Below are positions 1-64,000 of a DNA stretch of 64,000 bases, piece by piece. The DNA is from Clostridia bacterium. Its GTDB lineage: Bacteria > Bacillota > Clostridia > TANB77 > UBA1234. The stretch spans positions 1-64,000 of the forward strand of contig JAFYBZ010000041.1 of assembly GCA_017539905.1 (NCBI GenBank), read 5' to 3'. Under the pieces are notes generated by a model. That model was given only the letters and a program-made list of their open reading frames with translations, was not told the DNA's origin and made no database searches. The first letter of the stretch is position 1. Every line of letters begins with the position of its first letter. Position numbers and translations under genes: made by a program.

Positions 1-1
1 A

Positions 2-331
2 GTTTTAGATATGCCCCTACTCGATACTAGTAATGGAAATGATTTAATTGGAAAATTTATTTCAGATATTGTTCTTCAGATTCTTTCATTTGTTGCCGAA
101 AACGAAAGAATGGCAATTAAACAAAGACAAGCTGAAGGAATAAAAATTGCCATGGAAAAAGGAATTAAATTTGGAAGACCAAGAGCTAAACTTCCAGAAA
201 ATCATTTAGAGATTTTTTATGGTTATTTATGTAATGATTTATCTTGTGCAAATGCACTTGAACTTTTGGAAATCTCAAGAGGTACATTTTTTAAATTATT
301 GAAAAGATATAAAGAAGTTATTATGTATTAA
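2..331 (+). CDS. Serine recombinase (resolvase/invertase), C-terminal part, cut by window edge
   Basis: The reading frame is open from base 2, upstream of the first ATG at 11, so the gene begins outside the window. It enters with the motif VLDMPLLDT, typical of the end of the resolvase catalytic domain. This is followed by a long helix (ENERMAIKQRQAEGIKIAMEKG) and the FGRPR linker, and it ends in a short helix-turn-helix (ANALELLEISRGTFFKLLKR). The catalytic serine would lie upstream and cannot be seen. The family performs site-specific DNA inversion or resolution. No att site or inverted repeat is visible here, so its target is unknown. Confidence 0.85.
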   Translation, partial: VLDMPLLDTSNGNDLIGKFISDIVLQILSFVAENERMAIKQRQAEGIKIAMEKGIKFGRPRAKLPENHLEIFYGYLCNDLSCANALELLEISRGTFFKLLKRYKEVIMY

Positions 332-361
332 AAAAGTTAGGCCCTTTAGCCTAACTTTTTT
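331..361. terminator. Bidirectional terminator shared by recombinase and PIN toxin
   Basis: Stem GTTAGGC (336-342) pairs with GCCTAAC (349-355) around a six-base loop. It has an A run before and a T run after, so it works for both converging genes. The stop codon of the minus-strand toxin (346-348) lies in the loop. Confidence 0.85.
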
Positions 362-720
362 ATTAAATTCTCTAGTTTTTTATCAAATGTCTTTACTTCC
401 TGGCCTTCTATTTTACCATACGCATATAAAATACAATCTACTAGATCAATATTAGTTTTTGAATATACTTTAAATGTTTCATATATCAACGCTCTATCTA
501 CAAAATAGATGTTATTTTGAGCCATTAATTCTATTACTAATGTATATATAATTTCCTTTTCAACTTTATAAAGCTTCTTAAGTACATAGCAAGCCTCAAT
601 TATAACTTCATTTGGAATTAGGATATCGTTATTATCTATTATCTCTCTTGCTTTTTTATTTAGTTTTTCATCATCATTTAATAGATATCTTAATATTATA
701 TTTGTGTCCACAATTACCAT
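346..720 (-). CDS. PIN-domain ribonuclease toxin (VapC-like)
   Basis: The 124-residue protein has the PIN layout: Asp5 in MVIVDTN, a mid-protein glutamate (EVIIEACYVL), and C-terminal acidic residues in NIDLVDCILYAYGK and TFDKKL. PIN toxins are Mg-dependent endoribonucleases that usually cut tRNA or rRNA. Its ATG follows directly on the TAG stop of the upstream antitoxin gene with no gap, so translation is probably coupled. The last codons form one arm of the terminator. The toxin class is clear; its RNA target cannot be told from sequence. Confidence 0.85.
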   Translation of the reverse strand: MVIVDTNIILRYLLNDDEKLNKKAREIIDNNDILIPNEVIIEACYVLKKLYKVEKEIIYTLVIELMAQNNIYFVDRALIYETFKVYSKTNIDLVDCILYAYGKIEGQEVKTFDKKLENLIKKLG

Positions 721-1002
721 CTACTCGTGCGCCTCCATTTCCCAAATTCCACTTTCTTTGCTAATTAAATCTTTATTTGCATATTGAGAAAGATAACCCG
801 AAAGACTTTTGATTTTCTTCTCTTTTTTTACTTCTTTTTTATTATTTTTTATTTCAAATGGAATTGCTGATTGAATGCATATTTGAGTATAAAACATATT
901 TATTGCTTCTGAGCTAGTTAAGCCAAGATCTTTTAATACCTTCTCTGCTTTTTTCCTTATAGCTGGTTCCATCCTAACATGTAATGTACTAGTTTTTGGC
1001 AT
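721..1002 (-). CDS. RelB/DinJ-family antitoxin
   Basis: The N-terminus (STLHVRMEPAIRKKAEKVLKDLGLTSSEAINMFYTQI) matches the ribbon-helix-helix domain of RelB/DinJ antitoxins, which bind operator DNA as dimers. The lysine-rich C-terminal part should wrap the toxin. I chose the ATG at 1002 because the in-frame GTG at 1011 is part of the ribosome binding site AGAGGTG. It is first gene of a two-gene operon with the PIN toxin. RelB/DinJ antitoxins more often pair with RelE/YafQ toxins, so this is a mixed pair. Confidence 0.85.
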   Translation of the reverse strand: MPKTSTLHVRMEPAIRKKAEKVLKDLGLTSSEAINMFYTQICIQSAIPFEIKNNKKEVKKEKKIKSLSGYLSQYANKDLISKESGIWEMEAHE

Positions 1003-1022
1003 ATTAATCACCTCTTTATACT

Positions 1023-1066
1023 ATTGTATCACATTTTTATTTATATGTAAATACAATGTATCACAT
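1023..1066 (-). promoter_or_regulatory. Promoter and operator repeats of the toxin-antitoxin operon
   Basis: Reading the minus strand, -35 TTTACA (1046-1051) and -10 TACAAT (1023-1028) are 17 bases apart. The ten-base sequence TGTATCACAT (plus strand) occurs twice, at 1025-1034 over the -10 and at 1057-1066 just upstream of the -35. The copies are 32 bases apart, about three helical turns, which fits binding of two antitoxin dimers on one DNA face. Confidence 0.7.
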
Positions 1067-1192
1067 TATATATAAAAAAAAGAAAAACCTTATTCAAAAC
1101 ACTTAAAAAAAAATACACAGAGAAATAGAACTTTGGAGATGGATTGAAGAAACATAAAATTTTCAGTTATAATTCCCGATCACTTTCTGATA

Positions 1193-1201
1193 TGATATAA
1201 T
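1193..1201 (+). promoter_or_regulatory. Extended -10 promoter
   Basis: TGATATAAT gives a consensus extended -10 about 24 bases before the 1225 start codon. No clear -35 is seen. Confidence 0.6.
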
Positions 1202-1224
1202 CATGAATAGAAAGGAGAGTACGA

Positions 1225-2109
1225 ATGAAAAAATTACTTATTATACTAACAATTATTATGATGTTCTCGGTCGCTTTGGCATCTGAAGAGTCTTCAGGTG
1301 ATTATATAACTGTTTTTGAAGGAAATGAGAGTTATAAAGTATATTTGGATAAAGAGGAAAAAACCATTAAAGGCTTTGTTTACAGTCCAATTGAATTGTA
1401 CGATATTTCCATTCCTAGTGGTGAATTCGTTGATATCGAATTAAGAAAGGTCGCCAATTCAAAAAACAACTCATATACTCCTGTTGCGTGTTATCATAAT
1501 TCAACTTCACTTGATTATGGAGATTTAACTATTATTCATAGAATAATGTTTGAACCAGATGTGTATCGAGAAGATGATATTAATATAGATTATTATCATT
1601 TTGATGATACAAAGATTTCATCATTTATTAATCTTGATAAAGATTTAAAATTATATAAACAAATTACGCTCAGCAAATCGGGAACTTTTCAAGAGCCATC
1701 GGAAAGTGATGTAATAAAGTCAATTGAATACGAAGAAAAAGTTGATATTTTATACATATATGGTAACGATAATTTTATATCTAAATCAACAAATCCAATT
1801 GACAATTTAAAAGTTTATGCAAGGGTTGGTGACACAGAAGGATTTATAATTCTAGAAGAAGGATCATATTGGAAAGATGGTTCAATTTATTACGATGGAA
1901 TAAAAACAAATGATAGAAATTATGGATATGTATCATCTTCAGAATTAAAAAATGAAAATACTACAGAGCTTAATAAAGATATTGATAGCAAAAAAATAAT
2001 AATTGATAATTCAAATAATAATACTTTAACAATCGCATTATGCATTGTACCAATTATCATTATTTTAGTAATCATTTTATTAATAAACAAAAAATTTAAA
2101 CAATTTTAA
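1225..2109 (+). CDS. Exported membrane-anchored protein of unknown function
   Basis: The 294-residue protein starts with a signal peptide (MKKLLIILTIIMMFSVALAS), has an acidic extracytoplasmic region of about 240 residues, and ends in one membrane helix (roughly residues 266-288) with a short basic tail KKFKQF. It would therefore sit on the outer face of the membrane. AAAGGAG lies seven bases before the ATG. I recognise no domain. It appears monocistronic, with its own extended -10 promoter, and is followed by two hairpins at 2197-2255. Confidence 0.75.
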   Translation: MKKLLIILTIIMMFSVALASEESSGDYITVFEGNESYKVYLDKEEKTIKGFVYSPIELYDISIPSGEFVDIELRKVANSKNNSYTPVACYHNSTSLDYGDLTIIHRIMFEPDVYREDDINIDYYHFDDTKISSFINLDKDLKLYKQITLSKSGTFQEPSESDVIKSIEYEEKVDILYIYGNDNFISKSTNPIDNLKVYARVGDTEGFIILEEGSYWKDGSIYYDGIKTNDRNYGYVSSSELKNENTTELNKDIDSKKIIIDNSNNNTLTIALCIVPIIIILVIILLINKKFKQF

Positions 2110-2196
2110 TAGAATACAATTAAATGGTGAAGAGAAATCCCATAATAGTACGCAAACATAGGTTCAGCAAGTAAGTACCTTAAATTTAGCTAACTT

Positions 2197-2255
2197 GATT
2201 CTTGGGACACACCCAAGAATCATTTTTTCATGATTTCTGGGTGTGTCCCAAAATC
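2197..2255. repeat. Double hairpin, mutually complementary, acting as terminator
   Basis: Two adjacent hairpins: GATTCTTGGG/CCCAAGAATC with loop ACACA (2197-2221), followed by a T run, and a second imperfect one (2232-2255) with loop TGTGT. The second is close to the reverse complement of the first, so the pair can also fold as one long hairpin. The first copy is the exact reverse complement of the terminator at 14921-14945. Confidence 0.7.
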
Positions 2256-2280
2256 ATTTGTTACCTTTTCGTTACAATTA

Positions 2281-2309
2281 TTTACTTAAAACCTAATCAA
2301 TACTAAAAT
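2281..2309 (+). promoter_or_regulatory. Sigma-A-type promoter of the 2340 lipoprotein
   Basis: -35 TTTACT (2281-2286), a 17-base spacer, and -10 TAAAAT (2304-2309). Confidence 0.6.
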
Positions 2310-2339
2310 ATATTTAAATTCAAGAAAGGAGCTTATGAA

Positions 2340-2894
2340 ATGAATGCTATTAAATTATTATGTTTAGTTCTTGCTTTAGTAGTTGTTGTTTTTGCATTCG
2401 CAGCATGTGAAGATAAAAAAGAATCTGAAGTTCAAGAGCAAGTTGTAGAAGAAGTTGTTGAGACAGTTGAAGAAACAGAAAATGATATTATCGATGGTAT
2501 GCCAAATCCAATCGTTGAATATGATTCTGTTGAGGATGCTGTAATGCAAGTTGGTCACTTATGCCCTCTTCCAACAATTTATGAAAGATACAACAAAAAA
2601 GCACAAGTTATTTCTAATTCTTTAATCGAAATCATTTATACAGATGATCAAGGTGAAGTTCTTAGAATTCGTGAAGAAGCTAGACCTTCTGGAGATATTA
2701 GTGGAGTTTATACAGAATTTGCTTATACTAACACAATCCAAGTAGGTGGAAATGATGTTACAATCAATGGTGATTCTGAAGATTCTATTACTTTAGTTAC
2801 ATGGAATGATGGTGCTTATTCACATTCTATTAACTATGCAGAAGGACATTCTCAAGAAGAAGTTAGTGCTGTAGTTGCAGAAATTAATGCATAA
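2340..2894 (+). CDS. Putative small lipoprotein, function unknown
   Basis: The 184-residue protein has a hydrophobic leader ending in FAFAAC at about residue 22, a likely lipobox cysteine. An acidic linker rich in E and V follows, then a soluble domain of about 130 residues. It would be lipid-anchored outside the cell, provided Lgt is active (see lgt). AGGAG lies eight bases before the ATG. The gene stands alone between its own promoter and a bidirectional terminator. No family is recognised. Confidence 0.7.
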   Translation: MNAIKLLCLVLALVVVVFAFAACEDKKESEVQEQVVEEVVETVEETENDIIDGMPNPIVEYDSVEDAVMQVGHLCPLPTIYERYNKKAQVISNSLIEIIYTDDQGEVLRIREEARPSGDISGVYTEFAYTNTIQVGGNDVTINGDSEDSITLVTWNDGAYSHSINYAEGHSQEEVSAVVAEINA

Positions 2895-2904
2895 TTAAAT
2901 ATTA

Positions 2905-2937
2905 AAACCTCTCAAAGTTATTCTTTGAGAGGTTTAT
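2905..2937. terminator. Bidirectional terminator overlapping queH end
   Basis: AAACCTCTCAAAG pairs with CTTTGAGAGGTTT around a five-base loop, with T runs on both strands. The queH stop codon (2918-2920) lies in the loop. Confidence 0.85.
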
Positions 2938-3550
2938 TTTTTTGTCTTTTATTTCTTTCTTGCTCTTCTCTATTTTTTCTATGTCTTTCTTCTTCTTGCT
3001 TTTTGAAATTATCTCTTTGAAACTCGGCTTCATCTCTGCTAAAAATACATCCACAATATTTTTGTCTATATAAACCTGCATCCTTAGCCATTTGTTGCCC
3101 TTCGTAATATCCTTCTCTAAAATCATAATATACAAATTCTATTCCGTATTCCCTACACAATTCTTCACATACTTTCTTTAACAAATCATGTTTTTGATAA
3201 GGACTTACTAGTAAAGTAGTTGTAAAACAATCATATCCGTTTTCTTTTGCATACTTTACTGACATTTCTAATCTCATTCGGTAACAATATTCACATCTTA
3301 TGCCATTATAGTTTGCAACCGCTTGTAAAAATTCATTTAAGTTATAATGATCATGTATTAATAGTGGTATATTTACCATTTTGGTATATTCTTTTAGCGT
3401 TTCTAATCTGTGTTTATATTCATCAAATGGTTGAATATTGGGATTATACCAATAGCTAGTTATATCATTATATCCTTCTTCTCGAAGTCTCTTAATTACA
3501 TATGTGCTACATGGTGCACAACATGTGTGCATTAAAATTTTCTTACTCAT
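2918..3550 (-). CDS. queH: Epoxyqueuosine reductase QueH
   Basis: The 210-residue protein carries the QueH signature: adjacent cysteines 10 and 11 in MHTCCAPC, a second pair in RCEYCYRMR, and KYCGCIFSRDEAE. Together these ligate an iron-sulfur cluster and a mononuclear iron. QueH reduces epoxyqueuosine to queuosine in the tRNA wobble position and replaces the cobalamin-dependent QueG. The C-terminus is a charged low-complexity tail (KKQEEERHRKNREEQERNKR), beyond the usual end. Its ATG overlaps the stop of the upstream zinc-ribbon gene by four bases, so they are translationally coupled. Confidence 0.95.
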   Translation of the reverse strand: MSKKILMHTCCAPCSTYVIKRLREEGYNDITSYWYNPNIQPFDEYKHRLETLKEYTKMVNIPLLIHDHYNLNEFLQAVANYNGIRCEYCYRMRLEMSVKYAKENGYDCFTTTLLVSPYQKHDLLKKVCEELCREYGIEFVYYDFREGYYEGQQMAKDAGLYRQKYCGCIFSRDEAEFQRDNFKKQEEERHRKNREEQERNKRQKNKPLKE

Positions 3551-4623
3551 ATTTGCTTACCATCCAAATAAAATCTAATTCTTTTTCCTTGAATTACATC
3601 GCTCTTACTAATAGATCTATCTAAAATCACTTTAGATTCTAAAGGCCTATATGTAATCTCCGATACATCTCTTATAAAGTTTATTCTAAGAGCCTGGTTT
3701 CTATAGCGTCTTGGAATTGTTAATACTAATAGTGCTAAAGCAAAAAGGTAAAGCGAAATTGCTGATATTCCAATTGAATCAATATGTCCAAAAACAGAAT
3801 ATATAAAAAATCCCATTGATATTAATAACCCAATTAGAAGAATAATCTTTACGACGCTCTTTAATTTTGAAGGTGAATAACTATTTGATTTTACAGCATT
3901 TGTAACCCATTTTCCTGTTGTATCATTCATAACAAAATTAAAGTTTCCATTATTTAATGATACTTTTGCAAGCCAAATTGGTAAATATGCTTGAACTTTA
4001 TCAACAGTATATATATTGCAATCTACTATTCCATTTTCAAGTTTAATCTTTTCAAATACTGCCTTTTCTATCTTCTTTAGTGATTTGGTTAATATATATT
4101 TATCATTATATAATTCTGTATAAGTTCCGCTCAAATAGATTGGATTAAACTCTTTCATATTTGAATAATTGAAAGGTTCTATTGAACAAATAAAATTGTC
4201 ATCTACATTTTTGCTTCCATCCTGCACGATAGAATATAATTCTTTTCTTCTTTTTTCCATGCTGCGTTCTACTTCTTCATCGCCAGAGCGTTCATGAAAA
4301 GAAATTTTTTCATACAAATCAACGCCATAATTGAAAATTGTACATGGAACATATATAGGGGTTAGAGAAGTAATCTGGCAATCCGAATCATTTTTTATTA
4401 ATCCATTTAATTTCATAAAACCTTTTAATAGTTTTTCTGCTGCATTATTAGAATTTTTAAATTCAACAATAGCTTCCGGGACAAACTCTTCATTAAATTT
4501 TTCTTTTATAAAATGAACACTACCACAATAAGCGCATTTAACATTTACCAAAGAATTTGCTTTTAACTCAGCTCCACAACTACTACAACGCAAAATGCTA
4601 TTTTCTTCGTTCAAGAGAATCAT
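3547..4623 (-). CDS. Zinc-ribbon membrane protein (TFIIB-type ribbon)
   Basis: The 358-residue protein opens with a zinc ribbon (LRCSSCGAEL then VKCAYCGSVHF, four cysteines). It has a soluble middle of about 220 residues and two membrane helices near residues 260-310, with a C-terminal cytoplasmic tail. Related bacterial proteins are annotated only as TFIIB-type zinc-ribbon proteins; no activity is established. It lies between a similar gene (4630-5808) and queH with very short spacing, so all belong to one operon below ruvB. A role in metal or membrane quality control would be a guess. Confidence 0.75.
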   Translation of the reverse strand: MILLNEENSILRCSSCGAELKANSLVNVKCAYCGSVHFIKEKFNEEFVPEAIVEFKNSNNAAEKLLKGFMKLNGLIKNDSDCQITSLTPIYVPCTIFNYGVDLYEKISFHERSGDEEVERSMEKRRKELYSIVQDGSKNVDDNFICSIEPFNYSNMKEFNPIYLSGTYTELYNDKYILTKSLKKIEKAVFEKIKLENGIVDCNIYTVDKVQAYLPIWLAKVSLNNGNFNFVMNDTTGKWVTNAVKSNSYSPSKLKSVVKIILLIGLLISMGFFIYSVFGHIDSIGISAISLYLFALALLVLTIPRRYRNQALRINFIRDVSEITYRPLESKVILDRSISKSDVIQGKRIRFYLDGKQI

Positions 4624-4629
4624 CCTCCA

Positions 4630-5808
4630 TTAGTCGATTTTTATGTCTTTATTCCATGTTATTCCATAAAATGCAAAACCTTTGCTTTCAAAATCATTAA
4701 TTGTTTTAAATCTAACTAAATAAACAAAAACGCCAACAACAATCGCTCCTACCAAAGCAATTAAAAATGCGCTTTCCCCAAAAAACAAATCTAAAATCGG
4801 TTTGTTAAAAAGAACCATAAGTATAAGTAAAAATGTCAAAAACGCAGAAGATTTTTGTGCTGAACGATCATTGTGACTTACACTTTTTCCAACTATCCTT
4901 CCATTCTGACCGTTGATAAGCATTGTGTGATACTTTCCTTGGCAATAGTCTTTATAAATATATACTGGCAATAGCCATACTTCTTCTTTAATATTCTCAA
5001 TTTTCAATTCTTCGTAGCAAACATTTTGAGCATTTAAATCTTCTTTAACATACAAATCATGATTAATACTTCTAACAATTCTATCTTTAACTTCAGCCTC
5101 ATCCCTACTATACGAATCAATGTTATCTAGTATAATATCATTGCTATATTGCGCGCTTTTAAAGTTTTGTATTGTTGAAAAATCAAAATCTAAACATCTC
5201 TCTGCTAAATTTCTATTAATTGATTTTCCTATATATCTAAAGGTTATGATTTTTTCATTTACTGAAAATTTCTTTTTGTTCCATTTACCATTCATATATC
5301 CAGATGCCTCTACATTATCATATGAAACTAAATAAGGAACAAAAGTTGCAAATACATTATTTGGTGTGAAATCATAGGAATCTATACAATTACATATAAT
5401 ATTTGAAATACTATTTCTAGTGATTGCAAAAGGAATTATTTTGGAAACCTTATATCCTTTAGCCTCTCCAATTCTTTTTTTACTTTCCCTAAAGCAAAAC
5501 GGACAACTATTGTTTTTTACATTAACATTGTGAACAAATTCACTTTTGCAAGAAAGACATGAATATACAAATTGCTCCTTGCTAGGAATTTCTTGTGATC
5601 CATCACTATCTAATAGTTTTTTAATATACGAGTCTGATCCGGTTATCTCTTGTTTTCTTTTCTCTACTATCTCTTCAACATACTTAGAAAATTCCGAAAC
5701 ATTAACTCTAGACACTTCAACCTTTTGTCCACAGTGTTCACAATAAACGTATTCACTATTTATTATATATACTATATTTCCACCACAATTAGGGCATGCC
5801 ATTTTCAT
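4630..5808 (-). CDS. Double zinc-ribbon membrane protein
   Basis: The 392-residue protein has a first ribbon at the N-terminus (MACPNCGG..YCEHCGQK) and a second near residues 83-105 (YSCLSCKSEF..SCPFCFRES). A soluble domain follows and then two membrane helices near residues 318-360. The domain order resembles the downstream gene at 3547, suggesting duplication within the operon. It starts with an ATG behind GGAGG. Function unknown. Confidence 0.75.
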   Translation of the reverse strand: MKMACPNCGGNIVYIINSEYVYCEHCGQKVEVSRVNVSEFSKYVEEIVEKRKQEITGSDSYIKKLLDSDGSQEIPSKEQFVYSCLSCKSEFVHNVNVKNNSCPFCFRESKKRIGEAKGYKVSKIIPFAITRNSISNIICNCIDSYDFTPNNVFATFVPYLVSYDNVEASGYMNGKWNKKKFSVNEKIITFRYIGKSINRNLAERCLDFDFSTIQNFKSAQYSNDIILDNIDSYSRDEAEVKDRIVRSINHDLYVKEDLNAQNVCYEELKIENIKEEVWLLPVYIYKDYCQGKYHTMLINGQNGRIVGKSVSHNDRSAQKSSAFLTFLLILMVLFNKPILDLFFGESAFLIALVGAIVVGVFVYLVRFKTINDFESKGFAFYGITWNKDIKID

Positions 5809-5843
5809 GGAGAAATCCTCCTTCTTTTGTATATTAATAGTAT

Positions 5844-6887
5844 CTAAAACATTGTTTCCTGATTATCATTTGTTGTCTTTTTATTTTCCACAAATGGAAT
5901 ATTCAAATGGTTATATGCGGCTGGTGTTACGCTTCTTCCACGCGGAGTACGATTAATATATCCTATTTGCATTAAGTATGGTTCTATTACATCTTCAACT
6001 GTATCTACGTCTTCACCAATTACTGATGCAATTGTATCTAGTCCTACAGGACCACCTGCAAACTTCTTAATGATATTTTCGAGATAACGAATATCGTTAT
6101 TGTCTAATCCTATCTTATCTACTTCTAAACTATTTAATGCCATATCAGCTATCTCATCTGTAATTACGCCATCATTTTTAACTTGTGCAAAATCTCTTAC
6201 TCTCTTTAGTAGTCTATTAGCAATTCTTGGTGTACCACGGCTACGAGATGCGATTTCTTTTGCTCCTTTATCTGTTATTTCAATATTTAAGATTGATGCT
6301 GATCTTTTTACAATTGATTCCAATTGTTCGTTTGAATACATTTCAAGTCTATTTATAATTCCAAATCTATCTCTTAAAGGAGATGACAAACTTCCTGCTT
6401 TTGTAGTTGCACCAATTAAAGTAAATTTAGGCAAATCAAGTCTAATCGAACGCGCACTTGGTCCTTTACCAATAATAATATCCAAAGAAAAATCTTCCAT
6501 AGCAGGATATAATATTTCTTCTACACTTCTATTTAATCTATGAATCTCATCAATGAATAATACATCACCTGGATTTAAGTTTGTCAAAAGCGCTGCTAAA
6601 TCACCTTGCTTTTCAATTGCAGGTCCTGATGTTATTCTAATGTTTGCCCCCATTTCATTTGCAATAATTGCAGAAAGAGTAGTTTTACCAAGTCCTGGAG
6701 GGCCATATAGTAGAACATGGTCTAATGGTTCTCCTCTTTGCTTCGCAGCTTCAATATATATTTTTAAATTTTCTTTTATCTTTTCTTGTCCAACATAGTC
6801 TTCTAATTTTCTAGGTCTTAAACTATTTTCAATTTCATTATCTTCATTAGAAAAACCAGGACAAATAATTCTTTCTTCTTCGTCCAT
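5844..6887 (-). CDS. ruvB: Holliday junction branch migration helicase RuvB
   Basis: The 347-residue protein has Walker [10 protein letters not shown] (residues 62-70), Walker [10 protein letters not shown], the sensor region [19 protein letters not shown], and a C-terminal winged helix ([14 protein letters not shown]). This is the full RuvB layout. As a hexamer with RuvA it drives branch migration of Holliday junctions in recombination repair. ruvA is not adjacent here. It sits in a minus-strand run with the LysR gene upstream (14 bases) and the zinc-ribbon genes downstream. Confidence 0.97.
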
Positions 6888-6901
6888 CTTTATTACCTTT
6901 C

Positions 6902-7798
6902 TTACTTAATTTCTTCTTTTATATACTCTACAAATTTCTTAACAGCAGAACTTGTAATCTTTTCATTTAAGTAAGCAATACCAACTTCTTTTCTTTCAAC
7001 CTTGAAGTCATTTGCAAGAATAACTGCATCATCACCCATCTCTTTTAATACAAGATCCTTGTTAGCGTACCCTATTACTTCTGTTTGTTTAACAAAATCT
7101 ACTAGTACTTTTCCGCTAGAAAACTCGTATTTAGGTGCTACATCTATATCATACTCTTCAAAGTTTGAATCAAGCCAAACCCTTGGATTAGAACCTTTTG
7201 AAGGAAACGCTAGATTAAAATTATTAATCTTTTTCATACTAAATTTTTCCTTCTCAAGCTTTTTATGATATTTTTTATTTGTAAAGAAGCACATATCTGC
7301 ATCAGATATTTCTTCGATTTTTACAGTATCATATTCATTTTTAATTGGAAGATTAAAGATTGATAAATCTAAGTTTCCATTAGCAATTTTTCCTAAACTA
7401 TCGATTGATTTATCATTATATACAGTTATACTTACATTTGGATAATCTTTAGAAAACTTTATAAGTGGTTTCATAAGAATAACATCAACAAGTGTAGAAC
7501 CACAACAAATTCTAAGCTCACCCTTTTCAAGGTTTTGATATTTTGCAAATAAGTTTTCAGCACTATTTAATGTTTCTAAGCTTCCATTAATATATTCATA
7601 TAATGTTTTTCCTCCTGGTGTTAATGTAACACCTTGCTTAGATCTAACGAAAAGGGTTCCACCTAGTTGATTCTCCAATTTTTTCATCGCTTGTGTTACA
7701 GCAGATTGCGAAATAAAGCATTCCTCTGCAACTTTTGTGAATGAACCAGCCTTTGCAACCTTATTAAACATTTTATAAAGTTCATAATTAATATCCAT
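6902..7798 (-). CDS. LysR-family transcriptional regulator
   Basis: The 298-residue protein has the N-terminal LysR helix-turn-helix ([19 protein letters not shown], then [18 protein letters not shown]) and a two-lobed effector-binding domain (from about residue 90). Such proteins bind DNA as tetramers and respond to a small co-inducer. It is first in the run leading into ruvB; divergent target genes, the usual arrangement, are absent, since metK upstream has the same orientation. The ligand cannot be inferred. Confidence 0.9.
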
Positions 7799-7883
7799 AA
7801 ATTTTCTCTCCTTACTACAATATTCCTATAATACTATTATCACATTTTATTAATGGCTTTTCAAACATTATTTGAATTTATCA

Positions 7884-9029
7884 TTAAAATGTAATAATAT
7901 GTTCCCATGGTAAATCATTTTTGCCGAAATGTCCATAGTTTGTGGTCTTTTTGTAGATAGGTTTTTGTAAATTAAGGTAATTTATTATTCCTCTTGGAGT
8001 TAATGTAAATGTTTTTTCTATTTTTGCAACAATTTCTTCCTCTGATATAGTATTAGTTCCAAATGTATCAATAAAAATAGATGTTGGATGGGCAACTCCA
8101 ATTGCATATGAAATTTGTATTTCACATTTTCTTGCATATCCATTAGCGACAACATTTTTTGCAATATGACGAGCCATATAAGCCCCGCTTCTATCTACTT
8201 TAGTAGGGTCCTTTCCAGAAAAAGCTCCACCACCATGTCTAGCATAGCCACCATAAGTATCTACGATTATTTTTCTTCCAGTAAGTCCACTATCTCCCAA
8301 AGGTCCTCCAATTACAAATCTTCCAGTTGGATTAATATAATATTTTGTGGCTTCGTCTAATAATTCATTTGGTAATACTTCAAGTATCACTTTTTCTTTT
8401 ATCTCTTTTCTTAATTCTTCAATATCTTTATCTTCTTCATGCTCTGTAGATACGACAACAGTGTCTATTCTAAAAACTTTGTCATCATCGTATTCAACTG
8501 TTATTTGAGTTTTACCATCAGGACCCAATCCTTCGATTTCATTATTCTTACGAACTTCAGTAAGTCTTTTTGAAAGCTTATGTGCATATGAAATAGCAAA
8601 AGGCATATAATCTTCTGTTTCGTCACAAGCAAATCCAAACATCATACCTTGATCTCCAGCGCCTTCTTGTTCATCAGCACCATTTTTAGATTCTAATGAT
8701 TTATCCACGCCAAGAGCTATATCTTGTGATTGCTTAGATATTAAGAATTCAATTTTGCATGTTTTATAGTCAATATCTTTATCTCCAAGATATCCTATTT
8801 CTTTAATGGTGTTTCTAACAATATTTTCTAATTCATCATTCGTATAATTTGCATTTGATGATACTTCTCCTGTAATAAATATTTTTCCCTTGCTAGCTAC
8901 ACTTTCAATAGCGACTCTAGAATTTTCATCTTTTGTTAGATAAGCATCTAATAAACTATCTGATATTAAATCACATAGTTTATCTGGATGTCCTTCAGTA
9001 ACACTTTCTGATGTAAAGAACTTCTTCAT
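7884..9029 (-). CDS. metK: S-adenosylmethionine synthetase
   Basis: It makes S-adenosylmethionine from methionine and ATP. The 381-residue protein shows [13 protein letters not shown], the GAGDQG nucleotide loop, and [17 protein letters not shown] start at ATG 9029, where AGGAG is well placed; the open frame runs eleven codons further upstream but without support. A SAM-I riboswitch with a terminator precedes it, so expression should fall when SAM is plentiful. Confidence 0.97.
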
Positions 9030-9049
9030 AAAAATTTCTCCTTTCATTT

Positions 9050-9075
9050 TGGCAATTGACAATCACCATTACAAC
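9050..9075. repeat. Dispersed short palindrome, copy 1
   Basis: TGGCAATTGACAATCACCAT followed by TACAA, one member of a small intergenic repeat family (see 18187, 31882, 57754, 59461). It lies just before the metK ribosome binding site. Confidence 0.5.
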
Positions 9076-9227
9076 AAAAAACCTCGGCACTATTTAAGTG
9101 CCGAGGCATAATTTTATTTTTAAAATCATCAGCCAAAGCACTTAATGCTTTGTCGGTATTAGCACCTAACTTAAATAGGTTGCTGTGGAGTCATAAAGCC
9201 GAATCTCTCGTCCACTCTAGATAATCT
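9076..9227 (-). ncRNA. SAM-I (S-box) riboswitch with intrinsic terminator
   Basis: Read on the minus strand, the leader of metK begins TATCTAGAGTGG, continues with a GGCTTTATGA segment and CAGCAACCT, and closes with AAAGC/GCTTTGGCTGATGA. These are the conserved S-box core elements (kink-turn and SAM-binding core). The aptamer covers about 9124-9227. It is followed by a strong terminator CCTCGGCAC/GTGCCGAGG plus six T (9076-9107). Binding of SAM should stabilise the terminator and switch metK off. No promoter of its own is obvious in the 20 bases after the upstream gene. Confidence 0.92.
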
Positions 9228-9248
9228 ATATTCAATTTAATACAACAA

Positions 9249-9929
9249 TTAACCTCTTGCAGGTATTCTTGCTGCAACCATGCCAACCAAATTAGATACT
9301 GGCATTGTTTGTAGGTATACTTTACCAGGTCCTGTAAGTGTTGTCAAGAATAATCCTTCGCCACCTAGTAATATATTCTTCATTCCTTTAACTGTTTCAA
9401 TGTTCATTTGTACTGTTGCATCCATAGCTGCAACATATCCATTATCTACTTTTAGAACTTCGCCTGGAGCAAGTGTTTTTTCTACAACATCTCCATCAAT
9501 TTCTAAGAATACTTTTCCTGGTCCATCAATCTTTTGCATGATGAAGCCTTCTCCACCAAACATACCAGCTCCAAATTTCTTTTGGAAGTGCATTGATAAG
9601 CTAACACCTTTTTCTGAACATAGGAAAGCACTCTTTTGAGCAATAATGCTTTGACCTTGAGCTAGATTGAATTCTAAAATTCTACCTGGGAAAGATGATG
9701 CAAATGCGATTTCTGCTCCATCTTCTGTAGCAGTATAAGTATTCATGAAAATTGATTCGCCAGATAAAGCTCTACCTAATCCTTTTAGTAAACCACCATT
9801 TGTAGACGTCTCCATGTTGAATCCATTTGACATCCAACTCATACCACCTTTTTCAGTGATAACTTGTTCTCCTTTGTTTAATTTGCAAATAACTACTGGA
9901 AGTGAGTCACCTGAAATTCTTGTCTCCAT
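9249..9929 (-). CDS. AIM24 / TIGR00266 family protein
   Basis: The 226-residue protein matches the AIM24-like beta-rich fold: repeated glycine-containing strands such as KGGMSWMSNG, FGGEGFIMQKIDGPGKVFLE, and LGGEGLFLTTLTGPGKVYLQ. Bacterial members have no settled biochemical role; the eukaryotic namesake is mitochondrial. It starts with ATG behind GGAGG. A palindrome at 9959-9975 overlaps its probable -10. It is the gene just upstream of the metK riboswitch. Confidence 0.9.
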   Translation of the reverse strand: METRISGDSLPVVICKLNKGEQVITEKGGMSWMSNGFNMETSTNGGLLKGLGRALSGESIFMNTYTATEDGAEIAFASSFPGRILEFNLAQGQSIIAQKSAFLCSEKGVSLSMHFQKKFGAGMFGGEGFIMQKIDGPGKVFLEIDGDVVEKTLAPGEVLKVDNGYVAAMDATVQMNIETVKGMKNILLGGEGLFLTTLTGPGKVYLQTMPVSNLVGMVAARIPARG

Positions 9930-9958
9930 AACGAAACCTCCTATATCGAATTTTTATA

Positions 9959-9975
9959 TTGTGATAATATCACAA
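9959..9975 (-). promoter_or_regulatory. Palindromic operator over extended -10
   Basis: A perfect 17-base palindrome, arms TTGTGATA and TATCACAA, contains TGATATTAT, an extended -10 for the AIM24 gene. It resembles Rex (TTGTG-N8-CACAA) and CRP/FNR-type sites but has a spacer one base shorter than either. Confidence 0.55.
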
Positions 9976-10005
9976 AAACGACCAAATTTAAATAGAAAAA
10001 TCAAA

Positions 10006-10852
10006 TTATTTTCTCATAGCTTTTATAATAGTCGCTCTAAAGCCGGTTCTCTTTAATACATACAATATAGCGAATATAAATACTAGAATTAATGACAATA
10101 GTTGAGATACTCTAATGTCTGTATTAGCAATGTATAATGAGTCTGTTCTTAGACCTTCTATAAAGAATCTTGCTATTCCATATAGAATAAAATAAAGGTA
10201 AAATGCTTGTCCTACAAACTTCTTTTTTTTATCTACAATTGAAAGAATTATAAAAATTATAAAAGTGCAAATTGATTCATATAAAAATGTTGGATGATAA
10301 TATGCTGTAGTATGTGTCTCGGCATTATAGATTCCCATCTTTAAAAACGAATCAGTAATAGTTCCATGGGCTTCTGCATTTACGAAATTACCCCATCTAC
10401 CAATTGACTGGCATAGTGCTAAATAAGGAATACAAAAATCTGCCATATCTAAAAACTGTATTTTTTTGATTTTGCAATAAATATATCCTGTTATTATGCC
10501 ACCAATTACAGCACCATATATTGCAATACCACCATTCCAAATTTTCAATATTTCCCATGGATTTGCCGAATAATAATCCCATTTAAAAGCACAATAATAA
10601 AGTCTTGCGCAAATAATACCAATTGGAACCATGAACATTACTAAGTCCATTACATCATTCCAATCAAATTTTCTTGATAGTTTGTCAACATCTGACATCT
10701 TTTTTAGTTTTAGATATCCCAACACTAGTGCAAGTATTATTCCGTGATACAATTATTATTCCGTACCAATATATAGGCTTATCACCTACCTTAAAGGCCA
10801 CCGGGTCAATCGTAAAATCCAAATTTAAATTTGGAAATGTTATTTTATTCAT
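10006..10852 (-). CDS. lgt: Prolipoprotein diacylglyceryl transferase, needs +1 frameshift
   Basis: Lgt moves diacylglycerol from phosphatidylglycerol to the lipobox cysteine of prolipoproteins in the membrane. The start is ATG 10852 behind AAAGGTG. Residues 1-36 end in IYWYGIIIVS; the zero frame then reads CGG and stops at 10685-10687, giving about 54 residues. Skipping one base (10744) gives IYWYGIIIVSGIILALVLGY and the complete remainder, including GGIAIYGAVIGG and the Lgt signature SIGRWGNFVNAEAHG. The product would be 281 residues, the normal family length. A TTG-initiated internal start at 10752 has no ribosome binding site. Either recoded or broken. Confidence 0.85.
10741..10747 (-). 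other. Putative +1 frameshift site TCA-C-GGA in lgt
   Basis: Minus-strand sequence ATCACGGA: zero-frame codons TCA CGG, then a +1 shift onto GGA restores Lgt. The same octamer sits at the breaks in trmD and the DUF1538 gene. Confidence 0.75.
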
Positions 10853-10863
10853 ACAATCACCTT

Positions 10864-12168
10864 TTATTTATTATTTGGCATTACTATTGATATCGCCATG
10901 TTCTCATCATCAAAATGCTCTTTTAACACTTCTTCAACATATGCTTTGTCAATTTTTTGATATGCATCCAAAAATTCAAATGAATTTATTCCCTTAAAAT
11001 AATCCATTACAAAAGCCCTAGCTGTATTTGTTGGATCATTAAATGTTCTAACAAGGCCACCATAAAGCATCTTTTTAGTTCTATTAAACACTTCTTCATT
11101 TATTCCGTCTTTATTAAGTGTTTCTATTTCTTTTAAAATTCTTTTTTGAACCTTATCGATATCATTACTTTCAAATGAGAATGCACTAAATGCATAATCT
11201 TCTTCAAACGTAAACTCGTTTCCAATTGATTTTGTAATTGTTCCATCATTATATAATTCTTCAAAAACTTTTGAACTATCTCCAGAAATTATTGCAAGAA
11301 GAATTTCAATTGCAACTGCTCTTTTTACCAAATCACTATTGTCTTCTGAATACCCTGATTTTCTTAGCTTTTGAGCTTTGCCATCCTTGAATGCTAACAC
11401 AGCCATTGGAATACTTACATCCATTTTCTTTTCTACTCTTGTCTTATATACACAAGGATATATCTCACCATAATACCTTTCGATTTCTGGTTTTTCTTCT
11501 TGATTTTTTACAGAAGATTTTATTTTTTCTAAAATTTTTTCAGGATCTACATCTCCAGCTACTGCAATAACCATGTTTGATGGATCATAAAAAGTATTGT
11601 AACAATTGTATAGTATTTCAGGAGTAATATGGCTTATGCTTTCTACTGTACCTGCAATATCTTTAGATACAGCATGTTTATTTCCAAATAATGCTGTAAG
11701 AACTTGAAAATATACTTGCCAGTCAGGATCATCATCATACATTCCAATTTCTTGTCCAATTATTCCTTTTTCTTTTTCTACATTTTCTTCTGTCAAATAA
11801 GGACTTTGAACAAATTTTAGAAGAATATCAAACGCTTCATCAAATCTAGAATTACAACTAAATAAATAAGCAGTGTGATTAAAAGTTGTATAAGCATTTG
11901 CGTTAGCACCGATTTTAGATAATTTATCTAGTGCATTAATGCCATCTGCTTCTTCAAATAATTTATGTTCTAGAAAATGGGCTACGCCATCTGGAACTTC
12001 AGTTATCTCATCACTTCCAGGAGCTTTAAATTTGTAATTTAAAGAGCCAAAATGTGTAGCAAATGTTGCATAATAATTTGTTGCTCCCTTTTTAGGAACA
12101 ATAATTACATCAAGTCCATTTTCTAAATGTTCAAAATAAATTTTTTCATTAAGTCTTTCTAGTACCAT
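10864..12168 (-). CDS. M16-family zinc peptidase (YmfH-like)
   Basis: The 434-residue protein has the inverted zinc motif HFLEH (residues 64-68) and the M16 N-terminal and C-terminal half-domains. Together with its partner at 12184 it matches the YmfF/YmfH pair of Firmicutes, named in databases as EF-P 5-aminopentanol modification-associated proteins. This member keeps the active-site histidines and glutamate, so it should be the catalytic one. It lies 11 bases upstream of lgt. Confidence 0.9.
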   Translation of the reverse strand: MVLERLNEKIYFEHLENGLDVIIVPKKGATNYYATFATHFGSLNYKFKAPGSDEITEVPDGVAHFLEHKLFEEADGINALDKLSKIGANANAYTTFNHTAYLFSCNSRFDEAFDILLKFVQSPYLTEENVEKEKGIIGQEIGMYDDDPDWQVYFQVLTALFGNKHAVSKDIAGTVESISHITPEILYNCYNTFYDPSNMVIAVAGDVDPEKILEKIKSSVKNQEEKPEIERYYGEIYPCVYKTRVEKKMDVSIPMAVLAFKDGKAQKLRKSGYSEDNSDLVKRAVAIEILLAIISGDSSKVFEELYNDGTITKSIGNEFTFEEDYAFSAFSFESNDIDKVQKRILKEIETLNKDGINEEVFNRTKKMLYGGLVRTFNDPTNTARAFVMDYFKGINSFEFLDAYQKIDKAYVEEVLKEHFDDENMAISIVMPNNK

Positions 12169-12183
12169 TATTTATCCCTTTCA

Positions 12184-13458
12184 TTACGATTTTAAATAAT
12201 ATGTAATTGCTAAGTTTAATCTATTTGCAACATCTAAAACGTCTTCTTTTGTAATTGCATCTATTTTATTTATAACAACATCTAAATCCATATCTCCATC
12301 TAATATTTCTTGTCCTACAGCCCATCCTATTAATGCTGGTTGAGAATCGTTAAAAGATTTAAATCTTGTTATTAGATTAACCTTTGCATCGTGTATTTCC
12401 TCGTCTGTTATTTCTCCTATTTTCATATCGTTGATTTCTTTTAAAATGCTTTCTTTCGCAATTTCAAAATTTTCAAGTTCGATTCCAGCTGCTACAAACA
12501 TTGCTCCTTTATGCTTAATATACTGCGAAGAAATTGTATATGCCAAGCTCTTCTTTTCTCTAACATTGCAGAATAATTTTGAGCTTGCTGTTCCGCCTAA
12601 TATTGCACTATATACTGTCATTTTATAAAAGTCATCTTTTAGATTTTCACTTTTTAGGTTATATCCTAAAACAATTTTTCCTTGTGTAACTTTTTGATTT
12701 TCAAAGACATCTTTAGAATTGTCATCGAGTGACTCACTTATTAAGTATTTCTTTTCTTCTCTATCATCTATATAATTTCTATTTATTTTTCCAAAAATAA
12801 TATTATATCTTTCGGCAATTGCAGGTTCATTTATTTTTCCTGAACAATAAATATCTATTTCTGCAGTCTTAAGTAAGTTCAAATAATGATCATACAATTC
12901 TTTTGCACTAATCTTTTCTAAATCTTCTACATATCCATATTTATACAAGCCATATGGCCTATCTTTATACATTTCTTCAACTGTTCTAGATAATGCATAT
13001 GAAGCCTTGTCATTAATTCTAGAATTTATTACTTCTTTTAATGTTTCCTTTTCTTGTTCAACATATTCTTCTTTAAAAGCGTTATTTTCGATTAAAGGAT
13101 TAAACAAAATATCATTAAACAAATCTATTGCTTCACTAGTTATAAAACTATTATCCAATGTATATTCATCAGATATTGTATCCATCAAAAATTGAATAAC
13201 AGAATAATCTCCTATTTTATCTGCGTTAGCATCAAAAGAAGCACCATACATATCTTCTAACTTAATTGCTATATCATGCATAGTAGGATAGTTTTTACTT
13301 CCTCTTCTTAATACAAGAGGAAGAAGCGCATTCTTAGTAACATTTTCTCTAGTTAATTTTGTTTTCAATGTAAAAACTATATAATTTGTTTTAAATCTAT
13401 CTGTTGGCATTAAATGAAGCATTATGCCATTTCCTATAAATACATTCTTTTTCTCCAT
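12184..13458 (-). CDS. M16-family protein without zinc motif (YmfF-like)
   Basis: The 424-residue protein has the M16 fold (for example LVLRRGSKNYPTMHDIAIKL, EDMYGASFDANADKIGDYS, LGGTASSKLFCNVREKKSLAY) but lacks HxxEH at the expected position, so it is probably the non-catalytic partner of the gene at 10864. It precedes that gene by 15 bases. ATG with AAAGGAAAT upstream. Confidence 0.88.
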   Translation of the reverse strand: MEKKNVFIGNGIMLHLMPTDRFKTNYIVFTLKTKLTRENVTKNALLPLVLRRGSKNYPTMHDIAIKLEDMYGASFDANADKIGDYSVIQFLMDTISDEYTLDNSFITSEAIDLFNDILFNPLIENNAFKEEYVEQEKETLKEVINSRINDKASYALSRTVEEMYKDRPYGLYKYGYVEDLEKISAKELYDHYLNLLKTAEIDIYCSGKINEPAIAERYNIIFGKINRNYIDDREEKKYLISESLDDNSKDVFENQKVTQGKIVLGYNLKSENLKDDFYKMTVYSAILGGTASSKLFCNVREKKSLAYTISSQYIKHKGAMFVAAGIELENFEIAKESILKEINDMKIGEITDEEIHDAKVNLITRFKSFNDSQPALIGWAVGQEILDGDMDLDVVINKIDAITKEDVLDVANRLNLAITYYLKS

Positions 13459-13476
13459 TATTATTTCCTTTCAACA

Positions 13477-14226
13477 TTATTCCTTATTATCACGTATAAG
13501 CTCTGCAACTTTTTTGGCAGGAGTTCCAGGGAAAGCTAGTATCATAGAATTATCAGCAATTGTCTTATTCTTTCTAATCATTGCTTTTACTCCTATGTTG
13601 CAGTGATTTCCTATTGTTACTCCAGGCATTATATACGTTTCCGCACCTATTAAAGAATTACTTCCAATTTTGATATTCCCAAGTATCAAACTATTTCCTT
13701 CAAAAATATGACATGTAATACTTGCATCTCCACCTATTACAACATCATCACCTATTTCTAATAAATAGGCATCACTTAGTTTAGGCGTATTAATAAATAC
13801 ATTCTTTCCAATTTTTGCACCAAGGATTTTATAAAACAACTTGTTCCATACTGTTCCCGATACATATGGAAGAACCATATTCATTAAAATTACATGTAAG
13901 CCAGAATAAAGTATCCATCTTCCAAAAGTGAATGAAGATGTTGCATATCTTCCTGGTTTAAATCCAATTGTAAGGATTCTTTCAACTATTCCAAATACTA
14001 TAAGCGAAACAACAAAGAACATATAAATTGAGCATCCAACACATAATGTAAATAAAAATACATTAAGAAGATTTATAAGTGGAAGAAGCTCTAACATCTT
14101 ATATAAAAACAAAGCAGATGGTGTTAAAGATAATCCAATTACAGCTCCGTAAAATGCATACGTAAATACAGACATTATCGCATTACATATTGGATCAGCT
14201 AAAAGTGCAGTTATAAATTTTTTCAT
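13477..14226 (-). CDS. Membrane acyltransferase with left-handed beta-helix
   Basis: The 249-residue protein has two or three membrane helices in the first 100 residues, then a hexapeptide-repeat beta-helix (LGAKIGKNVFINTPKLSDA, IGDDVVIGGDASITCHIFEG, IKIGSNSLIGAETYIMPGVT, NHCNIGVKAMI). The last part resembles the C-terminal acyltransferase of Pls-type peptide synthetases. I start at ATG 14226, seven bases after AAGGAG; the open frame extends twelve codons further without support. Probable O- or N-acetyltransferase of a cell-surface molecule; substrate unknown. Confidence 0.8.
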   Translation of the reverse strand: MKKFITALLADPICNAIMSVFTYAFYGAVIGLSLTPSALFLYKMLELLPLINLLNVFLFTLCVGCSIYMFFVVSLIVFGIVERILTIGFKPGRYATSSFTFGRWILYSGLHVILMNMVLPYVSGTVWNKLFYKILGAKIGKNVFINTPKLSDAYLLEIGDDVVIGGDASITCHIFEGNSLILGNIKIGSNSLIGAETYIMPGVTIGNHCNIGVKAMIRKNKTIADNSMILAFPGTPAKKVAELIRDNKE

Positions 14227-14312
14227 TTGTTTTCTCCTTATTTTTTTGTTTTTAAACAACAAAATTATATATTAATAGGCATTATTTTTCAATTGTGAAC
14301 TTTATGTGAATT

Positions 14313-14339
14313 TTAGCACTCGCCTGTTGACAGTGCTAA
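14313..14339 (+). promoter_or_regulatory. CIRCE element (HrcA operator)
   Basis: TTAGCACTC, nine bases, CAGTGCTAA: the CIRCE consensus with a single mismatch in the right arm. It overlaps the -35 (TTGACA, 14327-14332). Confidence 0.92.
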
Positions 14340-14354
14340 AAAATGATGTAAAAT
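14327..14354 (+). promoter_or_regulatory. Promoter of hsp20
   Basis: -35 TTGACA and -10 TAAAAT with a 16-base spacer. The transcript has a 5' leader of about 105 bases containing CCATTTAAG (14390-14398) complementary to CTTAAATGG (14423-14431). Confidence 0.75.
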
Positions 14355-14465
14355 ATAGTTGTAAGTTAAGAAAGAAAGCTGCTTACAAACCATTTAAGAA
14401 CATACTATTTAAGCATTTAAGGCTTAAATGGCATCATAAATTATTTAAAAGAAAGGATGATTTAT

Positions 14466-14897
14466 ATGTTTATGATACCTAGAAGAAATCACGATTTATG
14501 GGAGGACATTTTTGATGATCCATTCTTTAGAGAGCCAGCTCCATTTAGAAGACAAGAAGCAAGCATCATGAAAACTGATGTAAAAGAATTAAAAGACAAA
14601 TATGAAATTACAATTGATTTACCTGGATATGAAAAAGAAAACTTAGATATGTCTATTGAAGATGGCTATTTAACAGTTCATGCTAAGATGAATAAAGAAA
14701 ACGAAGAAAAAGAAGAAGGTAAATTCGTTAGAAAAGAAAGATTCTATGGTGAATGTTCAAGAAGCTTCTATGTTGGTGAAGATGTTACAGAGGAAGACAT
14801 TAAAGCATCATTTAAAAATGGTACATTAATGATTGATGTTCCAAAGAAGGAAGAAAAGAAAGCATTACCAGAAAAGAAATACATCACAATCGAATAA
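14466..14897 (+). CDS. hsp20: Small heat shock protein, Hsp20 family
   Basis: The 143-residue protein shows the alpha-crystallin domain (VKELKDKYEITIDLPGYEKE, ... SFKNGTLMIDVPKK) and the N-terminal arm MFMIPRRNHDLWED. These holdases bind unfolding proteins without ATP. I chose the ATG at 14466: the upstream in-frame ATG at 14457 lies inside the ribosome binding site AAAGGATG. It stands alone and is controlled by a CIRCE element, hence probably HrcA. Confidence 0.93.
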   Translation: MFMIPRRNHDLWEDIFDDPFFREPAPFRRQEASIMKTDVKELKDKYEITIDLPGYEKENLDMSIEDGYLTVHAKMNKENEEKEEGKFVRKERFYGECSRSFYVGEDVTEEDIKASFKNGTLMIDVPKKEEKKALPEKKYITIE

Positions 14898-14912
14898 TAA
14901 ATTCTCCCCTTT

Positions 14913-14952
14913 AAAAAAATGATTCTTGGGTGTGTCCCAAGAATCATTTTTT
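14913..14952. terminator. Bidirectional terminator between hsp20 and glmS
   Basis: GATTCTTGGG/CCCAAGAATC with loop TGTGT, flanked by AAAAAAT and ATTTTTT. It is identical, in inverted orientation, to the hairpin at 2197-2221. Confidence 0.9.
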
Positions 14953-16789
14953 ATTCAACTGTTACGCTTTTTGCTAAATTTCTCGGCTTATCTACATCTA
15001 ATCCTTTTGCACACGAGATGTAATATCCAAGTAGTTGTAAAGGAACTACTGCAAGTGATGTTGCAAAATGTGAATCTATTTTTGGTGTATAAATTGTAAA
15101 ATTAACAGTGTCTTCAATATTGAAATTACCTATTGTAGTAAGGCCTACTGTGTAAGCTCCTCTACTTTTTACTTCTACTAAATTACTAATTGTTTTCTCA
15201 ACTATATCAGGTTGAGTTAAAATGCCAATTACTAAAGTACCATCTTCTATCAAGCTAATTGTTCCATGTTTAAGTTCTCCCGCTGCATATGCTTCTGAAT
15301 GAACATAGCTTATTTCTTTCATCTTAAGGCTACCCTCTAATGAGATAGCATAATCTATTCCACGTCCAATAAAGAATGCATCTTTAATATGTGAAAATTT
15401 AGAAGCAAACCATTGAATTCTTTCTTTGTCTTCTAGTATCTTTTCAACTTTATCTGGAATTGTTTTCATTTCCTCAATTAGTCCAAAATACTTTTCTCTC
15501 TCAACTAATCCTCTAACTGCACCAAATTCAATTGCTAGACAATATACTGCGATTAATTGTGTGCTATATGCTTTTGTAGTTGCTACTGCAATCTCAGGAC
15601 CAGCAAGTGTATACAATACATTATCTGCTTCTCTTGCGATAGAGCTTCCAACCACATTTACAATTCCTAAGGTTTTTGCTCCTCTTTCTTTTGCCATACG
15701 TAGTGCTGCTAAGCTATCTGCTGTTTCTCCCGATTGGCTAATTATTACCACTAAATCTTTTTTGTCTAGTATTGGATTTCTATATCTAAATTCAGATGCA
15801 AGTTCAACTCTTGATGGAATTCTTGCTAAGTCTTCAACCAAATATTGTCCTACCACTCCAACATGATAAGCGCTTCCACAAGCAACAAAAATAATTTGAT
15901 TTATATTTTTTATTGCATCTTGTGTAAGTCCAACATTAGATAAATCTATATGATCGTCTTTTACTATGCTATTAATTGTGTCTTTAATAACTTTAGGCTG
16001 CTCATGAATCTCTTTCATCATGAAATGTTCATAGCCACCTTTTTCTGCGCTTTGTGGATCAAGTTCTACTTTAACTGGTTCTCTTTTTACTACATCACCA
16101 TTTAAGTCATAGAATTCGACTTTGCCACCTTCAACGCACGCCATCTCTAAGTTATCGATATAATAGACTTCATTTGTGTGTTTTAAGATTGCAGGAACAT
16201 CAGAGGCGATAAAAGATTCATCACCTTTTATACCGATTATCATTGGGCTATCTTTTCTTGCAACATAAATCTTTCCTGGATAATCTTTAAATATTACTTC
16301 TAATGCATAAGACCCTCTTATTCTAACTAAGCATCTATTTATAGCATCAACAGGACCTATCTTATATTTTTTTAGATAATAATCTATCAAATTAATTGCA
16401 ACTTCTGTATCTGTTTGTGAAAAAAACTTATATCCATTTTTTTGAAGTTTTTCTTTTAATTCTTGATAATTTTCGATAATACCATTATGAACTCCAATAA
16501 CGCTATTATCATTACTAATATGTGGATGAGCATTTTCTTCAGATGGTTCACCATGTGTTGCCCATCTTGTATGTCCAATTCCTAAGTGTCCTTTAATGTT
16601 CTCTCCATTATTAGTTTTATCTTTTAAAATTTGAAGCCTACCTTTTGCTCTTACAACATTAACAACGTTGTTTTCATCTTCAACAGCAATACCTGCTGAA
16701 TCATATCCTCTATACTCTAGTTTAGTAAGTCCATCAAGCAAAATAGGTGCCGCTTCATTTTTACCAATGTATCCAACAATTCCACACAT
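14951..16789 (-). CDS. glmS: Glutamine-fructose-6-phosphate aminotransferase
   Basis: It converts fructose 6-phosphate and glutamine into glucosamine 6-phosphate, the first step to UDP-GlcNAc for the cell wall. The 612-residue protein begins MCGIVGYIGK with the catalytic Cys2, followed by the glutaminase domain and two SIS sugar-isomerase domains (VACGSAYHVG, ISQSGETADS, ATTKAYSTQL). It follows glmM by three bases, so the two consecutive steps of the pathway are made from one mRNA. No glmS ribozyme can fit before it. Confidence 0.98.
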   Translation of the reverse strand: MCGIVGYIGKNEAAPILLDGLTKLEYRGYDSAGIAVEDENNVVNVVRAKGRLQILKDKTNNGENIKGHLGIGHTRWATHGEPSEENAHPHISNDNSVIGVHNGIIENYQELKEKLQKNGYKFFSQTDTEVAINLIDYYLKKYKIGPVDAINRCLVRIRGSYALEVIFKDYPGKIYVARKDSPMIIGIKGDESFIASDVPAILKHTNEVYYIDNLEMACVEGGKVEFYDLNGDVVKREPVKVELDPQSAEKGGYEHFMMKEIHEQPKVIKDTINSIVKDDHIDLSNVGLTQDAIKNINQIIFVACGSAYHVGVVGQYLVEDLARIPSRVELASEFRYRNPILDKKDLVVIISQSGETADSLAALRMAKERGAKTLGIVNVVGSSIAREADNVLYTLAGPEIAVATTKAYSTQLIAVYCLAIEFGAVRGLVEREKYFGLIEEMKTIPDKVEKILEDKERIQWFASKFSHIKDAFFIGRGIDYAISLEGSLKMKEISYVHSEAYAAGELKHGTISLIEDGTLVIGILTQPDIVEKTISNLVEVKSRGAYTVGLTTIGNFNIEDTVNFTIYTPKIDSHFATSLAVVPLQLLGYYISCAKGLDVDKPRNLAKSVTVE

Positions 16790-16792
16790 ATT

Positions 16793-18166
16793 TTATACTC
16801 CTAATTTAAAAATAATATCTGCTAATTGATTTGCATATTTAGTACAAATCTCTTTTTCTTTTGCTTCGACTAATACTCTTATTACTGGTTCTGTACCAGA
16901 TTTTCTAAGTACTATTCTTCCACCAACTTTTTCTAATTCTTCTTCTATTGTCTTCTTTGCATTTAATACATTTTCATCATTCATTGCTTTATCTTTATCT
17001 TGAACTCTAACATTAATTAATTCTTGTGGATATATTTCTAATCCTTCAGAAAGTTCACTCATCTTTTTCTTCTCAGCTATCATTATTTCCATCAGTTTAA
17101 TTGATGTTAGAATTCCATCACCAGTTGATGCAAGCTTTGAAAAAATTATATGGCCTGAGTCTTCTCCACCTAAAGAATAATTATTTTGTTTCATACACTC
17201 ATAAACAAATCTGTCTCCAACTTTTGTTTGAGCGCATTTTATTCCTTCTTTTTCAAGAGATTTAAACAAACCATAGTTAGACATTATTGTAGCTACTACT
17301 GTATCATTCAAAAGTTCTCCATGCTTTTTAAGATATTTTCCAGCCATATATAAAATGTTATCGCCTTTAACTACATTTCCATTTTCATCTACTGCAAAAC
17401 ATCTATCAGCATCACCATCATATGCAAATCCAACATCTAATCCATTATCAACAACATATTTTTGAAGTCCTTCTATATGAGTTGATCCTGCATTGTTATT
17501 TATATTTGTTCCATTTGGTTCTGCATTTATAACATATGTTGTTGCACCTAACGCGTCGAACACTGCTTTCGCAATACTCCATGAAGCACCATTTGCACAA
17601 TCTAATGCTATCTTATAATCTTTAAAAGAATATATTCCATTTGATATTAAATAACCAATATATCTATTTCTTCCAGAAATATAATCTACTGTTGCACCTA
17701 TTTTATCTCCAGTAGCAAACGGAATTTCATCATAATGTTTTCCAAAAATTTCTACTTCGCTTAACCTATCATCTAAGTATGCTTCACACAAATCACATAC
17801 TTCATCTTCCATCTTTTCGCCATTAGAATTAATCAATTTAATTCCATTATCATAAAAAGGATTATGACTTGCTGAAACCATTATTCCACAATCAAACTCA
17901 TCTACTCTTGTAATATAAGCAACCGATGGAGTAGTTGTAACATGAAGCATATATGCTTCTGCTCCTGATGAAACAAGACCAGCAACCAAAGAATATTCAA
18001 ACATATAGCTAGAACGTCTTGTATCTTTACCAATTACTATTCTTGGTTTTTCATTTTTTAGGCCGTAATACCATCCTAAAAATCTACCTATTTTGTACGC
18101 ATGATCAGAGGTTAATCTAACATTTGCCTCTCCTCTAAAGCCATCTGTTTCAAAATATTTTCCCAT
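16793..18166 (-). CDS. glmM: Phosphoglucosamine mutase
   Basis: It interconverts glucosamine 6-phosphate and 1-phosphate. The 457-residue protein begins MGKYFETDGFRGEAN and has the phosphoserine loop SASHNPFYDNGIK, the metal loop DGDADRC, and the C-terminal phosphate-binding RKSGTEPVIRV. I start at 18166 behind AAAGGAT; the open frame runs 15 codons further but without support. First gene of the glmM-glmS pair. A copy of the dispersed palindrome (18187) lies in its leader. Confidence 0.97.
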   Translation of the reverse strand: MGKYFETDGFRGEANVRLTSDHAYKIGRFLGWYYGLKNEKPRIVIGKDTRRSSYMFEYSLVAGLVSSGAEAYMLHVTTTPSVAYITRVDEFDCGIMVSASHNPFYDNGIKLINSNGEKMEDEVCDLCEAYLDDRLSEVEIFGKHYDEIPFATGDKIGATVDYISGRNRYIGYLISNGIYSFKDYKIALDCANGASWSIAKAVFDALGATTYVINAEPNGTNINNNAGSTHIEGLQKYVVDNGLDVGFAYDGDADRCFAVDENGNVVKGDNILYMAGKYLKKHGELLNDTVVATIMSNYGLFKSLEKEGIKCAQTKVGDRFVYECMKQNNYSLGGEDSGHIIFSKLASTGDGILTSIKLMEIMIAEKKKMSELSEGLEIYPQELINVRVQDKDKAMNDENVLNAKKTIEEELEKVGGRIVLRKSGTEPVIRVLVEAKEKEICTKYANQLADIIFKLGV

Positions 18167-18186
18167 ATTTTTAATCCTTTCATTTT

Positions 18187-18213
18187 CGTAGCGGCGATTA
18201 TTAATCGCCACTT
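18187..18213. repeat. Dispersed short palindrome, copy 2
   Basis: On the minus strand TGGCGATTAATAATCGCCG followed by CTACGAAA. Same family as copies 1, 3, 4 and 5; again just before a ribosome binding site. Confidence 0.55.
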
Positions 18214-18270
18214 CAATTTATATAATAAAATTCTAGCATACTGATTTTTTAAAATAAATAGAAAGGTAAA

Positions 18271-18301
18271 AAAAGCACCCCCGAAATCTCGGGGGCGCCG
18301 C
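18271..18301 (-). terminator. GC-rich terminator of the 18310 gene
   Basis: GCACCCCCGA pairs with TCGGGGGCGC around AATC, followed on the minus strand by a T run. The stem is far richer in GC than most others in this window, like the gene it ends. Confidence 0.85.
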
Positions 18302-18309
18302 AGCTTATA

Positions 18310-18900
18310 TCAAGCAAGCATCATCAGAACCTGCACAAATCTCTGATAAACGGTCTTACCAGAAGAATTGCGCACACCCTGAATCGATACAGAAACGAGG
18401 GTACCTGTCATGTCATCAGGTTCCACCACTCTGTACTTTTTGCGATTTTTGACTTTTTTCAGCTCATTACCATACGTATTATCGATGCAAACATCGATAA
18501 TGTGCGTACGATCTTCGATATCATCCTTGTCAGCTTTTCGTGAGCTCCTGTACAGGGAATCAATTCCCAGCATATTGGCCCATTCTTTGAAGATATGCTC
18601 CGCAATCTCTTCATTGTAGGTCATCCTCTGGGCAAATGTCATTCCGGTATACCTTACACGATCCTTCATGCTGATCCAGCCCTGTAATTCTTGAACCTGC
18701 CGGCACCTTTGAAGTTCCTGATCAAACATGAATTTGAACAGCTTGAGCAGTCTCCACTGAAAAATAGTAAGACCTTTATTTTGTATATAGGTCCGTTCTT
18801 CTTCGCATGGAGCAGTTTCAACAAGTCCAACTCTTTGGGCAGCGTGATCGACCACTTGACGGTCTATCCTGTAGGGCTTTGCTGATATCCGAGGTTCCAT
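18310..18900 (-). CDS. Hypothetical protein with foreign base composition
   Basis: The 196-residue soluble protein is rich in charged residues (for example QELQRCRQVQELQGWISMKD and VKNRKKYRVVEPDD). I recognise no domain. Its base composition and codons (CGG, CTG, CAG, TCC) differ sharply from glmM and the FtsX gene on either side. It has its own TTGACA promoter, an operator-like palindrome, GGGAGGAG before the ATG, and its own GC-rich terminator, so it is a self-contained one-gene cassette. Probably acquired by transfer. Confidence 0.75.
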   Translation of the reverse strand: MEPRISAKPYRIDRQVVDHAAQRVGLVETAPCEEERTYIQNKGLTIFQWRLLKLFKFMFDQELQRCRQVQELQGWISMKDRVRYTGMTFAQRMTYNEEIAEHIFKEWANMLGIDSLYRSSRKADKDDIEDRTHIIDVCIDNTYGNELKKVKNRKKYRVVEPDDMTGTLVSVSIQGVRNSSGKTVYQRFVQVLMMLA

Positions 18901-18919
18901 TTTCTCCTCCCATTTTTAC

Positions 18920-18992
18920 GTCTAGTACACTAGACTTATTACAGGTTATTTTCCTGCAATTCTAGTTTAGCAAGGTTATGTAAAGTTGTCAA
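18920..18992 (-). promoter_or_regulatory. Promoter and palindrome of the 18310 gene
   Basis: -35 TTGACA (18987-18992), 17 bases, -10 TAAACT (18964-18969). The spacer contains ACATAA. A palindrome with arms GTCTAGT and ACTAGAC (18920-18935) lies in the leader close to the ribosome binding site and could be an operator. Confidence 0.7.
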
Positions 18993-19014
18993 TAAAAAAT
19001 TTTCAAATGCATAA

Positions 19015-19040
19015 AAAAAGAGCCTAGAATGGCTCTTTTT
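19015..19040 (-). terminator. Terminator of the FtsX/ABC operon
   Basis: AAAAAGAGCC pairs with GGCTCTTTTT around a six-base loop, ending in a T run on the minus strand. Confidence 0.85.
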
Positions 19041-19044
19041 CATT

Positions 19045-20367
19045 TTATTTTAAATACTTTGTAGCATCTGTCTTATATACCATCATAGCCGGAATAATGC
19101 CCGCTATAAGTGCAAGTAAGATAGTAATTCCCATAGCTATAAGTTCTTCTTTTTGGAATACTAATCCTGACATATATAGACCATATTCAGTAACAATATA
19201 GCTTCCTATCGCTCCAATTACTATATGAGCTAAAATACAACCTAGAATTACGCCAATTACAGCTAAAATAAGCATTTGTACAATATTTATCTTAAACACT
19301 ACTCCTCTGCTTGCTCCTAATGCCCTTAAAATTGATGTATCTTTTCTTTGTTCAATTGAAGATGTTAGCATTGTTATAAATAACATTATTATAGAAATAA
19401 TAACAGATACAGAAGCAATTAATGTAATTACAACTGTGAATATTTTAATATAGTTTAAAAACTCTCTTAATGCTTGGTTAGGTATAATTGTTTGGATATG
19501 TTCATCTTTAGATAAATTGTTATAAAGCATTGTTTGTGAGGACATATCTTGAGCTCTAATTAATAAAGCAGTAATTAATTCTGTGCTATTCATTTCTTCA
19601 CTTGATGATGAACTTCCTTGACCATGTGAATGAACTTCTTCCTTTTGCTCTTCCTCGGGTTCTTCTTCATGCTCGTGTTCCTCATCTTCATCATGAATAT
19701 GTTCTCCGCTTTCATCCTCATCATGGTGAAGTCCATGTACATGCCATAGAGTTTCTATAGAAGTAAATAACACTGTATCGTTTGGAGTATTAGTTGGCTC
19801 TAAAATGCCTACAACAGTATAATCAATATCATGGTGATGATGTTCTTCTTCCCCGTCTTCATCTAAATCAACTTGTTCAGAAAAGCCATGTGTACTCTTA
19901 AACTTGTCTCCTATTTTTAAGCCACCTTGTTTTGCAATTGTTGATCCTAATACTACTTCGAATTCATCTCCAAATATTTTTCCTTCTGCTAAATTAAATA
20001 AGTCTCCACTAAAATAATCTGATGTTGTTCCAATTATTTTATGATTTCTATATGAGTCACCCATTCCAATTGGAACAATTTTCTTAATATATTTATTATG
20101 TTGTAAATCCTCATAATATGAAATATCTATATTTCCTTCTGGAACACCATAAAAGAAAATTGAATTAAGCGCAAGACCAATCCCAGAACCGGTTTTACCA
20201 ACAATTAAATCGTATTCTTTAGTTTGGTTTTCAACATTATTAACTAATTGATTAGAAATATTTTGTATGCATATGATAAGAAGCAAGCTTATCATGATTG
20301 CAAATATTGTTAAAAAGTTTTTTAGCTTTTTGGATAGTATATTAGTTTTTACAAATTGAAATATCAT
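19045..20367 (-). CDS. FtsX-like ABC permease with histidine-rich extracellular domain
   Basis: The 440-residue protein has one N-terminal membrane helix, an extracytoplasmic domain of about 280 residues, and three C-terminal helices, the MacB/FtsX plan. The outer domain holds two metal-binding-like stretches: EEEHHHHD and a longer one with HHDEDESGEHIHDEDEEHEH and HSHG. Start ATG 20367; the in-frame GTG three codons earlier is part of the SD. With the ATPase and lipoprotein upstream it resembles the Zur-controlled PA4063-PA4066 operon of Pseudomonas aeruginosa. A zinc-related role is inferred, not shown. Confidence 0.85.
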   Translation of the reverse strand: MIFQFVKTNILSKKLKNFLTIFAIMISLLLIICIQNISNQLVNNVENQTKEYDLIVGKTGSGIGLALNSIFFYGVPEGNIDISYYEDLQHNKYIKKIVPIGMGDSYRNHKIIGTTSDYFSGDLFNLAEGKIFGDEFEVVLGSTIAKQGGLKIGDKFKSTHGFSEQVDLDEDGEEEHHHHDIDYTVVGILEPTNTPNDTVLFTSIETLWHVHGLHHDEDESGEHIHDEDEEHEHEEEPEEEQKEEVHSHGQGSSSSSEEMNSTELITALLIRAQDMSSQTMLYNNLSKDEHIQTIIPNQALREFLNYIKIFTVVITLIASVSVIISIIMLFITMLTSSIEQRKDTSILRALGASRGVVFKINIVQMLILAVIGVILGCILAHIVIGAIGSYIVTEYGLYMSGLVFQKEELIAMGITILLALIAGIIPAMMVYKTDATKYLK

Positions 20368-20379
20368 TATTAGCACCCC

Positions 20380-21051
20380 CTATTTAATTGCTTCATTCAA
20401 CTCTTCAATATTTATGCTTCTATCAAACATATCAAGTTGAGAATTATTATGAGTAATTACTAATAATGTTGCTTTTTCTTCTTTAGCAATTTGCAAAATT
20501 AATTCCATTATTTTAGCACCATTTTTATAATCAAGATTTCCTGTTGGTTCATCTGCAAGAATAATATTGGGTTTATTTACTATACTTCTTGCAATTGCAA
20601 CCCTTTGTTTTTCACCGCCAGATAATGTCTTAACTTTTTGATCTAATTTCTTTTCAAGCCCAACTCTTTTAATCATCGCTATAGCTTCTTTTTCCATTTC
20701 GCCTTTTTCATATCTTTTAGAAAAAGACATTGGTAGAACTACATTTTGAAGAACTGTAAAATCAGGGAACAAATTAAAATCTTGGAAAATATATCCAATA
20801 TGATTTGCTCTAAATAAATCTCTCTCATTTTCTTTAAGAGTGGTAATATCTATGTCTTCAACTATAACATTTCCTTTTGTTGGAGTAATCATTCCAGAAA
20901 TAAGATTAAATAGTGTTGTTTTTCCGCAACCAGACGAACCAATAAATGCAACTTTTTCTCCATCTTCAACTTTTAAGTCTTTAACTTTTAAAGCATTAAT
21001 CTTTGTACCATTGTCATCATATATCATTTCGATATTCTTAAGATCAATCAT
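20380..21051 (-). CDS. ABC transporter ATPase (LolD/MacB type)
   Basis: The 223-residue protein has Walker A GSSGCGKTT, signature LSGGEKQRVAIARS, Walker B IILADEPTGNLD and the switch histidine in LLVITHN. It powers the FtsX-like permease encoded 12 bases downstream. Such pairs usually drive mechanical work on extracytoplasmic lipoproteins or peptides rather than carry solute through a channel. Confidence 0.93.
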   Translation of the reverse strand: MIDLKNIEMIYDDNGTKINALKVKDLKVEDGEKVAFIGSSGCGKTTLFNLISGMITPTKGNVIVEDIDITTLKENERDLFRANHIGYIFQDFNLFPDFTVLQNVVLPMSFSKRYEKGEMEKEAIAMIKRVGLEKKLDQKVKTLSGGEKQRVAIARSIVNKPNIILADEPTGNLDYKNGAKIMELILQIAKEEKATLLVITHNNSQLDMFDRSINIEELNEAIK

Positions 21052-21105
21052 TTTTTACCTCCCAAACTATACCATAGTAATGGCGCCATTTCGGCGCCGC
21101 TACGA

Positions 21106-22260
21106 TTACTCTCTTAATTTATTATTCCAAGCGGTAAATATTTCATATTGCTTCATATTAGGAGCATTTAGTGCTTTAAGTTCGTTTGCAAATCCTTCTG
21201 CTTCTTTTTCTGTTAATTTATCACCTAATGCATGAATCTTATAGCAAATATTTTGATATTTTTCTAATATTACAATTTCATCTGTATACAATTTAACTAA
21301 TTCATTGTTTAGCTTAATCAATCTTTCATCAGTTGGTTCGCAAGTCTTAACAATATCTGGGCATTCTTTAATATAATCTAAATAAACATAGCCACTACCA
21401 AATCCAGTTCCATACTCATCATCAAATCCAAGGTACTCATCAGCAATTGCTTTTAAAACTGCAACCTTATCTAAAACTTTGCTCTTTCCTGTTTGTAGTT
21501 TTTCATCATAATATGTCATATACTCTGGATTAGTTGCATATTCTACGTTCATTTGTAGAGTTTGAATATCATATATCATACCAGCTTTAGATAAAACTGA
21601 ATAATAACTATTTACTGCTTTGTTAGCATTTGAATCTTGCAATTCTTCTACCCTATCTGCATATACTCTAAATTGTGTTGTATAGCCTTCAGAATCAAGT
21701 TTAGGTGCAACTTCTAGTTTTCCTTGTACCTTTATAGCATTTTCTGTGTATTTAATCTTGCTTCCGTCAGCCATAAGAATAGGAATAACTTCTAGTTTTG
21801 TAATATCACCAATTGCACAGAACGGACATGTTACATATGGTTGATTGTTAAGATAAACAAAGCTTTCATCTAATGGGCTTTGAACTGCTGGGTAACCTTT
21901 TATTTCAACTTTTTTACCATTAAGATTTTTAAGCACTGTTGAAACATTTTTAACTTTTCCTTTAGTTTCATACATGTCCGAAAATTTAATGATAGTATAA
22001 CCATTGTTAGATTCTGGCTCTACTTTTTCATCTTCTTTAACTTCATCTTTGACTTCTTCTATATTTTCTTCTTTTACTTCTTCAACTTTCTCTCCGCTTG
22101 ATGCTGCTTCTTTTTTCTCTTCACCAGAATCGATAGTATTTTCTACTAATTGTGTATTGTTACCTGTGACACTTGCAGAAGGCTTATTCTCATCTTCACA
22201 TGCAGTAAGTGCAATCACACAAATACAGATTATTAATAAATATAATAATGTCTTTTTCAT
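21106..22260 (-). CDS. Lipoprotein with DUF3299-like domain
   Basis: The 384-residue protein has a lipoprotein signal peptide ending ALTAC (Cys about 20), an acidic low-complexity linker (EEVKDEVKEDEKVEPE), and a domain with KVEIKGYPAVQSP and YVTCPFCAIGDITK, resembling the DUF3299 family. An alpha-helical tail of about 160 residues follows. It is first in the operon with the ATPase and the histidine-rich permease. The CPFC pair could bind metal. The DUF3299 match is from memory of the motif layout and needs a profile search. Confidence 0.75.
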   Translation of the reverse strand: MKKTLLYLLIICICVIALTACEDENKPSASVTGNNTQLVENTIDSGEEKKEAASSGEKVEEVKEENIEEVKDEVKEDEKVEPESNNGYTIIKFSDMYETKGKVKNVSTVLKNLNGKKVEIKGYPAVQSPLDESFVYLNNQPYVTCPFCAIGDITKLEVIPILMADGSKIKYTENAIKVQGKLEVAPKLDSEGYTTQFRVYADRVEELQDSNANKAVNSYYSVLSKAGMIYDIQTLQMNVEYATNPEYMTYYDEKLQTGKSKVLDKVAVLKAIADEYLGFDDEYGTGFGSGYVYLDYIKECPDIVKTCEPTDERLIKLNNELVKLYTDEIVILEKYQNICYKIHALGDKLTEKEAEGFANELKALNAPNMKQYEIFTAWNNKLRE

Positions 22261-22287
22261 TTTAATCCATCCTTTAAATCGATATCC

Positions 22288-22304
22288 TAGTTATTTTATA
22301 ACTA
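22288..22304 (-). promoter_or_regulatory. Palindrome before the lipoprotein/ABC operon
   Basis: A perfect palindrome with arms TAGTTAT and ATAACTA around three bases, covering a TATAAA-like -10. It is placed to act as operator for the zinc-type operon. It is not the Bacillus Zur consensus. Confidence 0.5.
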
Positions 22305-22339
22305 AAAAGCATATACTTCAATAAAGTATATGCTTTTTT
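22305..22339 (-). terminator. Terminator of the popT gene
   Basis: AAAAAGCATATACTT pairs with AAGTATATGCTTTTT around a five-base loop. Confidence 0.85.
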
Positions 22340-22367
22340 CACTAAAATTTCACCATATTATGTTTAT

Positions 22368-23231
22368 TTATTTTTCGCCTAATTTGTTAGAAATGAAATA
22401 TCCAACAATGAATGTTATAACACTTAGAATTACTATAAGCGGATTAATTGTTACCGTACCTATTTTAACGATAATTGCAAATGGTGAAGCAACTACTAAT
22501 CCAAGTATTCCCCATGTAGATGCATTTGGCCATCTTTTTAGAATTGTAGATATTATTTTAGTAATAATAATTATTCCAAGTAAAACACCAATTGCAAAAG
22601 GAATCATAACTATAATACCATTTAATGAATCAGTAAAATTAAAATGTACTAACTCAGAAATTGTATTTTTTATTGTTCCAATTACATAGTCATAGTATCC
22701 AAGCATCATTAGAATCATAGAACCACTTACGCCAGGAACTACCATTGCAGCAGCACTAATTACTCCTAACATTCCCAAAATGATTACATTAATAGCATTT
22801 AATTCCATATTATCTATTGGCTTTGTGTTTACAGCAACTGCTGCCGGAACAATTATGATTGCAAGTGTAATTATAAATGCTACTATGTGAGTCCATTTTA
22901 ATTTTTCATCTTTTATCTTATTATGAAGCATTGGGACTCCGCCAAGTACTAGTCCAATAAAGCATGCAGTAGTAGGAACCTTTGCAATTTCGTTATTCAA
23001 TAAAAATGTTATAACAAATGCAAGAGCAATTATTCCTATGATTATTCCAACAACGAATGGAAATAATGTTTTAACACTTTGTTTGAATTCTTTACGAATA
23101 TTATTAATTGCATCTATTATTTTTTCATATACACCTGTTGATACTGCTATTGTTCCTCCACTAACACCAGGAATAACATTTGCAACACCTATTAACATTC
23201 CTTTAACAACATCTAGAATAAATTCTTTCAT
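22368..23231 (-). CDS. popT: DUF368 undecaprenyl-phosphate translocase PopT
   Basis: The 287-residue membrane protein has the duplicated DUF368 motif: GVANVIPGVSGGTIA near the N-terminus and AAMVVPGVSGSMILMMLG past the middle, with about eight hydrophobic helices. DUF368 (PopT) and DedA (UptA) proteins recycle undecaprenyl phosphate to the inner membrane face for wall synthesis. It lies nine bases downstream of the RNase J gene, so the two are probably cotranscribed. Confidence 0.92.
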   Translation of the reverse strand: MKEFILDVVKGMLIGVANVIPGVSGGTIAVSTGVYEKIIDAINNIRKEFKQSVKTLFPFVVGIIIGIIALAFVITFLLNNEIAKVPTTACFIGLVLGGVPMLHNKIKDEKLKWTHIVAFIITLAIIIVPAAVAVNTKPIDNMELNAINVIILGMLGVISAAAMVVPGVSGSMILMMLGYYDYVIGTIKNTISELVHFNFTDSLNGIIVMIPFAIGVLLGIIIITKIISTILKRWPNASTWGILGLVVASPFAIIVKIGTVTINPLIVILSVITFIVGYFISNKLGEK

Positions 23232-23240
23232 ATGATCTCC

Positions 23241-25271
23241 TTATATCTCTGTAATTATTGGAATCAACATCGGATTACGTTTAGTCTTTTGGAATAAATA
23301 ATCATGTAATGAATCCCTAACATTGTTCTTAATTGTTGCCCAATCTTTTGTATCATTTGCATTTATTTTTTCCAATTCTTTTTTGATTACTTTTTTTATT
23401 TCTTCCATCAAGTCTTCTGACTCTCTTACATAAACAAATCCTCTTGAAACTATATCTGGATCTGTAACAATTTTACCTGTCTTTTTATCCATTACCATTA
23501 CAACAATAATAATACCTTCTTCAGCTAAGTGTTGTCTATCTCTTAAAACAATATTTCCAACATCACCGACGCCAAGTCCATCAACTAGAATTTCTCCATG
23601 AGGAACATTTCCTGTAATCTTACAATAGCCATTATCTAATTCTAATACTGCGCCATTATGAAGAATTACTATATTATCTTCGTTTACACCTACTGAAATT
23701 GCAGTATCAGCATGCGCTCTTAAGTGCTTATATTCACCATGAACAGGTATAAAATATTTTGGTTTAGTTAAGCAAAGCATTAATTTTTGTTCTTCTTTAC
23801 AAGCGTGTCCAGATACATGAACATCTGCTATAGAATGATAAATAACTTCAGCACCAATTTTAATTAAATCATCAATTACATCTGATACCATTTTTTCATT
23901 TCCTGGTATTGGATTTGCAGAAATAATTACTAAATCATCTTTTCCAATTGAAACTTTCTTATGACTTCCTTGCGCCATTCTAGAAAGTCCTGCCATGCTT
24001 TCACCTTGGCTTCCTGTTGTAAGAATAACTAATCTTTGTGGTGGATAACTATCAACATTATCTACGTTAATAAGTATTCCATCTGGAACATCTAAGTAAC
24101 CAAGATCTTTTGCAACCTTCATTACATTTTCCATACTTCTTCCAGCAATAGCTACTTTTCTATTTGTTTCAACTGCACAATTAATAATTTGTTGTACCCT
24201 ATGAACATTTGATGCAAATGTTGCAACTATAATTCTCTTTTGACAACCATTGAATATTTTTTCAAATACTTTTCCAACAGTTTTCTCAGACATCGTAAAA
24301 CCTTCTCTTTCAGAGTTAGTACTGTCTGACATTAATGCTAGAACTCCTTGCTTGCCAAGTTCTGCAAGTCTTGCAAAGTCCATAACTTTGCCATCGATAG
24401 GAGTATAATCTACTTTAAAATCTCCTGTGTGAACGATAATTCCAACTGGTGTATGAATAGCAAACGCCATGCTATCTGCAATTGAGTGAGTAGATTGAAT
24501 AAACTCAACTTTGAAACATCCAAGTGTAACTGTCTCGCCTGCTTTTACTTCATGCATTTGAGTACTTCTTACTAATTTGTGTTCTTCAAGTTTTGTTTTA
24601 ATAATTCCACAAGTTAATTTTGAAGCATATACTGGCATGTTAATTTGTTTTAAAACATATGGAATTGAACCTATGTGATCTTCGTGTCCATGTGTAATAC
24701 ACATTCCTCTTATCTTTTCTTTATTCTTTTCTAGATAAGTAATATCTGGTGTAACTAAGTCAACACCTAACATATCTTCTTCAGGAAAAGATACACCACA
24801 ATCTACGATAATCATATAATTGCCATATTCAAATACTGTGATGTTTTTTCCAACTTCTTCTAAACCACCTAGTGGAATTATTTTTAATCTTTCTCTTTTT
24901 AAACTTGCAGTTGTTTTTGGTTTGTTTGATTTGTTCTCGACAACTGCTTTCATCTGAGCAGGTTTTTGAGAAGCTTTTTGAACCACTGGTTCAACTTTTT
25001 TTACTTCTTTTTTCACTTGTGTTTGTGTACTTGCTTTTGCAACATTATTTTTTGTATTAAATTTTGAGCGAATTGGATTTGCAACTATACTTGCTAATTT
25101 GTCTTCGCTAGCTTTATTATTCTTAACAACTTTTTTATTATCTAATTTAACTTCATGATTTTTTGTTAATAAACTTTTATTTTCTTTTTTTACTTGTTGT
25201 TCTTTTGAAGAATTCTTTTTATTTCCAAAGAATCTTTTTTTATTGTTGTTCTTTTTGTTTTCTTCTGCCAT
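23241..25271 (-). CDS. rnj: Ribonuclease J with long basic N-terminal extension
   Basis: The enzyme is a 5'-3' exo- and endoribonuclease of mRNA decay. Residues about 130-676 hold the metallo-beta-lactamase core with THGHEDHIG, the beta-CASP domain (TGSQGESMAGLSRMAQGSHK) and the HGEYKHL motif. The first 130 residues are an extra low-complexity region rich in lysine and asparagine (NKKNNNKKRFFGNKK). Typical RNase J is about 555 residues, so this tail is an addition and may bind RNA. ATG behind AGGAG. Confidence 0.95.
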   Translation of the reverse strand: MAEENKKNNNKKRFFGNKKNSSKEQQVKKENKSLLTKNHEVKLDNKKVVKNNKASEDKLASIVANPIRSKFNTKNNVAKASTQTQVKKEVKKVEPVVQKASQKPAQMKAVVENKSNKPKTTASLKRERLKIIPLGGLEEVGKNITVFEYGNYMIIVDCGVSFPEEDMLGVDLVTPDITYLEKNKEKIRGMCITHGHEDHIGSIPYVLKQINMPVYASKLTCGIIKTKLEEHKLVRSTQMHEVKAGETVTLGCFKVEFIQSTHSIADSMAFAIHTPVGIIVHTGDFKVDYTPIDGKVMDFARLAELGKQGVLALMSDSTNSEREGFTMSEKTVGKVFEKIFNGCQKRIIVATFASNVHRVQQIINCAVETNRKVAIAGRSMENVMKVAKDLGYLDVPDGILINVDNVDSYPPQRLVILTTGSQGESMAGLSRMAQGSHKKVSIGKDDLVIISANPIPGNEKMVSDVIDDLIKIGAEVIYHSIADVHVSGHACKEEQKLMLCLTKPKYFIPVHGEYKHLRAHADTAISVGVNEDNIVILHNGAVLELDNGYCKITGNVPHGEILVDGLGVGDVGNIVLRDRQHLAEEGIIIVVMVMDKKTGKIVTDPDIVSRGFVYVRESEDLMEEIKKVIKKELEKINANDTKDWATIKNNVRDSLHDYLFQKTKRNPMLIPIITEI

Positions 25272-25289
25272 TGATCATTCTCCTTTCAT

Positions 25290-25400
25290 TAGTATTAAAT
25301 TTTCCGCACACAAAAAAATTAGACCTCGACTAGTCTAATTTATAATTTTATATAATATTTTTTCGCACCAAAAAACTACCACCTAAAAAGTGGCTAAAAC
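25290..25400 (-). promoter_or_regulatory. 5' leader of rnj with two hairpins and T runs
   Basis: On the minus strand the leader forms CCAC/GTGG followed by TAGTTTTTTGG, then AAATTAGAC/GTCTAATTTTTTT. Both resemble intrinsic terminators placed before the rnj start, suggesting attenuation or self-cleavage control. This is inference from the fold only. Confidence 0.45.
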
Positions 25401-25465
25401 ATTATTAAAATTATCCGTTCACAATCGATGTATGTATTATATCACAAAGCAATTTTAAAGTCAAA

Positions 25466-25493
25466 TTAAGGCACTACCTAAGTAGTGCCTAAG
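25466..25493 (-). terminator. Terminator of the 25497 gene
   Basis: GGCACTAC pairs with GTAGTGCC around four bases, followed by TTAATTT on the minus strand (weak T run). Confidence 0.6.
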
Positions 25494-25496
25494 TCT

Positions 25497-25709
25497 TCAT
25501 ACTGTAGCATTTGCATGCATTCTCTTAAATTTTATAGCCATACTTAAAACCTCTTCTGGCTTTAAATTTCTAGCCACAGAATTTATCTTTATCCAAGTAA
25601 TCAATGAATTTATTTCGATGTTGTCATCTAAAATACTCTTAACTTGCTTTAATGTGTTACTTGAATCTCCTTCAACGTTTTGTTTAATTAATACTCTTAA
25701 TTCGTCCAT
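25497..25709 (-). CDS. Small hypothetical protein (70 residues)
   Basis: A mainly helical, soluble small protein (MDELRVLIKQNVEGDSSNTL at the start). Start ATG 25709, because the alternative GTG at 25724 overlaps the ribosome binding site GGAGG. It has its own promoter on the minus strand (TTGAGA, 17 bases, TATAAT near 25748-25780). No family recognised. Confidence 0.6.
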   Translation of the reverse strand: MDELRVLIKQNVEGDSSNTLKQVKSILDDNIEINSLITWIKINSVARNLKPEEVLSMAIKFKRMHANATV

Positions 25710-25724
25710 AAACAAGGCCTCCAC

Positions 25725-25996
25725 TTTCTTTTATCTTTTGTATAATTTCATTATAAATTCTAAAATATTACATCTCAAGAGAACATATTTTTAAATATTT
25801 GTTTCAAATGGTAAGTAAGTATGTTAACCACATTTTATTGCTATTTTTATACTAATCTGTTATTTCAAAAATGATAGTAACATTTCTATATTATCAAAGA
25901 AACATAAAATTTGTCAAGCTGTTTTTAACATTTTGTTAATAAGTTTCAAAATATTGAAATTTCGGCATTTTTTCAAAAATAATTTTTCAAAAACAA
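25725..25996. other. AT-rich intergenic region
   Basis: It holds the minus-strand promoter of the 70-residue gene near 25748-25780. The rest is AT-rich, with no open frame or stable fold that I can see. Confidence 0.5.
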
Positions 25997-26068
25997 TTGA
26001 CATAACCACAAATTCATGATATAAATATACCGTATTCAAGGTTGGGTTCCTTCTCTTTGTAAAGAGAA
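25997..26068 (+). promoter_or_regulatory. Promoter and leader hairpin of the zinc-ribbon operon
   Basis: -35 TTGACA (25997-26002), 17 bases, -10 TATAAA (26020-26025) preceded by TGA. The -35 runs into ACATAA. The leader contains a self-complementary TTCTCTTTGTAAAGAGAA near 26051-26068. Confidence 0.75.
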
Positions 26069-26092
26069 AAAAATAAAATAGGAGGGATTGCT

Positions 26093-27751
26093 TTGAGCAA
26101 AGGCGACACTTCTCTGATTCGCAAACTCGTGCCTATTAAATGGATGTTCGATCTATACACGAGTGGCTATGCGAATCAAGTAGAACGAAACAGCAGAAGC
26201 CCCTGCACAAGTCCATTCTTCAGCAATGCATCTGTTCGTTTCAAGTCCGGTACTATTAATACTACTATTCCAACTGGTGAGCCAAATGTACTACGTATCA
26301 ATTTTTCAAGCTTTTGTCCCTGTCAACATGTTTACTTCGAGACTGTTACTTTTACTTTAAGAGAATTCATTACACAGCTTGAAAAAATACTTGATCGTAA
26401 GTCAGATTACATTAGCTTTGATGTTAATGTATCTACCGATTGGCTTAATGCAGAGGATTGTAGTTCATTCCAAAATTGTATGAAGCGTTCTATTTGTAAA
26501 AGTATTAATCAACTTTCTCCTACCAGTTCATCTTTATTCATTAAAGGTTCCGTGACATGCGTTGTCCAGTTCAAACTCAACGAGGTTAAAGAAGCTCTTG
26601 CCGTCTATCACGGCATTGAGGATAATAAAGGAGGTTTTACAATGAAAGGATCTTTCGGCAAACTCTTCTCTGGTATGGAAATGGGAATAAATCGAGATCC
26701 CCGCATCAAGTCGACTCTGACCGGTATCGTTGTTCAGAATCCTGACAACGGTAAGTATTACGCTTTCGATCCCGCAACGCGAACCCGGAAGGATATGCTG
26801 AACCTGAAGCTCGGCAATTTCCCCATCGTCCTGGTCCCGGTAAAGAACCTCACTGTTGGTAAGATGACCAAGCGTGATGGCAAGTATTACTGGGTGCAGA
26901 GCATCAATGATGACAACACCTTCACCGGCGTGAATGCCATGACTGGTGCTGTGGAAACATTCGTCAACAATGACAGCCTGATTCCCGGTTTCAACTTCTA
27001 CACTGAAGTTGTTGCGTTCGACGGCAAGACACTGCTGGATCCGAGCTCCAAACAGAACATGGGCGGCAATGTCCTGGGCGCAATGCTCATGATGCAGATG
27101 ATGAACAGCGACAAGGCCGAGTTCAGTCTGGATGACATCAATGATGACAGCTTCAACGGCCTGGGTATGTTTTTGCCGATGCTTATGGCTTCCAAAGATG
27201 GGAACTTGGGCATTACCAATCCTGACGGCACCCCCAACATCATGATGATGATGATGCTGATGGGTGACGGTGGTGAAGGCGGAATGAATGACTTCATGAA
27301 GTTCTCCCTGCTCTCCAATCTTCTGGGCGGTGGCAACAATGCCAATCCTCTGGGCGACATTATGAGCGGAATTTCTACTGTCGTTCCCGGCATCGCTCCT
27401 GCTGCCGCGGGTGCTGGACACTATGCCTGCACTATATGCGGTAAGGAATTCGATGATCCCGAAGTGCGCTTCTGCACCGAATGCGGTGGAAAGGTTGAAG
27501 CTGCCGGCACTGTATGCCCCAAGTGCGGAGAAGTCCTGAAGGAAGGCGCCAAGTTCTGTCACAAGTGCGGAGCCAAGATCGGAGCCGACGTGTGTAAGGC
27601 GTGTGGCAAGGAAATTCCTGAGGGCGCGAAGTTCTGCCCCTACTGCGGTGAAGATGTGAACGGAAAACCGCCTGCCCCTGCGAAACCTACACGCAGCAAA
27701 AAGACTACTGCCAAGAAGGCTGACGCCGGCGCGGAAGCCGTTCCGAACTGA
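26093..27751 (+). CDS. Multi-zinc-ribbon protein with possible internal start
   Basis: A 552-residue frame from TTG 26093 behind GGAGGG. Residues 1-183 form a cysteine-containing domain of ordinary composition. At 26642 an in-frame ATG follows AAAGGAGG by seven bases, and from there the DNA becomes markedly GC-richer. The second part has a beta-rich domain (GIVVQNPDNGKYYAFDPATR), a Met/Gly-rich middle (MMMMMLMGDGGEGG) and three C-terminal zinc ribbons (CTICG..CTECG, CPKCG..CHKCG, CKACG..CPYCG), ending in a lysine-rich tail. It may be two genes fused in frame, or one gene giving two products. Function unknown. Confidence 0.75.
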   Translation: MSKGDTSLIRKLVPIKWMFDLYTSGYANQVERNSRSPCTSPFFSNASVRFKSGTINTTIPTGEPNVLRINFSSFCPCQHVYFETVTFTLREFITQLEKILDRKSDYISFDVNVSTDWLNAEDCSSFQNCMKRSICKSINQLSPTSSSLFIKGSVTCVVQFKLNEVKEALAVYHGIEDNKGGFTMKGSFGKLFSGMEMGINRDPRIKSTLTGIVVQNPDNGKYYAFDPATRTRKDMLNLKLGNFPIVLVPVKNLTVGKMTKRDGKYYWVQSINDDNTFTGVNAMTGAVETFVNNDSLIPGFNFYTEVVAFDGKTLLDPSSKQNMGGNVLGAMLMMQMMNSDKAEFSLDDINDDSFNGLGMFLPMLMASKDGNLGITNPDGTPNIMMMMMLMGDGGEGGMNDFMKFSLLSNLLGGGNNANPLGDIMSGISTVVPGIAPAAAGAGHYACTICGKEFDDPEVRFCTECGGKVEAAGTVCPKCGEVLKEGAKFCHKCGAKIGADVCKACGKEIPEGAKFCPYCGEDVNGKPPAPAKPTRSKKTTAKKADAGAEAVPN

Positions 27752-27753
27752 CT

Positions 27754-28023
27754 ATGGGCGGCCTCAATTTTAGAGGACGTAAACTCCTAAATGAGCAAGT
27801 CCTTATGAACTGTGAAAGTTGCAAAAAAGTTTTCTCCCGTGATTGTGCATATTGCACAGAATGTGGCGCAAAGCTTAAAGCTATGAAAACTCAAATTTTT
27901 GCAAACTACAGCAAAAGAGGATTAACTTCATTTAGCTACGTTCTCCCTAATGGTGTTACTATCAACTCAAAAAGAGGCATGACTATGTCACTGGGAAACG
28001 GTATCTCCTATTCAACAAAATAA
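27754..28023 (+). CDS. Small zinc-ribbon protein
   Basis: The frame opens two bases after the previous stop. The better-supported product starts at ATG 27805 (MNCESCKKVFSRDCAYCTEC), a four-cysteine ribbon followed by about 50 residues. The weak AGAGGA lies a little far upstream. Its composition is AT-rich, unlike the end of the preceding gene. Cotranscribed with it and ended by the terminator at 28029. Confidence 0.65.
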   Translation: MGGLNFRGRKLLNEQVLMNCESCKKVFSRDCAYCTECGAKLKAMKTQIFANYSKRGLTSFSYVLPNGVTINSKRGMTMSLGNGISYSTK

Positions 28024-28028
28024 AAAAT

Positions 28029-28063
28029 TACCGCTATGCAAATATTTGCATAGCGGTATTTTT
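28029..28063. terminator. Bidirectional terminator between convergent operons
   Basis: A 30-base near-perfect palindrome, arms TACCGCTATGCAAA and TTTGCATAGCGGTA, with T runs on both sides. Confidence 0.9.
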
Positions 28064-28073
28064 ATGTTTAAAT

Positions 28074-29309
28074 TTAAAATTCTTCAAATTCATCTCTTGT
28101 CAAACCAAATGTTCCAGAAAAACCATTAATCATCGGAATTGCGTTTTTAAAATATGTTTTTGCTTTACTAATAAAATCACTTGCATGATATTTTGTAATG
28201 CCTTCTGAACTTCCAATTCCAAATGGTTCATCAAGTTGGTCAAGACAAGTAAAACCAATATTAATAGTAGAAGGAATACTTATATTTTTTAAGTCTCTAT
28301 AGATTCTTCTTGTGAGTTCATCAAAATCAATATATGCAAATCGCAAATCACCTTGATATTTATTTTTTATATTAGTTTTATCTTCAACATTTCTATAAGG
28401 TGCCATGTCAACTTCATGACTAAGTGGCCCCATACCATGTCTTGTTGCATATGGACGACTAATATAATAAATACCTGGTCTACTACCTTTGTAATTTGCA
28501 TTTTTCAAAATTTTCATTGCATTTGTAACACCAGTAGTTGAAGGTGTAAGAAAATCTACACTGCAATCAGGATTATTCTCGTCGAGTCCAAGTCCTTGCG
28601 CACCTTCAAACACCAAGTTATCATAGCAATCAATAATTGAATCACTTCTTACAGTTACAAAAGATAAAAATTCTTCTGCATAGAATAAGAGCATATCTAA
28701 TGTTTCTTCACTAGAAATCATAGAACTAAAGTCTTCAGAAAGATTTTTCAGTTCTGAAAGGCTGATTCCATATTCTTCTTTCAATCTTTTAGGAACATAT
28801 TCATCTCTTATCTTTTTCAATTTTTCTTTGAGACTATCACGAAACACAAGATCTCTAACTGTAATTTTATACTGCGGGTCTTTTGTTCTTTCTACAGTCT
28901 CCCAAATTCCCATTCCACAACTTCCATGACGGTCTTTACTACGGTATTCTTCCACTGCTTGATTAATATATACATCATATAAAGTTGTCACAGGAGAATT
29001 TAAATTGACAAAAACAGCTGGATTAATTCCGAAATCTTTTTTAAATTCTGCTTTCTCAATAACAAGTTCAACTGGATTAATTAAGAAATCAGAACCAAGA
29101 TATGTTGCAGCACCTGTAAAAGTACCTGCTCCTAAATGTCTAAAAACATGTCTTCTTCCATCAGGAGTAACTACTGTATGTGCTGCTTGCGGTCCACCAT
29201 TAAACCGAATGTTAAGTGTCTTAGGTTTATTGCAAAGAATATCTGTATAATGTCCTTTACCTTCATCACCAAGACCAGCACCAATTACAATAGAGCAAGA
29301 TTTTGCCAT
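28074..29309 (-). CDS. Divergent adenylosuccinate synthetase-like GTPase
   Basis: The 411-residue protein keeps PurA landmarks: GDEGKG (residues 14-19, with the catalytic Asp15), RFNGGPQAAHTV (His44), a FEGAQGLGLD loop, and a TRHGMGP segment. However the canonical WGDEGKGK, GGHNAGHT and GTTGRGIGP segments differ (LGDEGKGH, GGPQAAHT, HGSCGMGIW). PurA joins IMP and aspartate with GTP; phage PurZ relatives use dGMP. This one is probably not the housekeeping enzyme and may act on a different nucleotide or amino acid. Start ATG behind GAAAGGAGG. Last gene of the kinase-like/VWA run. Confidence 0.8.
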   Translation of the reverse strand: MAKSCSIVIGAGLGDEGKGHYTDILCNKPKTLNIRFNGGPQAAHTVVTPDGRRHVFRHLGAGTFTGAATYLGSDFLINPVELVIEKAEFKKDFGINPAVFVNLNSPVTTLYDVYINQAVEEYRSKDRHGSCGMGIWETVERTKDPQYKITVRDLVFRDSLKEKLKKIRDEYVPKRLKEEYGISLSELKNLSEDFSSMISSEETLDMLLFYAEEFLSFVTVRSDSIIDCYDNLVFEGAQGLGLDENNPDCSVDFLTPSTTGVTNAMKILKNANYKGSRPGIYYISRPYATRHGMGPLSHEVDMAPYRNVEDKTNIKNKYQGDLRFAYIDFDELTRRIYRDLKNISIPSTINIGFTCLDQLDEPFGIGSSEGITKYHASDFISKAKTYFKNAIPMINGFSGTFGLTRDEFEEF

Positions 29310-29343
29310 TTCTTAAATCCTCCTTTCTCGGAGAAATCAAAAA

Positions 29344-29380
29344 GAAGAATAAAAGGAGATGGCTAAGCTTAGCCATCTCC
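29344..29380 (-). terminator. Terminator between VWA gene and PurA-like gene
   Basis: A 26-base perfect palindrome with arms GGAGATGGCTAAG and CTTAGCCATCTCC, followed by TTTTATTC on the minus strand. It should reduce read-through into the PurA-like gene, which has no visible promoter of its own. Confidence 0.75.
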
Positions 29381-29398
29381 TCTTTGGTAAAAATGTGA

Positions 29399-30352
29399 TC
29401 AAATGAATTCCACGCCGGCGGCCTTGCCACTCTTGATAGCTTCTCCATCTTTGTAGATTTCGAATCCTTTGAATGCCTGGCGAATAACTTTTTTCGCCCT
29501 CGCATCTTCAATCATGTCGAAGACTTCGTCACGATCGAATCCATTCTGCAGTTTAAGGATTGTAGCCAAAGCTTCGGCCACATACCGATGATCCTCCAGG
29601 CTGATAACATGCGTGCCCAGATATTTTCTCCATGTTTCCGGAACACGATCGCTTCCATATCCATCCTCGGGAAGAATAATATGGAACAGATTCCATTTTT
29701 CCAGAGCCATGTCTCTGAGCTCAGTCGTCTTGTAGGACCGTTCGATACTCTCATTCCGGCCGAAGATTTTCTTCGCAGTAGAAGTATTAATTCCATCATG
29801 CGGTTTGTCATCTCCGACCGAAATATAGATTCCTTTTTCGCCCCTCTTGTTGAAGCAATCGATCTTGGTATGCTTTGCCAGGAAATACCACGGAATCTCA
29901 TAGCTTTCGCCATCGTTTCCTCCACCGCCGCCTTCAAGATAGAAAAGGCGCAGTTGATCGAGCATACGTGTGTCTGCCTCAAACTGGGAAACCTCCAGCG
30001 GAGCGTCGTCACAATACGCATCGCCAATTGCGGCGAAGAGAATGTGCGGATCATATCCTAATGCGCCCCCCTGAATCATCTTGATAAACCTGGGGAATCC
30101 TTCCTGGATGAAAGAGAACGGAATCCGTCCCATGGAGCCGGTGTCGTCGAATCCGATTGCTACAGCTCTGGAATTCGGGCTGTCAACAGAATCGCAGGAT
30201 TCTCTGAAGCCATTCTTGAGCTTGGCCGGATCGAGAAGGTCATTCAACGAACTTGATTTGAATACCTCTCTTGCACTGGTTGCGCGGGTAATGCTCCTGT
30301 TAGCCTGATAATACGAGCTAACATGTTCGGATGTGGTAGGACTGCCTCCCAT
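29399..30352 (-). CDS. von Willebrand factor A domain protein
   Basis: The 317-residue soluble protein shows a MIDAS: GFDDTGSMG (Asp69, Thr71, Ser73), a glycine-rich loop GGGGGNDGESYE for the second metal ligand, and ISVGDDKPHD for the third. The VWA domain fills most of the chain; an N-terminal Ser-rich arm of about 60 residues precedes it. Intracellular VWA proteins usually scaffold ATPase, kinase or chelatase complexes. Composition is GC-rich, with CGG codons. AAGGAGG is eight bases before the ATG. It follows the kinase-like gene by 23 bases. Confidence 0.88.
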   Translation of the reverse strand: MGGSPTTSEHVSSYYQANRSITRATSAREVFKSSSLNDLLDPAKLKNGFRESCDSVDSPNSRAVAIGFDDTGSMGRIPFSFIQEGFPRFIKMIQGGALGYDPHILFAAIGDAYCDDAPLEVSQFEADTRMLDQLRLFYLEGGGGGNDGESYEIPWYFLAKHTKIDCFNKRGEKGIYISVGDDKPHDGINTSTAKKIFGRNESIERSYKTTELRDMALEKWNLFHIILPEDGYGSDRVPETWRKYLGTHVISLEDHRYVAEALATILKLQNGFDRDEVFDMIEDARAKKVIRQAFKGFEIYKDGEAIKSGKAAGVEFI

Positions 30353-30375
30353 TTGTCATGCCTCCTTATGATGTT

Positions 30376-31452
30376 TTATATAGAAACGTCGATATCGACG
30401 AATCTAGCTTTACCGAAAACCTCTTTGCAGATTCTTTCAAATTCAGAATATTCTTCATATGCATTCTTTTCGCAAGTAGTTCTGTTGAACCATTCACAAA
30501 GCATGCTATGAACACCATACAAATTTTTTCCGGTTACATCGCCTAAGAGTTCTCTTGCAACCTTTTTAATAGAAAGCATATCAACTTCGAAAGAAGAGTA
30601 ACGAGTTTTTTCAACACAATCTGGTATAACATCTCTTATCTCTCTCGGTAATACCGTAATCTTTTCGTCCTTACTCGTAGTGAAATACCATCCACCATAA
30701 AGTCCAACGATACGAATATCATTTACCGAATATTTTTCACCCGGCATAACTTCATTACCTGGAGAGAAATAAATATTATCAATACAAATTGCATTATGAG
30801 TCATACCTGCAACATCAATCCAACATGCATAACTATAGAGTCGCTTGATGATAGATATGACATGTTTTACGTTCATTCTTCCATCAAAGAAATTAAGAAC
30901 TTCTCTCAATGGATAAATCTTGCACGGTTTCTTTAACAGTAACACATACTTTGATTTATCCTGTGTCTTGAAGGATTTAACAATTTGTGGAATCGAATAC
31001 TGAAAATCTTTCCAATTGGGCATTTCGCTTTCCCAAAAAGAAATGAATTCCCTAACTTTATCTATGTAGTTAGAAAACAATCCTTTTTCTTCAAGTGCTG
31101 AGTCAACAACCATCAAAATTTCAGAGTCATTGATATATGTATCACATACTCTCTGATTGAAATGTTCATCATACTCGAACCGAATTTTTTCTCCAGTTCT
31201 TGAATACAACAATACAGTAGAATTATTATCAGTAGAACTTTTTCCTTCAGAGCTCAAAACTTCTTTGGCTTTTTTCAAAAGAAATTTCAGCTGCTGAGAT
31301 GTGACAAAATTTCGAATCTCATGAAATTGTTGATCAGGTTTGTACTGTTCACAGTAAGCATCGTATTCTTCTTGTAAAGTATTTGGGTTCATAGAAAAGA
31401 TTTCCTCGGGCCGGTTAGCAGCCATGATTTCTTGATAGCTCCTAAGCCTCAT
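30376..31452 (-). CDS. Pseudokinase-like protein
   Basis: The 358-residue protein has a C-terminal lobe reminiscent of a protein kinase: THNAICIDNIYF sits where HxDxxxxN would be, and RIVGLYGGWYF where DFG is expected. The catalytic aspartates are not visible, so it may be a pseudokinase. The N-terminal 150 residues are helical. Start ATG 31452 behind AAAAGGAGG. First gene of the operon with the VWA and PurA-like genes. The kinase assignment is a pattern judgement. Confidence 0.6.
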   Translation of the reverse strand: MRLRSYQEIMAANRPEEIFSMNPNTLQEEYDAYCEQYKPDQQFHEIRNFVTSQQLKFLLKKAKEVLSSEGKSSTDNNSTVLLYSRTGEKIRFEYDEHFNQRVCDTYINDSEILMVVDSALEEKGLFSNYIDKVREFISFWESEMPNWKDFQYSIPQIVKSFKTQDKSKYVLLLKKPCKIYPLREVLNFFDGRMNVKHVISIIKRLYSYACWIDVAGMTHNAICIDNIYFSPGNEVMPGEKYSVNDIRIVGLYGGWYFTTSKDEKITVLPREIRDVIPDCVEKTRYSSFEVDMLSIKKVARELLGDVTGKNLYGVHSMLCEWFNRTTCEKNAYEEYSEFERICKEVFGKARFVDIDVSI

Positions 31453-31522
31453 ACAGTATCCTCCTTTTACTTTTAAAATTGTACACAATTTAGAGAAACA
31501 ATACTTTATTTATACAGGTTGT

Positions 31523-31551
31523 AATTTATCACACATAATGCAAATTGTCAA
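31523..31551 (-). promoter_or_regulatory. Promoter of the kinase-like/VWA operon
   Basis: -35 TTGACA (31546-31551), 17 bases, -10 TAAATT (31523-31528) preceded by TGA. The spacer contains TTATGT. Confidence 0.7.
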
Positions 31552-31635
31552 CCGATTTTGCAAATGTTTTTAATTTTTTGTTAAAAACATTTCGCTTTTA
31601 TATCAAGGGTTACATATTGCGTTGACAAATTTTTT

Positions 31636-31666
31636 AAATGTAAAATTTACATAAAGTTTTACATTT
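31636..31666. repeat. Inverted repeat near a lone TTGACA
   Basis: AAATGTAAAA (31636-31645) and TTTTACATTT (31657-31666) flank an 11-base loop, just after TTGACA at 31622. No matching -10 is seen at the normal distance. Confidence 0.4.
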
Positions 31667-31692
31667 TATCATTAAAAAGCCCAAAAATAACA

Positions 31693-31719
31693 AAAAAGTG
31701 GAGAAAATCTCCACTTTTT
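31693..31719. terminator. Bidirectional terminator by tRNA-Thr
   Basis: AAAAAGTGGAG pairs with CTCCACTTTTT around an AAAAT loop. It ends the minus-strand tRNA transcript. Confidence 0.85.
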
Positions 31720-31743
31720 ACTATTCAATAATAAGCTCTATTT

Positions 31744-31819
31744 TGGAGCCACCAACGGGAGTCGGACCCGTGACCTCATCCTTACCAAGGATGCACTCTG
31801 CCAGCTGAGCTATGGTGGC
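31744..31819 (-). tRNA. tRNA-Thr (anticodon GGT)
   Basis: 76 bases read on the minus strand. Acceptor GCCACCA/TGGTGGC, D-arm AGCTCAGCTGGCAGAGT, anticodon loop TTGGTAA (GGT), T-arm ACGGG/CCCGT, and encoded 3' TCCA. Confidence 0.97.
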
Positions 31820-31864
31820 ACATATATTTATTATACGCATTTTCAAAGGATTTTCAATATATTT

Positions 31865-31873
31865 ATGATATAA
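31865..31873 (+). promoter_or_regulatory. Extended -10 before ccdA
   Basis: TGATATAAT, about 45 bases before the ccdA-like start; no good -35. Confidence 0.55.
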
Positions 31874-31881
31874 TACTTTTG

Positions 31882-31907
31882 ATGACAATTGATAATCACA
31901 ACTACGA
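31882..31907. repeat. Dispersed short palindrome, copy 3
   Basis: TGACAATTGATAATCACAA then CTACGAAAGG; it includes the ribosome binding site of the ccdA-like gene. Confidence 0.5.
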
Positions 31908-31919
31908 AAGGATAAATTT

Positions 31920-32555
31920 ATGAATTATCTTATGACTTTTCTCGAAGGATTTGCAAGTTTCATTTCACCTTGCATACTACCTTTAATTCCAATGTATATA
32001 TCGTATTTTTCTAGAAGCGAAAAAGATAATACTAAAAAGACATTAGCAAATGCTATCTTGTTTTGTTTAGGATTCACTTTGATTTTCATTTTGATGGCTG
32101 TCTTTGCTTCTAGTTTAGGTGTTATTATTAATCAGCATATAAATATCATAAAAATTGTATTCGGTATTATATGCATTTTGTTTGGAATTCTTTATATGGA
32201 TATTTTCAAATTCAAAATGCTTGGTAAGTCTTTGAATTTTAAATTTGATGTTACTAATTTAAATGTCTTTCGCTCATTTGTTTTTGGGATACTATTTTCA
32301 GTTAGTCATGTTCCATGCACAGGAGCATTTTTAGGATCTGCTTTAATGCTTGTCACAAAAGAGCAAGATATGCTTCAAGGGATTTTATTAATGATTACCT
32401 ACTCTATTGGTATAGGAATTCCATTTATTATTTCTGCTTTATTAGTACAAAAAATGAAAACTGTTTTTGATTTTATTAAAAAACATTTTAGAGTTGTGAA
32501 AATAATCGCTGGAATTTTATTAATACTTACTGGATTATATTTAATTATTTTTTAG
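31920..32555 (+). CDS. ccdA: CcdA-type thiol-disulfide membrane transporter
   Basis: The 211-residue protein has about six membrane helices and the paired CcdA/DsbD cysteines in FISPCILPLIP and SHVPCTGAFLG. It carries reducing power from cytoplasmic thioredoxin across the membrane. The gene is followed after nine bases by a membrane-anchored thioredoxin, its likely partner. No cytochrome c genes are nearby, so the target may be extracytoplasmic protein thiols. Confidence 0.92.
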   Translation: MNYLMTFLEGFASFISPCILPLIPMYISYFSRSEKDNTKKTLANAILFCLGFTLIFILMAVFASSLGVIINQHINIIKIVFGIICILFGILYMDIFKFKMLGKSLNFKFDVTNLNVFRSFVFGILFSVSHVPCTGAFLGSALMLVTKEQDMLQGILLMITYSIGIGIPFIISALLVQKMKTVFDFIKKHFRVVKIIAGILLILTGLYLIIF

Positions 32556-32564
32556 GAGGTTAAA

Positions 32565-33056
32565 ATGCAAAAGTTTACTTACATTCTAATAGTTATAATT
32601 TTTATAGTCGCATTGATAGCTGCTTTCATTTTTATAACTAAACCATATACTAATAGCACTACTAATAATACTTCTGTAGAATTAGTTGAAGAAAACTTGG
32701 ATTTAGATTTGAGTAATGAAGCTGAACCAGAAGAAAAGATTCCTTATTTAACTGATGAAGAGTACGACGAAAAAGTATTAAATTATCAAGGAAAAGTATT
32801 AATAGATTTTTATACAGATTGGTGTTATTATTGCGAATTATTCTCACCAATAATTGAAGAAGTTTCATTAGAAAAAGATGATATAAAATATTATAGAGTT
32901 AATGCTGAAGAAGAGTTAAACATTGCAGACACAAATCAAATAATGTCTTATCCTACGATTGTGCTTTTTGAAAATGGTATTGAAATAAATCGATGCATAG
33001 GAATGATTCCAAAAGAAGAATTAATTGATTTTTTAGATGGTATAACAATTGAATAA
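32565..33056 (+). CDS. Membrane-anchored thioredoxin-fold protein
   Basis: The 163-residue protein has an N-terminal anchor (residues 5-26), an acidic linker, and a thioredoxin domain with WCYYC (Cys87, Cys90) and the cis-proline MSYPTIV. It should receive electrons from the CcdA-like protein and reduce exported protein disulfides. AGGAGG precedes the ATG. Confidence 0.92.
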   Translation: MQKFTYILIVIIFIVALIAAFIFITKPYTNSTTNNTSVELVEENLDLDLSNEAEPEEKIPYLTDEEYDEKVLNYQGKVLIDFYTDWCYYCELFSPIIEEVSLEKDDIKYYRVNAEEELNIADTNQIMSYPTIVLFENGIEINRCIGMIPKEELIDFLDGITIE

Positions 33057-33065
33057 AATTAAACA

Positions 33066-33843
33066 AGACGTGACTTTCTAAATTTATAGAAATTCACGTC
33101 TAATTTATATTTATCTTTGGAAGCAAAGATAGCTTATCTTCATTAATAGTCGATGCCATCCGGTCTTCTAAGCTCTCTTACACTTTATAATAACAGTGTC
33201 ATTATAAAATGCACTTTTCCATACACTGCCAAGATATTGTTCGATAGCACTTTAATGTACTGGTAATACCTTTCCCTAAACTACTTTGGATATTATCTTG
33301 CCGTTCATTTTGTTTAAAGAATTTTCTATGTTAGCTTAGATAGCTAATCTCATATACTAATTCTCCGATTTAGATCCCCTTGTGCTTTTTCAACAAACGG
33401 TCTTATCAAAAAATCATCTTCATAATTAAAATATGTTTATTGTACTTTTTTGTACAATCGCCCATACTCTAATCATATGTTTTCGAATAATGTTTGTTAA
33501 GTAATCAATGCTTGGGTGAGCAAATATGGGTTAGACTACCATATATTACTTAAGTATTATTCTTTGACACTTCTTTTAAAAGTCAATTCATCCTTGGGGG
33601 ATAATTTGCTCTTAAACCAGAAGACTCTCATAACTACTTTTACTAAATCAAGCATATCCATTCCATTTTAGAAAGCGTAATAATTTCCATTTAAAGCCTT
33701 CTATGTCTGCTCTCAGAGCAGTCATTTTTACTTTTCAATGCACGAAAAGTATGTTACCTAAGAGTTATATGTAACTAATCAAGGGAATCTTAATAATAAT
33801 TATATTTCCCTTTAACGCCTGTGGAAGGCTCTCACCTTCAATC
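33066..33843 (-). ncRNA. Large structured noncoding RNA, about 780 nt (ROOL/GOLLD-class candidate)
   Basis: The whole interval lacks a usable frame yet is densely folded. On the minus strand it starts after TGATATAAT (33850-33858) with hairpins at 33824-33839 (GAAGG/CCTTC), AAGGGAA/TTCCCTT, GTTAC/GTAAC, ACTTTTC/GAAAAGT (33730-33750) and CTGCTC/GAGCAG (33707-33721). Farther on come TTGTAC/GTACAA and long pairs such as TTAAGTAAT/ATTACTTAA. It ends in AGACGTGA/TCACGTCT (33066-33101) with a T-rich tail. Size, isolation and clustered hairpins fit the giant bacterial RNA classes ROOL and GOLLD; I cannot assign the class from memory. Confidence 0.65.
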
Positions 33844-33870
33844 GAAACTATTATATCAACAAATTAACAA

Positions 33871-33892
33871 ATTATGTTAATTTTAACATAAT
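33871..33892 (-). promoter_or_regulatory. 22-base palindrome upstream of the large RNA
   Basis: Arms ATTATGTTAA and TTAACATAAT around TT, just upstream of the -10 of the large RNA. The same arm sequences recur at 40347-40384. Confidence 0.5.
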
Positions 33893-33906
33893 TGTAATGA
33901 AAATTT

Positions 33907-33935
33907 AAAAGGCGGATTATTGTAATCCGCCTTTT
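33907..33935 (-). terminator. Terminator of the 33943 gene
   Basis: GGCGGATTA pairs with TAATCCGCC around TTG, with A and T runs on either side. Confidence 0.88.
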
Positions 33936-33942
33936 ATCATTT

Positions 33943-34881
33943 TTATTTATACAGTGTCTCAAATATATCGTTTTCAATCAAGCCCTGGCCGAACCTATGA
34001 AGACTATAAAGTTCCCGGTACACCTCTTTTATACCAGAATACTTTTCGATGAATTCATCAAACACTTTGAAGAGATCATAGATATTGTTGTTGTAGAACT
34101 GTTTGCCTTCAAGCTCATTTTTCGCAGCACTTGTCTCTTTAATCTGAGTTTCAATCCACTTGATAATGTTTTCCAATGTCTTAGTCCGGTTATCGATTAC
34201 TTCTTTGAAATCTCTCAGATCCATATCAAGATACTTCTTGCTCTTGAAGAAAGGAAGTTCATACAGTTCTTTGAGTTCAAATTCAACACCAAAAGGAAAA
34301 TCAAGTGCCCATTCACTCAAAGCAGACTTTAGAGTATTTACCTTCCATGAATTCTTGGCACCAAGACTTTCAAGGAATTTCTTATCAGCCAAAAGTCCTT
34401 TTATCTTGTTAAGAAGAATGAGTTCCGATTTATAAGTCGGCAAAATACCATACAGGAATTCCAAATCCTGGTCGTAGAACTTTTCGATTTCATACTTGTA
34501 GAAGAAATTTCCATAGGAATCATCTTTGATAGAATAACTGTTGGCAACCAAAATCTTATTGTTGCGTTTTCTCAGAAGCCACTTTTCAATGATTGCCTGA
34601 ATTTCTTTCTCTTCAGCTACCGCAACCTTCAAATACTTTTTCAGATCCTTGACCCTCTTATTGAAGTTTTCGGCAACCCCGAAAAAAGGAGAAAGGAAAA
34701 ACAGCTCAATTTTTTTAATATACCGTTCCGAGATTTTAGGATCATTTACACTCCCATTTTTGATTCCGACTTTCAGTACTTCAACCTGTTCCATAACACG
34801 CTGCTTGAAAGAAGTAATTTTTTCTTCATAATCCGTCTGTTCATAGGGCAAAAGCCGACCGACACCTTTAGTTTCAGCCAT
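33943..34881 (-). CDS. Hypothetical helical protein, single-gene cassette
   Basis: The 312-residue soluble protein is mostly helical with many charged residues (for example RVMEQVEVLKVGIKNGSVND, KKYLKVAVAEEKEIQAIIEK). No domain recognised. It uses CGG (residue 9) and CTG codons unlike the host genes. It has its own promoter, AAGGAGG before the ATG and its own terminator, and it lies between two noncoding RNA genes. It belongs with the compositionally foreign set at 18.3, 26-31 and 50.8 kb. Confidence 0.75.
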   Translation of the reverse strand: MAETKGVGRLLPYEQTDYEEKITSFKQRVMEQVEVLKVGIKNGSVNDPKISERYIKKIELFFLSPFFGVAENFNKRVKDLKKYLKVAVAEEKEIQAIIEKWLLRKRNNKILVANSYSIKDDSYGNFFYKYEIEKFYDQDLEFLYGILPTYKSELILLNKIKGLLADKKFLESLGAKNSWKVNTLKSALSEWALDFPFGVEFELKELYELPFFKSKKYLDMDLRDFKEVIDNRTKTLENIIKWIETQIKETSAAKNELEGKQFYNNNIYDLFKVFDEFIEKYSGIKEVYRELYSLHRFGQGLIENDIFETLYK

Positions 34882-34918
34882 AACAAGAAACCTCCTTAAG
34901 ATTTATTTATCGACATGG

Positions 34919-34947
34919 ATTATATCACGAAATTTACATAATATCAA
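34919..34947 (-). promoter_or_regulatory. Promoter of the 33943 gene
   Basis: -35 TTGATA (34942-34947), 17 bases, -10 TATAAT (34919-34924) preceded by TGA; the spacer begins TTATGTAAA. Confidence 0.75.
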
Positions 34948-34958
34948 CAGCGAACATC

Positions 34959-34986
34959 AAAAAGAGACCTAAAAAAGGTCTCTTTT
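34959..34986 (-). terminator. Terminator of the 190-nt RNA gene
   Basis: AAAAGAGACC pairs with GGTCTCTTTT around seven bases. Confidence 0.8.
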
Positions 34987-35007
34987 GGTTAATTTGTTCA
35001 TTAAAAG

Positions 35008-35194
35008 CCCCCACAATGGCCGTTTACTTAAGTGAATTTAAGAGCCTGCTCTCGCAGGTGGGTGTTTTCATTCACGCTCCTGGGCTTCTTACTACGATAA
35101 TTGGTAAGCTTGCACGCCACGCAAATATAGTAAACTCCCAATTCTTAGACTGTTGGTTCTAAATAAAACTTAAGCGACTCGTACCTTGTAGGGT
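35008..35194 (-). ncRNA. Stand-alone structured RNA, about 190 nt (raiA-motif or 6S-class candidate)
   Basis: On the minus strand it follows a consensus promoter. Its ends pair: CCCTACAAGG (35184-35193) with CCATTGTGGGG (35009-35019), ten pairs with one bulge. Inside are GTTTAC/GTAAAC, CTTAC/GTAAG, GTGAAT/ATTCAC and the apical CCTGC/GCAGG. No reading frame is present. Closed ends, about 190 nt and a strong own promoter fit an abundant housekeeping RNA such as 6S or the raiA motif RNA. The multi-branched fold argues somewhat for the latter. It is not SRP RNA or tmRNA. Confidence 0.65.
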
Positions 35195-35201
35195 TAATTA
35201 A

Positions 35202-35230
35202 ATTATATCATATGGATAGTTTGTATTCAA
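35202..35230 (-). promoter_or_regulatory. Strong promoter of the 190-nt RNA
   Basis: -35 TTGAAT (35225-35230), 17 bases, -10 TATAAT (35202-35207) with TGA in front (extended -10). Confidence 0.8.
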
Positions 35231-35242
35231 CAAAAGAATAAA

Positions 35243-35273
35243 AAAACCTGAGGTATTTTTTACCCCAGGTTTT
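35243..35273 (-). terminator. Terminator of the ffh-trmD-rplS operon
   Basis: AAAACCTGaGGTA pairs with TACCcCAGGTTTT around a T loop. Confidence 0.85.
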
Positions 35274-35278
35274 GATTA

Positions 35279-35701
35279 TTATTCTGCTTCGTTTTCTTCG
35301 TTAGAAACGTTTCCAGATTTCTTTTCTTCGTTAGCTTTAGCTGCAGCTGCGTTCATAGCAACGATGTCTTCTTTAACTCTTGTAGCTTTACCAACTCTAT
35401 CTCTTAGATAGTAAAGTTTAGCTCTTCTAACTTTACCATGTCTAACAACTTCAACTTTTTCAACTCTTGGTGAATGTACTGGGAAAGTTTTTTCAACTCC
35501 TGTACCATAAGCAATTCTTCTAACTGTAAATGTTTCGTTAGAACCACCACGTTGTTTTTTGATAATTGTTCCTTCAAATACTTGAACTCTTTCTTTGTTT
35601 CCTTCTTTAATTCTGTTATAAACTTTAACTGTATCACCAATGTTAAGTTCAAGTTCATCTTTTCTAAGTTGTTCGTTTTCAATAGCTTTAACCTTATCCA
35701 T
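35279..35701 (-). CDS. rplS: Ribosomal protein L19
   Basis: The 140-residue protein has the L19 core ([57 protein letters not shown]). L19 sits at the 30S-50S interface. A C-terminal tail of about 25 residues rich in Ala, Glu and Asn exceeds the usual length of about 115. I start at ATG 35701 behind AAAGGAG. Last gene of the ylxM-ffh operon. Confidence 0.97.
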
Positions 35702-35745
35702 TTTGTTCTCCTTTCTTTTTGAATTAAAATTCAAAAATATTTATA

Positions 35746-36439
35746 TTAATTATTTTTTTCTTTTTTAATGTACTCATCGTACAAATCTGGTCGGCGTTCT
35801 TTGGTAATCTCAATAGATTTATCTAAACGCCATTTATCTACTTTAGCATGATCTCCGTGATAAAAGAATTTCTGGAACTTTTCGTCCATCAAAAATTTCA
35901 GGTCTTGTATATTGAGGATATTCTAACAAACCATTTGAAAATGATTCATCAATTGTCGAATCATCACTTAATACATTTGGAATATTTCTTGCTATAGCAT
36001 CTACAATGCACATAGCAGGAAGTTCTCCACCTGTAAGCACGTAATCACCAATTGAAATTTCCTCATCAACAATCTCTTCAATTATTCTTTCATCAACACC
36101 TTCATAATGACCACATAAAATTATTAAATGATCTTCTTTTGAAAGTTCTTTAGCTTTTTCTTGATTAAATAATTTTCCCTTTGGAGACATATAAATAACT
36201 TTTGCAGATTCATGATCTTTAATGTCTTTATATGCATCATAGATTGGTTCTGGTTTAATAACCATACCTGCGCCTCCACCATAAGGTGTATCATCAACAT
36301 GTTTTAATCTATCTTGTGAATAGTCACGATAATTAATTAAATTAATATTTATTAAGCCATTGTCTTGCGCTCTTCCTATGATACTAGTTTTGAGTGGCAA
36401 AAACATTTCAGGAAATAGTGTTAAAATATCTATTTTCAT
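35746..36439 (-). CDS. trmD: tRNA (guanine-N1)-methyltransferase, needs +1 frameshift
   Basis: TrmD methylates G37 of tRNAs with SAM and prevents +1 frameshifting. From ATG 36439 (MKIDILTLFPEMF) the frame carries the knotted SAM site (LCGHYEGVDERI, IGDYVLTGGELPAM) and LLEYPQYTRPEIFDG, then reaches KVPEILLS, CGG and a stop four codons later. Skipping one base (35857) gives SGDHAKVDKWRLDKSIEITK and ERRPDLYDEYI, the normal C-terminal part, total 230 residues. Flanking rimM and rplS are intact. TrmD is normally essential, so either recoding works or the base is an artefact. Confidence 0.9.
35854..35860 (-). other. Putative +1 frameshift site TCA-C-GGA in trmD
   Basis: Minus-strand ATCACGGA; the zero frame reads TCA CGG and stops at 35843-35845, the +1 frame resumes at GGA and restores the conserved LLSG-N/D-H motif of TrmD. 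Confidence 0.75.
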
Positions 36440-36456
36440 TTTTGCCATCACCTTTC

Positions 36457-36954
36457 TTATTTTAGTCCTTCAGGAATTTTTACTCTAATCTTTTTATTTG
36501 CTACGTCTGTTTCTAAAATAACAGACTTCAATGCTGGAAGTAATAAATCATCTTTGCCTTTACACTTAACAACATAAACATCAGCAGCACCGGCAGTAAA
36601 AATATCATCTAAAGTACCTAACAAAGTATCTTCTTCGTATACTTCACAGCCAATCAAATCTGCAATGAAATATTCACCATCATCAAGTGATTTGGCATCT
36701 TCTCTTTTAATGTATATACTTTTTCCTTTAAGTTTTTCTGCATCTTCTATAATGTCTACATTCTTAAGTTTTAAAAGAACTATATCATTTTGATATCTTA
36801 CTTTTTCAATATCATATTTTTCATATGAATCTCCAACAAGTATAGAATCAAGTTCTTCAAATCTTTTATTAGTAGATGAATAGCTTCTAACTTTAAGTTC
36901 ACCTTTTAAACCATGAGTGTTATCTATATGACCAATTTCAAAATAATCAACCAT
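36457..36954 (-). CDS. rimM: 16S rRNA processing protein RimM
   Basis: The protein has the N-terminal beta-barrel (EIGHIDNTHGLKGELKVRSY) and the PRC-barrel domain (DLIGCEVYEEDTLLGTLDDI). It helps mature the 30S head. Start ATG 36954, six to eight bases after AAGGAG; the open frame has two earlier codons including a TTG. About 165 residues, normal length. Stands between khpA and trmD, as in most Firmicutes. Confidence 0.97.
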   Translation of the reverse strand: MVDYFEIGHIDNTHGLKGELKVRSYSSTNKRFEELDSILVGDSYEKYDIEKVRYQNDIVLLKLKNVDIIEDAEKLKGKSIYIKREDAKSLDDGEYFIADLIGCEVYEEDTLLGTLDDIFTAGAADVYVVKCKGKDDLLLPALKSVILETDVANKKIRVKIPEGLK

Positions 36955-36965
36955 AATCAAACTCC

Positions 36966-37196
36966 TTAGTCTAAAATATCTACATTAATCTTTTGATTAT
37001 TTTTTGCACCATATGCTTTCATCAAAATACGAATTGACTTTGCAATCTTACCTTGACGACCAATTACTTTACCCATATCTTCAGGTGCTACCTTTAATTC
37101 AAGAGTTGTAGTGTTACCTTCTTCTCTTTTATTAATTGATATTTGATCTGGGTTGCTTACTAATTCTTTAACAAGAAGTTTAAGCATCTCTTCCAT
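36966..37196 (-). CDS. khpA: KH-domain RNA-binding protein KhpA
   Basis: The 76-residue single KH domain has the loop VIGRQGKIAKSIR. KhpA works with KhpB/Jag and binds small RNAs and mRNAs linked to cell division. Start ATG 37196 because the GTG at 37205 is part of AGGAGGTG. Between rpsP and rimM. Confidence 0.95.
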   Translation of the reverse strand: MEEMLKLLVKELVSNPDQISINKREEGNTTTLELKVAPEDMGKVIGRQGKIAKSIRILMKAYGAKNNQKINVDILD

Positions 37197-37221
37197 GAAA
37201 AACACCTCCTAAAAATATAAA

Positions 37222-37461
37222 TTATTTCTTTGAAGCTTTTCCAAATAGTGCTTTAACAGTGTCTGTTGGTCTAGCACCATTCTTTACCCATTGTTCATAT
37301 TTTTCAGTGTCTAATTTGATCATAGCAGGTTCTTTCATTGGATCATAAGCACCAATTACTTCGATAAATCTACCATCTCTTGGATATCTTGCATCTGCAA
37401 CAACGATTTTGTAATATGGAGCGCCTTTTGCACCATCTCTTCTTAGTCTGATTTTTACCAT
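37222..37461 (-). CDS. rpsP: Ribosomal protein S16
   Basis: The 79-residue protein begins [20 protein letters not shown] and has [14 protein letters not shown]. Normal length. The open frame starts six codons earlier with a GTG-like codon inside the ribosome binding site, so ATG 37461 is used. Confidence 0.97.
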
Positions 37462-37490
37462 CTTTTCACCACCTCTCAAGAATTCATATA

Positions 37491-38858
37491 TTAAAATTTT
37501 AAATTTTTTAAATCATCTGGATTAATATTTTTGCCCATACTCTTTGCTGCTTTCATAAGTGCGCCTTTGTTATTCATAAGCATTTTCATTTGACTCTTCA
37601 TTGCTTCGTATTCTTTAACAAGAATATTTACATCTTGAACCGAAGTTCCTGAGCCTTCAGCAATTCTTCTTCTACGACTTGCATTTAATATACTTACATC
37701 TTTTTTTTCTGCAGTTGTCATTGATTGAATTATTGCTTTTGTTCTTTTAATCTTCTTCTCTGCTTCTTGTTCTTGCTCTGCTGTCATTTTATTTATTCCT
37801 AGCATCTCTAAAATAGATTTAAAAGAACCCATCTTATTTATTTTTTCAATTTGCTCTAAGTAGTCTTGCATTGTAAATTCAGAGCGACGAAGTTTTTTCT
37901 CAAGTGCAATTGCTTCTTCCATCTCAATGTTCTCTTCTGCTTTTTCAACAAGAGAAACAACATCACCCATACCTAAAATACGAGTAGCCATTCTATCTGG
38001 ATGGAACACTTCGATGTCACTCATCTTTTCACCAGTACCGATAAACTTAATTGATTTACCAGTAACAGTTTTAACTGATAATGCAGCACCACCACGAGTG
38101 TCACCATCAAGCTTTGTAAGAATTACACCAGAGATATCTAATTCTTCATTAAACTTTTGAGAAACATCAACTGCAACTTGTCCAGTCATAGAATCAACAA
38201 CAAGTAAAATTTCATTTGGATGTGTTGCAGATTTTAAGTTTTTAAGCTCTTGCATTAACACTTCATCAATTTGAAGACGTCCTGCAGTATCTATAATAAC
38301 TACATCATTTAATTTTGAATTAGCTTCTCTTAATCCTTCTTTTGCAATGTCTATAACATCTTTAGTATCATCTTTTGAATAAACTGGAATATCTAATTGT
38401 TTTCCAACTACTTTTAATTGTTCAATAGCTGCTGGTCTATAAACATCACATGCAACAAGTAAAGGTTTCTTTCCTTGTTTTCTAAGTAAGTTTGCTAGCT
38501 TACCAGCCATTGTTGTTTTACCTGATCCTTGAAGACCAACTAGCATTATAATTGTTGGAGGATTTGGTGAAATATTTATATTTGCATCCTCACTACCAAA
38601 CAATTTTACTAATTCATCATGAACGATTTTAACAATTTGTTGACCAGGTGTGATACTTTTTATTACATCTTGACCAACTGCTTTATCTGCAATTGATGAA
38701 GTAAATTCTTTAACTACTTTATAGTTAACATCTGCCTCCAACAAAGCAAGTTTAATTTCACGAGTAATTTCTTTTACATCGTCTTCGGTAATTCTGCTCT
38801 TACCTCTTAGCTTAGCAATTACTCCTTGAAATTTATCACTTAAGCCTTCAAATGCCAT
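37491..38858 (-). CDS. ffh: Signal recognition particle GTPase Ffh
   Basis: The 455-residue protein has N, G and M domains: [35 protein letters not shown], and a methionine-rich tail ([20 protein letters not shown]) that binds signal sequences and SRP RNA. It targets membrane proteins to FtsY and SecYEG. Downstream of ylxM by 22 bases. Confidence 0.98.
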
Positions 38859-38880
38859 TTCTTAACTCCTCTCAAATATT

Positions 38881-39186
38881 TTAAAGAAGTTTTTTCAATC
38901 TATCTTTAAAACTCAAATCTTTTGTTTCTTTAATTAATTCTTCAATAATTTTAGTATTGGTAATCTTCTTATCTAGAATGCCTAAAAGATCTTCATAGTT
39001 TAATAATCTTTTTTCACCATCAACTAAAATCTTTCTAACACCTTGTCTTGTGATATTTGCTTCTTCTGCAATTTCACTTAAAGATAAGTTTTGATTGTAA
39101 TATAAATCAAGCATATCTTGTTGCTTAGCAGTTAAAAGCTTACCATATATATCAAGAAGCATTGCCATTTTGACGTTTTTGTCCAT
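38881..39186 (-). CDS. ylxM: YlxM, sigma-70 region 4-like protein
   Basis: The 101-residue protein has a region-4-type helix-turn-helix (LSEIAEEANITRQGVRKILV). YlxM/p13 proteins bind SRP components and assist Ffh in some Firmicutes. First gene of the ffh operon with a clear promoter and a palindrome over its -10. Confidence 0.93.
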   Translation of the reverse strand: MDKNVKMAMLLDIYGKLLTAKQQDMLDLYYNQNLSLSEIAEEANITRQGVRKILVDGEKRLLNYEDLLGILDKKITNTKIIEELIKETKDLSFKDRLKKLL

Positions 39187-39215
39187 AAGCTTTCCTCCCT
39201 AATAAGATGTCTGTC

Positions 39216-39258
39216 TGTAAACCTTCAGTAGTTTACACTCAAATAACTCTTTTGTCAA
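39216..39258 (-). promoter_or_regulatory. Promoter and operator-like palindrome of the ylxM-ffh operon
   Basis: -35 TTGACA (39253-39258), 17 bases, -10 TAAACT (39230-39235). An inverted repeat, arms TGTAAAC and GTTTACA with eight bases between (39216-39237), overlaps the -10 and start point. Confidence 0.75.
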
Positions 39259-39272
39259 GCAAAAAAGCAAAA

Positions 39273-39297
39273 AAAACGAGCCATATTGGCTCGTTTT
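39273..39297 (-). terminator. Terminator of the 39305 gene
   Basis: AAAACGAGCC pairs with GGCTCGTTTT around five bases, followed by a T-rich tract on the minus strand. Confidence 0.85.
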
Positions 39298-39304
39298 AAG
39301 TATT

Positions 39305-40321
39305 TTATATGATATTTCGTTCTTGCAGCCTTACATACTGATCTTGTGTATATGCTGGGCCATGAGCAACGAATTTCGTTGATATTAGGCTCGTTAATCT
39401 ATCTAGTATTTCCTTTTTAGCAGCTGTTTCTAATAGAACTTCATCGGTTTGCTCTTCAAATGGAATACTCTCCATTTGAGCAATTTCCTCATTTAATGCA
39501 TTTATATCATCTTGAATGAATTGATCTTCTTCGCTTACTTCAGGCACTCTGCCTAGCAAATCAACCGTTTCACCAGTATCTGGCCAAGTAACCTCACCAT
39601 TTACTACTAAGTCCTCTGGAATAACCCCATCTTTAATTCTATATACTCTTACATGAGTTCCTGATAAGAAATAATGATTTAGCTTATTTACTTGGAATCC
39701 TGATACTTTATCATTACCCCAACTCTTTATCATATCTCTATTAGCATGGGCTATATATCCATCACCTACATAGAGCATACCATGATTACCATGACTAGTA
39801 TAATACCCTATAACATCACCTTTTTGTAACTTATCATAATCTATACTACCTACACGTACATCTTTATATACAAACTCAAATACCTCACTATTCTCACCCT
39901 TACATGCATCTCTGTATATATCAACTACATGCCACGGTTCACCATCTTTTGTAAGAAGTTCCAGTCCTAGTGTATTCTTAAGTAAGAATAATACTGTAGT
40001 TCCACAATCCATAGCCCATTTGTCGCCTAAATTCAAATATCTTCCTCCTGAAATATAATAGCCATTATTCTTTATATTAGTCATCTGAGCATTATATCCA
40101 GCAGTTCTCAATGCTACGTTCTTGTTCCAACTACCTGTAAGCGCATATGTAAGTAGCGGAAATCCATTCTCATCCTTCTTAGAGTTTCCTTCTTCAATAA
40201 ACTTCTTAGCAAATTCTGCAACATCTTCACCTTGTTGCTGTGTTATAGCTGCGAAACAAGCTGAAAATGTACACAAAACAATGAAAACCATGCATAATAC
40301 AATCTTTAGTATTTTATTCAT
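39305..40321 (-). CDS. Exported NlpC/P60-superfamily protein, paralogue A
   Basis: The 338-residue protein has a signal peptide (MNKILKIVLCMVFIVLCTFS), a helical lead-in, then a papain-like core: WAMDCGTTVLFLLKN (catalytic Cys), GDVIGYYTSHGNHGMLYVGD and IAHA (His residues). A C-terminal extension of about 100 residues is acidic and helical (EEDQFIQDDINALNEEIAQM). NlpC/P60 enzymes cleave peptidoglycan stem peptides or related amide bonds. Clearly related to the gene at 40542, about 200 bases upstream. Confidence 0.8.
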   Translation of the reverse strand: MNKILKIVLCMVFIVLCTFSACFAAITQQQGEDVAEFAKKFIEEGNSKKDENGFPLLTYALTGSWNKNVALRTAGYNAQMTNIKNNGYYISGGRYLNLGDKWAMDCGTTVLFLLKNTLGLELLTKDGEPWHVVDIYRDACKGENSEVFEFVYKDVRVGSIDYDKLQKGDVIGYYTSHGNHGMLYVGDGYIAHANRDMIKSWGNDKVSGFQVNKLNHYFLSGTHVRVYRIKDGVIPEDLVVNGEVTWPDTGETVDLLGRVPEVSEEDQFIQDDINALNEEIAQMESIPFEEQTDEVLLETAAKKEILDRLTSLISTKFVAHGPAYTQDQYVRLQERNII

Positions 40322-40346
40322 AGGAACACCTCCTATTTTTTCTTTT

Positions 40347-40391
40347 GAATTATGTTATATAAATATGTAAACGTAACATAATTCTATTATA
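40347..40391 (-). promoter_or_regulatory. Promoter with inverted repeat of paralogue A
   Basis: -10 TATAAT (40386-40391). Just downstream, GAATTATGTTA and TAACATAATTC form a perfect inverted repeat with a 16-base centre (40347-40384). The arms match those of the palindrome at 33871. Confidence 0.55.
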
Positions 40392-40515
40392 GCATGATTT
40401 TCCTTGATTTCAAGCCATAATACCGCCTTTGACTTATGTAACCTTATTTCCGTAGAAAAGAAAATTTTTCGTCCTTCTATTAAAAGTCTAGCACACTTGA
40501 TACCAAAATTACAAT

Positions 40516-40549
40516 AAAAAAAGCCTAGAAGCTTTATAGCCCTAGACTT
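40516..40549 (-). terminator. Terminator overlapping the end of the 40542 gene
   Basis: On the minus strand AAGTCTAG pairs with CTAGGCTT (one wobble) around a longer loop, followed by seven T; the stem starts within the last codons of the gene. Confidence 0.65.
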
Positions 40550-41537
40550 CTCCCGTATTTTCATCTTCTTTTGCTGCATTTTCAAGGATTTTCTTGATTT
40601 TTCCTGTAACCCAGTCATAAACATTATCTTCAACAACAGTATTATTAGTAATACTTTGAACAAAACTTACATCTTTTTCATATTCATCATCCGTCTCAAC
40701 ATTAGTAACCACAACGGTTTGCTCGGTTTCAACCAACTCTTCATCACCTGATGATTCTACAAAATAGTCAATATTTTCTCTACTTAAAATCGCCTCAACC
40801 TCGCCTGTATCAGGCCATGTAATGAATGAATTAACTATTTGATCTTCTGGAACCACACCGTCTTTTACTCTAATAACACTTATTATTGTTGTTTTTTTAT
40901 AGAACCCATTAACTACCTGAAATCCAGTAATTGGAGGGTTTTTGTCATATCTTATAGCATTATAACTTGCATGTGCTTGCTTCCAACCTTGACCTATATA
41001 AACTAGTCCATGATTGTCTTTTGAACCAAAGCGTAACACCAAATCGCCTGGCATTAGCTTGCTTTCGTCGATACTAGCAATAGAAACATTTTTATAAACA
41101 TATTCAAAATACTTACTGTTTTCACCTTTATTTGCATCATCTCTAAAATCTGTAATATGCCAAGGATCGCCTGTATTAGGGTCTGCCAAGTCAAAACCTA
41201 GTGTAGTCTTGTACACATATGCCATAAAGTCTCCGCAGTCCATACACCATTTATAACCAAGATTTCTATTACCATGATATCTATTATTACTTACATTATA
41301 TAATTGCTCGTTATAGCCTTTAGAACGTATTTCTATGCATGTTTTCCAGTTATTGCTTAATGCATACACTAAAAGCGGATAACCATTTTCATCTCTTCTT
41401 TCGTTCCCTTTTTCAATAAAAGTAGTCGCAAAATTTGCAACATCTTCAGATTGCTCTTTTGTAAGACTGGCTTTAGCATTTGAAGTTATCATTAGAATAA
41501 CTACAAAAGAAAGCGTTAAAATAGCAATCTTTTTCAT
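40542..41537 (-). CDS. Exported NlpC/P60-superfamily protein, paralogue B
   Basis: The 331-residue protein has a signal peptide (MKKIAILTLSFVVILMITSN) and the same core as paralogue A: WCMDCGDFMAYVYKTTLGFD, GDLVLRFGSKDNHGLVYIGQ and QAHASY. Its C-terminal tail differs and is acidic. It has an extended -10 promoter (TGATATAAT near 41592) and GGAGG upstream. The two genes look like a tandem duplication that diverged in their C-terminal tails. Likely cell-wall amidase or peptidase. Confidence 0.8.
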   Translation of the reverse strand: MKKIAILTLSFVVILMITSNAKASLTKEQSEDVANFATTFIEKGNERRDENGYPLLVYALSNNWKTCIEIRSKGYNEQLYNVSNNRYHGNRNLGYKWCMDCGDFMAYVYKTTLGFDLADPNTGDPWHITDFRDDANKGENSKYFEYVYKNVSIASIDESKLMPGDLVLRFGSKDNHGLVYIGQGWKQAHASYNAIRYDKNPPITGFQVVNGFYKKTTIISVIRVKDGVVPEDQIVNSFITWPDTGEVEAILSRENIDYFVESSGDEELVETEQTVVVTNVETDDEYEKDVSFVQSITNNTVVEDNVYDWVTGKIKKILENAAKEDENTGEV

Positions 41538-41630
41538 ATAATTACTTTAAAAACCTCCAAACTTCAAGATTTGTAAATGTTTTTTGATTATATCATGTTT
41601 TATGGATATTGCAACAAAAAAGCAAAAGAA

Positions 41631-41659
41631 AAAGAAGATGTGATAAACACATCTTCTTT
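41631..41659 (-). terminator. Terminator of the 41675 gene
   Basis: AAAGAAGATGTG pairs with CACATCTTCTTT around five bases. Confidence 0.85.
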
Positions 41660-41674
41660 GTTATGATTTAAATT

Positions 41675-42274
41675 TTAGAATGTAAATTTAACATCTACAT
41701 TGAATAGACTCTTAATTCCTCCCATAATGTCTATTTTTGTATCCCAAGGGATATCCATAAATAGTACATCTGTGAAGCTTTTCTTTGCCACAAGAGCTCT
41801 CTCTTCTGGCACAGTAGCAAAGCTAAATAAAGAGTTTCCTTCTTCAGTATTAAATCCATAATTAGCCATTGTATAGCCCTCCTTATTTTGTTCAGAGCTC
41901 GTTTTATCATTCGTATAACTTACTCTATTATTAGCTGCTTTATCATTGAAAACACCTACATTTGCGCCTAGATAATTTGTTGTTCCTGCACCATATGAGA
42001 TGCCTGAATCAAATTTTCTAGCTTGGTATAAGTCCTCTAAACGTTTGTTTAGATCTTGAGAATCATCATTTTCGAATGGAATAGCATGCGTATCTTGTGT
42101 TGGTGTTGGTTCACCAGCACTTATTCCGTCCATACTATAACCAAATTCTTTTGATTTTTCCTCGAACTTATCCGTTATGGTATCTCCAATAACATCATTT
42201 GAATCAAGTAATGACATAAACTGATTAGTAATGTCATTGATCTTATCTTCAAAATTTTTAAGTTCAAAATCCAT
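41675..42274 (-). CDS. Hypothetical soluble protein (199 residues)
   Basis: No signal peptide or membrane helix. The chain is acidic and polar with Gly/Asn-rich stretches (SYGAGTTNYLGANVGVFNDK) and ends in IMGGIKSLFNVDVKFTF. I use ATG 42274 after GGGGTGA rather than the GTG at 42283 within that site. Its leader shares the sequence GTATTTAGC-G-GTTTTA with the giant surface gene at 46799. Function unknown. Confidence 0.65.
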   Translation of the reverse strand: MDFELKNFEDKINDITNQFMSLLDSNDVIGDTITDKFEEKSKEFGYSMDGISAGEPTPTQDTHAIPFENDDSQDLNKRLEDLYQARKFDSGISYGAGTTNYLGANVGVFNDKAANNRVSYTNDKTSSEQNKEGYTMANYGFNTEEGNSLFSFATVPEERALVAKKSFTDVLFMDIPWDTKIDIMGGIKSLFNVDVKFTF

Positions 42275-42403
42275 ACTGCTCACCCCATCTTCTTTCGTCT
42301 AACAATTACATTCTAAACTCTAAAACCGCTAAATACAATTACATGTCGATTACTTTTAGGTTACAGATATGTTAAGTCTCGAACCTTAAAAATCCGCTAT
42401 TTC

Positions 42404-44740
42404 CTACGACTTACACGCTGAAAATTTTTTTAATTTTTTTTGTTTATCATAGTCGATTTTTATTTTTTGAGTCTTATTTTTAGGATTTTGAAGTATATAA
42501 TTTGCAAATTCGTTCTCAAATTCGTTTGCAATTTCTCTTTTTATATTCCTTGCACCATATTCATTACTATATCCTTTTTCAAGAATGTAGTCTTTGAAGT
42601 TGTCAGTCACATCAGCCTTAAATCCAGCATTCTCAAGTCTTTCAAGTGATTCGTTAATTTCTAAATCTACTATCTTTTTACAATCCTCCATAGTTAATTT
42701 GTTGAAAACAATTATTCCATCTAATCTATTTAGAAACTCTGGATTAAACTGCTTCTTTGCAATAGAAAGAAAATCTTTTTTATTATTGCTTTCGCCGTTA
42801 ACACTGCCAAACCCTAGGCTTTTAGCTTGTGAAATATCTTTAGCGCCAACATTCGAAGTAAGAATAATAATGGAATTTCTAAAATTAATCTTTCTTCCTT
42901 TGGAGTCTGTTAATATTCCTTCATCAAGAATTTGTAGAAGAATGTTGAATACATCTGGATGAGCCTTTTCAATTTCATCAAATACTATAACAGAATAAGG
43001 TCTTTTTCTAACTCTATCTGTTAAAAATCCTCCATCTTCAAATCCAACATATCCCGGAGGTGCTCCTATAAGCTTAGAAACAGTGTGCTTTTCCATATAT
43101 TCTGACATATCTATCTTTATAATAGCATCTTTTGTACCATATAACGCTTTGGCTATCTCAGTACTTAAATAAGTCTTTCCGCAACCAGTTGGACCTAAAA
43201 ACATAAAGCTTCCAATTGGTCTACTTTGATTGCCAATACCAAGACTAGATTTTTTAATTGTCATTGAGATCTCTTTAATAGCCTCATCTTGACCAATAAT
43301 CTTACTACTTAAGCACTTTTCTAAATTATTTAAATCATCATAATCTTTATCAAACAGGTTACTAATTGGGATGTTAGTCATAAGTGAAATAGTCTTTTTA
43401 ACATCTTCTAATTCTAAAACAGTTTTCTTATCATCTTTCTTATTTGATGCATCTTTTTTCTCATTTTCTAGCTTTATGGCTAATTTAACATTTCCGGATT
43501 TAATTGCTTCTTCCCTTTTAGTAGAATCATCTTTCAAATTCTCAGAATTTGATTGCTTTGACTTTGCAAAAGCACATGCTTCATCCAAAACATCTATTGC
43601 TTTATCTGGAAAATATCTATCCCAAATATATCTTTTAGAATATGATACTATACTCTTTATAATACTGTCTGAAATCGAAATATTGTGAAATTTCTCATAA
43701 TTTGATTTAATTCCCTTTAGAATCAAAAATGTTTCTTCTTCACTTGGTTCTTCAACAATTACTTTTTGAAATCTTCTTTCCAAAGCTTGATCTTTTTCTA
43801 TATACTTTGTGTATTCATCAATCGTTGTAGCACCAATGATTTGAATATCGCCTCTTGCTAAGCTTGGCTTTAAAATATTTGCAGCATCTAAAGAACCTTC
43901 CGAAGAACCAGCCCCGACTATAGTATGTAGTTCATCAATGAATAATATTATATTTGGATTATCTAATGCTTCTTTGAAAATATTCTTTAATCTATCTTCA
44001 AACTCTCCTCTATACTTACTACCTGCAACAATCATTGAAACGTCTAAAGCAATTATGATTTTGTCTTTCATAAAATCTGGAACATCATTTTCAACAATCT
44101 TTTTAGCTAAATATTCAACTATTGCACTTTTTCCAACACCAGCTTCACCAACAATACATGGATTATTCTTTTGCTTTCTAGATAGAATATTAATTACTCT
44201 TTGAATTTCTTCATCTCTGCCAATTACATTTTCAATCTTTCCGTTTTGTGCAAGTTCATTAAGATTTCTACCAAATTGTGTTAAGAAAGATAATCCTTCT
44301 TCATTATCATTGTTTTCTACACTTGTAATAGACTTTCCAACCGCTGAAAAGAAATCATCATAATTTTTAATTTCTTTTTTCAAAATATTATTTGCTAAAT
44401 TATTATCTTGATTAATAATCGCAAACAATAAAAGCTCACTGCCAATCTTTTCAATCTTTAATTCTTTAGCGCTTTCAATAGCATTATTAAATACTTCCTC
44501 TAATTTTGGACTAATAAAAGCTTCAGATGTTTCCTTATCATCAGCCTTTGTAAAATATTTTTCTAAAATTTCAACTTTTATTCCAAAATCATTTAAAATC
44601 TTATATGCCACTCCAGTCTTGTTTTCGCACATACTATAAAGAATATCTTCTGTACCAACAAAACTTGAACCAATTTCTTTTGCATGTTCTTTTGCTTTTT
44701 CAATTATTGTTTGAACTAATTGTGTATAAACTGGATTCAA
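42404..44740 (-). CDS. clpC: ClpC-type AAA+ unfoldase
   Basis: The 778-residue protein has a Clp N domain (residues 1-140), AAA1 with GEAGVGKSA and ILFIDELHTIVGAG, a short middle segment with a UVR-like EEAIKSGNVKLAIKLENEKK, and AAA2 with GPTGCGKTYLSTEIAKALYG. The loop LGF in SKSLGFGSV fits ClpP docking. It unfolds substrates for ClpP. Start is TTG 44740 behind AAGGAG. Cotranscribed with the McsA-like gene 15 bases upstream. Confidence 0.92.
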   Translation of the reverse strand: MNPVYTQLVQTIIEKAKEHAKEIGSSFVGTEDILYSMCENKTGVAYKILNDFGIKVEILEKYFTKADDKETSEAFISPKLEEVFNNAIESAKELKIEKIGSELLLFAIINQDNNLANNILKKEIKNYDDFFSAVGKSITSVENNDNEEGLSFLTQFGRNLNELAQNGKIENVIGRDEEIQRVINILSRKQKNNPCIVGEAGVGKSAIVEYLAKKIVENDVPDFMKDKIIIALDVSMIVAGSKYRGEFEDRLKNIFKEALDNPNIILFIDELHTIVGAGSSEGSLDAANILKPSLARGDIQIIGATTIDEYTKYIEKDQALERRFQKVIVEEPSEEETFLILKGIKSNYEKFHNISISDSIIKSIVSYSKRYIWDRYFPDKAIDVLDEACAFAKSKQSNSENLKDDSTKREEAIKSGNVKLAIKLENEKKDASNKKDDKKTVLELEDVKKTISLMTNIPISNLFDKDYDDLNNLEKCLSSKIIGQDEAIKEISMTIKKSSLGIGNQSRPIGSFMFLGPTGCGKTYLSTEIAKALYGTKDAIIKIDMSEYMEKHTVSKLIGAPPGYVGFEDGGFLTDRVRKRPYSVIVFDEIEKAHPDVFNILLQILDEGILTDSKGRKINFRNSIIILTSNVGAKDISQAKSLGFGSVNGESNNKKDFLSIAKKQFNPEFLNRLDGIIVFNKLTMEDCKKIVDLEINESLERLENAGFKADVTDNFKDYILEKGYSNEYGARNIKREIANEFENEFANYILQNPKNKTQKIKIDYDKQKKLKKFSACKS

Positions 44741-44755
44741 TGATTTACTCTCCTT

Positions 44756-45103
44756 TTATTTTTCGAATTCTAATAATTCCTTTTGTCTTTTTATTTCTTG
44801 CTCTATTATTTCTGCTTTATCATTTTCGTTTAGTTTTTTACATATAACTAATAGTTTTTCTAATTCTATGATTTTTTCCTTAATAGTTTCTTTTGAGTTT
44901 TCAACTTTTGTTTGTACATTCTTTGTCATAACTACTTTTTTATTACTAATATCTTCTTCAATCTTTTCTTTAAGTAGCTTAACAACATGTGGCTTAAAAA
45001 CATTAAGACAATTTGGGCATCTAACTTCGCCTGTCTCTAAAAACTCTTTATATGTAAGTCCACAAACATCACAAAATAATTCTTCATCTGTAATATTATC
45101 CAT
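44756..45103 (-). CDS. McsA-like protein with one zinc ribbon and UVR motif
   Basis: The 115-residue protein has CDVCGLTYKEFLETGEVRCPNC, matching the second ribbon of McsA, and a C-terminal helix pair (LEKLLVICKKLNENDKAEII) like the UVR/McsA tail. Classical McsA has two ribbons and activates the arginine kinase McsB. Here mcsB and ctsR are absent, so it is more likely a ClpC adaptor. Promoter at 45127-45155. Confidence 0.82.
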   Translation of the reverse strand: MDNITDEELFCDVCGLTYKEFLETGEVRCPNCLNVFKPHVVKLLKEKIEEDISNKKVVMTKNVQTKVENSKETIKEKIIELEKLLVICKKLNENDKAEIIEQEIKRQKELLEFEK

Positions 45104-45126
45104 ATCAGCCCTCCTGATTTTTTCTC

Positions 45127-45155
45127 ATTATATTGCAGTAGTAAATAATTGTCTA
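45127..45155 (-). promoter_or_regulatory. Promoter of the mcsA-like/clpC operon
   Basis: -35 TAGACA (45150-45155), 17 bases, -10 TATAAT (45127-45132). No CtsR heptads or CIRCE seen around it. Confidence 0.7.
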
Positions 45156-45180
45156 CATTTATATTATCTAAAAAAAGATA

Positions 45181-45204
45181 AAAAAAGAAGCCTTAAAGGC
45201 TTCT
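45181..45204 (-). terminator. Terminator of lexA
   Basis: AGAAGCC pairs with GGCTTCT, with a T run on the minus strand. Confidence 0.8.
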
Positions 45205-45206
45205 AA

Positions 45207-45836
45207 TTATAACTTTCTAAATACACCTGCAACTTTACCTAAAATTATACATTCAGGAACAATGATTGGTTGCATGAAACTATTTTGTGGTTGTAATCTA
45301 ATATGATCTTTTTCTTTATAGAATGATTTAACTGTAGCTTCATCTCCTATCAATGCAACTACAATATCTCCATTTTCAGCAGTACTTTGTCTATTTACAA
45401 GAACTAAGTCTCCACTTAAGATACCAGCTTCTATCATACTATCACCAGTAACTTTAAGCATAAAGCTTTCTTTTCCACCAACAAAATCTACTGGAAGTGG
45501 GAAGTTTTCTTCTATATTTTCAACTGCTAATATTGGTTGTCCAGCAGTAACTCTTCCAACTATAGGAACATCAACCATTTCTTTTGAAGCAAAATATGCA
45601 GGCTCTTCTTTTCCATTTGGGTCTGTGATACGAATAGTACGTGGCTTCAAAGCCGCTTTTTGAATCAAACCTTTCTTTTGAAGTCTTGCCAAATATCCAT
45701 GAACTGTAGATGTTGAACGAAGACCTAAAGCTTGGCATATCTCTCTAACAGATGGAGCATAGCCATTCTTTTTGATTTGATCTTTAACATATGTAAGTAC
45801 TCTTAATTGTTTGTCGGTAGCCTTTTTTTGTTCCAT
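45207..45836 (-). CDS. lexA: SOS repressor LexA
   Basis: The 209-residue protein has the winged helix ([36 protein letters not shown]), the Ala-Gly cleavage site in VTAGQPI, and the catalytic Ser in [11 protein letters not shown] with the Lys in EATVKSFYK. It represses DNA-repair genes until RecA-stimulated self-cleavage. Full length and active residues are present. Confidence 0.97.
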
Positions 45837-45862
45837 ATTTCAAACTCCTTTATATCAAAATT

Positions 45863-45919
45863 ACAAATGTTTGTTTCCATTTTCACTAAAATGTTATCAT
45901 ATGGAGACAAAAATGTCAA
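45863..45919 (-). promoter_or_regulatory. lexA promoter with possible LexA box
   Basis: -35 TTGACA (45914-45919), 17 bases, -10 TAACAT (45891-45896) with TGA in front. ACAAACATTTGT (45863-45874) near the start point is a partial palindrome and a weak candidate for autoregulation. Confidence 0.5.
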
Positions 45920-45936
45920 ACTAATATTTGCATTTT

Positions 45937-46695
45937 TTACTCTTCGTTTTTGACTAAATATACATTATATTTTCTTCTACCTATTTGTTTAGCATAATCT
46001 CTATCAAATACGGCATAATCAAATCTATACTTACCCTTGATTGCCCCACCAGTATCCATAGCTATTACATAGCCAAGTCCTTCTATATAGAATTCTGTGC
46101 CTAATTTCCAATATGCAGTGTCTACTGCTATAGAAACACCAGCAATAATAGGTTTTCCAGATGCTGTATATCCTAGATTATTGCCACATTCTTGAACAGA
46201 AGGAGTATAGGCTGTGCCTTCAAATTCTCCTACATACTCAAGCTTAGAATAATCTACCGCCTCAGTAACTTCTTCCGTCTTACCATAATTTTGCGGCTTT
46301 ACGCCCGCTTTAGCCGCTTCTTTTATTTGATTTTGAAGTTTAATATTTTGCTCAACTAAGTATAAATTATTCTGTGCTATTATTTCGGCTTGTTCTAGCC
46401 TTTCTAAAACATCATCTGATGCTTTTGATTTTGCTTCTTCGATTTCTTTAATTTGACTTTCAATTTGTGACTTTTGACTTTGAAGTTCTAATTGAAGCTC
46501 TGCAAGCTCTAAATCTTTTTTATCGTTCATTATCCTTAATACTACTGCTCTAATTCCAAATATAACAGCAACAATAAAAATGATAATAGCAATTATTAAT
46601 ATTATTCTTTTTCTTTTCTTCTCTTTTATTAAATCATATCTTCTATTAAAAAGAGCTTTTATTTGAGTGGCTATATCGCCAGTTCCATTACTCAA
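45937..46695 (-). CDS. Membrane protein with coiled coil and 3D domain
   Basis: The 252-residue protein has a basic cytoplasmic N-terminus, one membrane helix (about residues 28-50), a coiled coil (LAELQLELQSQKSQIESQIK) and a C-terminal 3D domain with EGTAYTPS, VAVDTAYWKLGTEFYI-like strand order, and AMDTGGAIKGKYRFDYAV. The 3D fold occurs in peptidoglycan lytic enzymes of the RpfB, YocH and MltA type. Probably a wall-remodelling enzyme tethered to the membrane. Confidence 0.85.
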   Translation of the reverse strand: MSNGTGDIATQIKALFNRRYDLIKEKKRKRIILIIAIIIFIVAVIFGIRAVVLRIMNDKKDLELAELQLELQSQKSQIESQIKEIEEAKSKASDDVLERLEQAEIIAQNNLYLVEQNIKLQNQIKEAAKAGVKPQNYGKTEEVTEAVDYSKLEYVGEFEGTAYTPSVQECGNNLGYTASGKPIIAGVSIAVDTAYWKLGTEFYIEGLGYVIAMDTGGAIKGKYRFDYAVFDRDYAKQIGRRKYNVYLVKNEE

Positions 46696-46760
46696 AATAA
46701 TTACCTCACTTTTTGACTTGTTAATCGTAATTGTAACATCTTTTATATTTAAAGTAAATT

Positions 46761-46790
46761 AAAAAGGTTGCAAAATATTTGCAACCTTTT
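46761..46790 (-). terminator. Terminator of the 46799 gene
   Basis: AAAAAGGTTGCAAA pairs with TTTGCAACCTTTT around ATA. Confidence 0.88.
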
Positions 46791-46798
46791 AATAAATT

Positions 46799-49700
46799 CT
46801 ATCCTATAAGATCTTCGATGCTTAGCTCTTCTTCATCTAATTCAACTGTTGATTGACTATCTACTTGTACAGGATCTGGCATTAATTCTTCCATGTCTAA
46901 TTCTTCTTCATTAAGCAAATAAACTGTTACAGAAACTGTTTTTCCTGTATCTATGTAACTACCGCCTTGTTTAACAGTTATATTATATGTATATGTTCCT
47001 GGTTCATCAAATCTTGCACTTCCGTTTGTGAATTGAGGTATTAAATCAGAGCTTTCTAATGCTACTAGTCCATCTGTATTTTGAACCAAGCTTGATAATG
47101 ATACTGTATCTCCAACACCAACTGTTTTATTTCCATGTACTACTAACTCTTTTACAACAATTCTTAATTGAGCTGCAACACCAGAGCCTCTTTCACTACT
47201 TGAGTTGAAATCGGCAGAGATAATTGCTTCACCTGGAGAGATTGCACTAAATGTAGTTCCGGTTCCAAAAGTATCTGTTAGTCTATTATATCCAACAATG
47301 CCTGTTGATGGACTAATTGAAGTTCCACCTAAATACATGTCTGTATAATCATATGGAATACCTGATGGAGTAAAATGGAAACTACTTAATTTTTCATTAT
47401 TAACTCCACACCATAAAACATGACTTGCAGTCCAAGTAGTATCAGAAGTTACATTAAGTGATGCCGTTATTCCCGTACTCTTATTATTATAGTAAAATTC
47501 TACTGTAGCATTCTTCAAAGAATTCTTTATCTTAACACTAGAAACAACAGTATTATTATAATCTGATATTCTCATTTTCCATTTTCCAAATTTATCATTT
47601 GGAACACCATATAGTCCTTCGCTAATGCTAAATACTTCGTTTACTTTCTTTTCTATCGTACCTCTACTTGTTGGATAATAAATTATAAGTGTATAAATAT
47701 ATTTTAATACTGCTCCGTTTTTTAAATCGTAACCATATATTACTACTGTATAGAATGATTCTCCTGTTGAAGGAGGAGTATAAACATTATTTGAGATGCT
47801 TCCTCCACCACTATTTATCTCCCAATCATATGATGATCCTAAATTGATTTGATCCAAACAACATATTGTATCAGTTTTAACTTTATCATGTTTATCAACA
47901 AAATTATTTACTGTTATAGTTGTCGATGCACTCTTATTATCATATATTTCTGGCTTTTTAGGTCTTGCTGTTATAGTTATTTCTTTGCTTCCTCTAAATG
48001 TTTTGTTAACACGAATATATTGTCCATTTAAGCTTGCTATTCCATTACCATTAACACTAATATTAAAGTCACTCATTGGTAATTGAGTATTCGTTAATAC
48101 ATCTATTATTCCCCATTCATTACCATATGCTAAATCTCTTGCTGATTGATAAGTCATTTCTCCACCCAAATCAACAAGTCCAGTATTAAACATTTTAAAT
48201 GTTATACCACCAGCATTATTCTTTAAGTAATAAACTATGCTATTCGATCTGTTTTTGTGTGTTGCTGTTATTACAACTGTTTCAGCGCCTTCTAATCCTT
48301 TTAGATTAATAGAAACCGTTCCACTTGAGCTGATTGATACTCTACTGTTATCTGTTTTAAAAGAAAATTTAGTTTCGTCTAACTTATTTCCATATTGATC
48401 TGTAATACTAAATAATGCACCACTTATAATACCTTCTGATTTGTGGTTTTCATCATACTCTGTAAAATCAATTATTCCATCCGGATAAAGTGAACCATTT
48501 CTATTTAAAACAAAATATGGATTATCATTTACATTTACTTTTATTTTTAATGTTTGACTTTTTGTTTTGTACTTATTCTTTTCTTTTGGTGTAATAGTAA
48601 ATGTAACATCTGTACTATATTTAACACTAGGGCCAATCGAAATTATTGAGCCATCATATTTAATTGCACTATTACTAGATTCGATATTAAAATCACTTAA
48701 TGGTAATCTGTTATAATTCTTTGGATTAATAATATTCAAATCAAAAGATGCATTTCGTTCTGCATATTTATCTTTGCATAGATCTAAATCTGCAACTTCA
48801 ATATTTGCACTCTTATTTTGAACTTCAAATTGAATTGCACTACTTACTACAACTTGCATCGTAGCGCTACCAGTATATTTAGAACCCGATTTAGGTGTTG
48901 CTGTTATTGTTACCGTTCCTGCATCTTTTGCTACAATATCTCCACCACTAATAAAAATCGATGATCTATCAGTACCAGATATACTATATCTGAAATTGCT
49001 TTTATCAATTGTTTTACCAGAATCATCTTTTAATGACCAATTTGAAAATCTTGTTTCACTTTCTCCTTCATAATTAGCTCTAAGAATGTCTGGACTAAAT
49101 TTAAAATTAGTTCCTCTATCTTCAACTTTTATTTGATAAACGCCATATTTATTTGCATCTGCTTTTGACGTTGCCGTAATTGTCGCAATGCCTGGCTTTA
49201 CTCCAGTTGCAAGTCCTGTCCAAGAACTAATACGTGCAACTTCTGTTGGACTTATTGACCAAGTAACTGATCTATCTTTTGCAGTTGTTGGTAAAACTGT
49301 TGCTTTATAACTTTCAACTCTTCCTGTTTCAAGTAAAACAGGTCCAGATATTGTAACCATATCTATATCTTCAACTGCATTTATTTCATCTCTAACAAAC
49401 ACATAACATGTAGCCATTTTTCCGTTGCTAGCAATTGCAGATATTCCAACTGGACTAGATCCTGTTAAAGCTTTTGCTTGTAATTGTCCGTTACCATTTA
49501 CTGAAACTTTTGATGAATCCGATGATCTCCATTCTACTGTTTTATCTGTAGCATTACTTGGTGATACAGTTGCAACTATGGTAGCTGATGATCCAATAAT
49601 CATATCTTTATATGTTGGAAGTGACACATTTTGTACTTCCACAATTTCTTCTTCTTGTTCCTCTTTCTTTAATACTTTAACATTACATGTCGCTTTTACA

Positions 49701-50332
49701 GGGTCGCCCTTATAATTATTTAATCTACAAGTTAATGTTGTAGTACCTTCTTTAATTCCTTGAATCTTAGTAGTTCCACCGCTTGTTTTAATAGTAGCAA
49801 CAGAGCTATCTCCTATACTCCATGAAAGACTTCCTGTAGCATTCTTTAAAACACCTTGTATTGAACCACTTAGCTCTCCTTCATGAACTTGTACAGTAGT
49901 TGGTTTCATTATTATATATGGTGGTGGAGGTGTTGAAGGTGCATCATTTCCAGCAGGCATTTCGGCTCCTTCAGGATATATAGTAACGCTTATACTTCTA
50001 ACAAGTCCTGGTGATTGTTTTATTCCTATTGCTATAGAAGCAGATGTTGTTGCACTAACCTTCGCCGCTGTAATAGATGAACCTGAAAATGATAATTCAG
50101 CTGAACTACCATATTTGATAGGTGTTCCTATAGCCTTCAAAATAACATTTTTCGATGTGCCTCCTCTAATATTTACATGGCTTGGTGTAGATAATAAGTA
50201 GCCTCCTGATGATGTTGTTCCATCATTTCCAGAGTCACCACTATTTGCTTTTGCCGCAAATACGCTTCCAGTAGCAAACAGAATCAGTATCAGTAGTATT
50301 AAACTGATCTTTTTAACAATAGAAGTATACAT
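46799..50332 (-). CDS. Giant Big_2 (Ig-like) surface protein A
   Basis: The 1177-residue protein has a signal peptide and a serine/glycine-rich start (SGDSGNDGTTSSGGYLLSTP), then a series of Ig-like Big_2 modules (VSLPTYKDMIIGSSATIVAT, KTVEWRSSDSSKVSVNGNGQ and others). There is no LPXTG, SLH or C-terminal helix, so attachment is unclear. The first 330 residues or so are nearly identical to protein B at 51352, also at DNA level. The remainder is unrelated or highly diverged. Probably an adhesin or S-layer-like protein. Confidence 0.88.
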   Translation of the reverse strand: MYTSIVKKISLILLILILFATGSVFAAKANSGDSGNDGTTSSGGYLLSTPSHVNIRGGTSKNVILKAIGTPIKYGSSAELSFSGSSITAAKVSATTSASIAIGIKQSPGLVRSISVTIYPEGAEMPAGNDAPSTPPPPYIIMKPTTVQVHEGELSGSIQGVLKNATGSLSWSIGDSSVATIKTSGGTTKIQGIKEGTTTLTCRLNNYKGDPVKATCNVKVLKKEEQEEEIVEVQNVSLPTYKDMIIGSSATIVATVSPSNATDKTVEWRSSDSSKVSVNGNGQLQAKALTGSSPVGISAIASNGKMATCYVFVRDEINAVEDIDMVTISGPVLLETGRVESYKATVLPTTAKDRSVTWSISPTEVARISSWTGLATGVKPGIATITATSKADANKYGVYQIKVEDRGTNFKFSPDILRANYEGESETRFSNWSLKDDSGKTIDKSNFRYSISGTDRSSIFISGGDIVAKDAGTVTITATPKSGSKYTGSATMQVVVSSAIQFEVQNKSANIEVADLDLCKDKYAERNASFDLNIINPKNYNRLPLSDFNIESSNSAIKYDGSIISIGPSVKYSTDVTFTITPKEKNKYKTKSQTLKIKVNVNDNPYFVLNRNGSLYPDGIIDFTEYDENHKSEGIISGALFSITDQYGNKLDETKFSFKTDNSRVSISSSGTVSINLKGLEGAETVVITATHKNRSNSIVYYLKNNAGGITFKMFNTGLVDLGGEMTYQSARDLAYGNEWGIIDVLTNTQLPMSDFNISVNGNGIASLNGQYIRVNKTFRGSKEITITARPKKPEIYDNKSASTTITVNNFVDKHDKVKTDTICCLDQINLGSSYDWEINSGGGSISNNVYTPPSTGESFYTVVIYGYDLKNGAVLKYIYTLIIYYPTSRGTIEKKVNEVFSISEGLYGVPNDKFGKWKMRISDYNNTVVSSVKIKNSLKNATVEFYYNNKSTGITASLNVTSDTTWTASHVLWCGVNNEKLSSFHFTPSGIPYDYTDMYLGGTSISPSTGIVGYNRLTDTFGTGTTFSAISPGEAIISADFNSSSERGSGVAAQLRIVVKELVVHGNKTVGVGDTVSLSSLVQNTDGLVALESSDLIPQFTNGSARFDEPGTYTYNITVKQGGSYIDTGKTVSVTVYLLNEEELDMEELMPDPVQVDSQSTVELDEEELSIEDLIG

Positions 50333-50519
50333 CTAAATATCTCCTCCCATTTTATGCTTAAAACTGCTAAATACATGTTTTAGATAGTATTAAGGCGACA
50401 CTAATAATAGTGCCGCCCGCCCTCATCTTTAGTTAATTAAATATTTTATCTTTTGTAAAATGCAAATCAAGAATTTGCTTATCTAATATAATAATAAATA
50501 TATATTAAAAAAAGTTCAA
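50333..50519 (-). promoter_or_regulatory. Promoter and structured leader of surface protein A
   Basis: -35 TTGAAC (50514-50519), 17 bases, -10 TATTAT (50491-50496). The leader of about 150 bases holds the hairpin GGCg-ACACTA/TAGTG-cCGCC (50393-50419) and GTATTTAGCAGTTTTA near 50354-50371. Confidence 0.55.
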
Positions 50520-50571
50520 GTTAAGTTTTTGCAAGGCTTTCAGCCATTTTTGTACTGTAACAAAAAAGCCT

Positions 50572-50600
50572 TTACGGATACGATACTTTATAGCTTTTAG
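50572..50600. repeat. Motif shared with the leader of surface protein B, copy 1
   Basis: TTACGGATACGATAC then TTTATAGCTTTTAG, about 80 percent like 56009-56037; both lie upstream of a giant surface gene. Confidence 0.45.
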
Positions 50601-50708
50601 TCTAAAAACCTGAAATATAAAATTAAATCTGGTGTAATAAAATCAGCACAAAATCCCTTATATTTCAGGATTATTTCATGAGATTTATGCTATTTTCTTT
50701 GAATTATG

Positions 50709-50737
50709 TTGACAAATTATGTAAAGTGTGATATTAT
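50709..50737 (+). promoter_or_regulatory. Promoter of the 50804 gene
   Basis: -35 TTGACA (50709-50714), 17 bases, -10 TATTAT (50732-50737) preceded by TGA. The spacer holds TTATGTAAA, as at 34919-34947. Confidence 0.78.
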
Positions 50738-50803
50738 TGGCGTGGTTCAAACACAAATACTGATATCTTGAAAGATATCCACATCAATAAGGAGGCATAT
50801 GCT

Positions 50804-51229
50804 ATGAAACGGTTTCTCACTATCTTCCTCGCAATTATGATGATTTCCACCCTGGCCCTGGCAGACGGATTTGATAATCTCAACGATATTCAGATCGCTG
50901 CCGATGACGGAAAAGACGGCACTGTTTACTACTTCATCACCCTGAATCCCCTCATCGACAATGACTGCCTGCAGAAAATCTTCTCCCCGGATGACACCTT
51001 CAAAAATCTCTCTTTGAGAGGAGTACCCGTTACCAGCTTTGAGATTATGCCCATTATGGACAGAGACGCTATGGTTATTACCCTAAGCAACAATGAGCGC
51101 TACTTCCTGGACTGTGTAAAGACGCACGGCGGCGACCATTTTGTCCTGGAAGAAAGCATCTACCAGCTCTGCAAAGCATATTTCGGCGATGAATACGATT
51201 ATTTCCCGAAAACCCCCGAAATCTTTTGA
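50804..51229 (+). CDS. Small exported protein of foreign base composition
   Basis: The 141-residue protein begins MKRFLTIFLAIMMISTLALA, a signal peptide, then a soluble acidic domain (GTVYYFITLNPLIDNDCLQK). ATG 50804 lies eight bases after AAGGAGG; the frame extends 12 codons upstream without support. It uses CGG, CTG and ACC codons unlike both giant genes around it, is on the opposite strand, and has its own promoter and terminator. No domain recognised. Confidence 0.75.
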   Translation: MKRFLTIFLAIMMISTLALADGFDNLNDIQIAADDGKDGTVYYFITLNPLIDNDCLQKIFSPDDTFKNLSLRGVPVTSFEIMPIMDRDAMVITLSNNERYFLDCVKTHGGDHFVLEESIYQLCKAYFGDEYDYFPKTPEIF

Positions 51230-51235
51230 TGCATG

Positions 51236-51265
51236 AAAAACCCTCAGTTAAAACTGAGGGTTTTT
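51236..51265 (+). terminator. Terminator of the 50804 gene
   Basis: AAAAACCCTCAGT pairs with ACTGAGGGTTTTT around four bases. Confidence 0.92.
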
Positions 51266-51351
51266 CTTTTTATCTTTAGTATCTTAATAATTTTATCTTT
51301 AGTAAATTAATTCTTTTTCATTAGTATAGTAATCTATTTTGTAAAACCTGA

Positions 51352-54300
51352 TTATCCTTTAAGTTCTTTTACAGTAAGTGTAGCTGTAGATTGATGTCCA
51401 GAAATCTTATCAGTTGCAGTAACTGTTACTGAACCAGCTTTCTTTCCATATACTAATCCATCAATGATTTCAGCGTTACCATTGCTTAGGCTGTATGTAA
51501 TATCTACATCTGCATTTTCTGGTGTAATCTTCAAGTTAGATAAATCATATACTGTCCAATCCGCTTCAAAAGACTCATCTTTTGAAAATCTAATTGTTGC
51601 ACTCTTTGGTGAGAATGCTATCTTAGTAGCTTTGTTTTTATCGCTCTTGATTGTTACGGTTGTCTTTAATGCATTACCTTTACTGTTCTTTACAATGCTT
51701 CCATTCTTATATAGATTAATAACAGCTGTTAATGTACTCTTGGCTTTTTTATCTTCAGGCCACTTATTACAAATTACGCTTCCGCCAGAATTTGTAACGA
51801 AGTCAACTGGTCCTCTGATTGTTAATCCATCATCATTTCCGCTTGCAAGAACATCTCCTACTGTAATTGTATCTCCAAATGTTACTGTTAATGCACTAAC
51901 CATGGCTAGCTTTTGTTTTAATTCTTTTACTGTTAAAGATGCTGTTGCAGTTTTTCCTGATATCTTGTCTTTTGCAGTTAATGTAACTGAACCTTCTTTA
52001 ACACCATATACTAAACCATCTATAATTTGTGCATTTCCATTACTTAAGCTATATGATATATCTACTTTTGCTCCTTCTGGAGTAATCTTTAGATTGCTTA
52101 AGCTATATGGATCATTTTGGTTATCAAATGCTTCATCGTTAGTAAATGTAACAGTTGCAGATTTTGGTGAGAATTCTAATTTCTTTAACTTAGTCTCATC
52201 ACTTGTAATAGTAACTAGAGTGCTTAATGCATTTCCTTTACTATTTTTTACAATCTTTCCATTCTTATATAGATTAATTGTTACTGTAACTTTGTCTTTA
52301 TCTTCTTTATCTTTTGGCCACTTGTTGCAAGTAATACTTGTTCCATTATTTGTGCAGTAATCAACTGGTCCTTTAATAGTTAATCCTTCTGAACTACCAC
52401 TAGCTAATACTTCAGATAAACTAATTGTTTCTCCAAATTTCTTAGATAATGATCCAACCATTGAATATGATTCTTTAAGTTCTTTTACTGTTAAAGATAC
52501 TTTTGCAGTTTTTCCTGAAATACTATCAGTTGCAGTTACTGTTGCACTACCTTCTTTAACACCATATACTAAGCCATCTAAGATCTCAACATTTCCATTG
52601 CTTGCAGAGTATGAAATATCTACATCTGCATCTTCTGGAGTAACTTTTAGATTACTTAGGCTATATGGAACAATTTGATTATCAAACACTTCATCATTTG
52701 TAAATATTACTGTTGCAGATTTTGGTGAGAATTCTAATTTCTTAGCTCTCTTTTCTGCTCTTTCAATAGTTACAACTGTCTTTAATGCATTGCCTTTACT
52801 GTTCTTTACGATGCTTCCGTTCTTATATAGATTAACAACTGCTGTTAATTTATCTTTATCTTCTTTATCTTTTGGCCACTTGTTTAAGCTAATGCTTGTT
52901 CCATTATTTGTACAGAACTCAACTGGTCCTTTAATTGTTAATCCTTCTGAGCTACCACTAGCTAATACTTCAGATAAACTAATTGTTTCTCCATATTTCT
53001 TAGTTAATGAAGCAACCATTGAATATGATTCTTTTAATTCTTTAACTGTTAAAGATACTTTTGCAGTCTTACCTGAAATACTATCTTTAGCTGTTACAGT
53101 TGCACTACCTTCTTTAACACCATATACTAGACCATCTAGAATCTCAACATTTCCATTGCTTGCTGAATATGAAATGTCTACTACTGCTGTCTCTGGTGTA
53201 ATTACCAAATTACCTAAATCATATGGAACAATTTGGTTATCAAATACTTCATCATTTGTAAAGATAACTGTAGCTGAATTTGGTTTAAATTCTAACTTAG
53301 ATAGTTTTGTTTCATCTCTAAGAATTGTAACTGTTGTAGCTAATGCATTGCCTTTACTATTCTTAACAATCTTACCATTCTTATATAGATTAATTACTGC
53401 TGTTAATGATTCTTTGTCTTCTTTATCTTTTGGCCACTTGTTACAAATAATACTTGTTCCGTTATTTGTAACTAAAGTCTTTGGTCCTTTAATTGTTAAG
53501 CCTTCTGGATTTCCACTAATTAATACTTCTTCAAGAGTAATTGTTTCACCGAACTTCTTAGTTAGAGCACTTGCAACCGCGTATGATTGTTTTAACTCTT
53601 CAACTGTTAAAGTTACTTTAGCAGATAGACCAGAAATACTATCAGTAGCTGTTACTGTTGCTTGTCCTTCTTTTACACCATATACTAGACCATCTAGTAT
53701 CTCAACGTTTCCGTTGCTTGCTGAATATGAAATATCAACATTTGCATTTTGTGGTGTAACTTTCAAATTACCCAAGTCATATGGAACAATTTGATTATCA
53801 AATACTTCATCATTTGTAAATATTACTGTTGCAGATTTTGGTGAAAATTCTAATTTAGTTGCTCTAACATTTCCATCATCTACTGTTACTGTAGAAGTAG
53901 CTACGCTTGCTCCGTTGAAGTAAATATGAATCGTAAACTTACCTACTTCTTTATCATCTAATTTAACTGTGCTTCCAGCGCTTCCTTTAGATAAGCCTAT
54001 CTTCCAATACTTAGAAATCTCGTTTGCACTTGGCATTGGACTAAAGCTTGCTACATCACTTATAGAAAGTGTTTGTCCTGGTTTAGCTACTATATCTTTT
54101 CCAGATACAGTATATACTTTAACGTTAATACTATATCTTAATTGACCTTTCTTATATGAGCCATCTTTAGCATCATCTTTATAGTATCCTTTAATATTTG
54201 TTACTGCTCCGGCAGTTAAGTTTTGAAGTTTAACCTCTCCCTTGCTACCCATTGCACTTGATGGATCCCAAATATATGCTGTTGTATCTCCAGTATCTTT

Positions 54301-55875
54301 AATTCTTGTAGAACTAATACCATGATTTCTTGCACCTGCATAGAATTCATAAGATCTACTTAATACTTCTCCTTCTGGAACATCTCCATTTTTAACTGTT
54401 ATAGACATACTTGCTGTTCCAGAATAACTAGAAGACGCTTTTGGTGTTGCAACTAAGGTAACCGAACCTTCTCCTTTTGCAACAATTGAACTTCCTCCTT
54501 GAAGGAATATCTTGCTTCTGTCTGAACCTGAAATAGTAAAAGTAAAGTTACCTTTATTTAATTCATGTCCATTTTTATCTACAAGGCCCCAAGAAGAACT
54601 ACTTACTTCTTTCTTTCCATCTAAATCTAATGTCAAAGAACTTGGTGAAATATAAAAGTTAGTTCCACTATCTGTTACTTTAACTGTATGTGATGCTTTC
54701 TTTGTAGTATCTGCTTTTGAAGTTGCAGTTATAGTAACTGTTCCTTTTTCATATGCTTGTACCATTCCTGTAAAGCTTACTCTTGCTATACTAGGATCAG
54801 AAGATTCCCAAGTAACAGATCTATTTGCAACAGTAGTTGGTAAAACAGTTGCTGTTAAGGAAATTCTCTTTCCTTTTTCAACTTCTGTTGGTCCACCTAT
54901 AGAAACACTTTCTACTTCCTCAACAGCAAGATTTTCTTCTTTAACAAAAACTGTACAAGTTGCCATCTTTCCATTATTTGCAATTGCAGATATTCCTGCA
55001 TATCCTGTCTTTTTAGCAGTTAATCTACCATTGCTAACAGAAACGATATCAGAGTTTGATGATCTCCATTCTACTGTTTTATCTGTAGCATTACTTGGTG
55101 ATACAGTTGCAACTAATGTAGCTGTTGTTCCAACAACCATATCTTTATATGTTGGAAGTGATACACTTTGTACTTCGATAATTTGTTCTTCTTCTTCTTC
55201 CTTCTTTAATACTTTTACAGTACATGTTGCTTTTACTGGATCGCCTTTATAATTATTAAGTCTACAAGTTAATGTTGTAGTACCTTCTTTTATACCTTGA
55301 ACCTTAGTTGTTCCACCGCTTGTTTTAATTGAAGCAACTGAACTATCTCCTATACTCCATGAAAGACTTCCTGTAGCATTCTTTAAAACACCTTGAATTG
55401 AACCACTTAGTTCTCCTTCATGAACTTGTACAGTAGTTGGTTTCATTATTATATATGGTGGAGGTGGTGTCGATGGAGCATCATTTCCAGCAGGCATATC
55501 TACTCCTTCAGGATATATAGTAACACTTATACTTCTAACAAGTCCTGGTGATTGTCTTATTCCTATTGCTATAGAAGCAGATGTTGTTGCACTAACCTTT
55601 GCTGCTGTAATAGATGAACCTGAAAATGATAATTCAGCTGAACTACCATATTTAATAGGTGTACCAACAGCTTTAGTTATTACATTCTTTGATGTGCCTC
55701 CTCTTATATTGACATGACTTGGTGTAGTCAATAAGTAGCCTCCTGATGATGTCGTACCTTCATTTCCAGAGTCACCACTTTTGGCTGCAAATGATGTTGT
55801 TGCTAGTCCTACAACTAAAACAACTATCAATAATGCAATCGCTGTCAATTTCTTAATTGATGAAATAACTTTCAT
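51352..55875 (-). CDS. Giant Big_2 (Ig-like) surface protein B with internal repeats
   Basis: The 1507-residue protein has a signal peptide, the same N-terminal 330 residues as protein A, several Big_2 modules, and then five tandem units of about 185 residues in the C-terminal 900. Each unit starts like KLEFSPKSATVIFTNDEVFD and contains NGNVEILDGLVYGVKEGSAT and LTIKGPV-type segments; the last is diverged and short. It ends without LPXTG or SLH. Likely a fibrous adhesin. The units can recombine, so copy number may vary between strains. Confidence 0.9.
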   Translation of the reverse strand: MKVISSIKKLTAIALLIVVLVVGLATTSFAAKSGDSGNEGTTSSGGYLLTTPSHVNIRGGTSKNVITKAVGTPIKYGSSAELSFSGSSITAAKVSATTSASIAIGIRQSPGLVRSISVTIYPEGVDMPAGNDAPSTPPPPYIIMKPTTVQVHEGELSGSIQGVLKNATGSLSWSIGDSSVASIKTSGGTTKVQGIKEGTTTLTCRLNNYKGDPVKATCTVKVLKKEEEEEQIIEVQSVSLPTYKDMVVGTTATLVATVSPSNATDKTVEWRSSNSDIVSVSNGRLTAKKTGYAGISAIANNGKMATCTVFVKEENLAVEEVESVSIGGPTEVEKGKRISLTATVLPTTVANRSVTWESSDPSIARVSFTGMVQAYEKGTVTITATSKADTTKKASHTVKVTDSGTNFYISPSSLTLDLDGKKEVSSSSWGLVDKNGHELNKGNFTFTISGSDRSKIFLQGGSSIVAKGEGSVTLVATPKASSSYSGTASMSITVKNGDVPEGEVLSRSYEFYAGARNHGISSTRIKDTGDTTAYIWDPSSAMGSKGEVKLQNLTAGAVTNIKGYYKDDAKDGSYKKGQLRYSINVKVYTVSGKDIVAKPGQTLSISDVASFSPMPSANEISKYWKIGLSKGSAGSTVKLDDKEVGKFTIHIYFNGASVATSTVTVDDGNVRATKLEFSPKSATVIFTNDEVFDNQIVPYDLGNLKVTPQNANVDISYSASNGNVEILDGLVYGVKEGQATVTATDSISGLSAKVTLTVEELKQSYAVASALTKKFGETITLEEVLISGNPEGLTIKGPKTLVTNNGTSIICNKWPKDKEDKESLTAVINLYKNGKIVKNSKGNALATTVTILRDETKLSKLEFKPNSATVIFTNDEVFDNQIVPYDLGNLVITPETAVVDISYSASNGNVEILDGLVYGVKEGSATVTAKDSISGKTAKVSLTVKELKESYSMVASLTKKYGETISLSEVLASGSSEGLTIKGPVEFCTNNGTSISLNKWPKDKEDKDKLTAVVNLYKNGSIVKNSKGNALKTVVTIERAEKRAKKLEFSPKSATVIFTNDEVFDNQIVPYSLSNLKVTPEDADVDISYSASNGNVEILDGLVYGVKEGSATVTATDSISGKTAKVSLTVKELKESYSMVGSLSKKFGETISLSEVLASGSSEGLTIKGPVDYCTNNGTSITCNKWPKDKEDKDKVTVTINLYKNGKIVKNSKGNALSTLVTITSDETKLKKLEFSPKSATVTFTNDEAFDNQNDPYSLSNLKITPEGAKVDISYSLSNGNAQIIDGLVYGVKEGSVTLTAKDKISGKTATASLTVKELKQKLAMVSALTVTFGDTITVGDVLASGNDDGLTIRGPVDFVTNSGGSVICNKWPEDKKAKSTLTAVINLYKNGSIVKNSKGNALKTTVTIKSDKNKATKIAFSPKSATIRFSKDESFEADWTVYDLSNLKITPENADVDITYSLSNGNAEIIDGLVYGKKAGSVTVTATDKISGHQSTATLTVKELKG
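51361..53860 (-). repeat. Five tandem coding repeats, about 555 bases each
   Basis: Boundaries marked by the recurring minus-strand start of AAATTAGAATT...CCAAA near 51605, 52155, 52715, 53285 and 53830. Copies 2 to 4 are very similar; the gene-distal copy is the most diverged. Confidence 0.85.
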
Positions 55876-55944
55876 AGATACCTCTCCTTTTTACTTTTCA
55901 TAAAAATATCAATTGTATTCTAAAAAATACTACATAAATAAAAA

Positions 55945-55986
55945 AAACTTTGCAAGCCCTATTTTTCGGGCTTTTGCAAAGTTTTT
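55945..55986 (-). terminator. Hairpin terminator in the leader of surface protein B
   Basis: On the minus strand AAACTTTGCAA pairs with TTGCAAAGTTT enclosing GCCC/GGGC, with a T run. It lies before the gene, about 70 bases from its ATG, so it may attenuate transcription. Confidence 0.75.
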
Positions 55987-56188
55987 ATTAATATCATTTT
56001 TTATATAATTACGGAAATACATACCTTTAGCTTTTAATATCAATTAGCATGTAACAAAAAATACAAACACTTGTAATATTGTTGTAATAATTCTTTAAAC
56101 ACTTGATATCCCTATATGTTACGGCTCACAGCAAAATTATTGGAAATTTAAAAAGCTAGGGAAATCAATACTTTCGGGTTTGTAAAAT
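55987..56188 (-). other. Intergenic leader region of surface protein B
   Basis: No gene. It contains the shared motif (56009-56037) and possible pairing GTAACA/TGTTAC. Together with the terminator at 55945 it could be an attenuator leader. I match it to no known riboswitch. Confidence 0.4.
56009..56037. repeat. Motif shared with the leader of surface protein A, copy 2
   Basis: TTACGGAAATACATACC then TTTAGCTTTTAA; compare 50572-50600. Confidence 0.45.
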
Positions 56189-57742
56189 TTAGTGATTTTT
56201 TATGATTTTTTTTGCAACTTTTATTCCATCAATTGCAGATGTCATTATTCCACCTGCATATCCTGCACCTTCACCACACGGGAAAACGCCTGAAATACTA
56301 GCGTTCATGGCATCACCTCTAATTATTCTAACAGGTGATGAACTTCTAGACTCTACAGCTGTAAGCAATGCATCGTTTTTATCAAATCCGTTTAGTTTGG
56401 CGCCGAAGTATTTTATTCCATTTTTAAGAGTCTTGTTTATATAATCAGGGAATAGATCATTAAGATTACAATAGGTAATACCTGGTTTATAGGTCGGTTG
56501 TGGCGACTGATAGTCATCGCTACCATTGCCTATATAGTCTCCTACTCTTTGTACTGGCGCATTATAATTGCTTCCAGCCATTTTAAACGCCTTTTGTTCA
56601 AGTTCTTTTTGAAAATATACACCATTTAGTGGGTTATCGTCTTTCATATAGTCTTCTGGAGTAATGTTTACTAGCAAGGCAGAGTTTGCATTCTCTCCGC
56701 TTCTATCAAAATAACTCATTCCATTTGTAACTATTTCGCCCTCATCCGAAGAAGAAGCCATAACAAATCCTCCTGGACACATGCAAAATGTATAACAAGA
56801 TCTGCCATCTTCCCCATGGTATGCCATTTTGTACTCTGCAGGTGGAAGGTTAAGCTTTGTTTGACTGCCATATTGTGCATTATTTATATCACTTTGCAAG
56901 TGTTCAATTCTAACTCCAACAGAGAAAGGTTTAGGTTCCATTCTAACACCTAGTTCTTTTAGCTTTTCAAATGTTGAACGTGCACTATGACCAATAGCAA
57001 GTATAGTAGTATTAGTTTCTATTCTATCGCCAGTATTTGTAATTACAGCTTGTATTGTTTGTGACGATTGGTGATCGCCACTACATTCAAAGTCAACTAC
57101 TTTAGTATTAAATCTTACTTCTCCACCAAGTCTAATGATTTCTTCCCTCATGCTTTTAACTAGTTTTCTTAAATTATCCGTTCCAATGTGTGGCTTAGAT
57201 AAATACATTATTTCTTCTGGTGCACCAAATTTAACGAAAGTCTCTAATACAGTTTTGTTTAAATCGGAATTTATATTTGTTGTTAGTTTTCCATCAGAAA
57301 AAGTGCCTGCACCACCCTCGCCAAATTGAATATTTGAATTTGGATTTAATTTTCGATTGTTTATAAACTCCTCAACATCTTTTTCTCTTTCTTCAATAGA
57401 TTTTCCTTGCTCTAGCAATATTGGGTTATATCCATTTAATGCAAGTGTGTATGCAGCAAATAATCCGGCAGGACCAGCACCAACTACAACTGGTCTTTTA
57501 TCTAAAATCTTCTTATTATCTACTAACAAAAGATTCTTTTTCTCTTCTCTTTTTTCACCTTGCATTAACAAATCTAATGAATATGAAAAATGTATATCAT
57601 CTTTTTTACGAGCATCAACAGATTTTTTAAGAATGTGCCATTCGACAACTTTTGAAATATCTATTTTATTCTTTTTACAAGCCAGATTAAAAACATCTTC
57701 GTTTGAAAGATTATCATATACTTTAATATTAGAAATAATCAT
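56189..57742 (-). CDS. FAD-dependent oxidoreductase (COG2509-type)
   Basis: The 517-residue protein has a ferredoxin-like N-terminal domain of about 85 residues, then a Rossmann FAD site VVVGAGPAGLFAAYTLALNG with LLEQGKS, a GGAGTFSDGKLTT loop, and a C-terminal GEGAGYAGGIMTSAIDGIK. The family is annotated as uncharacterised FAD-dependent dehydrogenases; the substrate is unknown. ATG behind AGGAGG. Downstream of cysS on the same strand, separated by a terminator and a dispersed palindrome. Confidence 0.9.
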   Translation of the reverse strand: MIISNIKVYDNLSNEDVFNLACKKNKIDISKVVEWHILKKSVDARKKDDIHFSYSLDLLMQGEKREEKKNLLLVDNKKILDKRPVVVGAGPAGLFAAYTLALNGYNPILLEQGKSIEEREKDVEEFINNRKLNPNSNIQFGEGGAGTFSDGKLTTNINSDLNKTVLETFVKFGAPEEIMYLSKPHIGTDNLRKLVKSMREEIIRLGGEVRFNTKVVDFECSGDHQSSQTIQAVITNTGDRIETNTTILAIGHSARSTFEKLKELGVRMEPKPFSVGVRIEHLQSDINNAQYGSQTKLNLPPAEYKMAYHGEDGRSCYTFCMCPGGFVMASSSDEGEIVTNGMSYFDRSGENANSALLVNITPEDYMKDDNPLNGVYFQKELEQKAFKMAGSNYNAPVQRVGDYIGNGSDDYQSPQPTYKPGITYCNLNDLFPDYINKTLKNGIKYFGAKLNGFDKNDALLTAVESRSSSPVRIIRGDAMNASISGVFPCGEGAGYAGGIMTSAIDGIKVAKKIIKNH

Positions 57743-57753
57743 TTGTTCCTCCT

Positions 57754-57779
57754 TGGCGATTGATAATCACTACTACAAA
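57754..57779. repeat. Dispersed short palindrome, copy 4
   Basis: TGGCGATTGATAATCACTA then CTACAAA, directly before the ribosome binding site of the FAD gene. Confidence 0.55.
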
Positions 57780-57784
57780 TAAAA

Positions 57785-57802
57785 TGGCGACCAATGGTCG
57801 CC
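57785..57802 (-). terminator. Terminator of cysS
   Basis: GGCGACC pairs with GGTCGCC around ATT, followed by ATTTTATTT on the minus strand. Confidence 0.75.
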
Positions 57803-57809
57803 GATATGA

Positions 57810-59264
57810 TTATTGTAATTCTTTAATATTCCATGTTGTTCCATCTTTGCCATCTAATAATACTATGCCTTTTTCGTCCAAACCGTTTCTAATTTCATCT
57901 GCTCTAGCGTAGTCTTTATTTGCCTTTGCTTCTTTTCTTTCATCAATTAGTTTTTCAATTTCATCAGAAGTAATACTAAGCTTACCAAGATATTTGTTCT
58001 TCAAATCATTTAGAAATTCTTCAGGCTCTTCTTCAAAGATAGCTAGAATGTTATAAAGTTCAATCACTTTATCTTTGATTTGTTTTAATAGATTTGATTT
58101 AGTTTGAGCATCCATTTTTTTATCTGCAATTATTGTATTTAAATATTTCATTACAGCAAATAGATTTGCATATGCAGATGCTGTGTTAAAATCATCATCC
58201 ATTGCTTCAACAAAATCAGGCTCTATTTTTTCAAACACTTCATCATTTACCACTTCACCATTTGCAGGAACATTTGCCAATATCCTATTGATTTCATTGA
58301 ATGTATTATAGAAATAATACATATGTTTTTCTGCAAGTAAAAATTCTTGATCATTAATATCTACTGTACTTGCATAATGCTTTTGCATTAACATATATTT
58401 AATTACTTCTTTATTATATTTAGCAAGTGCATCTTTTACAGTAAGAGAATTACCTAATGACTTACTCATTTTTTGACCATTAATTGTAATTAAACCATTA
58501 TGAATCCAATACTTAGCAAATTGTTTTCCAGTAAGTGCTTCTGTTTGTGCAATTTCGTTTTCATGATGTGGGAATAATAAATCTTTACCGCCACCATGAA
58601 TATCTATTTGCTCACCGAGATAACGAAGATTCATTGCAGAGCATTCAATATGCCAGCCAGGTCTTCCTTTACCCCATGGTGAGTCCCAAGAAATTTCTCC
58701 TTCTTTTGCAGACTTCCATAAAGCAAAATCTAAAGGATCTCTTTTACCTTCTTCTACATCTTTACGAACACCATTTAACATGTCATCAGGATTTCTTTTT
58801 GAAAGCTTACCATATCCAGGAAAACTTTTGACGCTATAATAAACGTCTCCTCTTTCTGATGGATAAGCGTGGCCTTTTTCAATTAACTTAGAAACAAACT
58901 CTATAATGTTTTGAATATTTTCTGATGCTTTTGGTTCTATGTCCGGAACTCTAACTCCAAGTAAATTCATTACTCTTTCAACTTCATTAATTCTATCTTG
59001 AGAATACTCTAATGCATTAATTCCAAGTTGATTTGCTCTTGCAATAATTTTGTCATCAACATCTGTATAGTTTCTAACATAAGTAACTTTATAACCTTTA
59101 TACTCTAAATATCTTCTAATGATATCAAAAGTAACTGCTTGCTTTGCATGACCGATATGACAGTCATCATACACCGTAATTCCACAAGCATACATTTTTA
59201 CCTCTGGTGCATTTAGTGGTTCAAATTCTTCTTTTGTTTTTGACATTGAATTGTGTATCTTCAT
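57810..59264 (-). CDS. cysS: Cysteinyl-tRNA synthetase
   Basis: The 484-residue class I enzyme has YACGITVYDDCHIGHAKQ (zinc Cys and HIGH motif), GGGKDLLFPHHENEIAQ (zinc ligands) and the KMSKS loop GQKMSKSLGN, followed by the helical anticodon-binding part. Length normal. A leader with an intrinsic terminator (59348-59369) precedes it, suggesting attenuation; no T-box consensus is visible. Confidence 0.97.
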   Translation of the reverse strand: MKIHNSMSKTKEEFEPLNAPEVKMYACGITVYDDCHIGHAKQAVTFDIIRRYLEYKGYKVTYVRNYTDVDDKIIARANQLGINALEYSQDRINEVERVMNLLGVRVPDIEPKASENIQNIIEFVSKLIEKGHAYPSERGDVYYSVKSFPGYGKLSKRNPDDMLNGVRKDVEEGKRDPLDFALWKSAKEGEISWDSPWGKGRPGWHIECSAMNLRYLGEQIDIHGGGKDLLFPHHENEIAQTEALTGKQFAKYWIHNGLITINGQKMSKSLGNSLTVKDALAKYNKEVIKYMLMQKHYASTVDINDQEFLLAEKHMYYFYNTFNEINRILANVPANGEVVNDEVFEKIEPDFVEAMDDDFNTASAYANLFAVMKYLNTIIADKKMDAQTKSNLLKQIKDKVIELYNILAIFEEEPEEFLNDLKNKYLGKLSITSDEIEKLIDERKEAKANKDYARADEIRNGLDEKGIVLLDGKDGTTWNIKELQ

Positions 59265-59340
59265 GCCATATCTCCTCCTTCTTTTCTAAATTAGCTGTCA
59301 TTATATCACAAAAAATGCCCTTTTTCAACGATTTTAGGCA

Positions 59341-59455
59341 ATAAAAAAAGAGCACTAAATGTGCTCTTAAATGGTCATCTTTCGTACTTCGTTGATATGA
59401 TACTGCCATCTATCTTGTGTACCTTAGTCGATTTTGCATTCGTATTCAAAATATA
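59341..59455 (-). promoter_or_regulatory. cysS leader with intrinsic terminator
   Basis: About 110 bases on the minus strand, with GATA-GATGGCAG-TATC and GTAC/GTAC pairs, ending in AAGAGCAC/GTGCTCTT plus seven T (59341-59369). A possible -10 (TATATT) lies near 59450. Unclassified attenuator or short RNA. Confidence 0.5.
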
Positions 59456-59460
59456 TCATA

Positions 59461-59480
59461 TGGCGATAAGTAATCGCCTT
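59461..59480. repeat. Dispersed short palindrome, copy 5, also terminator-like
   Basis: TGGCGATAAGTAATCGCCTT then ACATAC; stem GGCGAT/ATCGCC right after the SLH gene's stop. Confidence 0.5.
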
Positions 59481-59485
59481 ACATA

Positions 59486-60241
59486 CTAATATACTCTCAT
59501 GATAGCACGAGTTGCATCGGCTCTTGTAAGTTTATCATGTGGTCTTAATTCAACTTCCATATTTGCATCTGTTGGAAGCATTCCTTGGAATAAATCATAT
59601 CTACATGCATGTTTAATATATGATTTTTCTTCTTCAGTAACTCCATCGATATCTGTGAAGTTTGGTAGGTATCCATCTGTAAATTTTGGAATATCTTTCA
59701 TCTTAACCTGTATTTTAGATAAAATCAAAATTGCTTCTAATCTAGTAATTGGCTCATTAATGTTATCAATTGTAAATTGATTTTCATCAAGCACGCCATG
59801 TAATTCTGCTACTGCTACATAAGGAGCTGCCCAATGTTCAAATGGTGTATCATATCTTGTAAAATCAAAACTCTTATTTACAGATACACCAATTGCAATT
59901 TTGATGAATTCTCCTCTTGTAATATTATTGTTAGGTCTAAATGTTCCATCTTCATATCCAGAAATCAATTTGGTACCTTTATTATCAATAGTAATACGAG
60001 TAGCCTTATCAATTTCGTTTATAGCAGAATGGTATTTAAACACTTGCTCTTTTGTTTGATAATCTAATTTCAACTTGCCCCTTTCATCATATACTTCTAT
60101 ATATAGATCAGAAAAAGGTGGCTTTTCTATCTCATTTGATTTAATAAATTCAGCATTAGGATTAACAATATTTGTAAGAGCAAAAGCAGCAGATATACAT
60201 ATTATAAATACAAAAATAATTGCAAAAATTATTTTTTTCAT
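59486..60241 (-). CDS. Exported SLH-domain protein
   Basis: The 251-residue protein has a signal peptide or anchor (MKKIIFAIIFVFIICISAAFA), about 75 residues of linker, and three S-layer homology units: ISGYEDGTFRPNNNITRGEF, FEHWAAPYVAVAELHGVLDE and the last with LRPHDKLTRADATRAIMRVY. SLH domains bind pyruvylated wall polymers. It encodes little besides the SLH domains, so it may cap or crosslink the S-layer. Confidence 0.9.
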   Translation of the reverse strand: MKKIIFAIIFVFIICISAAFALTNIVNPNAEFIKSNEIEKPPFSDLYIEVYDERGKLKLDYQTKEQVFKYHSAINEIDKATRITIDNKGTKLISGYEDGTFRPNNNITRGEFIKIAIGVSVNKSFDFTRYDTPFEHWAAPYVAVAELHGVLDENQFTIDNINEPITRLEAILILSKIQVKMKDIPKFTDGYLPNFTDIDGVTEEEKSYIKHACRYDLFQGMLPTDANMEVELRPHDKLTRADATRAIMRVY

Positions 60242-60330
60242 ACTAATCTCCTTTTACCTAAATACGTATAAATTTTATAGTACTTATTAGCAATTTACAA
60301 CGCATGTAATTGTATTGTAATATTTATTTA

Positions 60331-61002
60331 TCAATACTCTATCATTCCAGCAGTATCACAAACTGGAAGAGAAAAGCTAATTGCTCCACTTGGTGTGTTT
60401 ACTCCAACTTGTTCTTTAATTGCCTTCATTATGTTTTGTGTTGTATCCTTTTTAGTAACAATAAAAATCATTTCTTTTTCTGCACCAATTAATGTTCCAA
60501 AAAACTTTTGAGCATCCTCTGTACTAGTTCCTCTTGCATGAACTACAGTTCCACCTTGAGCTCCTGCACTTCTTGCAACATCCATTACTGTTTCTGTATA
60601 TCCTCTATTAGCAATTATGACTAACAATTGAGTTTCAGTTTCCAATTCGTATCCCTCGCCTTCTTTATCAACATCAATACCACTAATCAGTTTTTTCAAT
60701 GTATGCATTCCATCTATACTTTCCATCGGAACTGTAAAAGAAATACCAACTCCAATTTTTTTCATCTGCATAATTATTTCTAGTTTTTTTAATACTTCTT
60801 TAGATTGGTCAAGAGTCATAAAACTAAAAATAACAAATTTTTCACTATTACCTATTCCGAGTAACTCAAGAGTTTCTTTAGTAGCTGTTCCCTGACCATA
60901 CATTCCAAGACTTAAAGTAATACCATTTTGTCTAAAGAAATCTACATATTTTTCACTTTTGTTTCTTTCACCAATAGTAATGGCTACTACCGCGTTTTCC
61001 AT
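60331..61002 (-). CDS. Tandem PII-like regulator
   Basis: The 223-residue protein has two PII-type ferredoxin-like halves: residues 1-110 and about 120-220, the second with IANRGYTETVMDVARSAGAQ and GGTVVHARGTS, the usual PII T-loop region. PII-like proteins bind nucleotides and gate transporters. It lies 15 bases downstream of the DUF1538 membrane gene, a known neighbour pairing, so it probably controls that transporter. Confidence 0.85.
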   Translation of the reverse strand: MENAVVAITIGERNKSEKYVDFFRQNGITLSLGMYGQGTATKETLELLGIGNSEKFVIFSFMTLDQSKEVLKKLEIIMQMKKIGVGISFTVPMESIDGMHTLKKLISGIDVDKEGEGYELETETQLLVIIANRGYTETVMDVARSAGAQGGTVVHARGTSTEDAQKFFGTLIGAEKEMIFIVTKKDTTQNIMKAIKEQVGVNTPSGAISFSLPVCDTAGMIEY

Positions 61003-61017
61003 AGTAGGCCTCCTAAC

Positions 61018-64000: not shown

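Follow-up and report, generated by a model that had tools for sequence, protein, structure and literature searches.

A five-gene locus of a Clostridia bacterium as a domesticated form of a phage module built on a VWA protein and an adenylosuccinate synthetase-like enzyme

The genome of a Clostridia bacterium harbors two short operons in which zinc-ribbon proteins are encoded next to a VWA protein, a kinase-like protein and a divergent relative of adenylosuccinate synthetase (PurA), raising the question of whether these genes belong together, where they come from and what they may do. The operons are located within a window of 64,000 nucleotides, which is the whole stretch of DNA that was analyzed, on a contig of 112 kb that also carries the gene of EF-Tu; the AT-rich genome has a size of 1.7 Mb and is 99% complete with 9% contamination, and its gene content suggests a Bacillota-like lineage. 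Bracketed by RNase J and tRNA-Thr, the operons are convergent and encode ZnR1 and ZnR2 on the plus strand and the kinase-like protein (KIN), the VWA protein and the PurA-like enzyme, in this order, on the minus strand (Table 1). The layout proposed by the first-pass annotation, including a triple and a small single zinc-ribbon protein, was borne out by the open reading frames, the hairpin between the operons and a family search for the ribbons. The second hairpin may lower the expression of the PurA-like gene. As the start of KIN, the ATG at 31452 behind AGGAGG was preferred over the TTG at 31488. A full-text literature search identified no paper describing this gene combination, as the first-pass annotation had supposed, with subscription papers and preprints outside the search, so that an earlier description is possible; a survey of jumbo phages contains neither the word 'adenylosuccinate' nor PurA (PMC7824862). 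The conserved gene module is, thus, apparently undescribed.

Table 1. Features of the locus, in positions of the window.
Feature	Position	Strand	Characteristics
ZnR1	26093-27751	+	TTG start behind AGGAGGG; N-terminal domain, barrel/Met-rich part and three zinc ribbons
ZnR1, N-terminal domain	26093-26641	+	Fold without assignment
ZnR1, small beta-barrel and Met-rich helices	26642 to ~27400	+	Homologous to the phage 'MET' family
ZnR1, three zinc ribbons		+	C-terminal to the Met-rich part; Zn_Ribbon/DZR matches to 2e-15
Internal GGAGG and in-frame ATG	26632-26644	+	ATG at 26642; junction of N-terminal domain and Met-rich part of ZnR1
ZnR2	27754-28023	+	89 aa; one zinc ribbon; restricted to the bacterial five-gene type
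Bidirectional terminator-like hairpin	28018-28069		Strong; separates the convergent operons
PurA-like enzyme	28074-29309	-	Third (module) clade of PF00709 (active site, tree); PF00709 4.7e-32; phrog_1211 3.6e-48
Terminator-like hairpin	29351-29384	-	Between VWA and PurA-like genes
VWA protein	29399-30352	-	phrog_2971 1e-46; MIDAS D69-x-T-G-S73 / D111 / D181; Met1-Gly2 start nearly invariant
KIN	30376-31452	-	Pseudokinase with decayed J-like N-terminus (KPD for HPD); AlphaFold2, Foldseek, DnaJ matches of the family
tRNA-Thr(GGT)	31744-31819	-	Flanks the locus

Lack of co-occurrence in other genomes had been named beforehand as the outcome that would speak against a common system; however, the five genes recur in relatives in various arrangements and at various sites. 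All five were found again in the same convergent layout in four genomes of the same order (G023, G055, G009 and G225), in two divergent operons in another (G108), and accompanied by extra copies of ZnR1 in a further one (G065); in G253 four of the five genes are present and the contig stops short of ZnR2. As the flanking genes vary between the relatives carrying the set, and as RNase J and tRNA-Thr have no module genes between them in the sister genomes G003 and G005, the gene set is conserved and its position is not. The VWA gene is rare: within the order it was present in 13 of 287 genomes, and an even draw of 398 genomes across the phylum yielded a single carrier, the window's own genome. 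Operons of KIN, VWA and PurA-like genes are also found on rhizobial (Allorhizobium), Acetobacter and Rhodococcus plasmids and in metagenome-assembled genomes of Lachnospiraceae, Ruminococcus and Roseburia. Integration targeted to the tRNA was considered and rejected, as neither an integrase nor an att-like repeat was found around tRNA-Thr(GGT) and the locus.

Most of the copies found are in phages. A tblastn search of 50,697 phage records identified the VWA protein in 207 (188 of Mycobacterium, 10 of Rhizobium and 6 of Vibrio phages) and the PurA-like enzyme in 221 (189, 10 and 6, respectively); in these cultured phages the counts of the two genes agree closely. Scans of IMG/VR, evaluated among the best 80 matches per seed, yielded 157 loci, of which 115 nonredundant ones carried the VWA gene. 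A PurA-like gene was present in 111 of these 115, and in 110 of the 111 it followed the VWA gene on the same strand at a median gap of 20 bp. Within the same set of best matches, the gene preceding VWA encoded KIN in 43 loci, a Met-rich barrel protein (MET) in 30 and a small helical protein in 10, while none was detected in 32; two partners never occurred in one locus, and no fusions among the four module families were found in the loci. The pair of VWA and PurA-like genes is also present in Rhizobium phage Y65 and Vibrio phage Va1. In Bixzunavirus (mycobacteriophage cluster C1), e.g., Dandelion, genes 267-270 encode homologs of the J-domain kinase-like, the VWA and the PurA-like protein in the same order as in the window, but with an 88-aa gene from a separate family between the latter two; no zinc-ribbon or Met-rich gene was seen beside them, and existing annotation covers these genes only one by one. 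The gene orders show a module with a core of VWA followed by the PurA-like enzyme and a third partner that is exchangeable in phages. In the window, the VWA gene likewise stands directly 5' of the PurA-like gene, whose product belongs to the clade of the module enzymes. The bacterial five-gene form, as judged from its predicted proteins, keeps both the pseudokinase and the Met-rich protein and has zinc ribbons added.

The VWA protein and KIN of the window gave no meaningful Pfam match in the family searches, including the Pfam VWA model for the former, and a profile of the VWA family also had no match among PDB sequences. The intact MIDAS reported by the first-pass annotation is nevertheless a property of the whole VWA family, as its residues (D68, T70, S72, D109 and D180 in the numbering of the G023 homolog) are conserved at about 99%. 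In addition, the N-terminus is strongly conserved, with M1 in 94% and G2 in 97% of 134 sequences. The kinase-like protein had been described as lacking catalytic aspartates, and this also applies beyond the window: in nearly all of 55 family members another residue stands for the aspartate of HRD (typically as HN[GA]) and DFG has become GGW[WFY]. A DnaJ domain was recognized by Pfam in 29 of 47 members and the HPD motif occurs in most of the 55, and copies from Lachnospiraceae and Ruminococcus carry a zinc ribbon where the J-domain would stand. The AlphaFold2 model of the window KIN (pLDDT 90) matched protein kinases in a Foldseek search against the PDB, with a DnaJ-PKA fusion at rank 3. The family is predicted to consist of a J-domain joined to a pseudokinase. 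Since HPD is missing from the window protein, recruitment of Hsp70 cannot be a general function.

ZnR1, homologs of which are present in relatives, provides a further tie to phages. Its barrel and Met-rich part, taken from the ATG at 26642 and with the ribbons left out, aligned to the phage MET family at an hhalign probability of 96.8% (E 2e-10), and the predicted architecture is that of a phage Met-rich protein with an extra N-terminal domain and three ribbons. In six relatives, the main ZnR1 gene has a GGAGG-N-ATG at the matching junction, and the conserved GGAGG and in-frame ATG therefore point to either two nested proteins or an old gene fusion, the start at 26642 being probably a second translation start or the scar of such a fusion. 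The AlphaFold2 model of ZnR1 (pLDDT 71) contained two confident, mostly beta regions, and the Met-rich helices were predicted poorly; the alignments used for AlphaFold2 left out proteins from phage and plasmid records. Comparison of the fold with the PDB gave nothing significant, with weak similarity to small barrels of the HEX-1/eIF5A type (prob 0.96, E 0.1). The phage link, the J-domain of the KIN family and the relation of ZnR1 to the Met-rich phage protein were all absent from the first-pass annotation.

In E. coli PurA, the roles of the catalytic residues Asp13, Lys16, His41, Gln224 and Thr239 and of the arginines of the aspartate loop are established. To compare the active sites, 164 PurA-like relatives were aligned to this enzyme, the reference sequence of which was checked against PDB 1ade/1kjx. 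The fold, the GDEGKG loop with Asp13 and Lys16, the TRxGxGP segment and all five catalytic residues are shared with canonical PurA, and Asp13, Lys16 and His41 are invariant among the relatives. In contrast, the aspartate loop is gone: Thr300, Thr301, Arg303 and Arg305 are lost, position 303 being variable and 305 hydrophobic, and a motif N-x(5)-Q-G-x(2)-R stands in place of the loop. Further substitutions are Asn38 to Gln (98%), Val273 to His (100%) and Lys331 to Cys or His, and the position of Asp333 is occupied by Asp or Asn. As the alignment of the loop contains a one-residue gap, Arg323 might still bind a carboxylate.

Phylogenetic analysis by IQ-TREE placed the enzymes of the five-gene type (type A), of a second bacterial operon type (type B) and of the phage modules together behind a branch supported at 100/99, apart from canonical PurA (99/98) and PurZ (100/100). 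Judged by this tree and their active-site residues, the module proteins form a third clade of PF00709, distinct from PurA and PurZ. Type A enzymes nest among the phage sequences, and this nesting together with the absence of the genes from the sister genomes demonstrates that the locus was acquired by transfer. The first-pass annotation had invoked composition for the same conclusion, and this half of the argument held for two genes only: with GC3 values of 0.64 for ZnR1 and 0.52 for VWA, at a window mean of 0.19, these two are G+C-rich, whereas the PurA-like gene is host-like (0.15). An adaptation of VWA and ZnR1 to high expression was rejected as the cause of their composition, because their codon adaptation indices of 0.28 and 0.23 lie far below the mean of 0.52 (sd 0.09) of 44 window genes, with host EF-Tu as reference. 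The comparisons show the five-gene locus to be a domesticated, phage-derived accessory module.

PF00709 is represented in the host by two genes only, type A in the window and type B (G000 contig C38). The type B operon, which is also present in G012, G115 and G227, resembles the window locus in encoding a PurA-like protein (520 aa), a J-domain pseudokinase and a VWA protein, but further encodes a barrel of the pyruvate-kinase type and a P-loop kinase resembling uridine kinase, and lacks any zinc-ribbon or Met-rich gene. Neither canonical PurA nor purB was found in the 99% complete host genome, indicating, in agreement with the first-pass annotation, that the PurA-like enzyme is not a purine housekeeping enzyme. 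Of 129 module loci, 24 have genes of NAD metabolism type nearby (NMNAT-NUDIX, NrtR, NadR-like, NAMPT and NADAR, the last assigned by reading of the sequence and not by family search), with three bacterial lineages among them, a count to be read against a control scan of seven loci only, which provides no background rate. A protein of the NMNAT-NUDIX-kinase type is encoded close to the five genes in G225, NrtR adjoins the operons of Roseburia and Allorhizobium, and VWA and PurA-like genes occur in five of 22 phage loci seeded with NAMPT. Other recurring neighbors are TROVE/Ro60, SPFH, RNA ligase, metallophosphoesterase, HAD and, in five phage loci, R2K ATP-grasp genes.

What, then, may the module do? 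The explanation we tentatively favor, although as a whole it is somewhat less likely to be right than wrong, is that of a domesticated phage module consisting of a PurA-like ligase, the VWA protein and a chaperone-like recruiter. As Asp13, Lys16, His41, Gln224 and Thr239 are kept, the enzyme would use a nucleoside triphosphate to activate a purine nucleotide of the IMP type at its 6-oxo group, by 6-phosphorylation, and as N-x(5)-Q-G-x(2)-R replaces the arginines of the aspartate loop, the activated nucleotide would be joined to an amine other than free aspartate. The VWA protein would be the obligate partner of the enzyme, binding a ligand in a metal-dependent manner through its MIDAS. The exchangeable third protein would act as recruiter, by the J-domain for Hsp70 or by the Met-rich part for hydrophobic client segments; the 32 phage loci that show no third partner count against the explanation. 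The likely setting would be nucleotide or NAD stress during phage infection, and within the bacterium the module might contribute to stress tolerance or to competition between phages. A more specific version, in which the purine nucleotide is coupled via C6 to a protein amine, possibly the N-terminal glycine of the VWA protein, to give a new nucleotide-protein conjugate that steers chaperones or host factors, is speculative and we consider it improbable. A less unlikely, though still doubtful, alternative is that the product is a small molecule, i.e., that the module makes or removes an NAD- or inosine-linked nucleotide metabolite as a phage counter-defence, e.g., by rebuilding nucleotide pools or by consuming inosine nucleotides that arise from ATP-deaminating immunity, and that the other proteins only regulate the enzyme. 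Rebuilding of NAD+ by phages is a known counter-defence (PMC12774641), and the NAD-type neighbors as well as the conserved IMP-site residues fit this explanation; however, the linkage of VWA and enzyme is stricter than a mere regulator needs, and the core metabolism of the bacterial carriers lacks PurB.

The first-pass annotation had compared the locus with TerY-type triads. A bacterial defence or stress system of this kind, combining VWA, kinase and biosynthesis, is unlikely. The module and the triads have a VWA protein and a kinase fold in common, and some copies lie close to biosynthetic genes, as in the type B operon; R2K ATP-grasp genes would also fit. However, no PP2C, TerB, TerC or TerD was found among the five genes or the neighboring open reading frames examined, the Ter models of Pfam and NCBIfam did not match at the locus, and no PADLOC 2.0 defence system was detected, the kinase of type B giving generic kinase matches only. 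In addition, where the TerY-P triad has an active Ser/Thr kinase the module has a J-domain pseudokinase, its VWA protein is missed by Pfam, and the majority of the copies found reside in phages and not in hosts. A role in the synthesis of nucleotides for DNA modification, as in the formation of 2-aminoadenine nucleotides by PurZ, had also been envisaged and is very improbable. In its favor are the phage-borne PF00709 members shared with the PurZ/PurZ0 pathway, the label of phrog_1211 ('2-aminooxy adenylosuccinate synthetase') and a weak match of the window enzyme to the NCBIfam PurZ model (6e-7). Yet PurZ has Ser at the position of catalytic Asp13 (Ser or Gly in archaea; PMC12884076), which is invariant in the 164 relatives, forms a clade of its own and occurs in other phages; moreover, no DpoZ, DatZ or MazZ was recognized among the clustered module neighbors, and the module is found in bacterial chromosomes. 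That the enzyme is simply a divergent PurA turning IMP to adenylosuccinate in ordinary purine biosynthesis is hardly credible. While its PF00709 match is above the cut-off, the aspartate loop is lost, the enzyme is linked to VWA, and purB is absent not only from the host but also, among 57 relatives, from the other five genomes that carry the VWA gene. As purB is commonly lacking in the order (43 of the 57, with no significant link to the module), its absence serves as a biochemical argument and not as a correlation.

A survey of viral PF00709 members sorted 767 sequences, among them 251 PurA and 151 PurZ (PMC12884076), by subtraction leaving 365 outside both groups, many of which are probably accounted for by the module clade. 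Hundreds of large phages and a scattering of bacteria carry the module in their genomes, where its genes are labelled 'hypothetical' or mislabelled as PurZ-like or purine synthesis genes. It adds to the enzyme superfamily a third clade, in which the amine site is changed; its VWA protein is not recognized by Pfam, its Met-rich phage family is missing from Pfam, and one of its exchangeable partners is predicted to be a J-domain pseudokinase.

The module, a VWA gene and a PurA-like gene (PF00709) with or without a third partner, was also found on two phage-like contigs (C119 and C51) of G001, a metagenome-assembled genome of the same genus, there with a Met-rich gene and accompanied by NUDIX, RNA-ligase-like or TROVE-like genes; such contigs are a plausible type of donor. 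In eight phage-type loci, the module has a TROVE/Ro60-like protein no more than a few kb away, and an R2K-clade ATP-grasp gene is close to it in five phage loci (L065, L093, L095, L101 and L102), all five of which also carry a HAD gene.

In all bacterial loci examined, ZnR1 and the VWA gene exceeded their PurA-like and kinase-like neighbours in both GC and GC3. Codon adaptation does not account for this difference. The G065 locus contains additional ZnR1 copies that are partly broken, and a detached piece of the pseudokinase gene (KIN); on an Allorhizobium plasmid, further genes follow the module operon.

Features and their coordinates
Feature	Locus	Position	Strand	Remark
ZnR1, GC-richer	window	26642-27751	+	likewise L016, L017, L018, L201-L203
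VWA, GC-richer	window	29399-30352	-	likewise L016, L017, L018, L201-L203
TROVE/Ro60-like	L005	12354-13862		six more loci alike
TROVE/Ro60-like	L049	1793-3247		six more loci alike
ZnR1 copies	L203 (G065)	329-3520
KIN N-terminus piece	L203 (G065)	7377-7889		170 aa
AAA ATPase, DUF5682, DUF4132	L182 (Allorhizobium plasmid)	6461-11017
Type B operon	L022 (G000, C38)	~159.6-164.7 kb		pyruvate-kinase-like barrel, 520-aa PurA-like, uridine-kinase-like, J-domain pseudokinase, VWA
6S RNA	window	35004-35197	-	well above Rfam gathering score
SAM riboswitch	window	9123-9227	-	well above Rfam gathering score

The genome holding the window (G000) has a divergent second operon of five genes (type B), also present in three other genomes (loci L021, L205 and L206). 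Neither purB nor canonical purA was found in G000 or in five further VWA-bearing genomes among 57 relatives; these lineages seem incapable of forming AMP from IMP.
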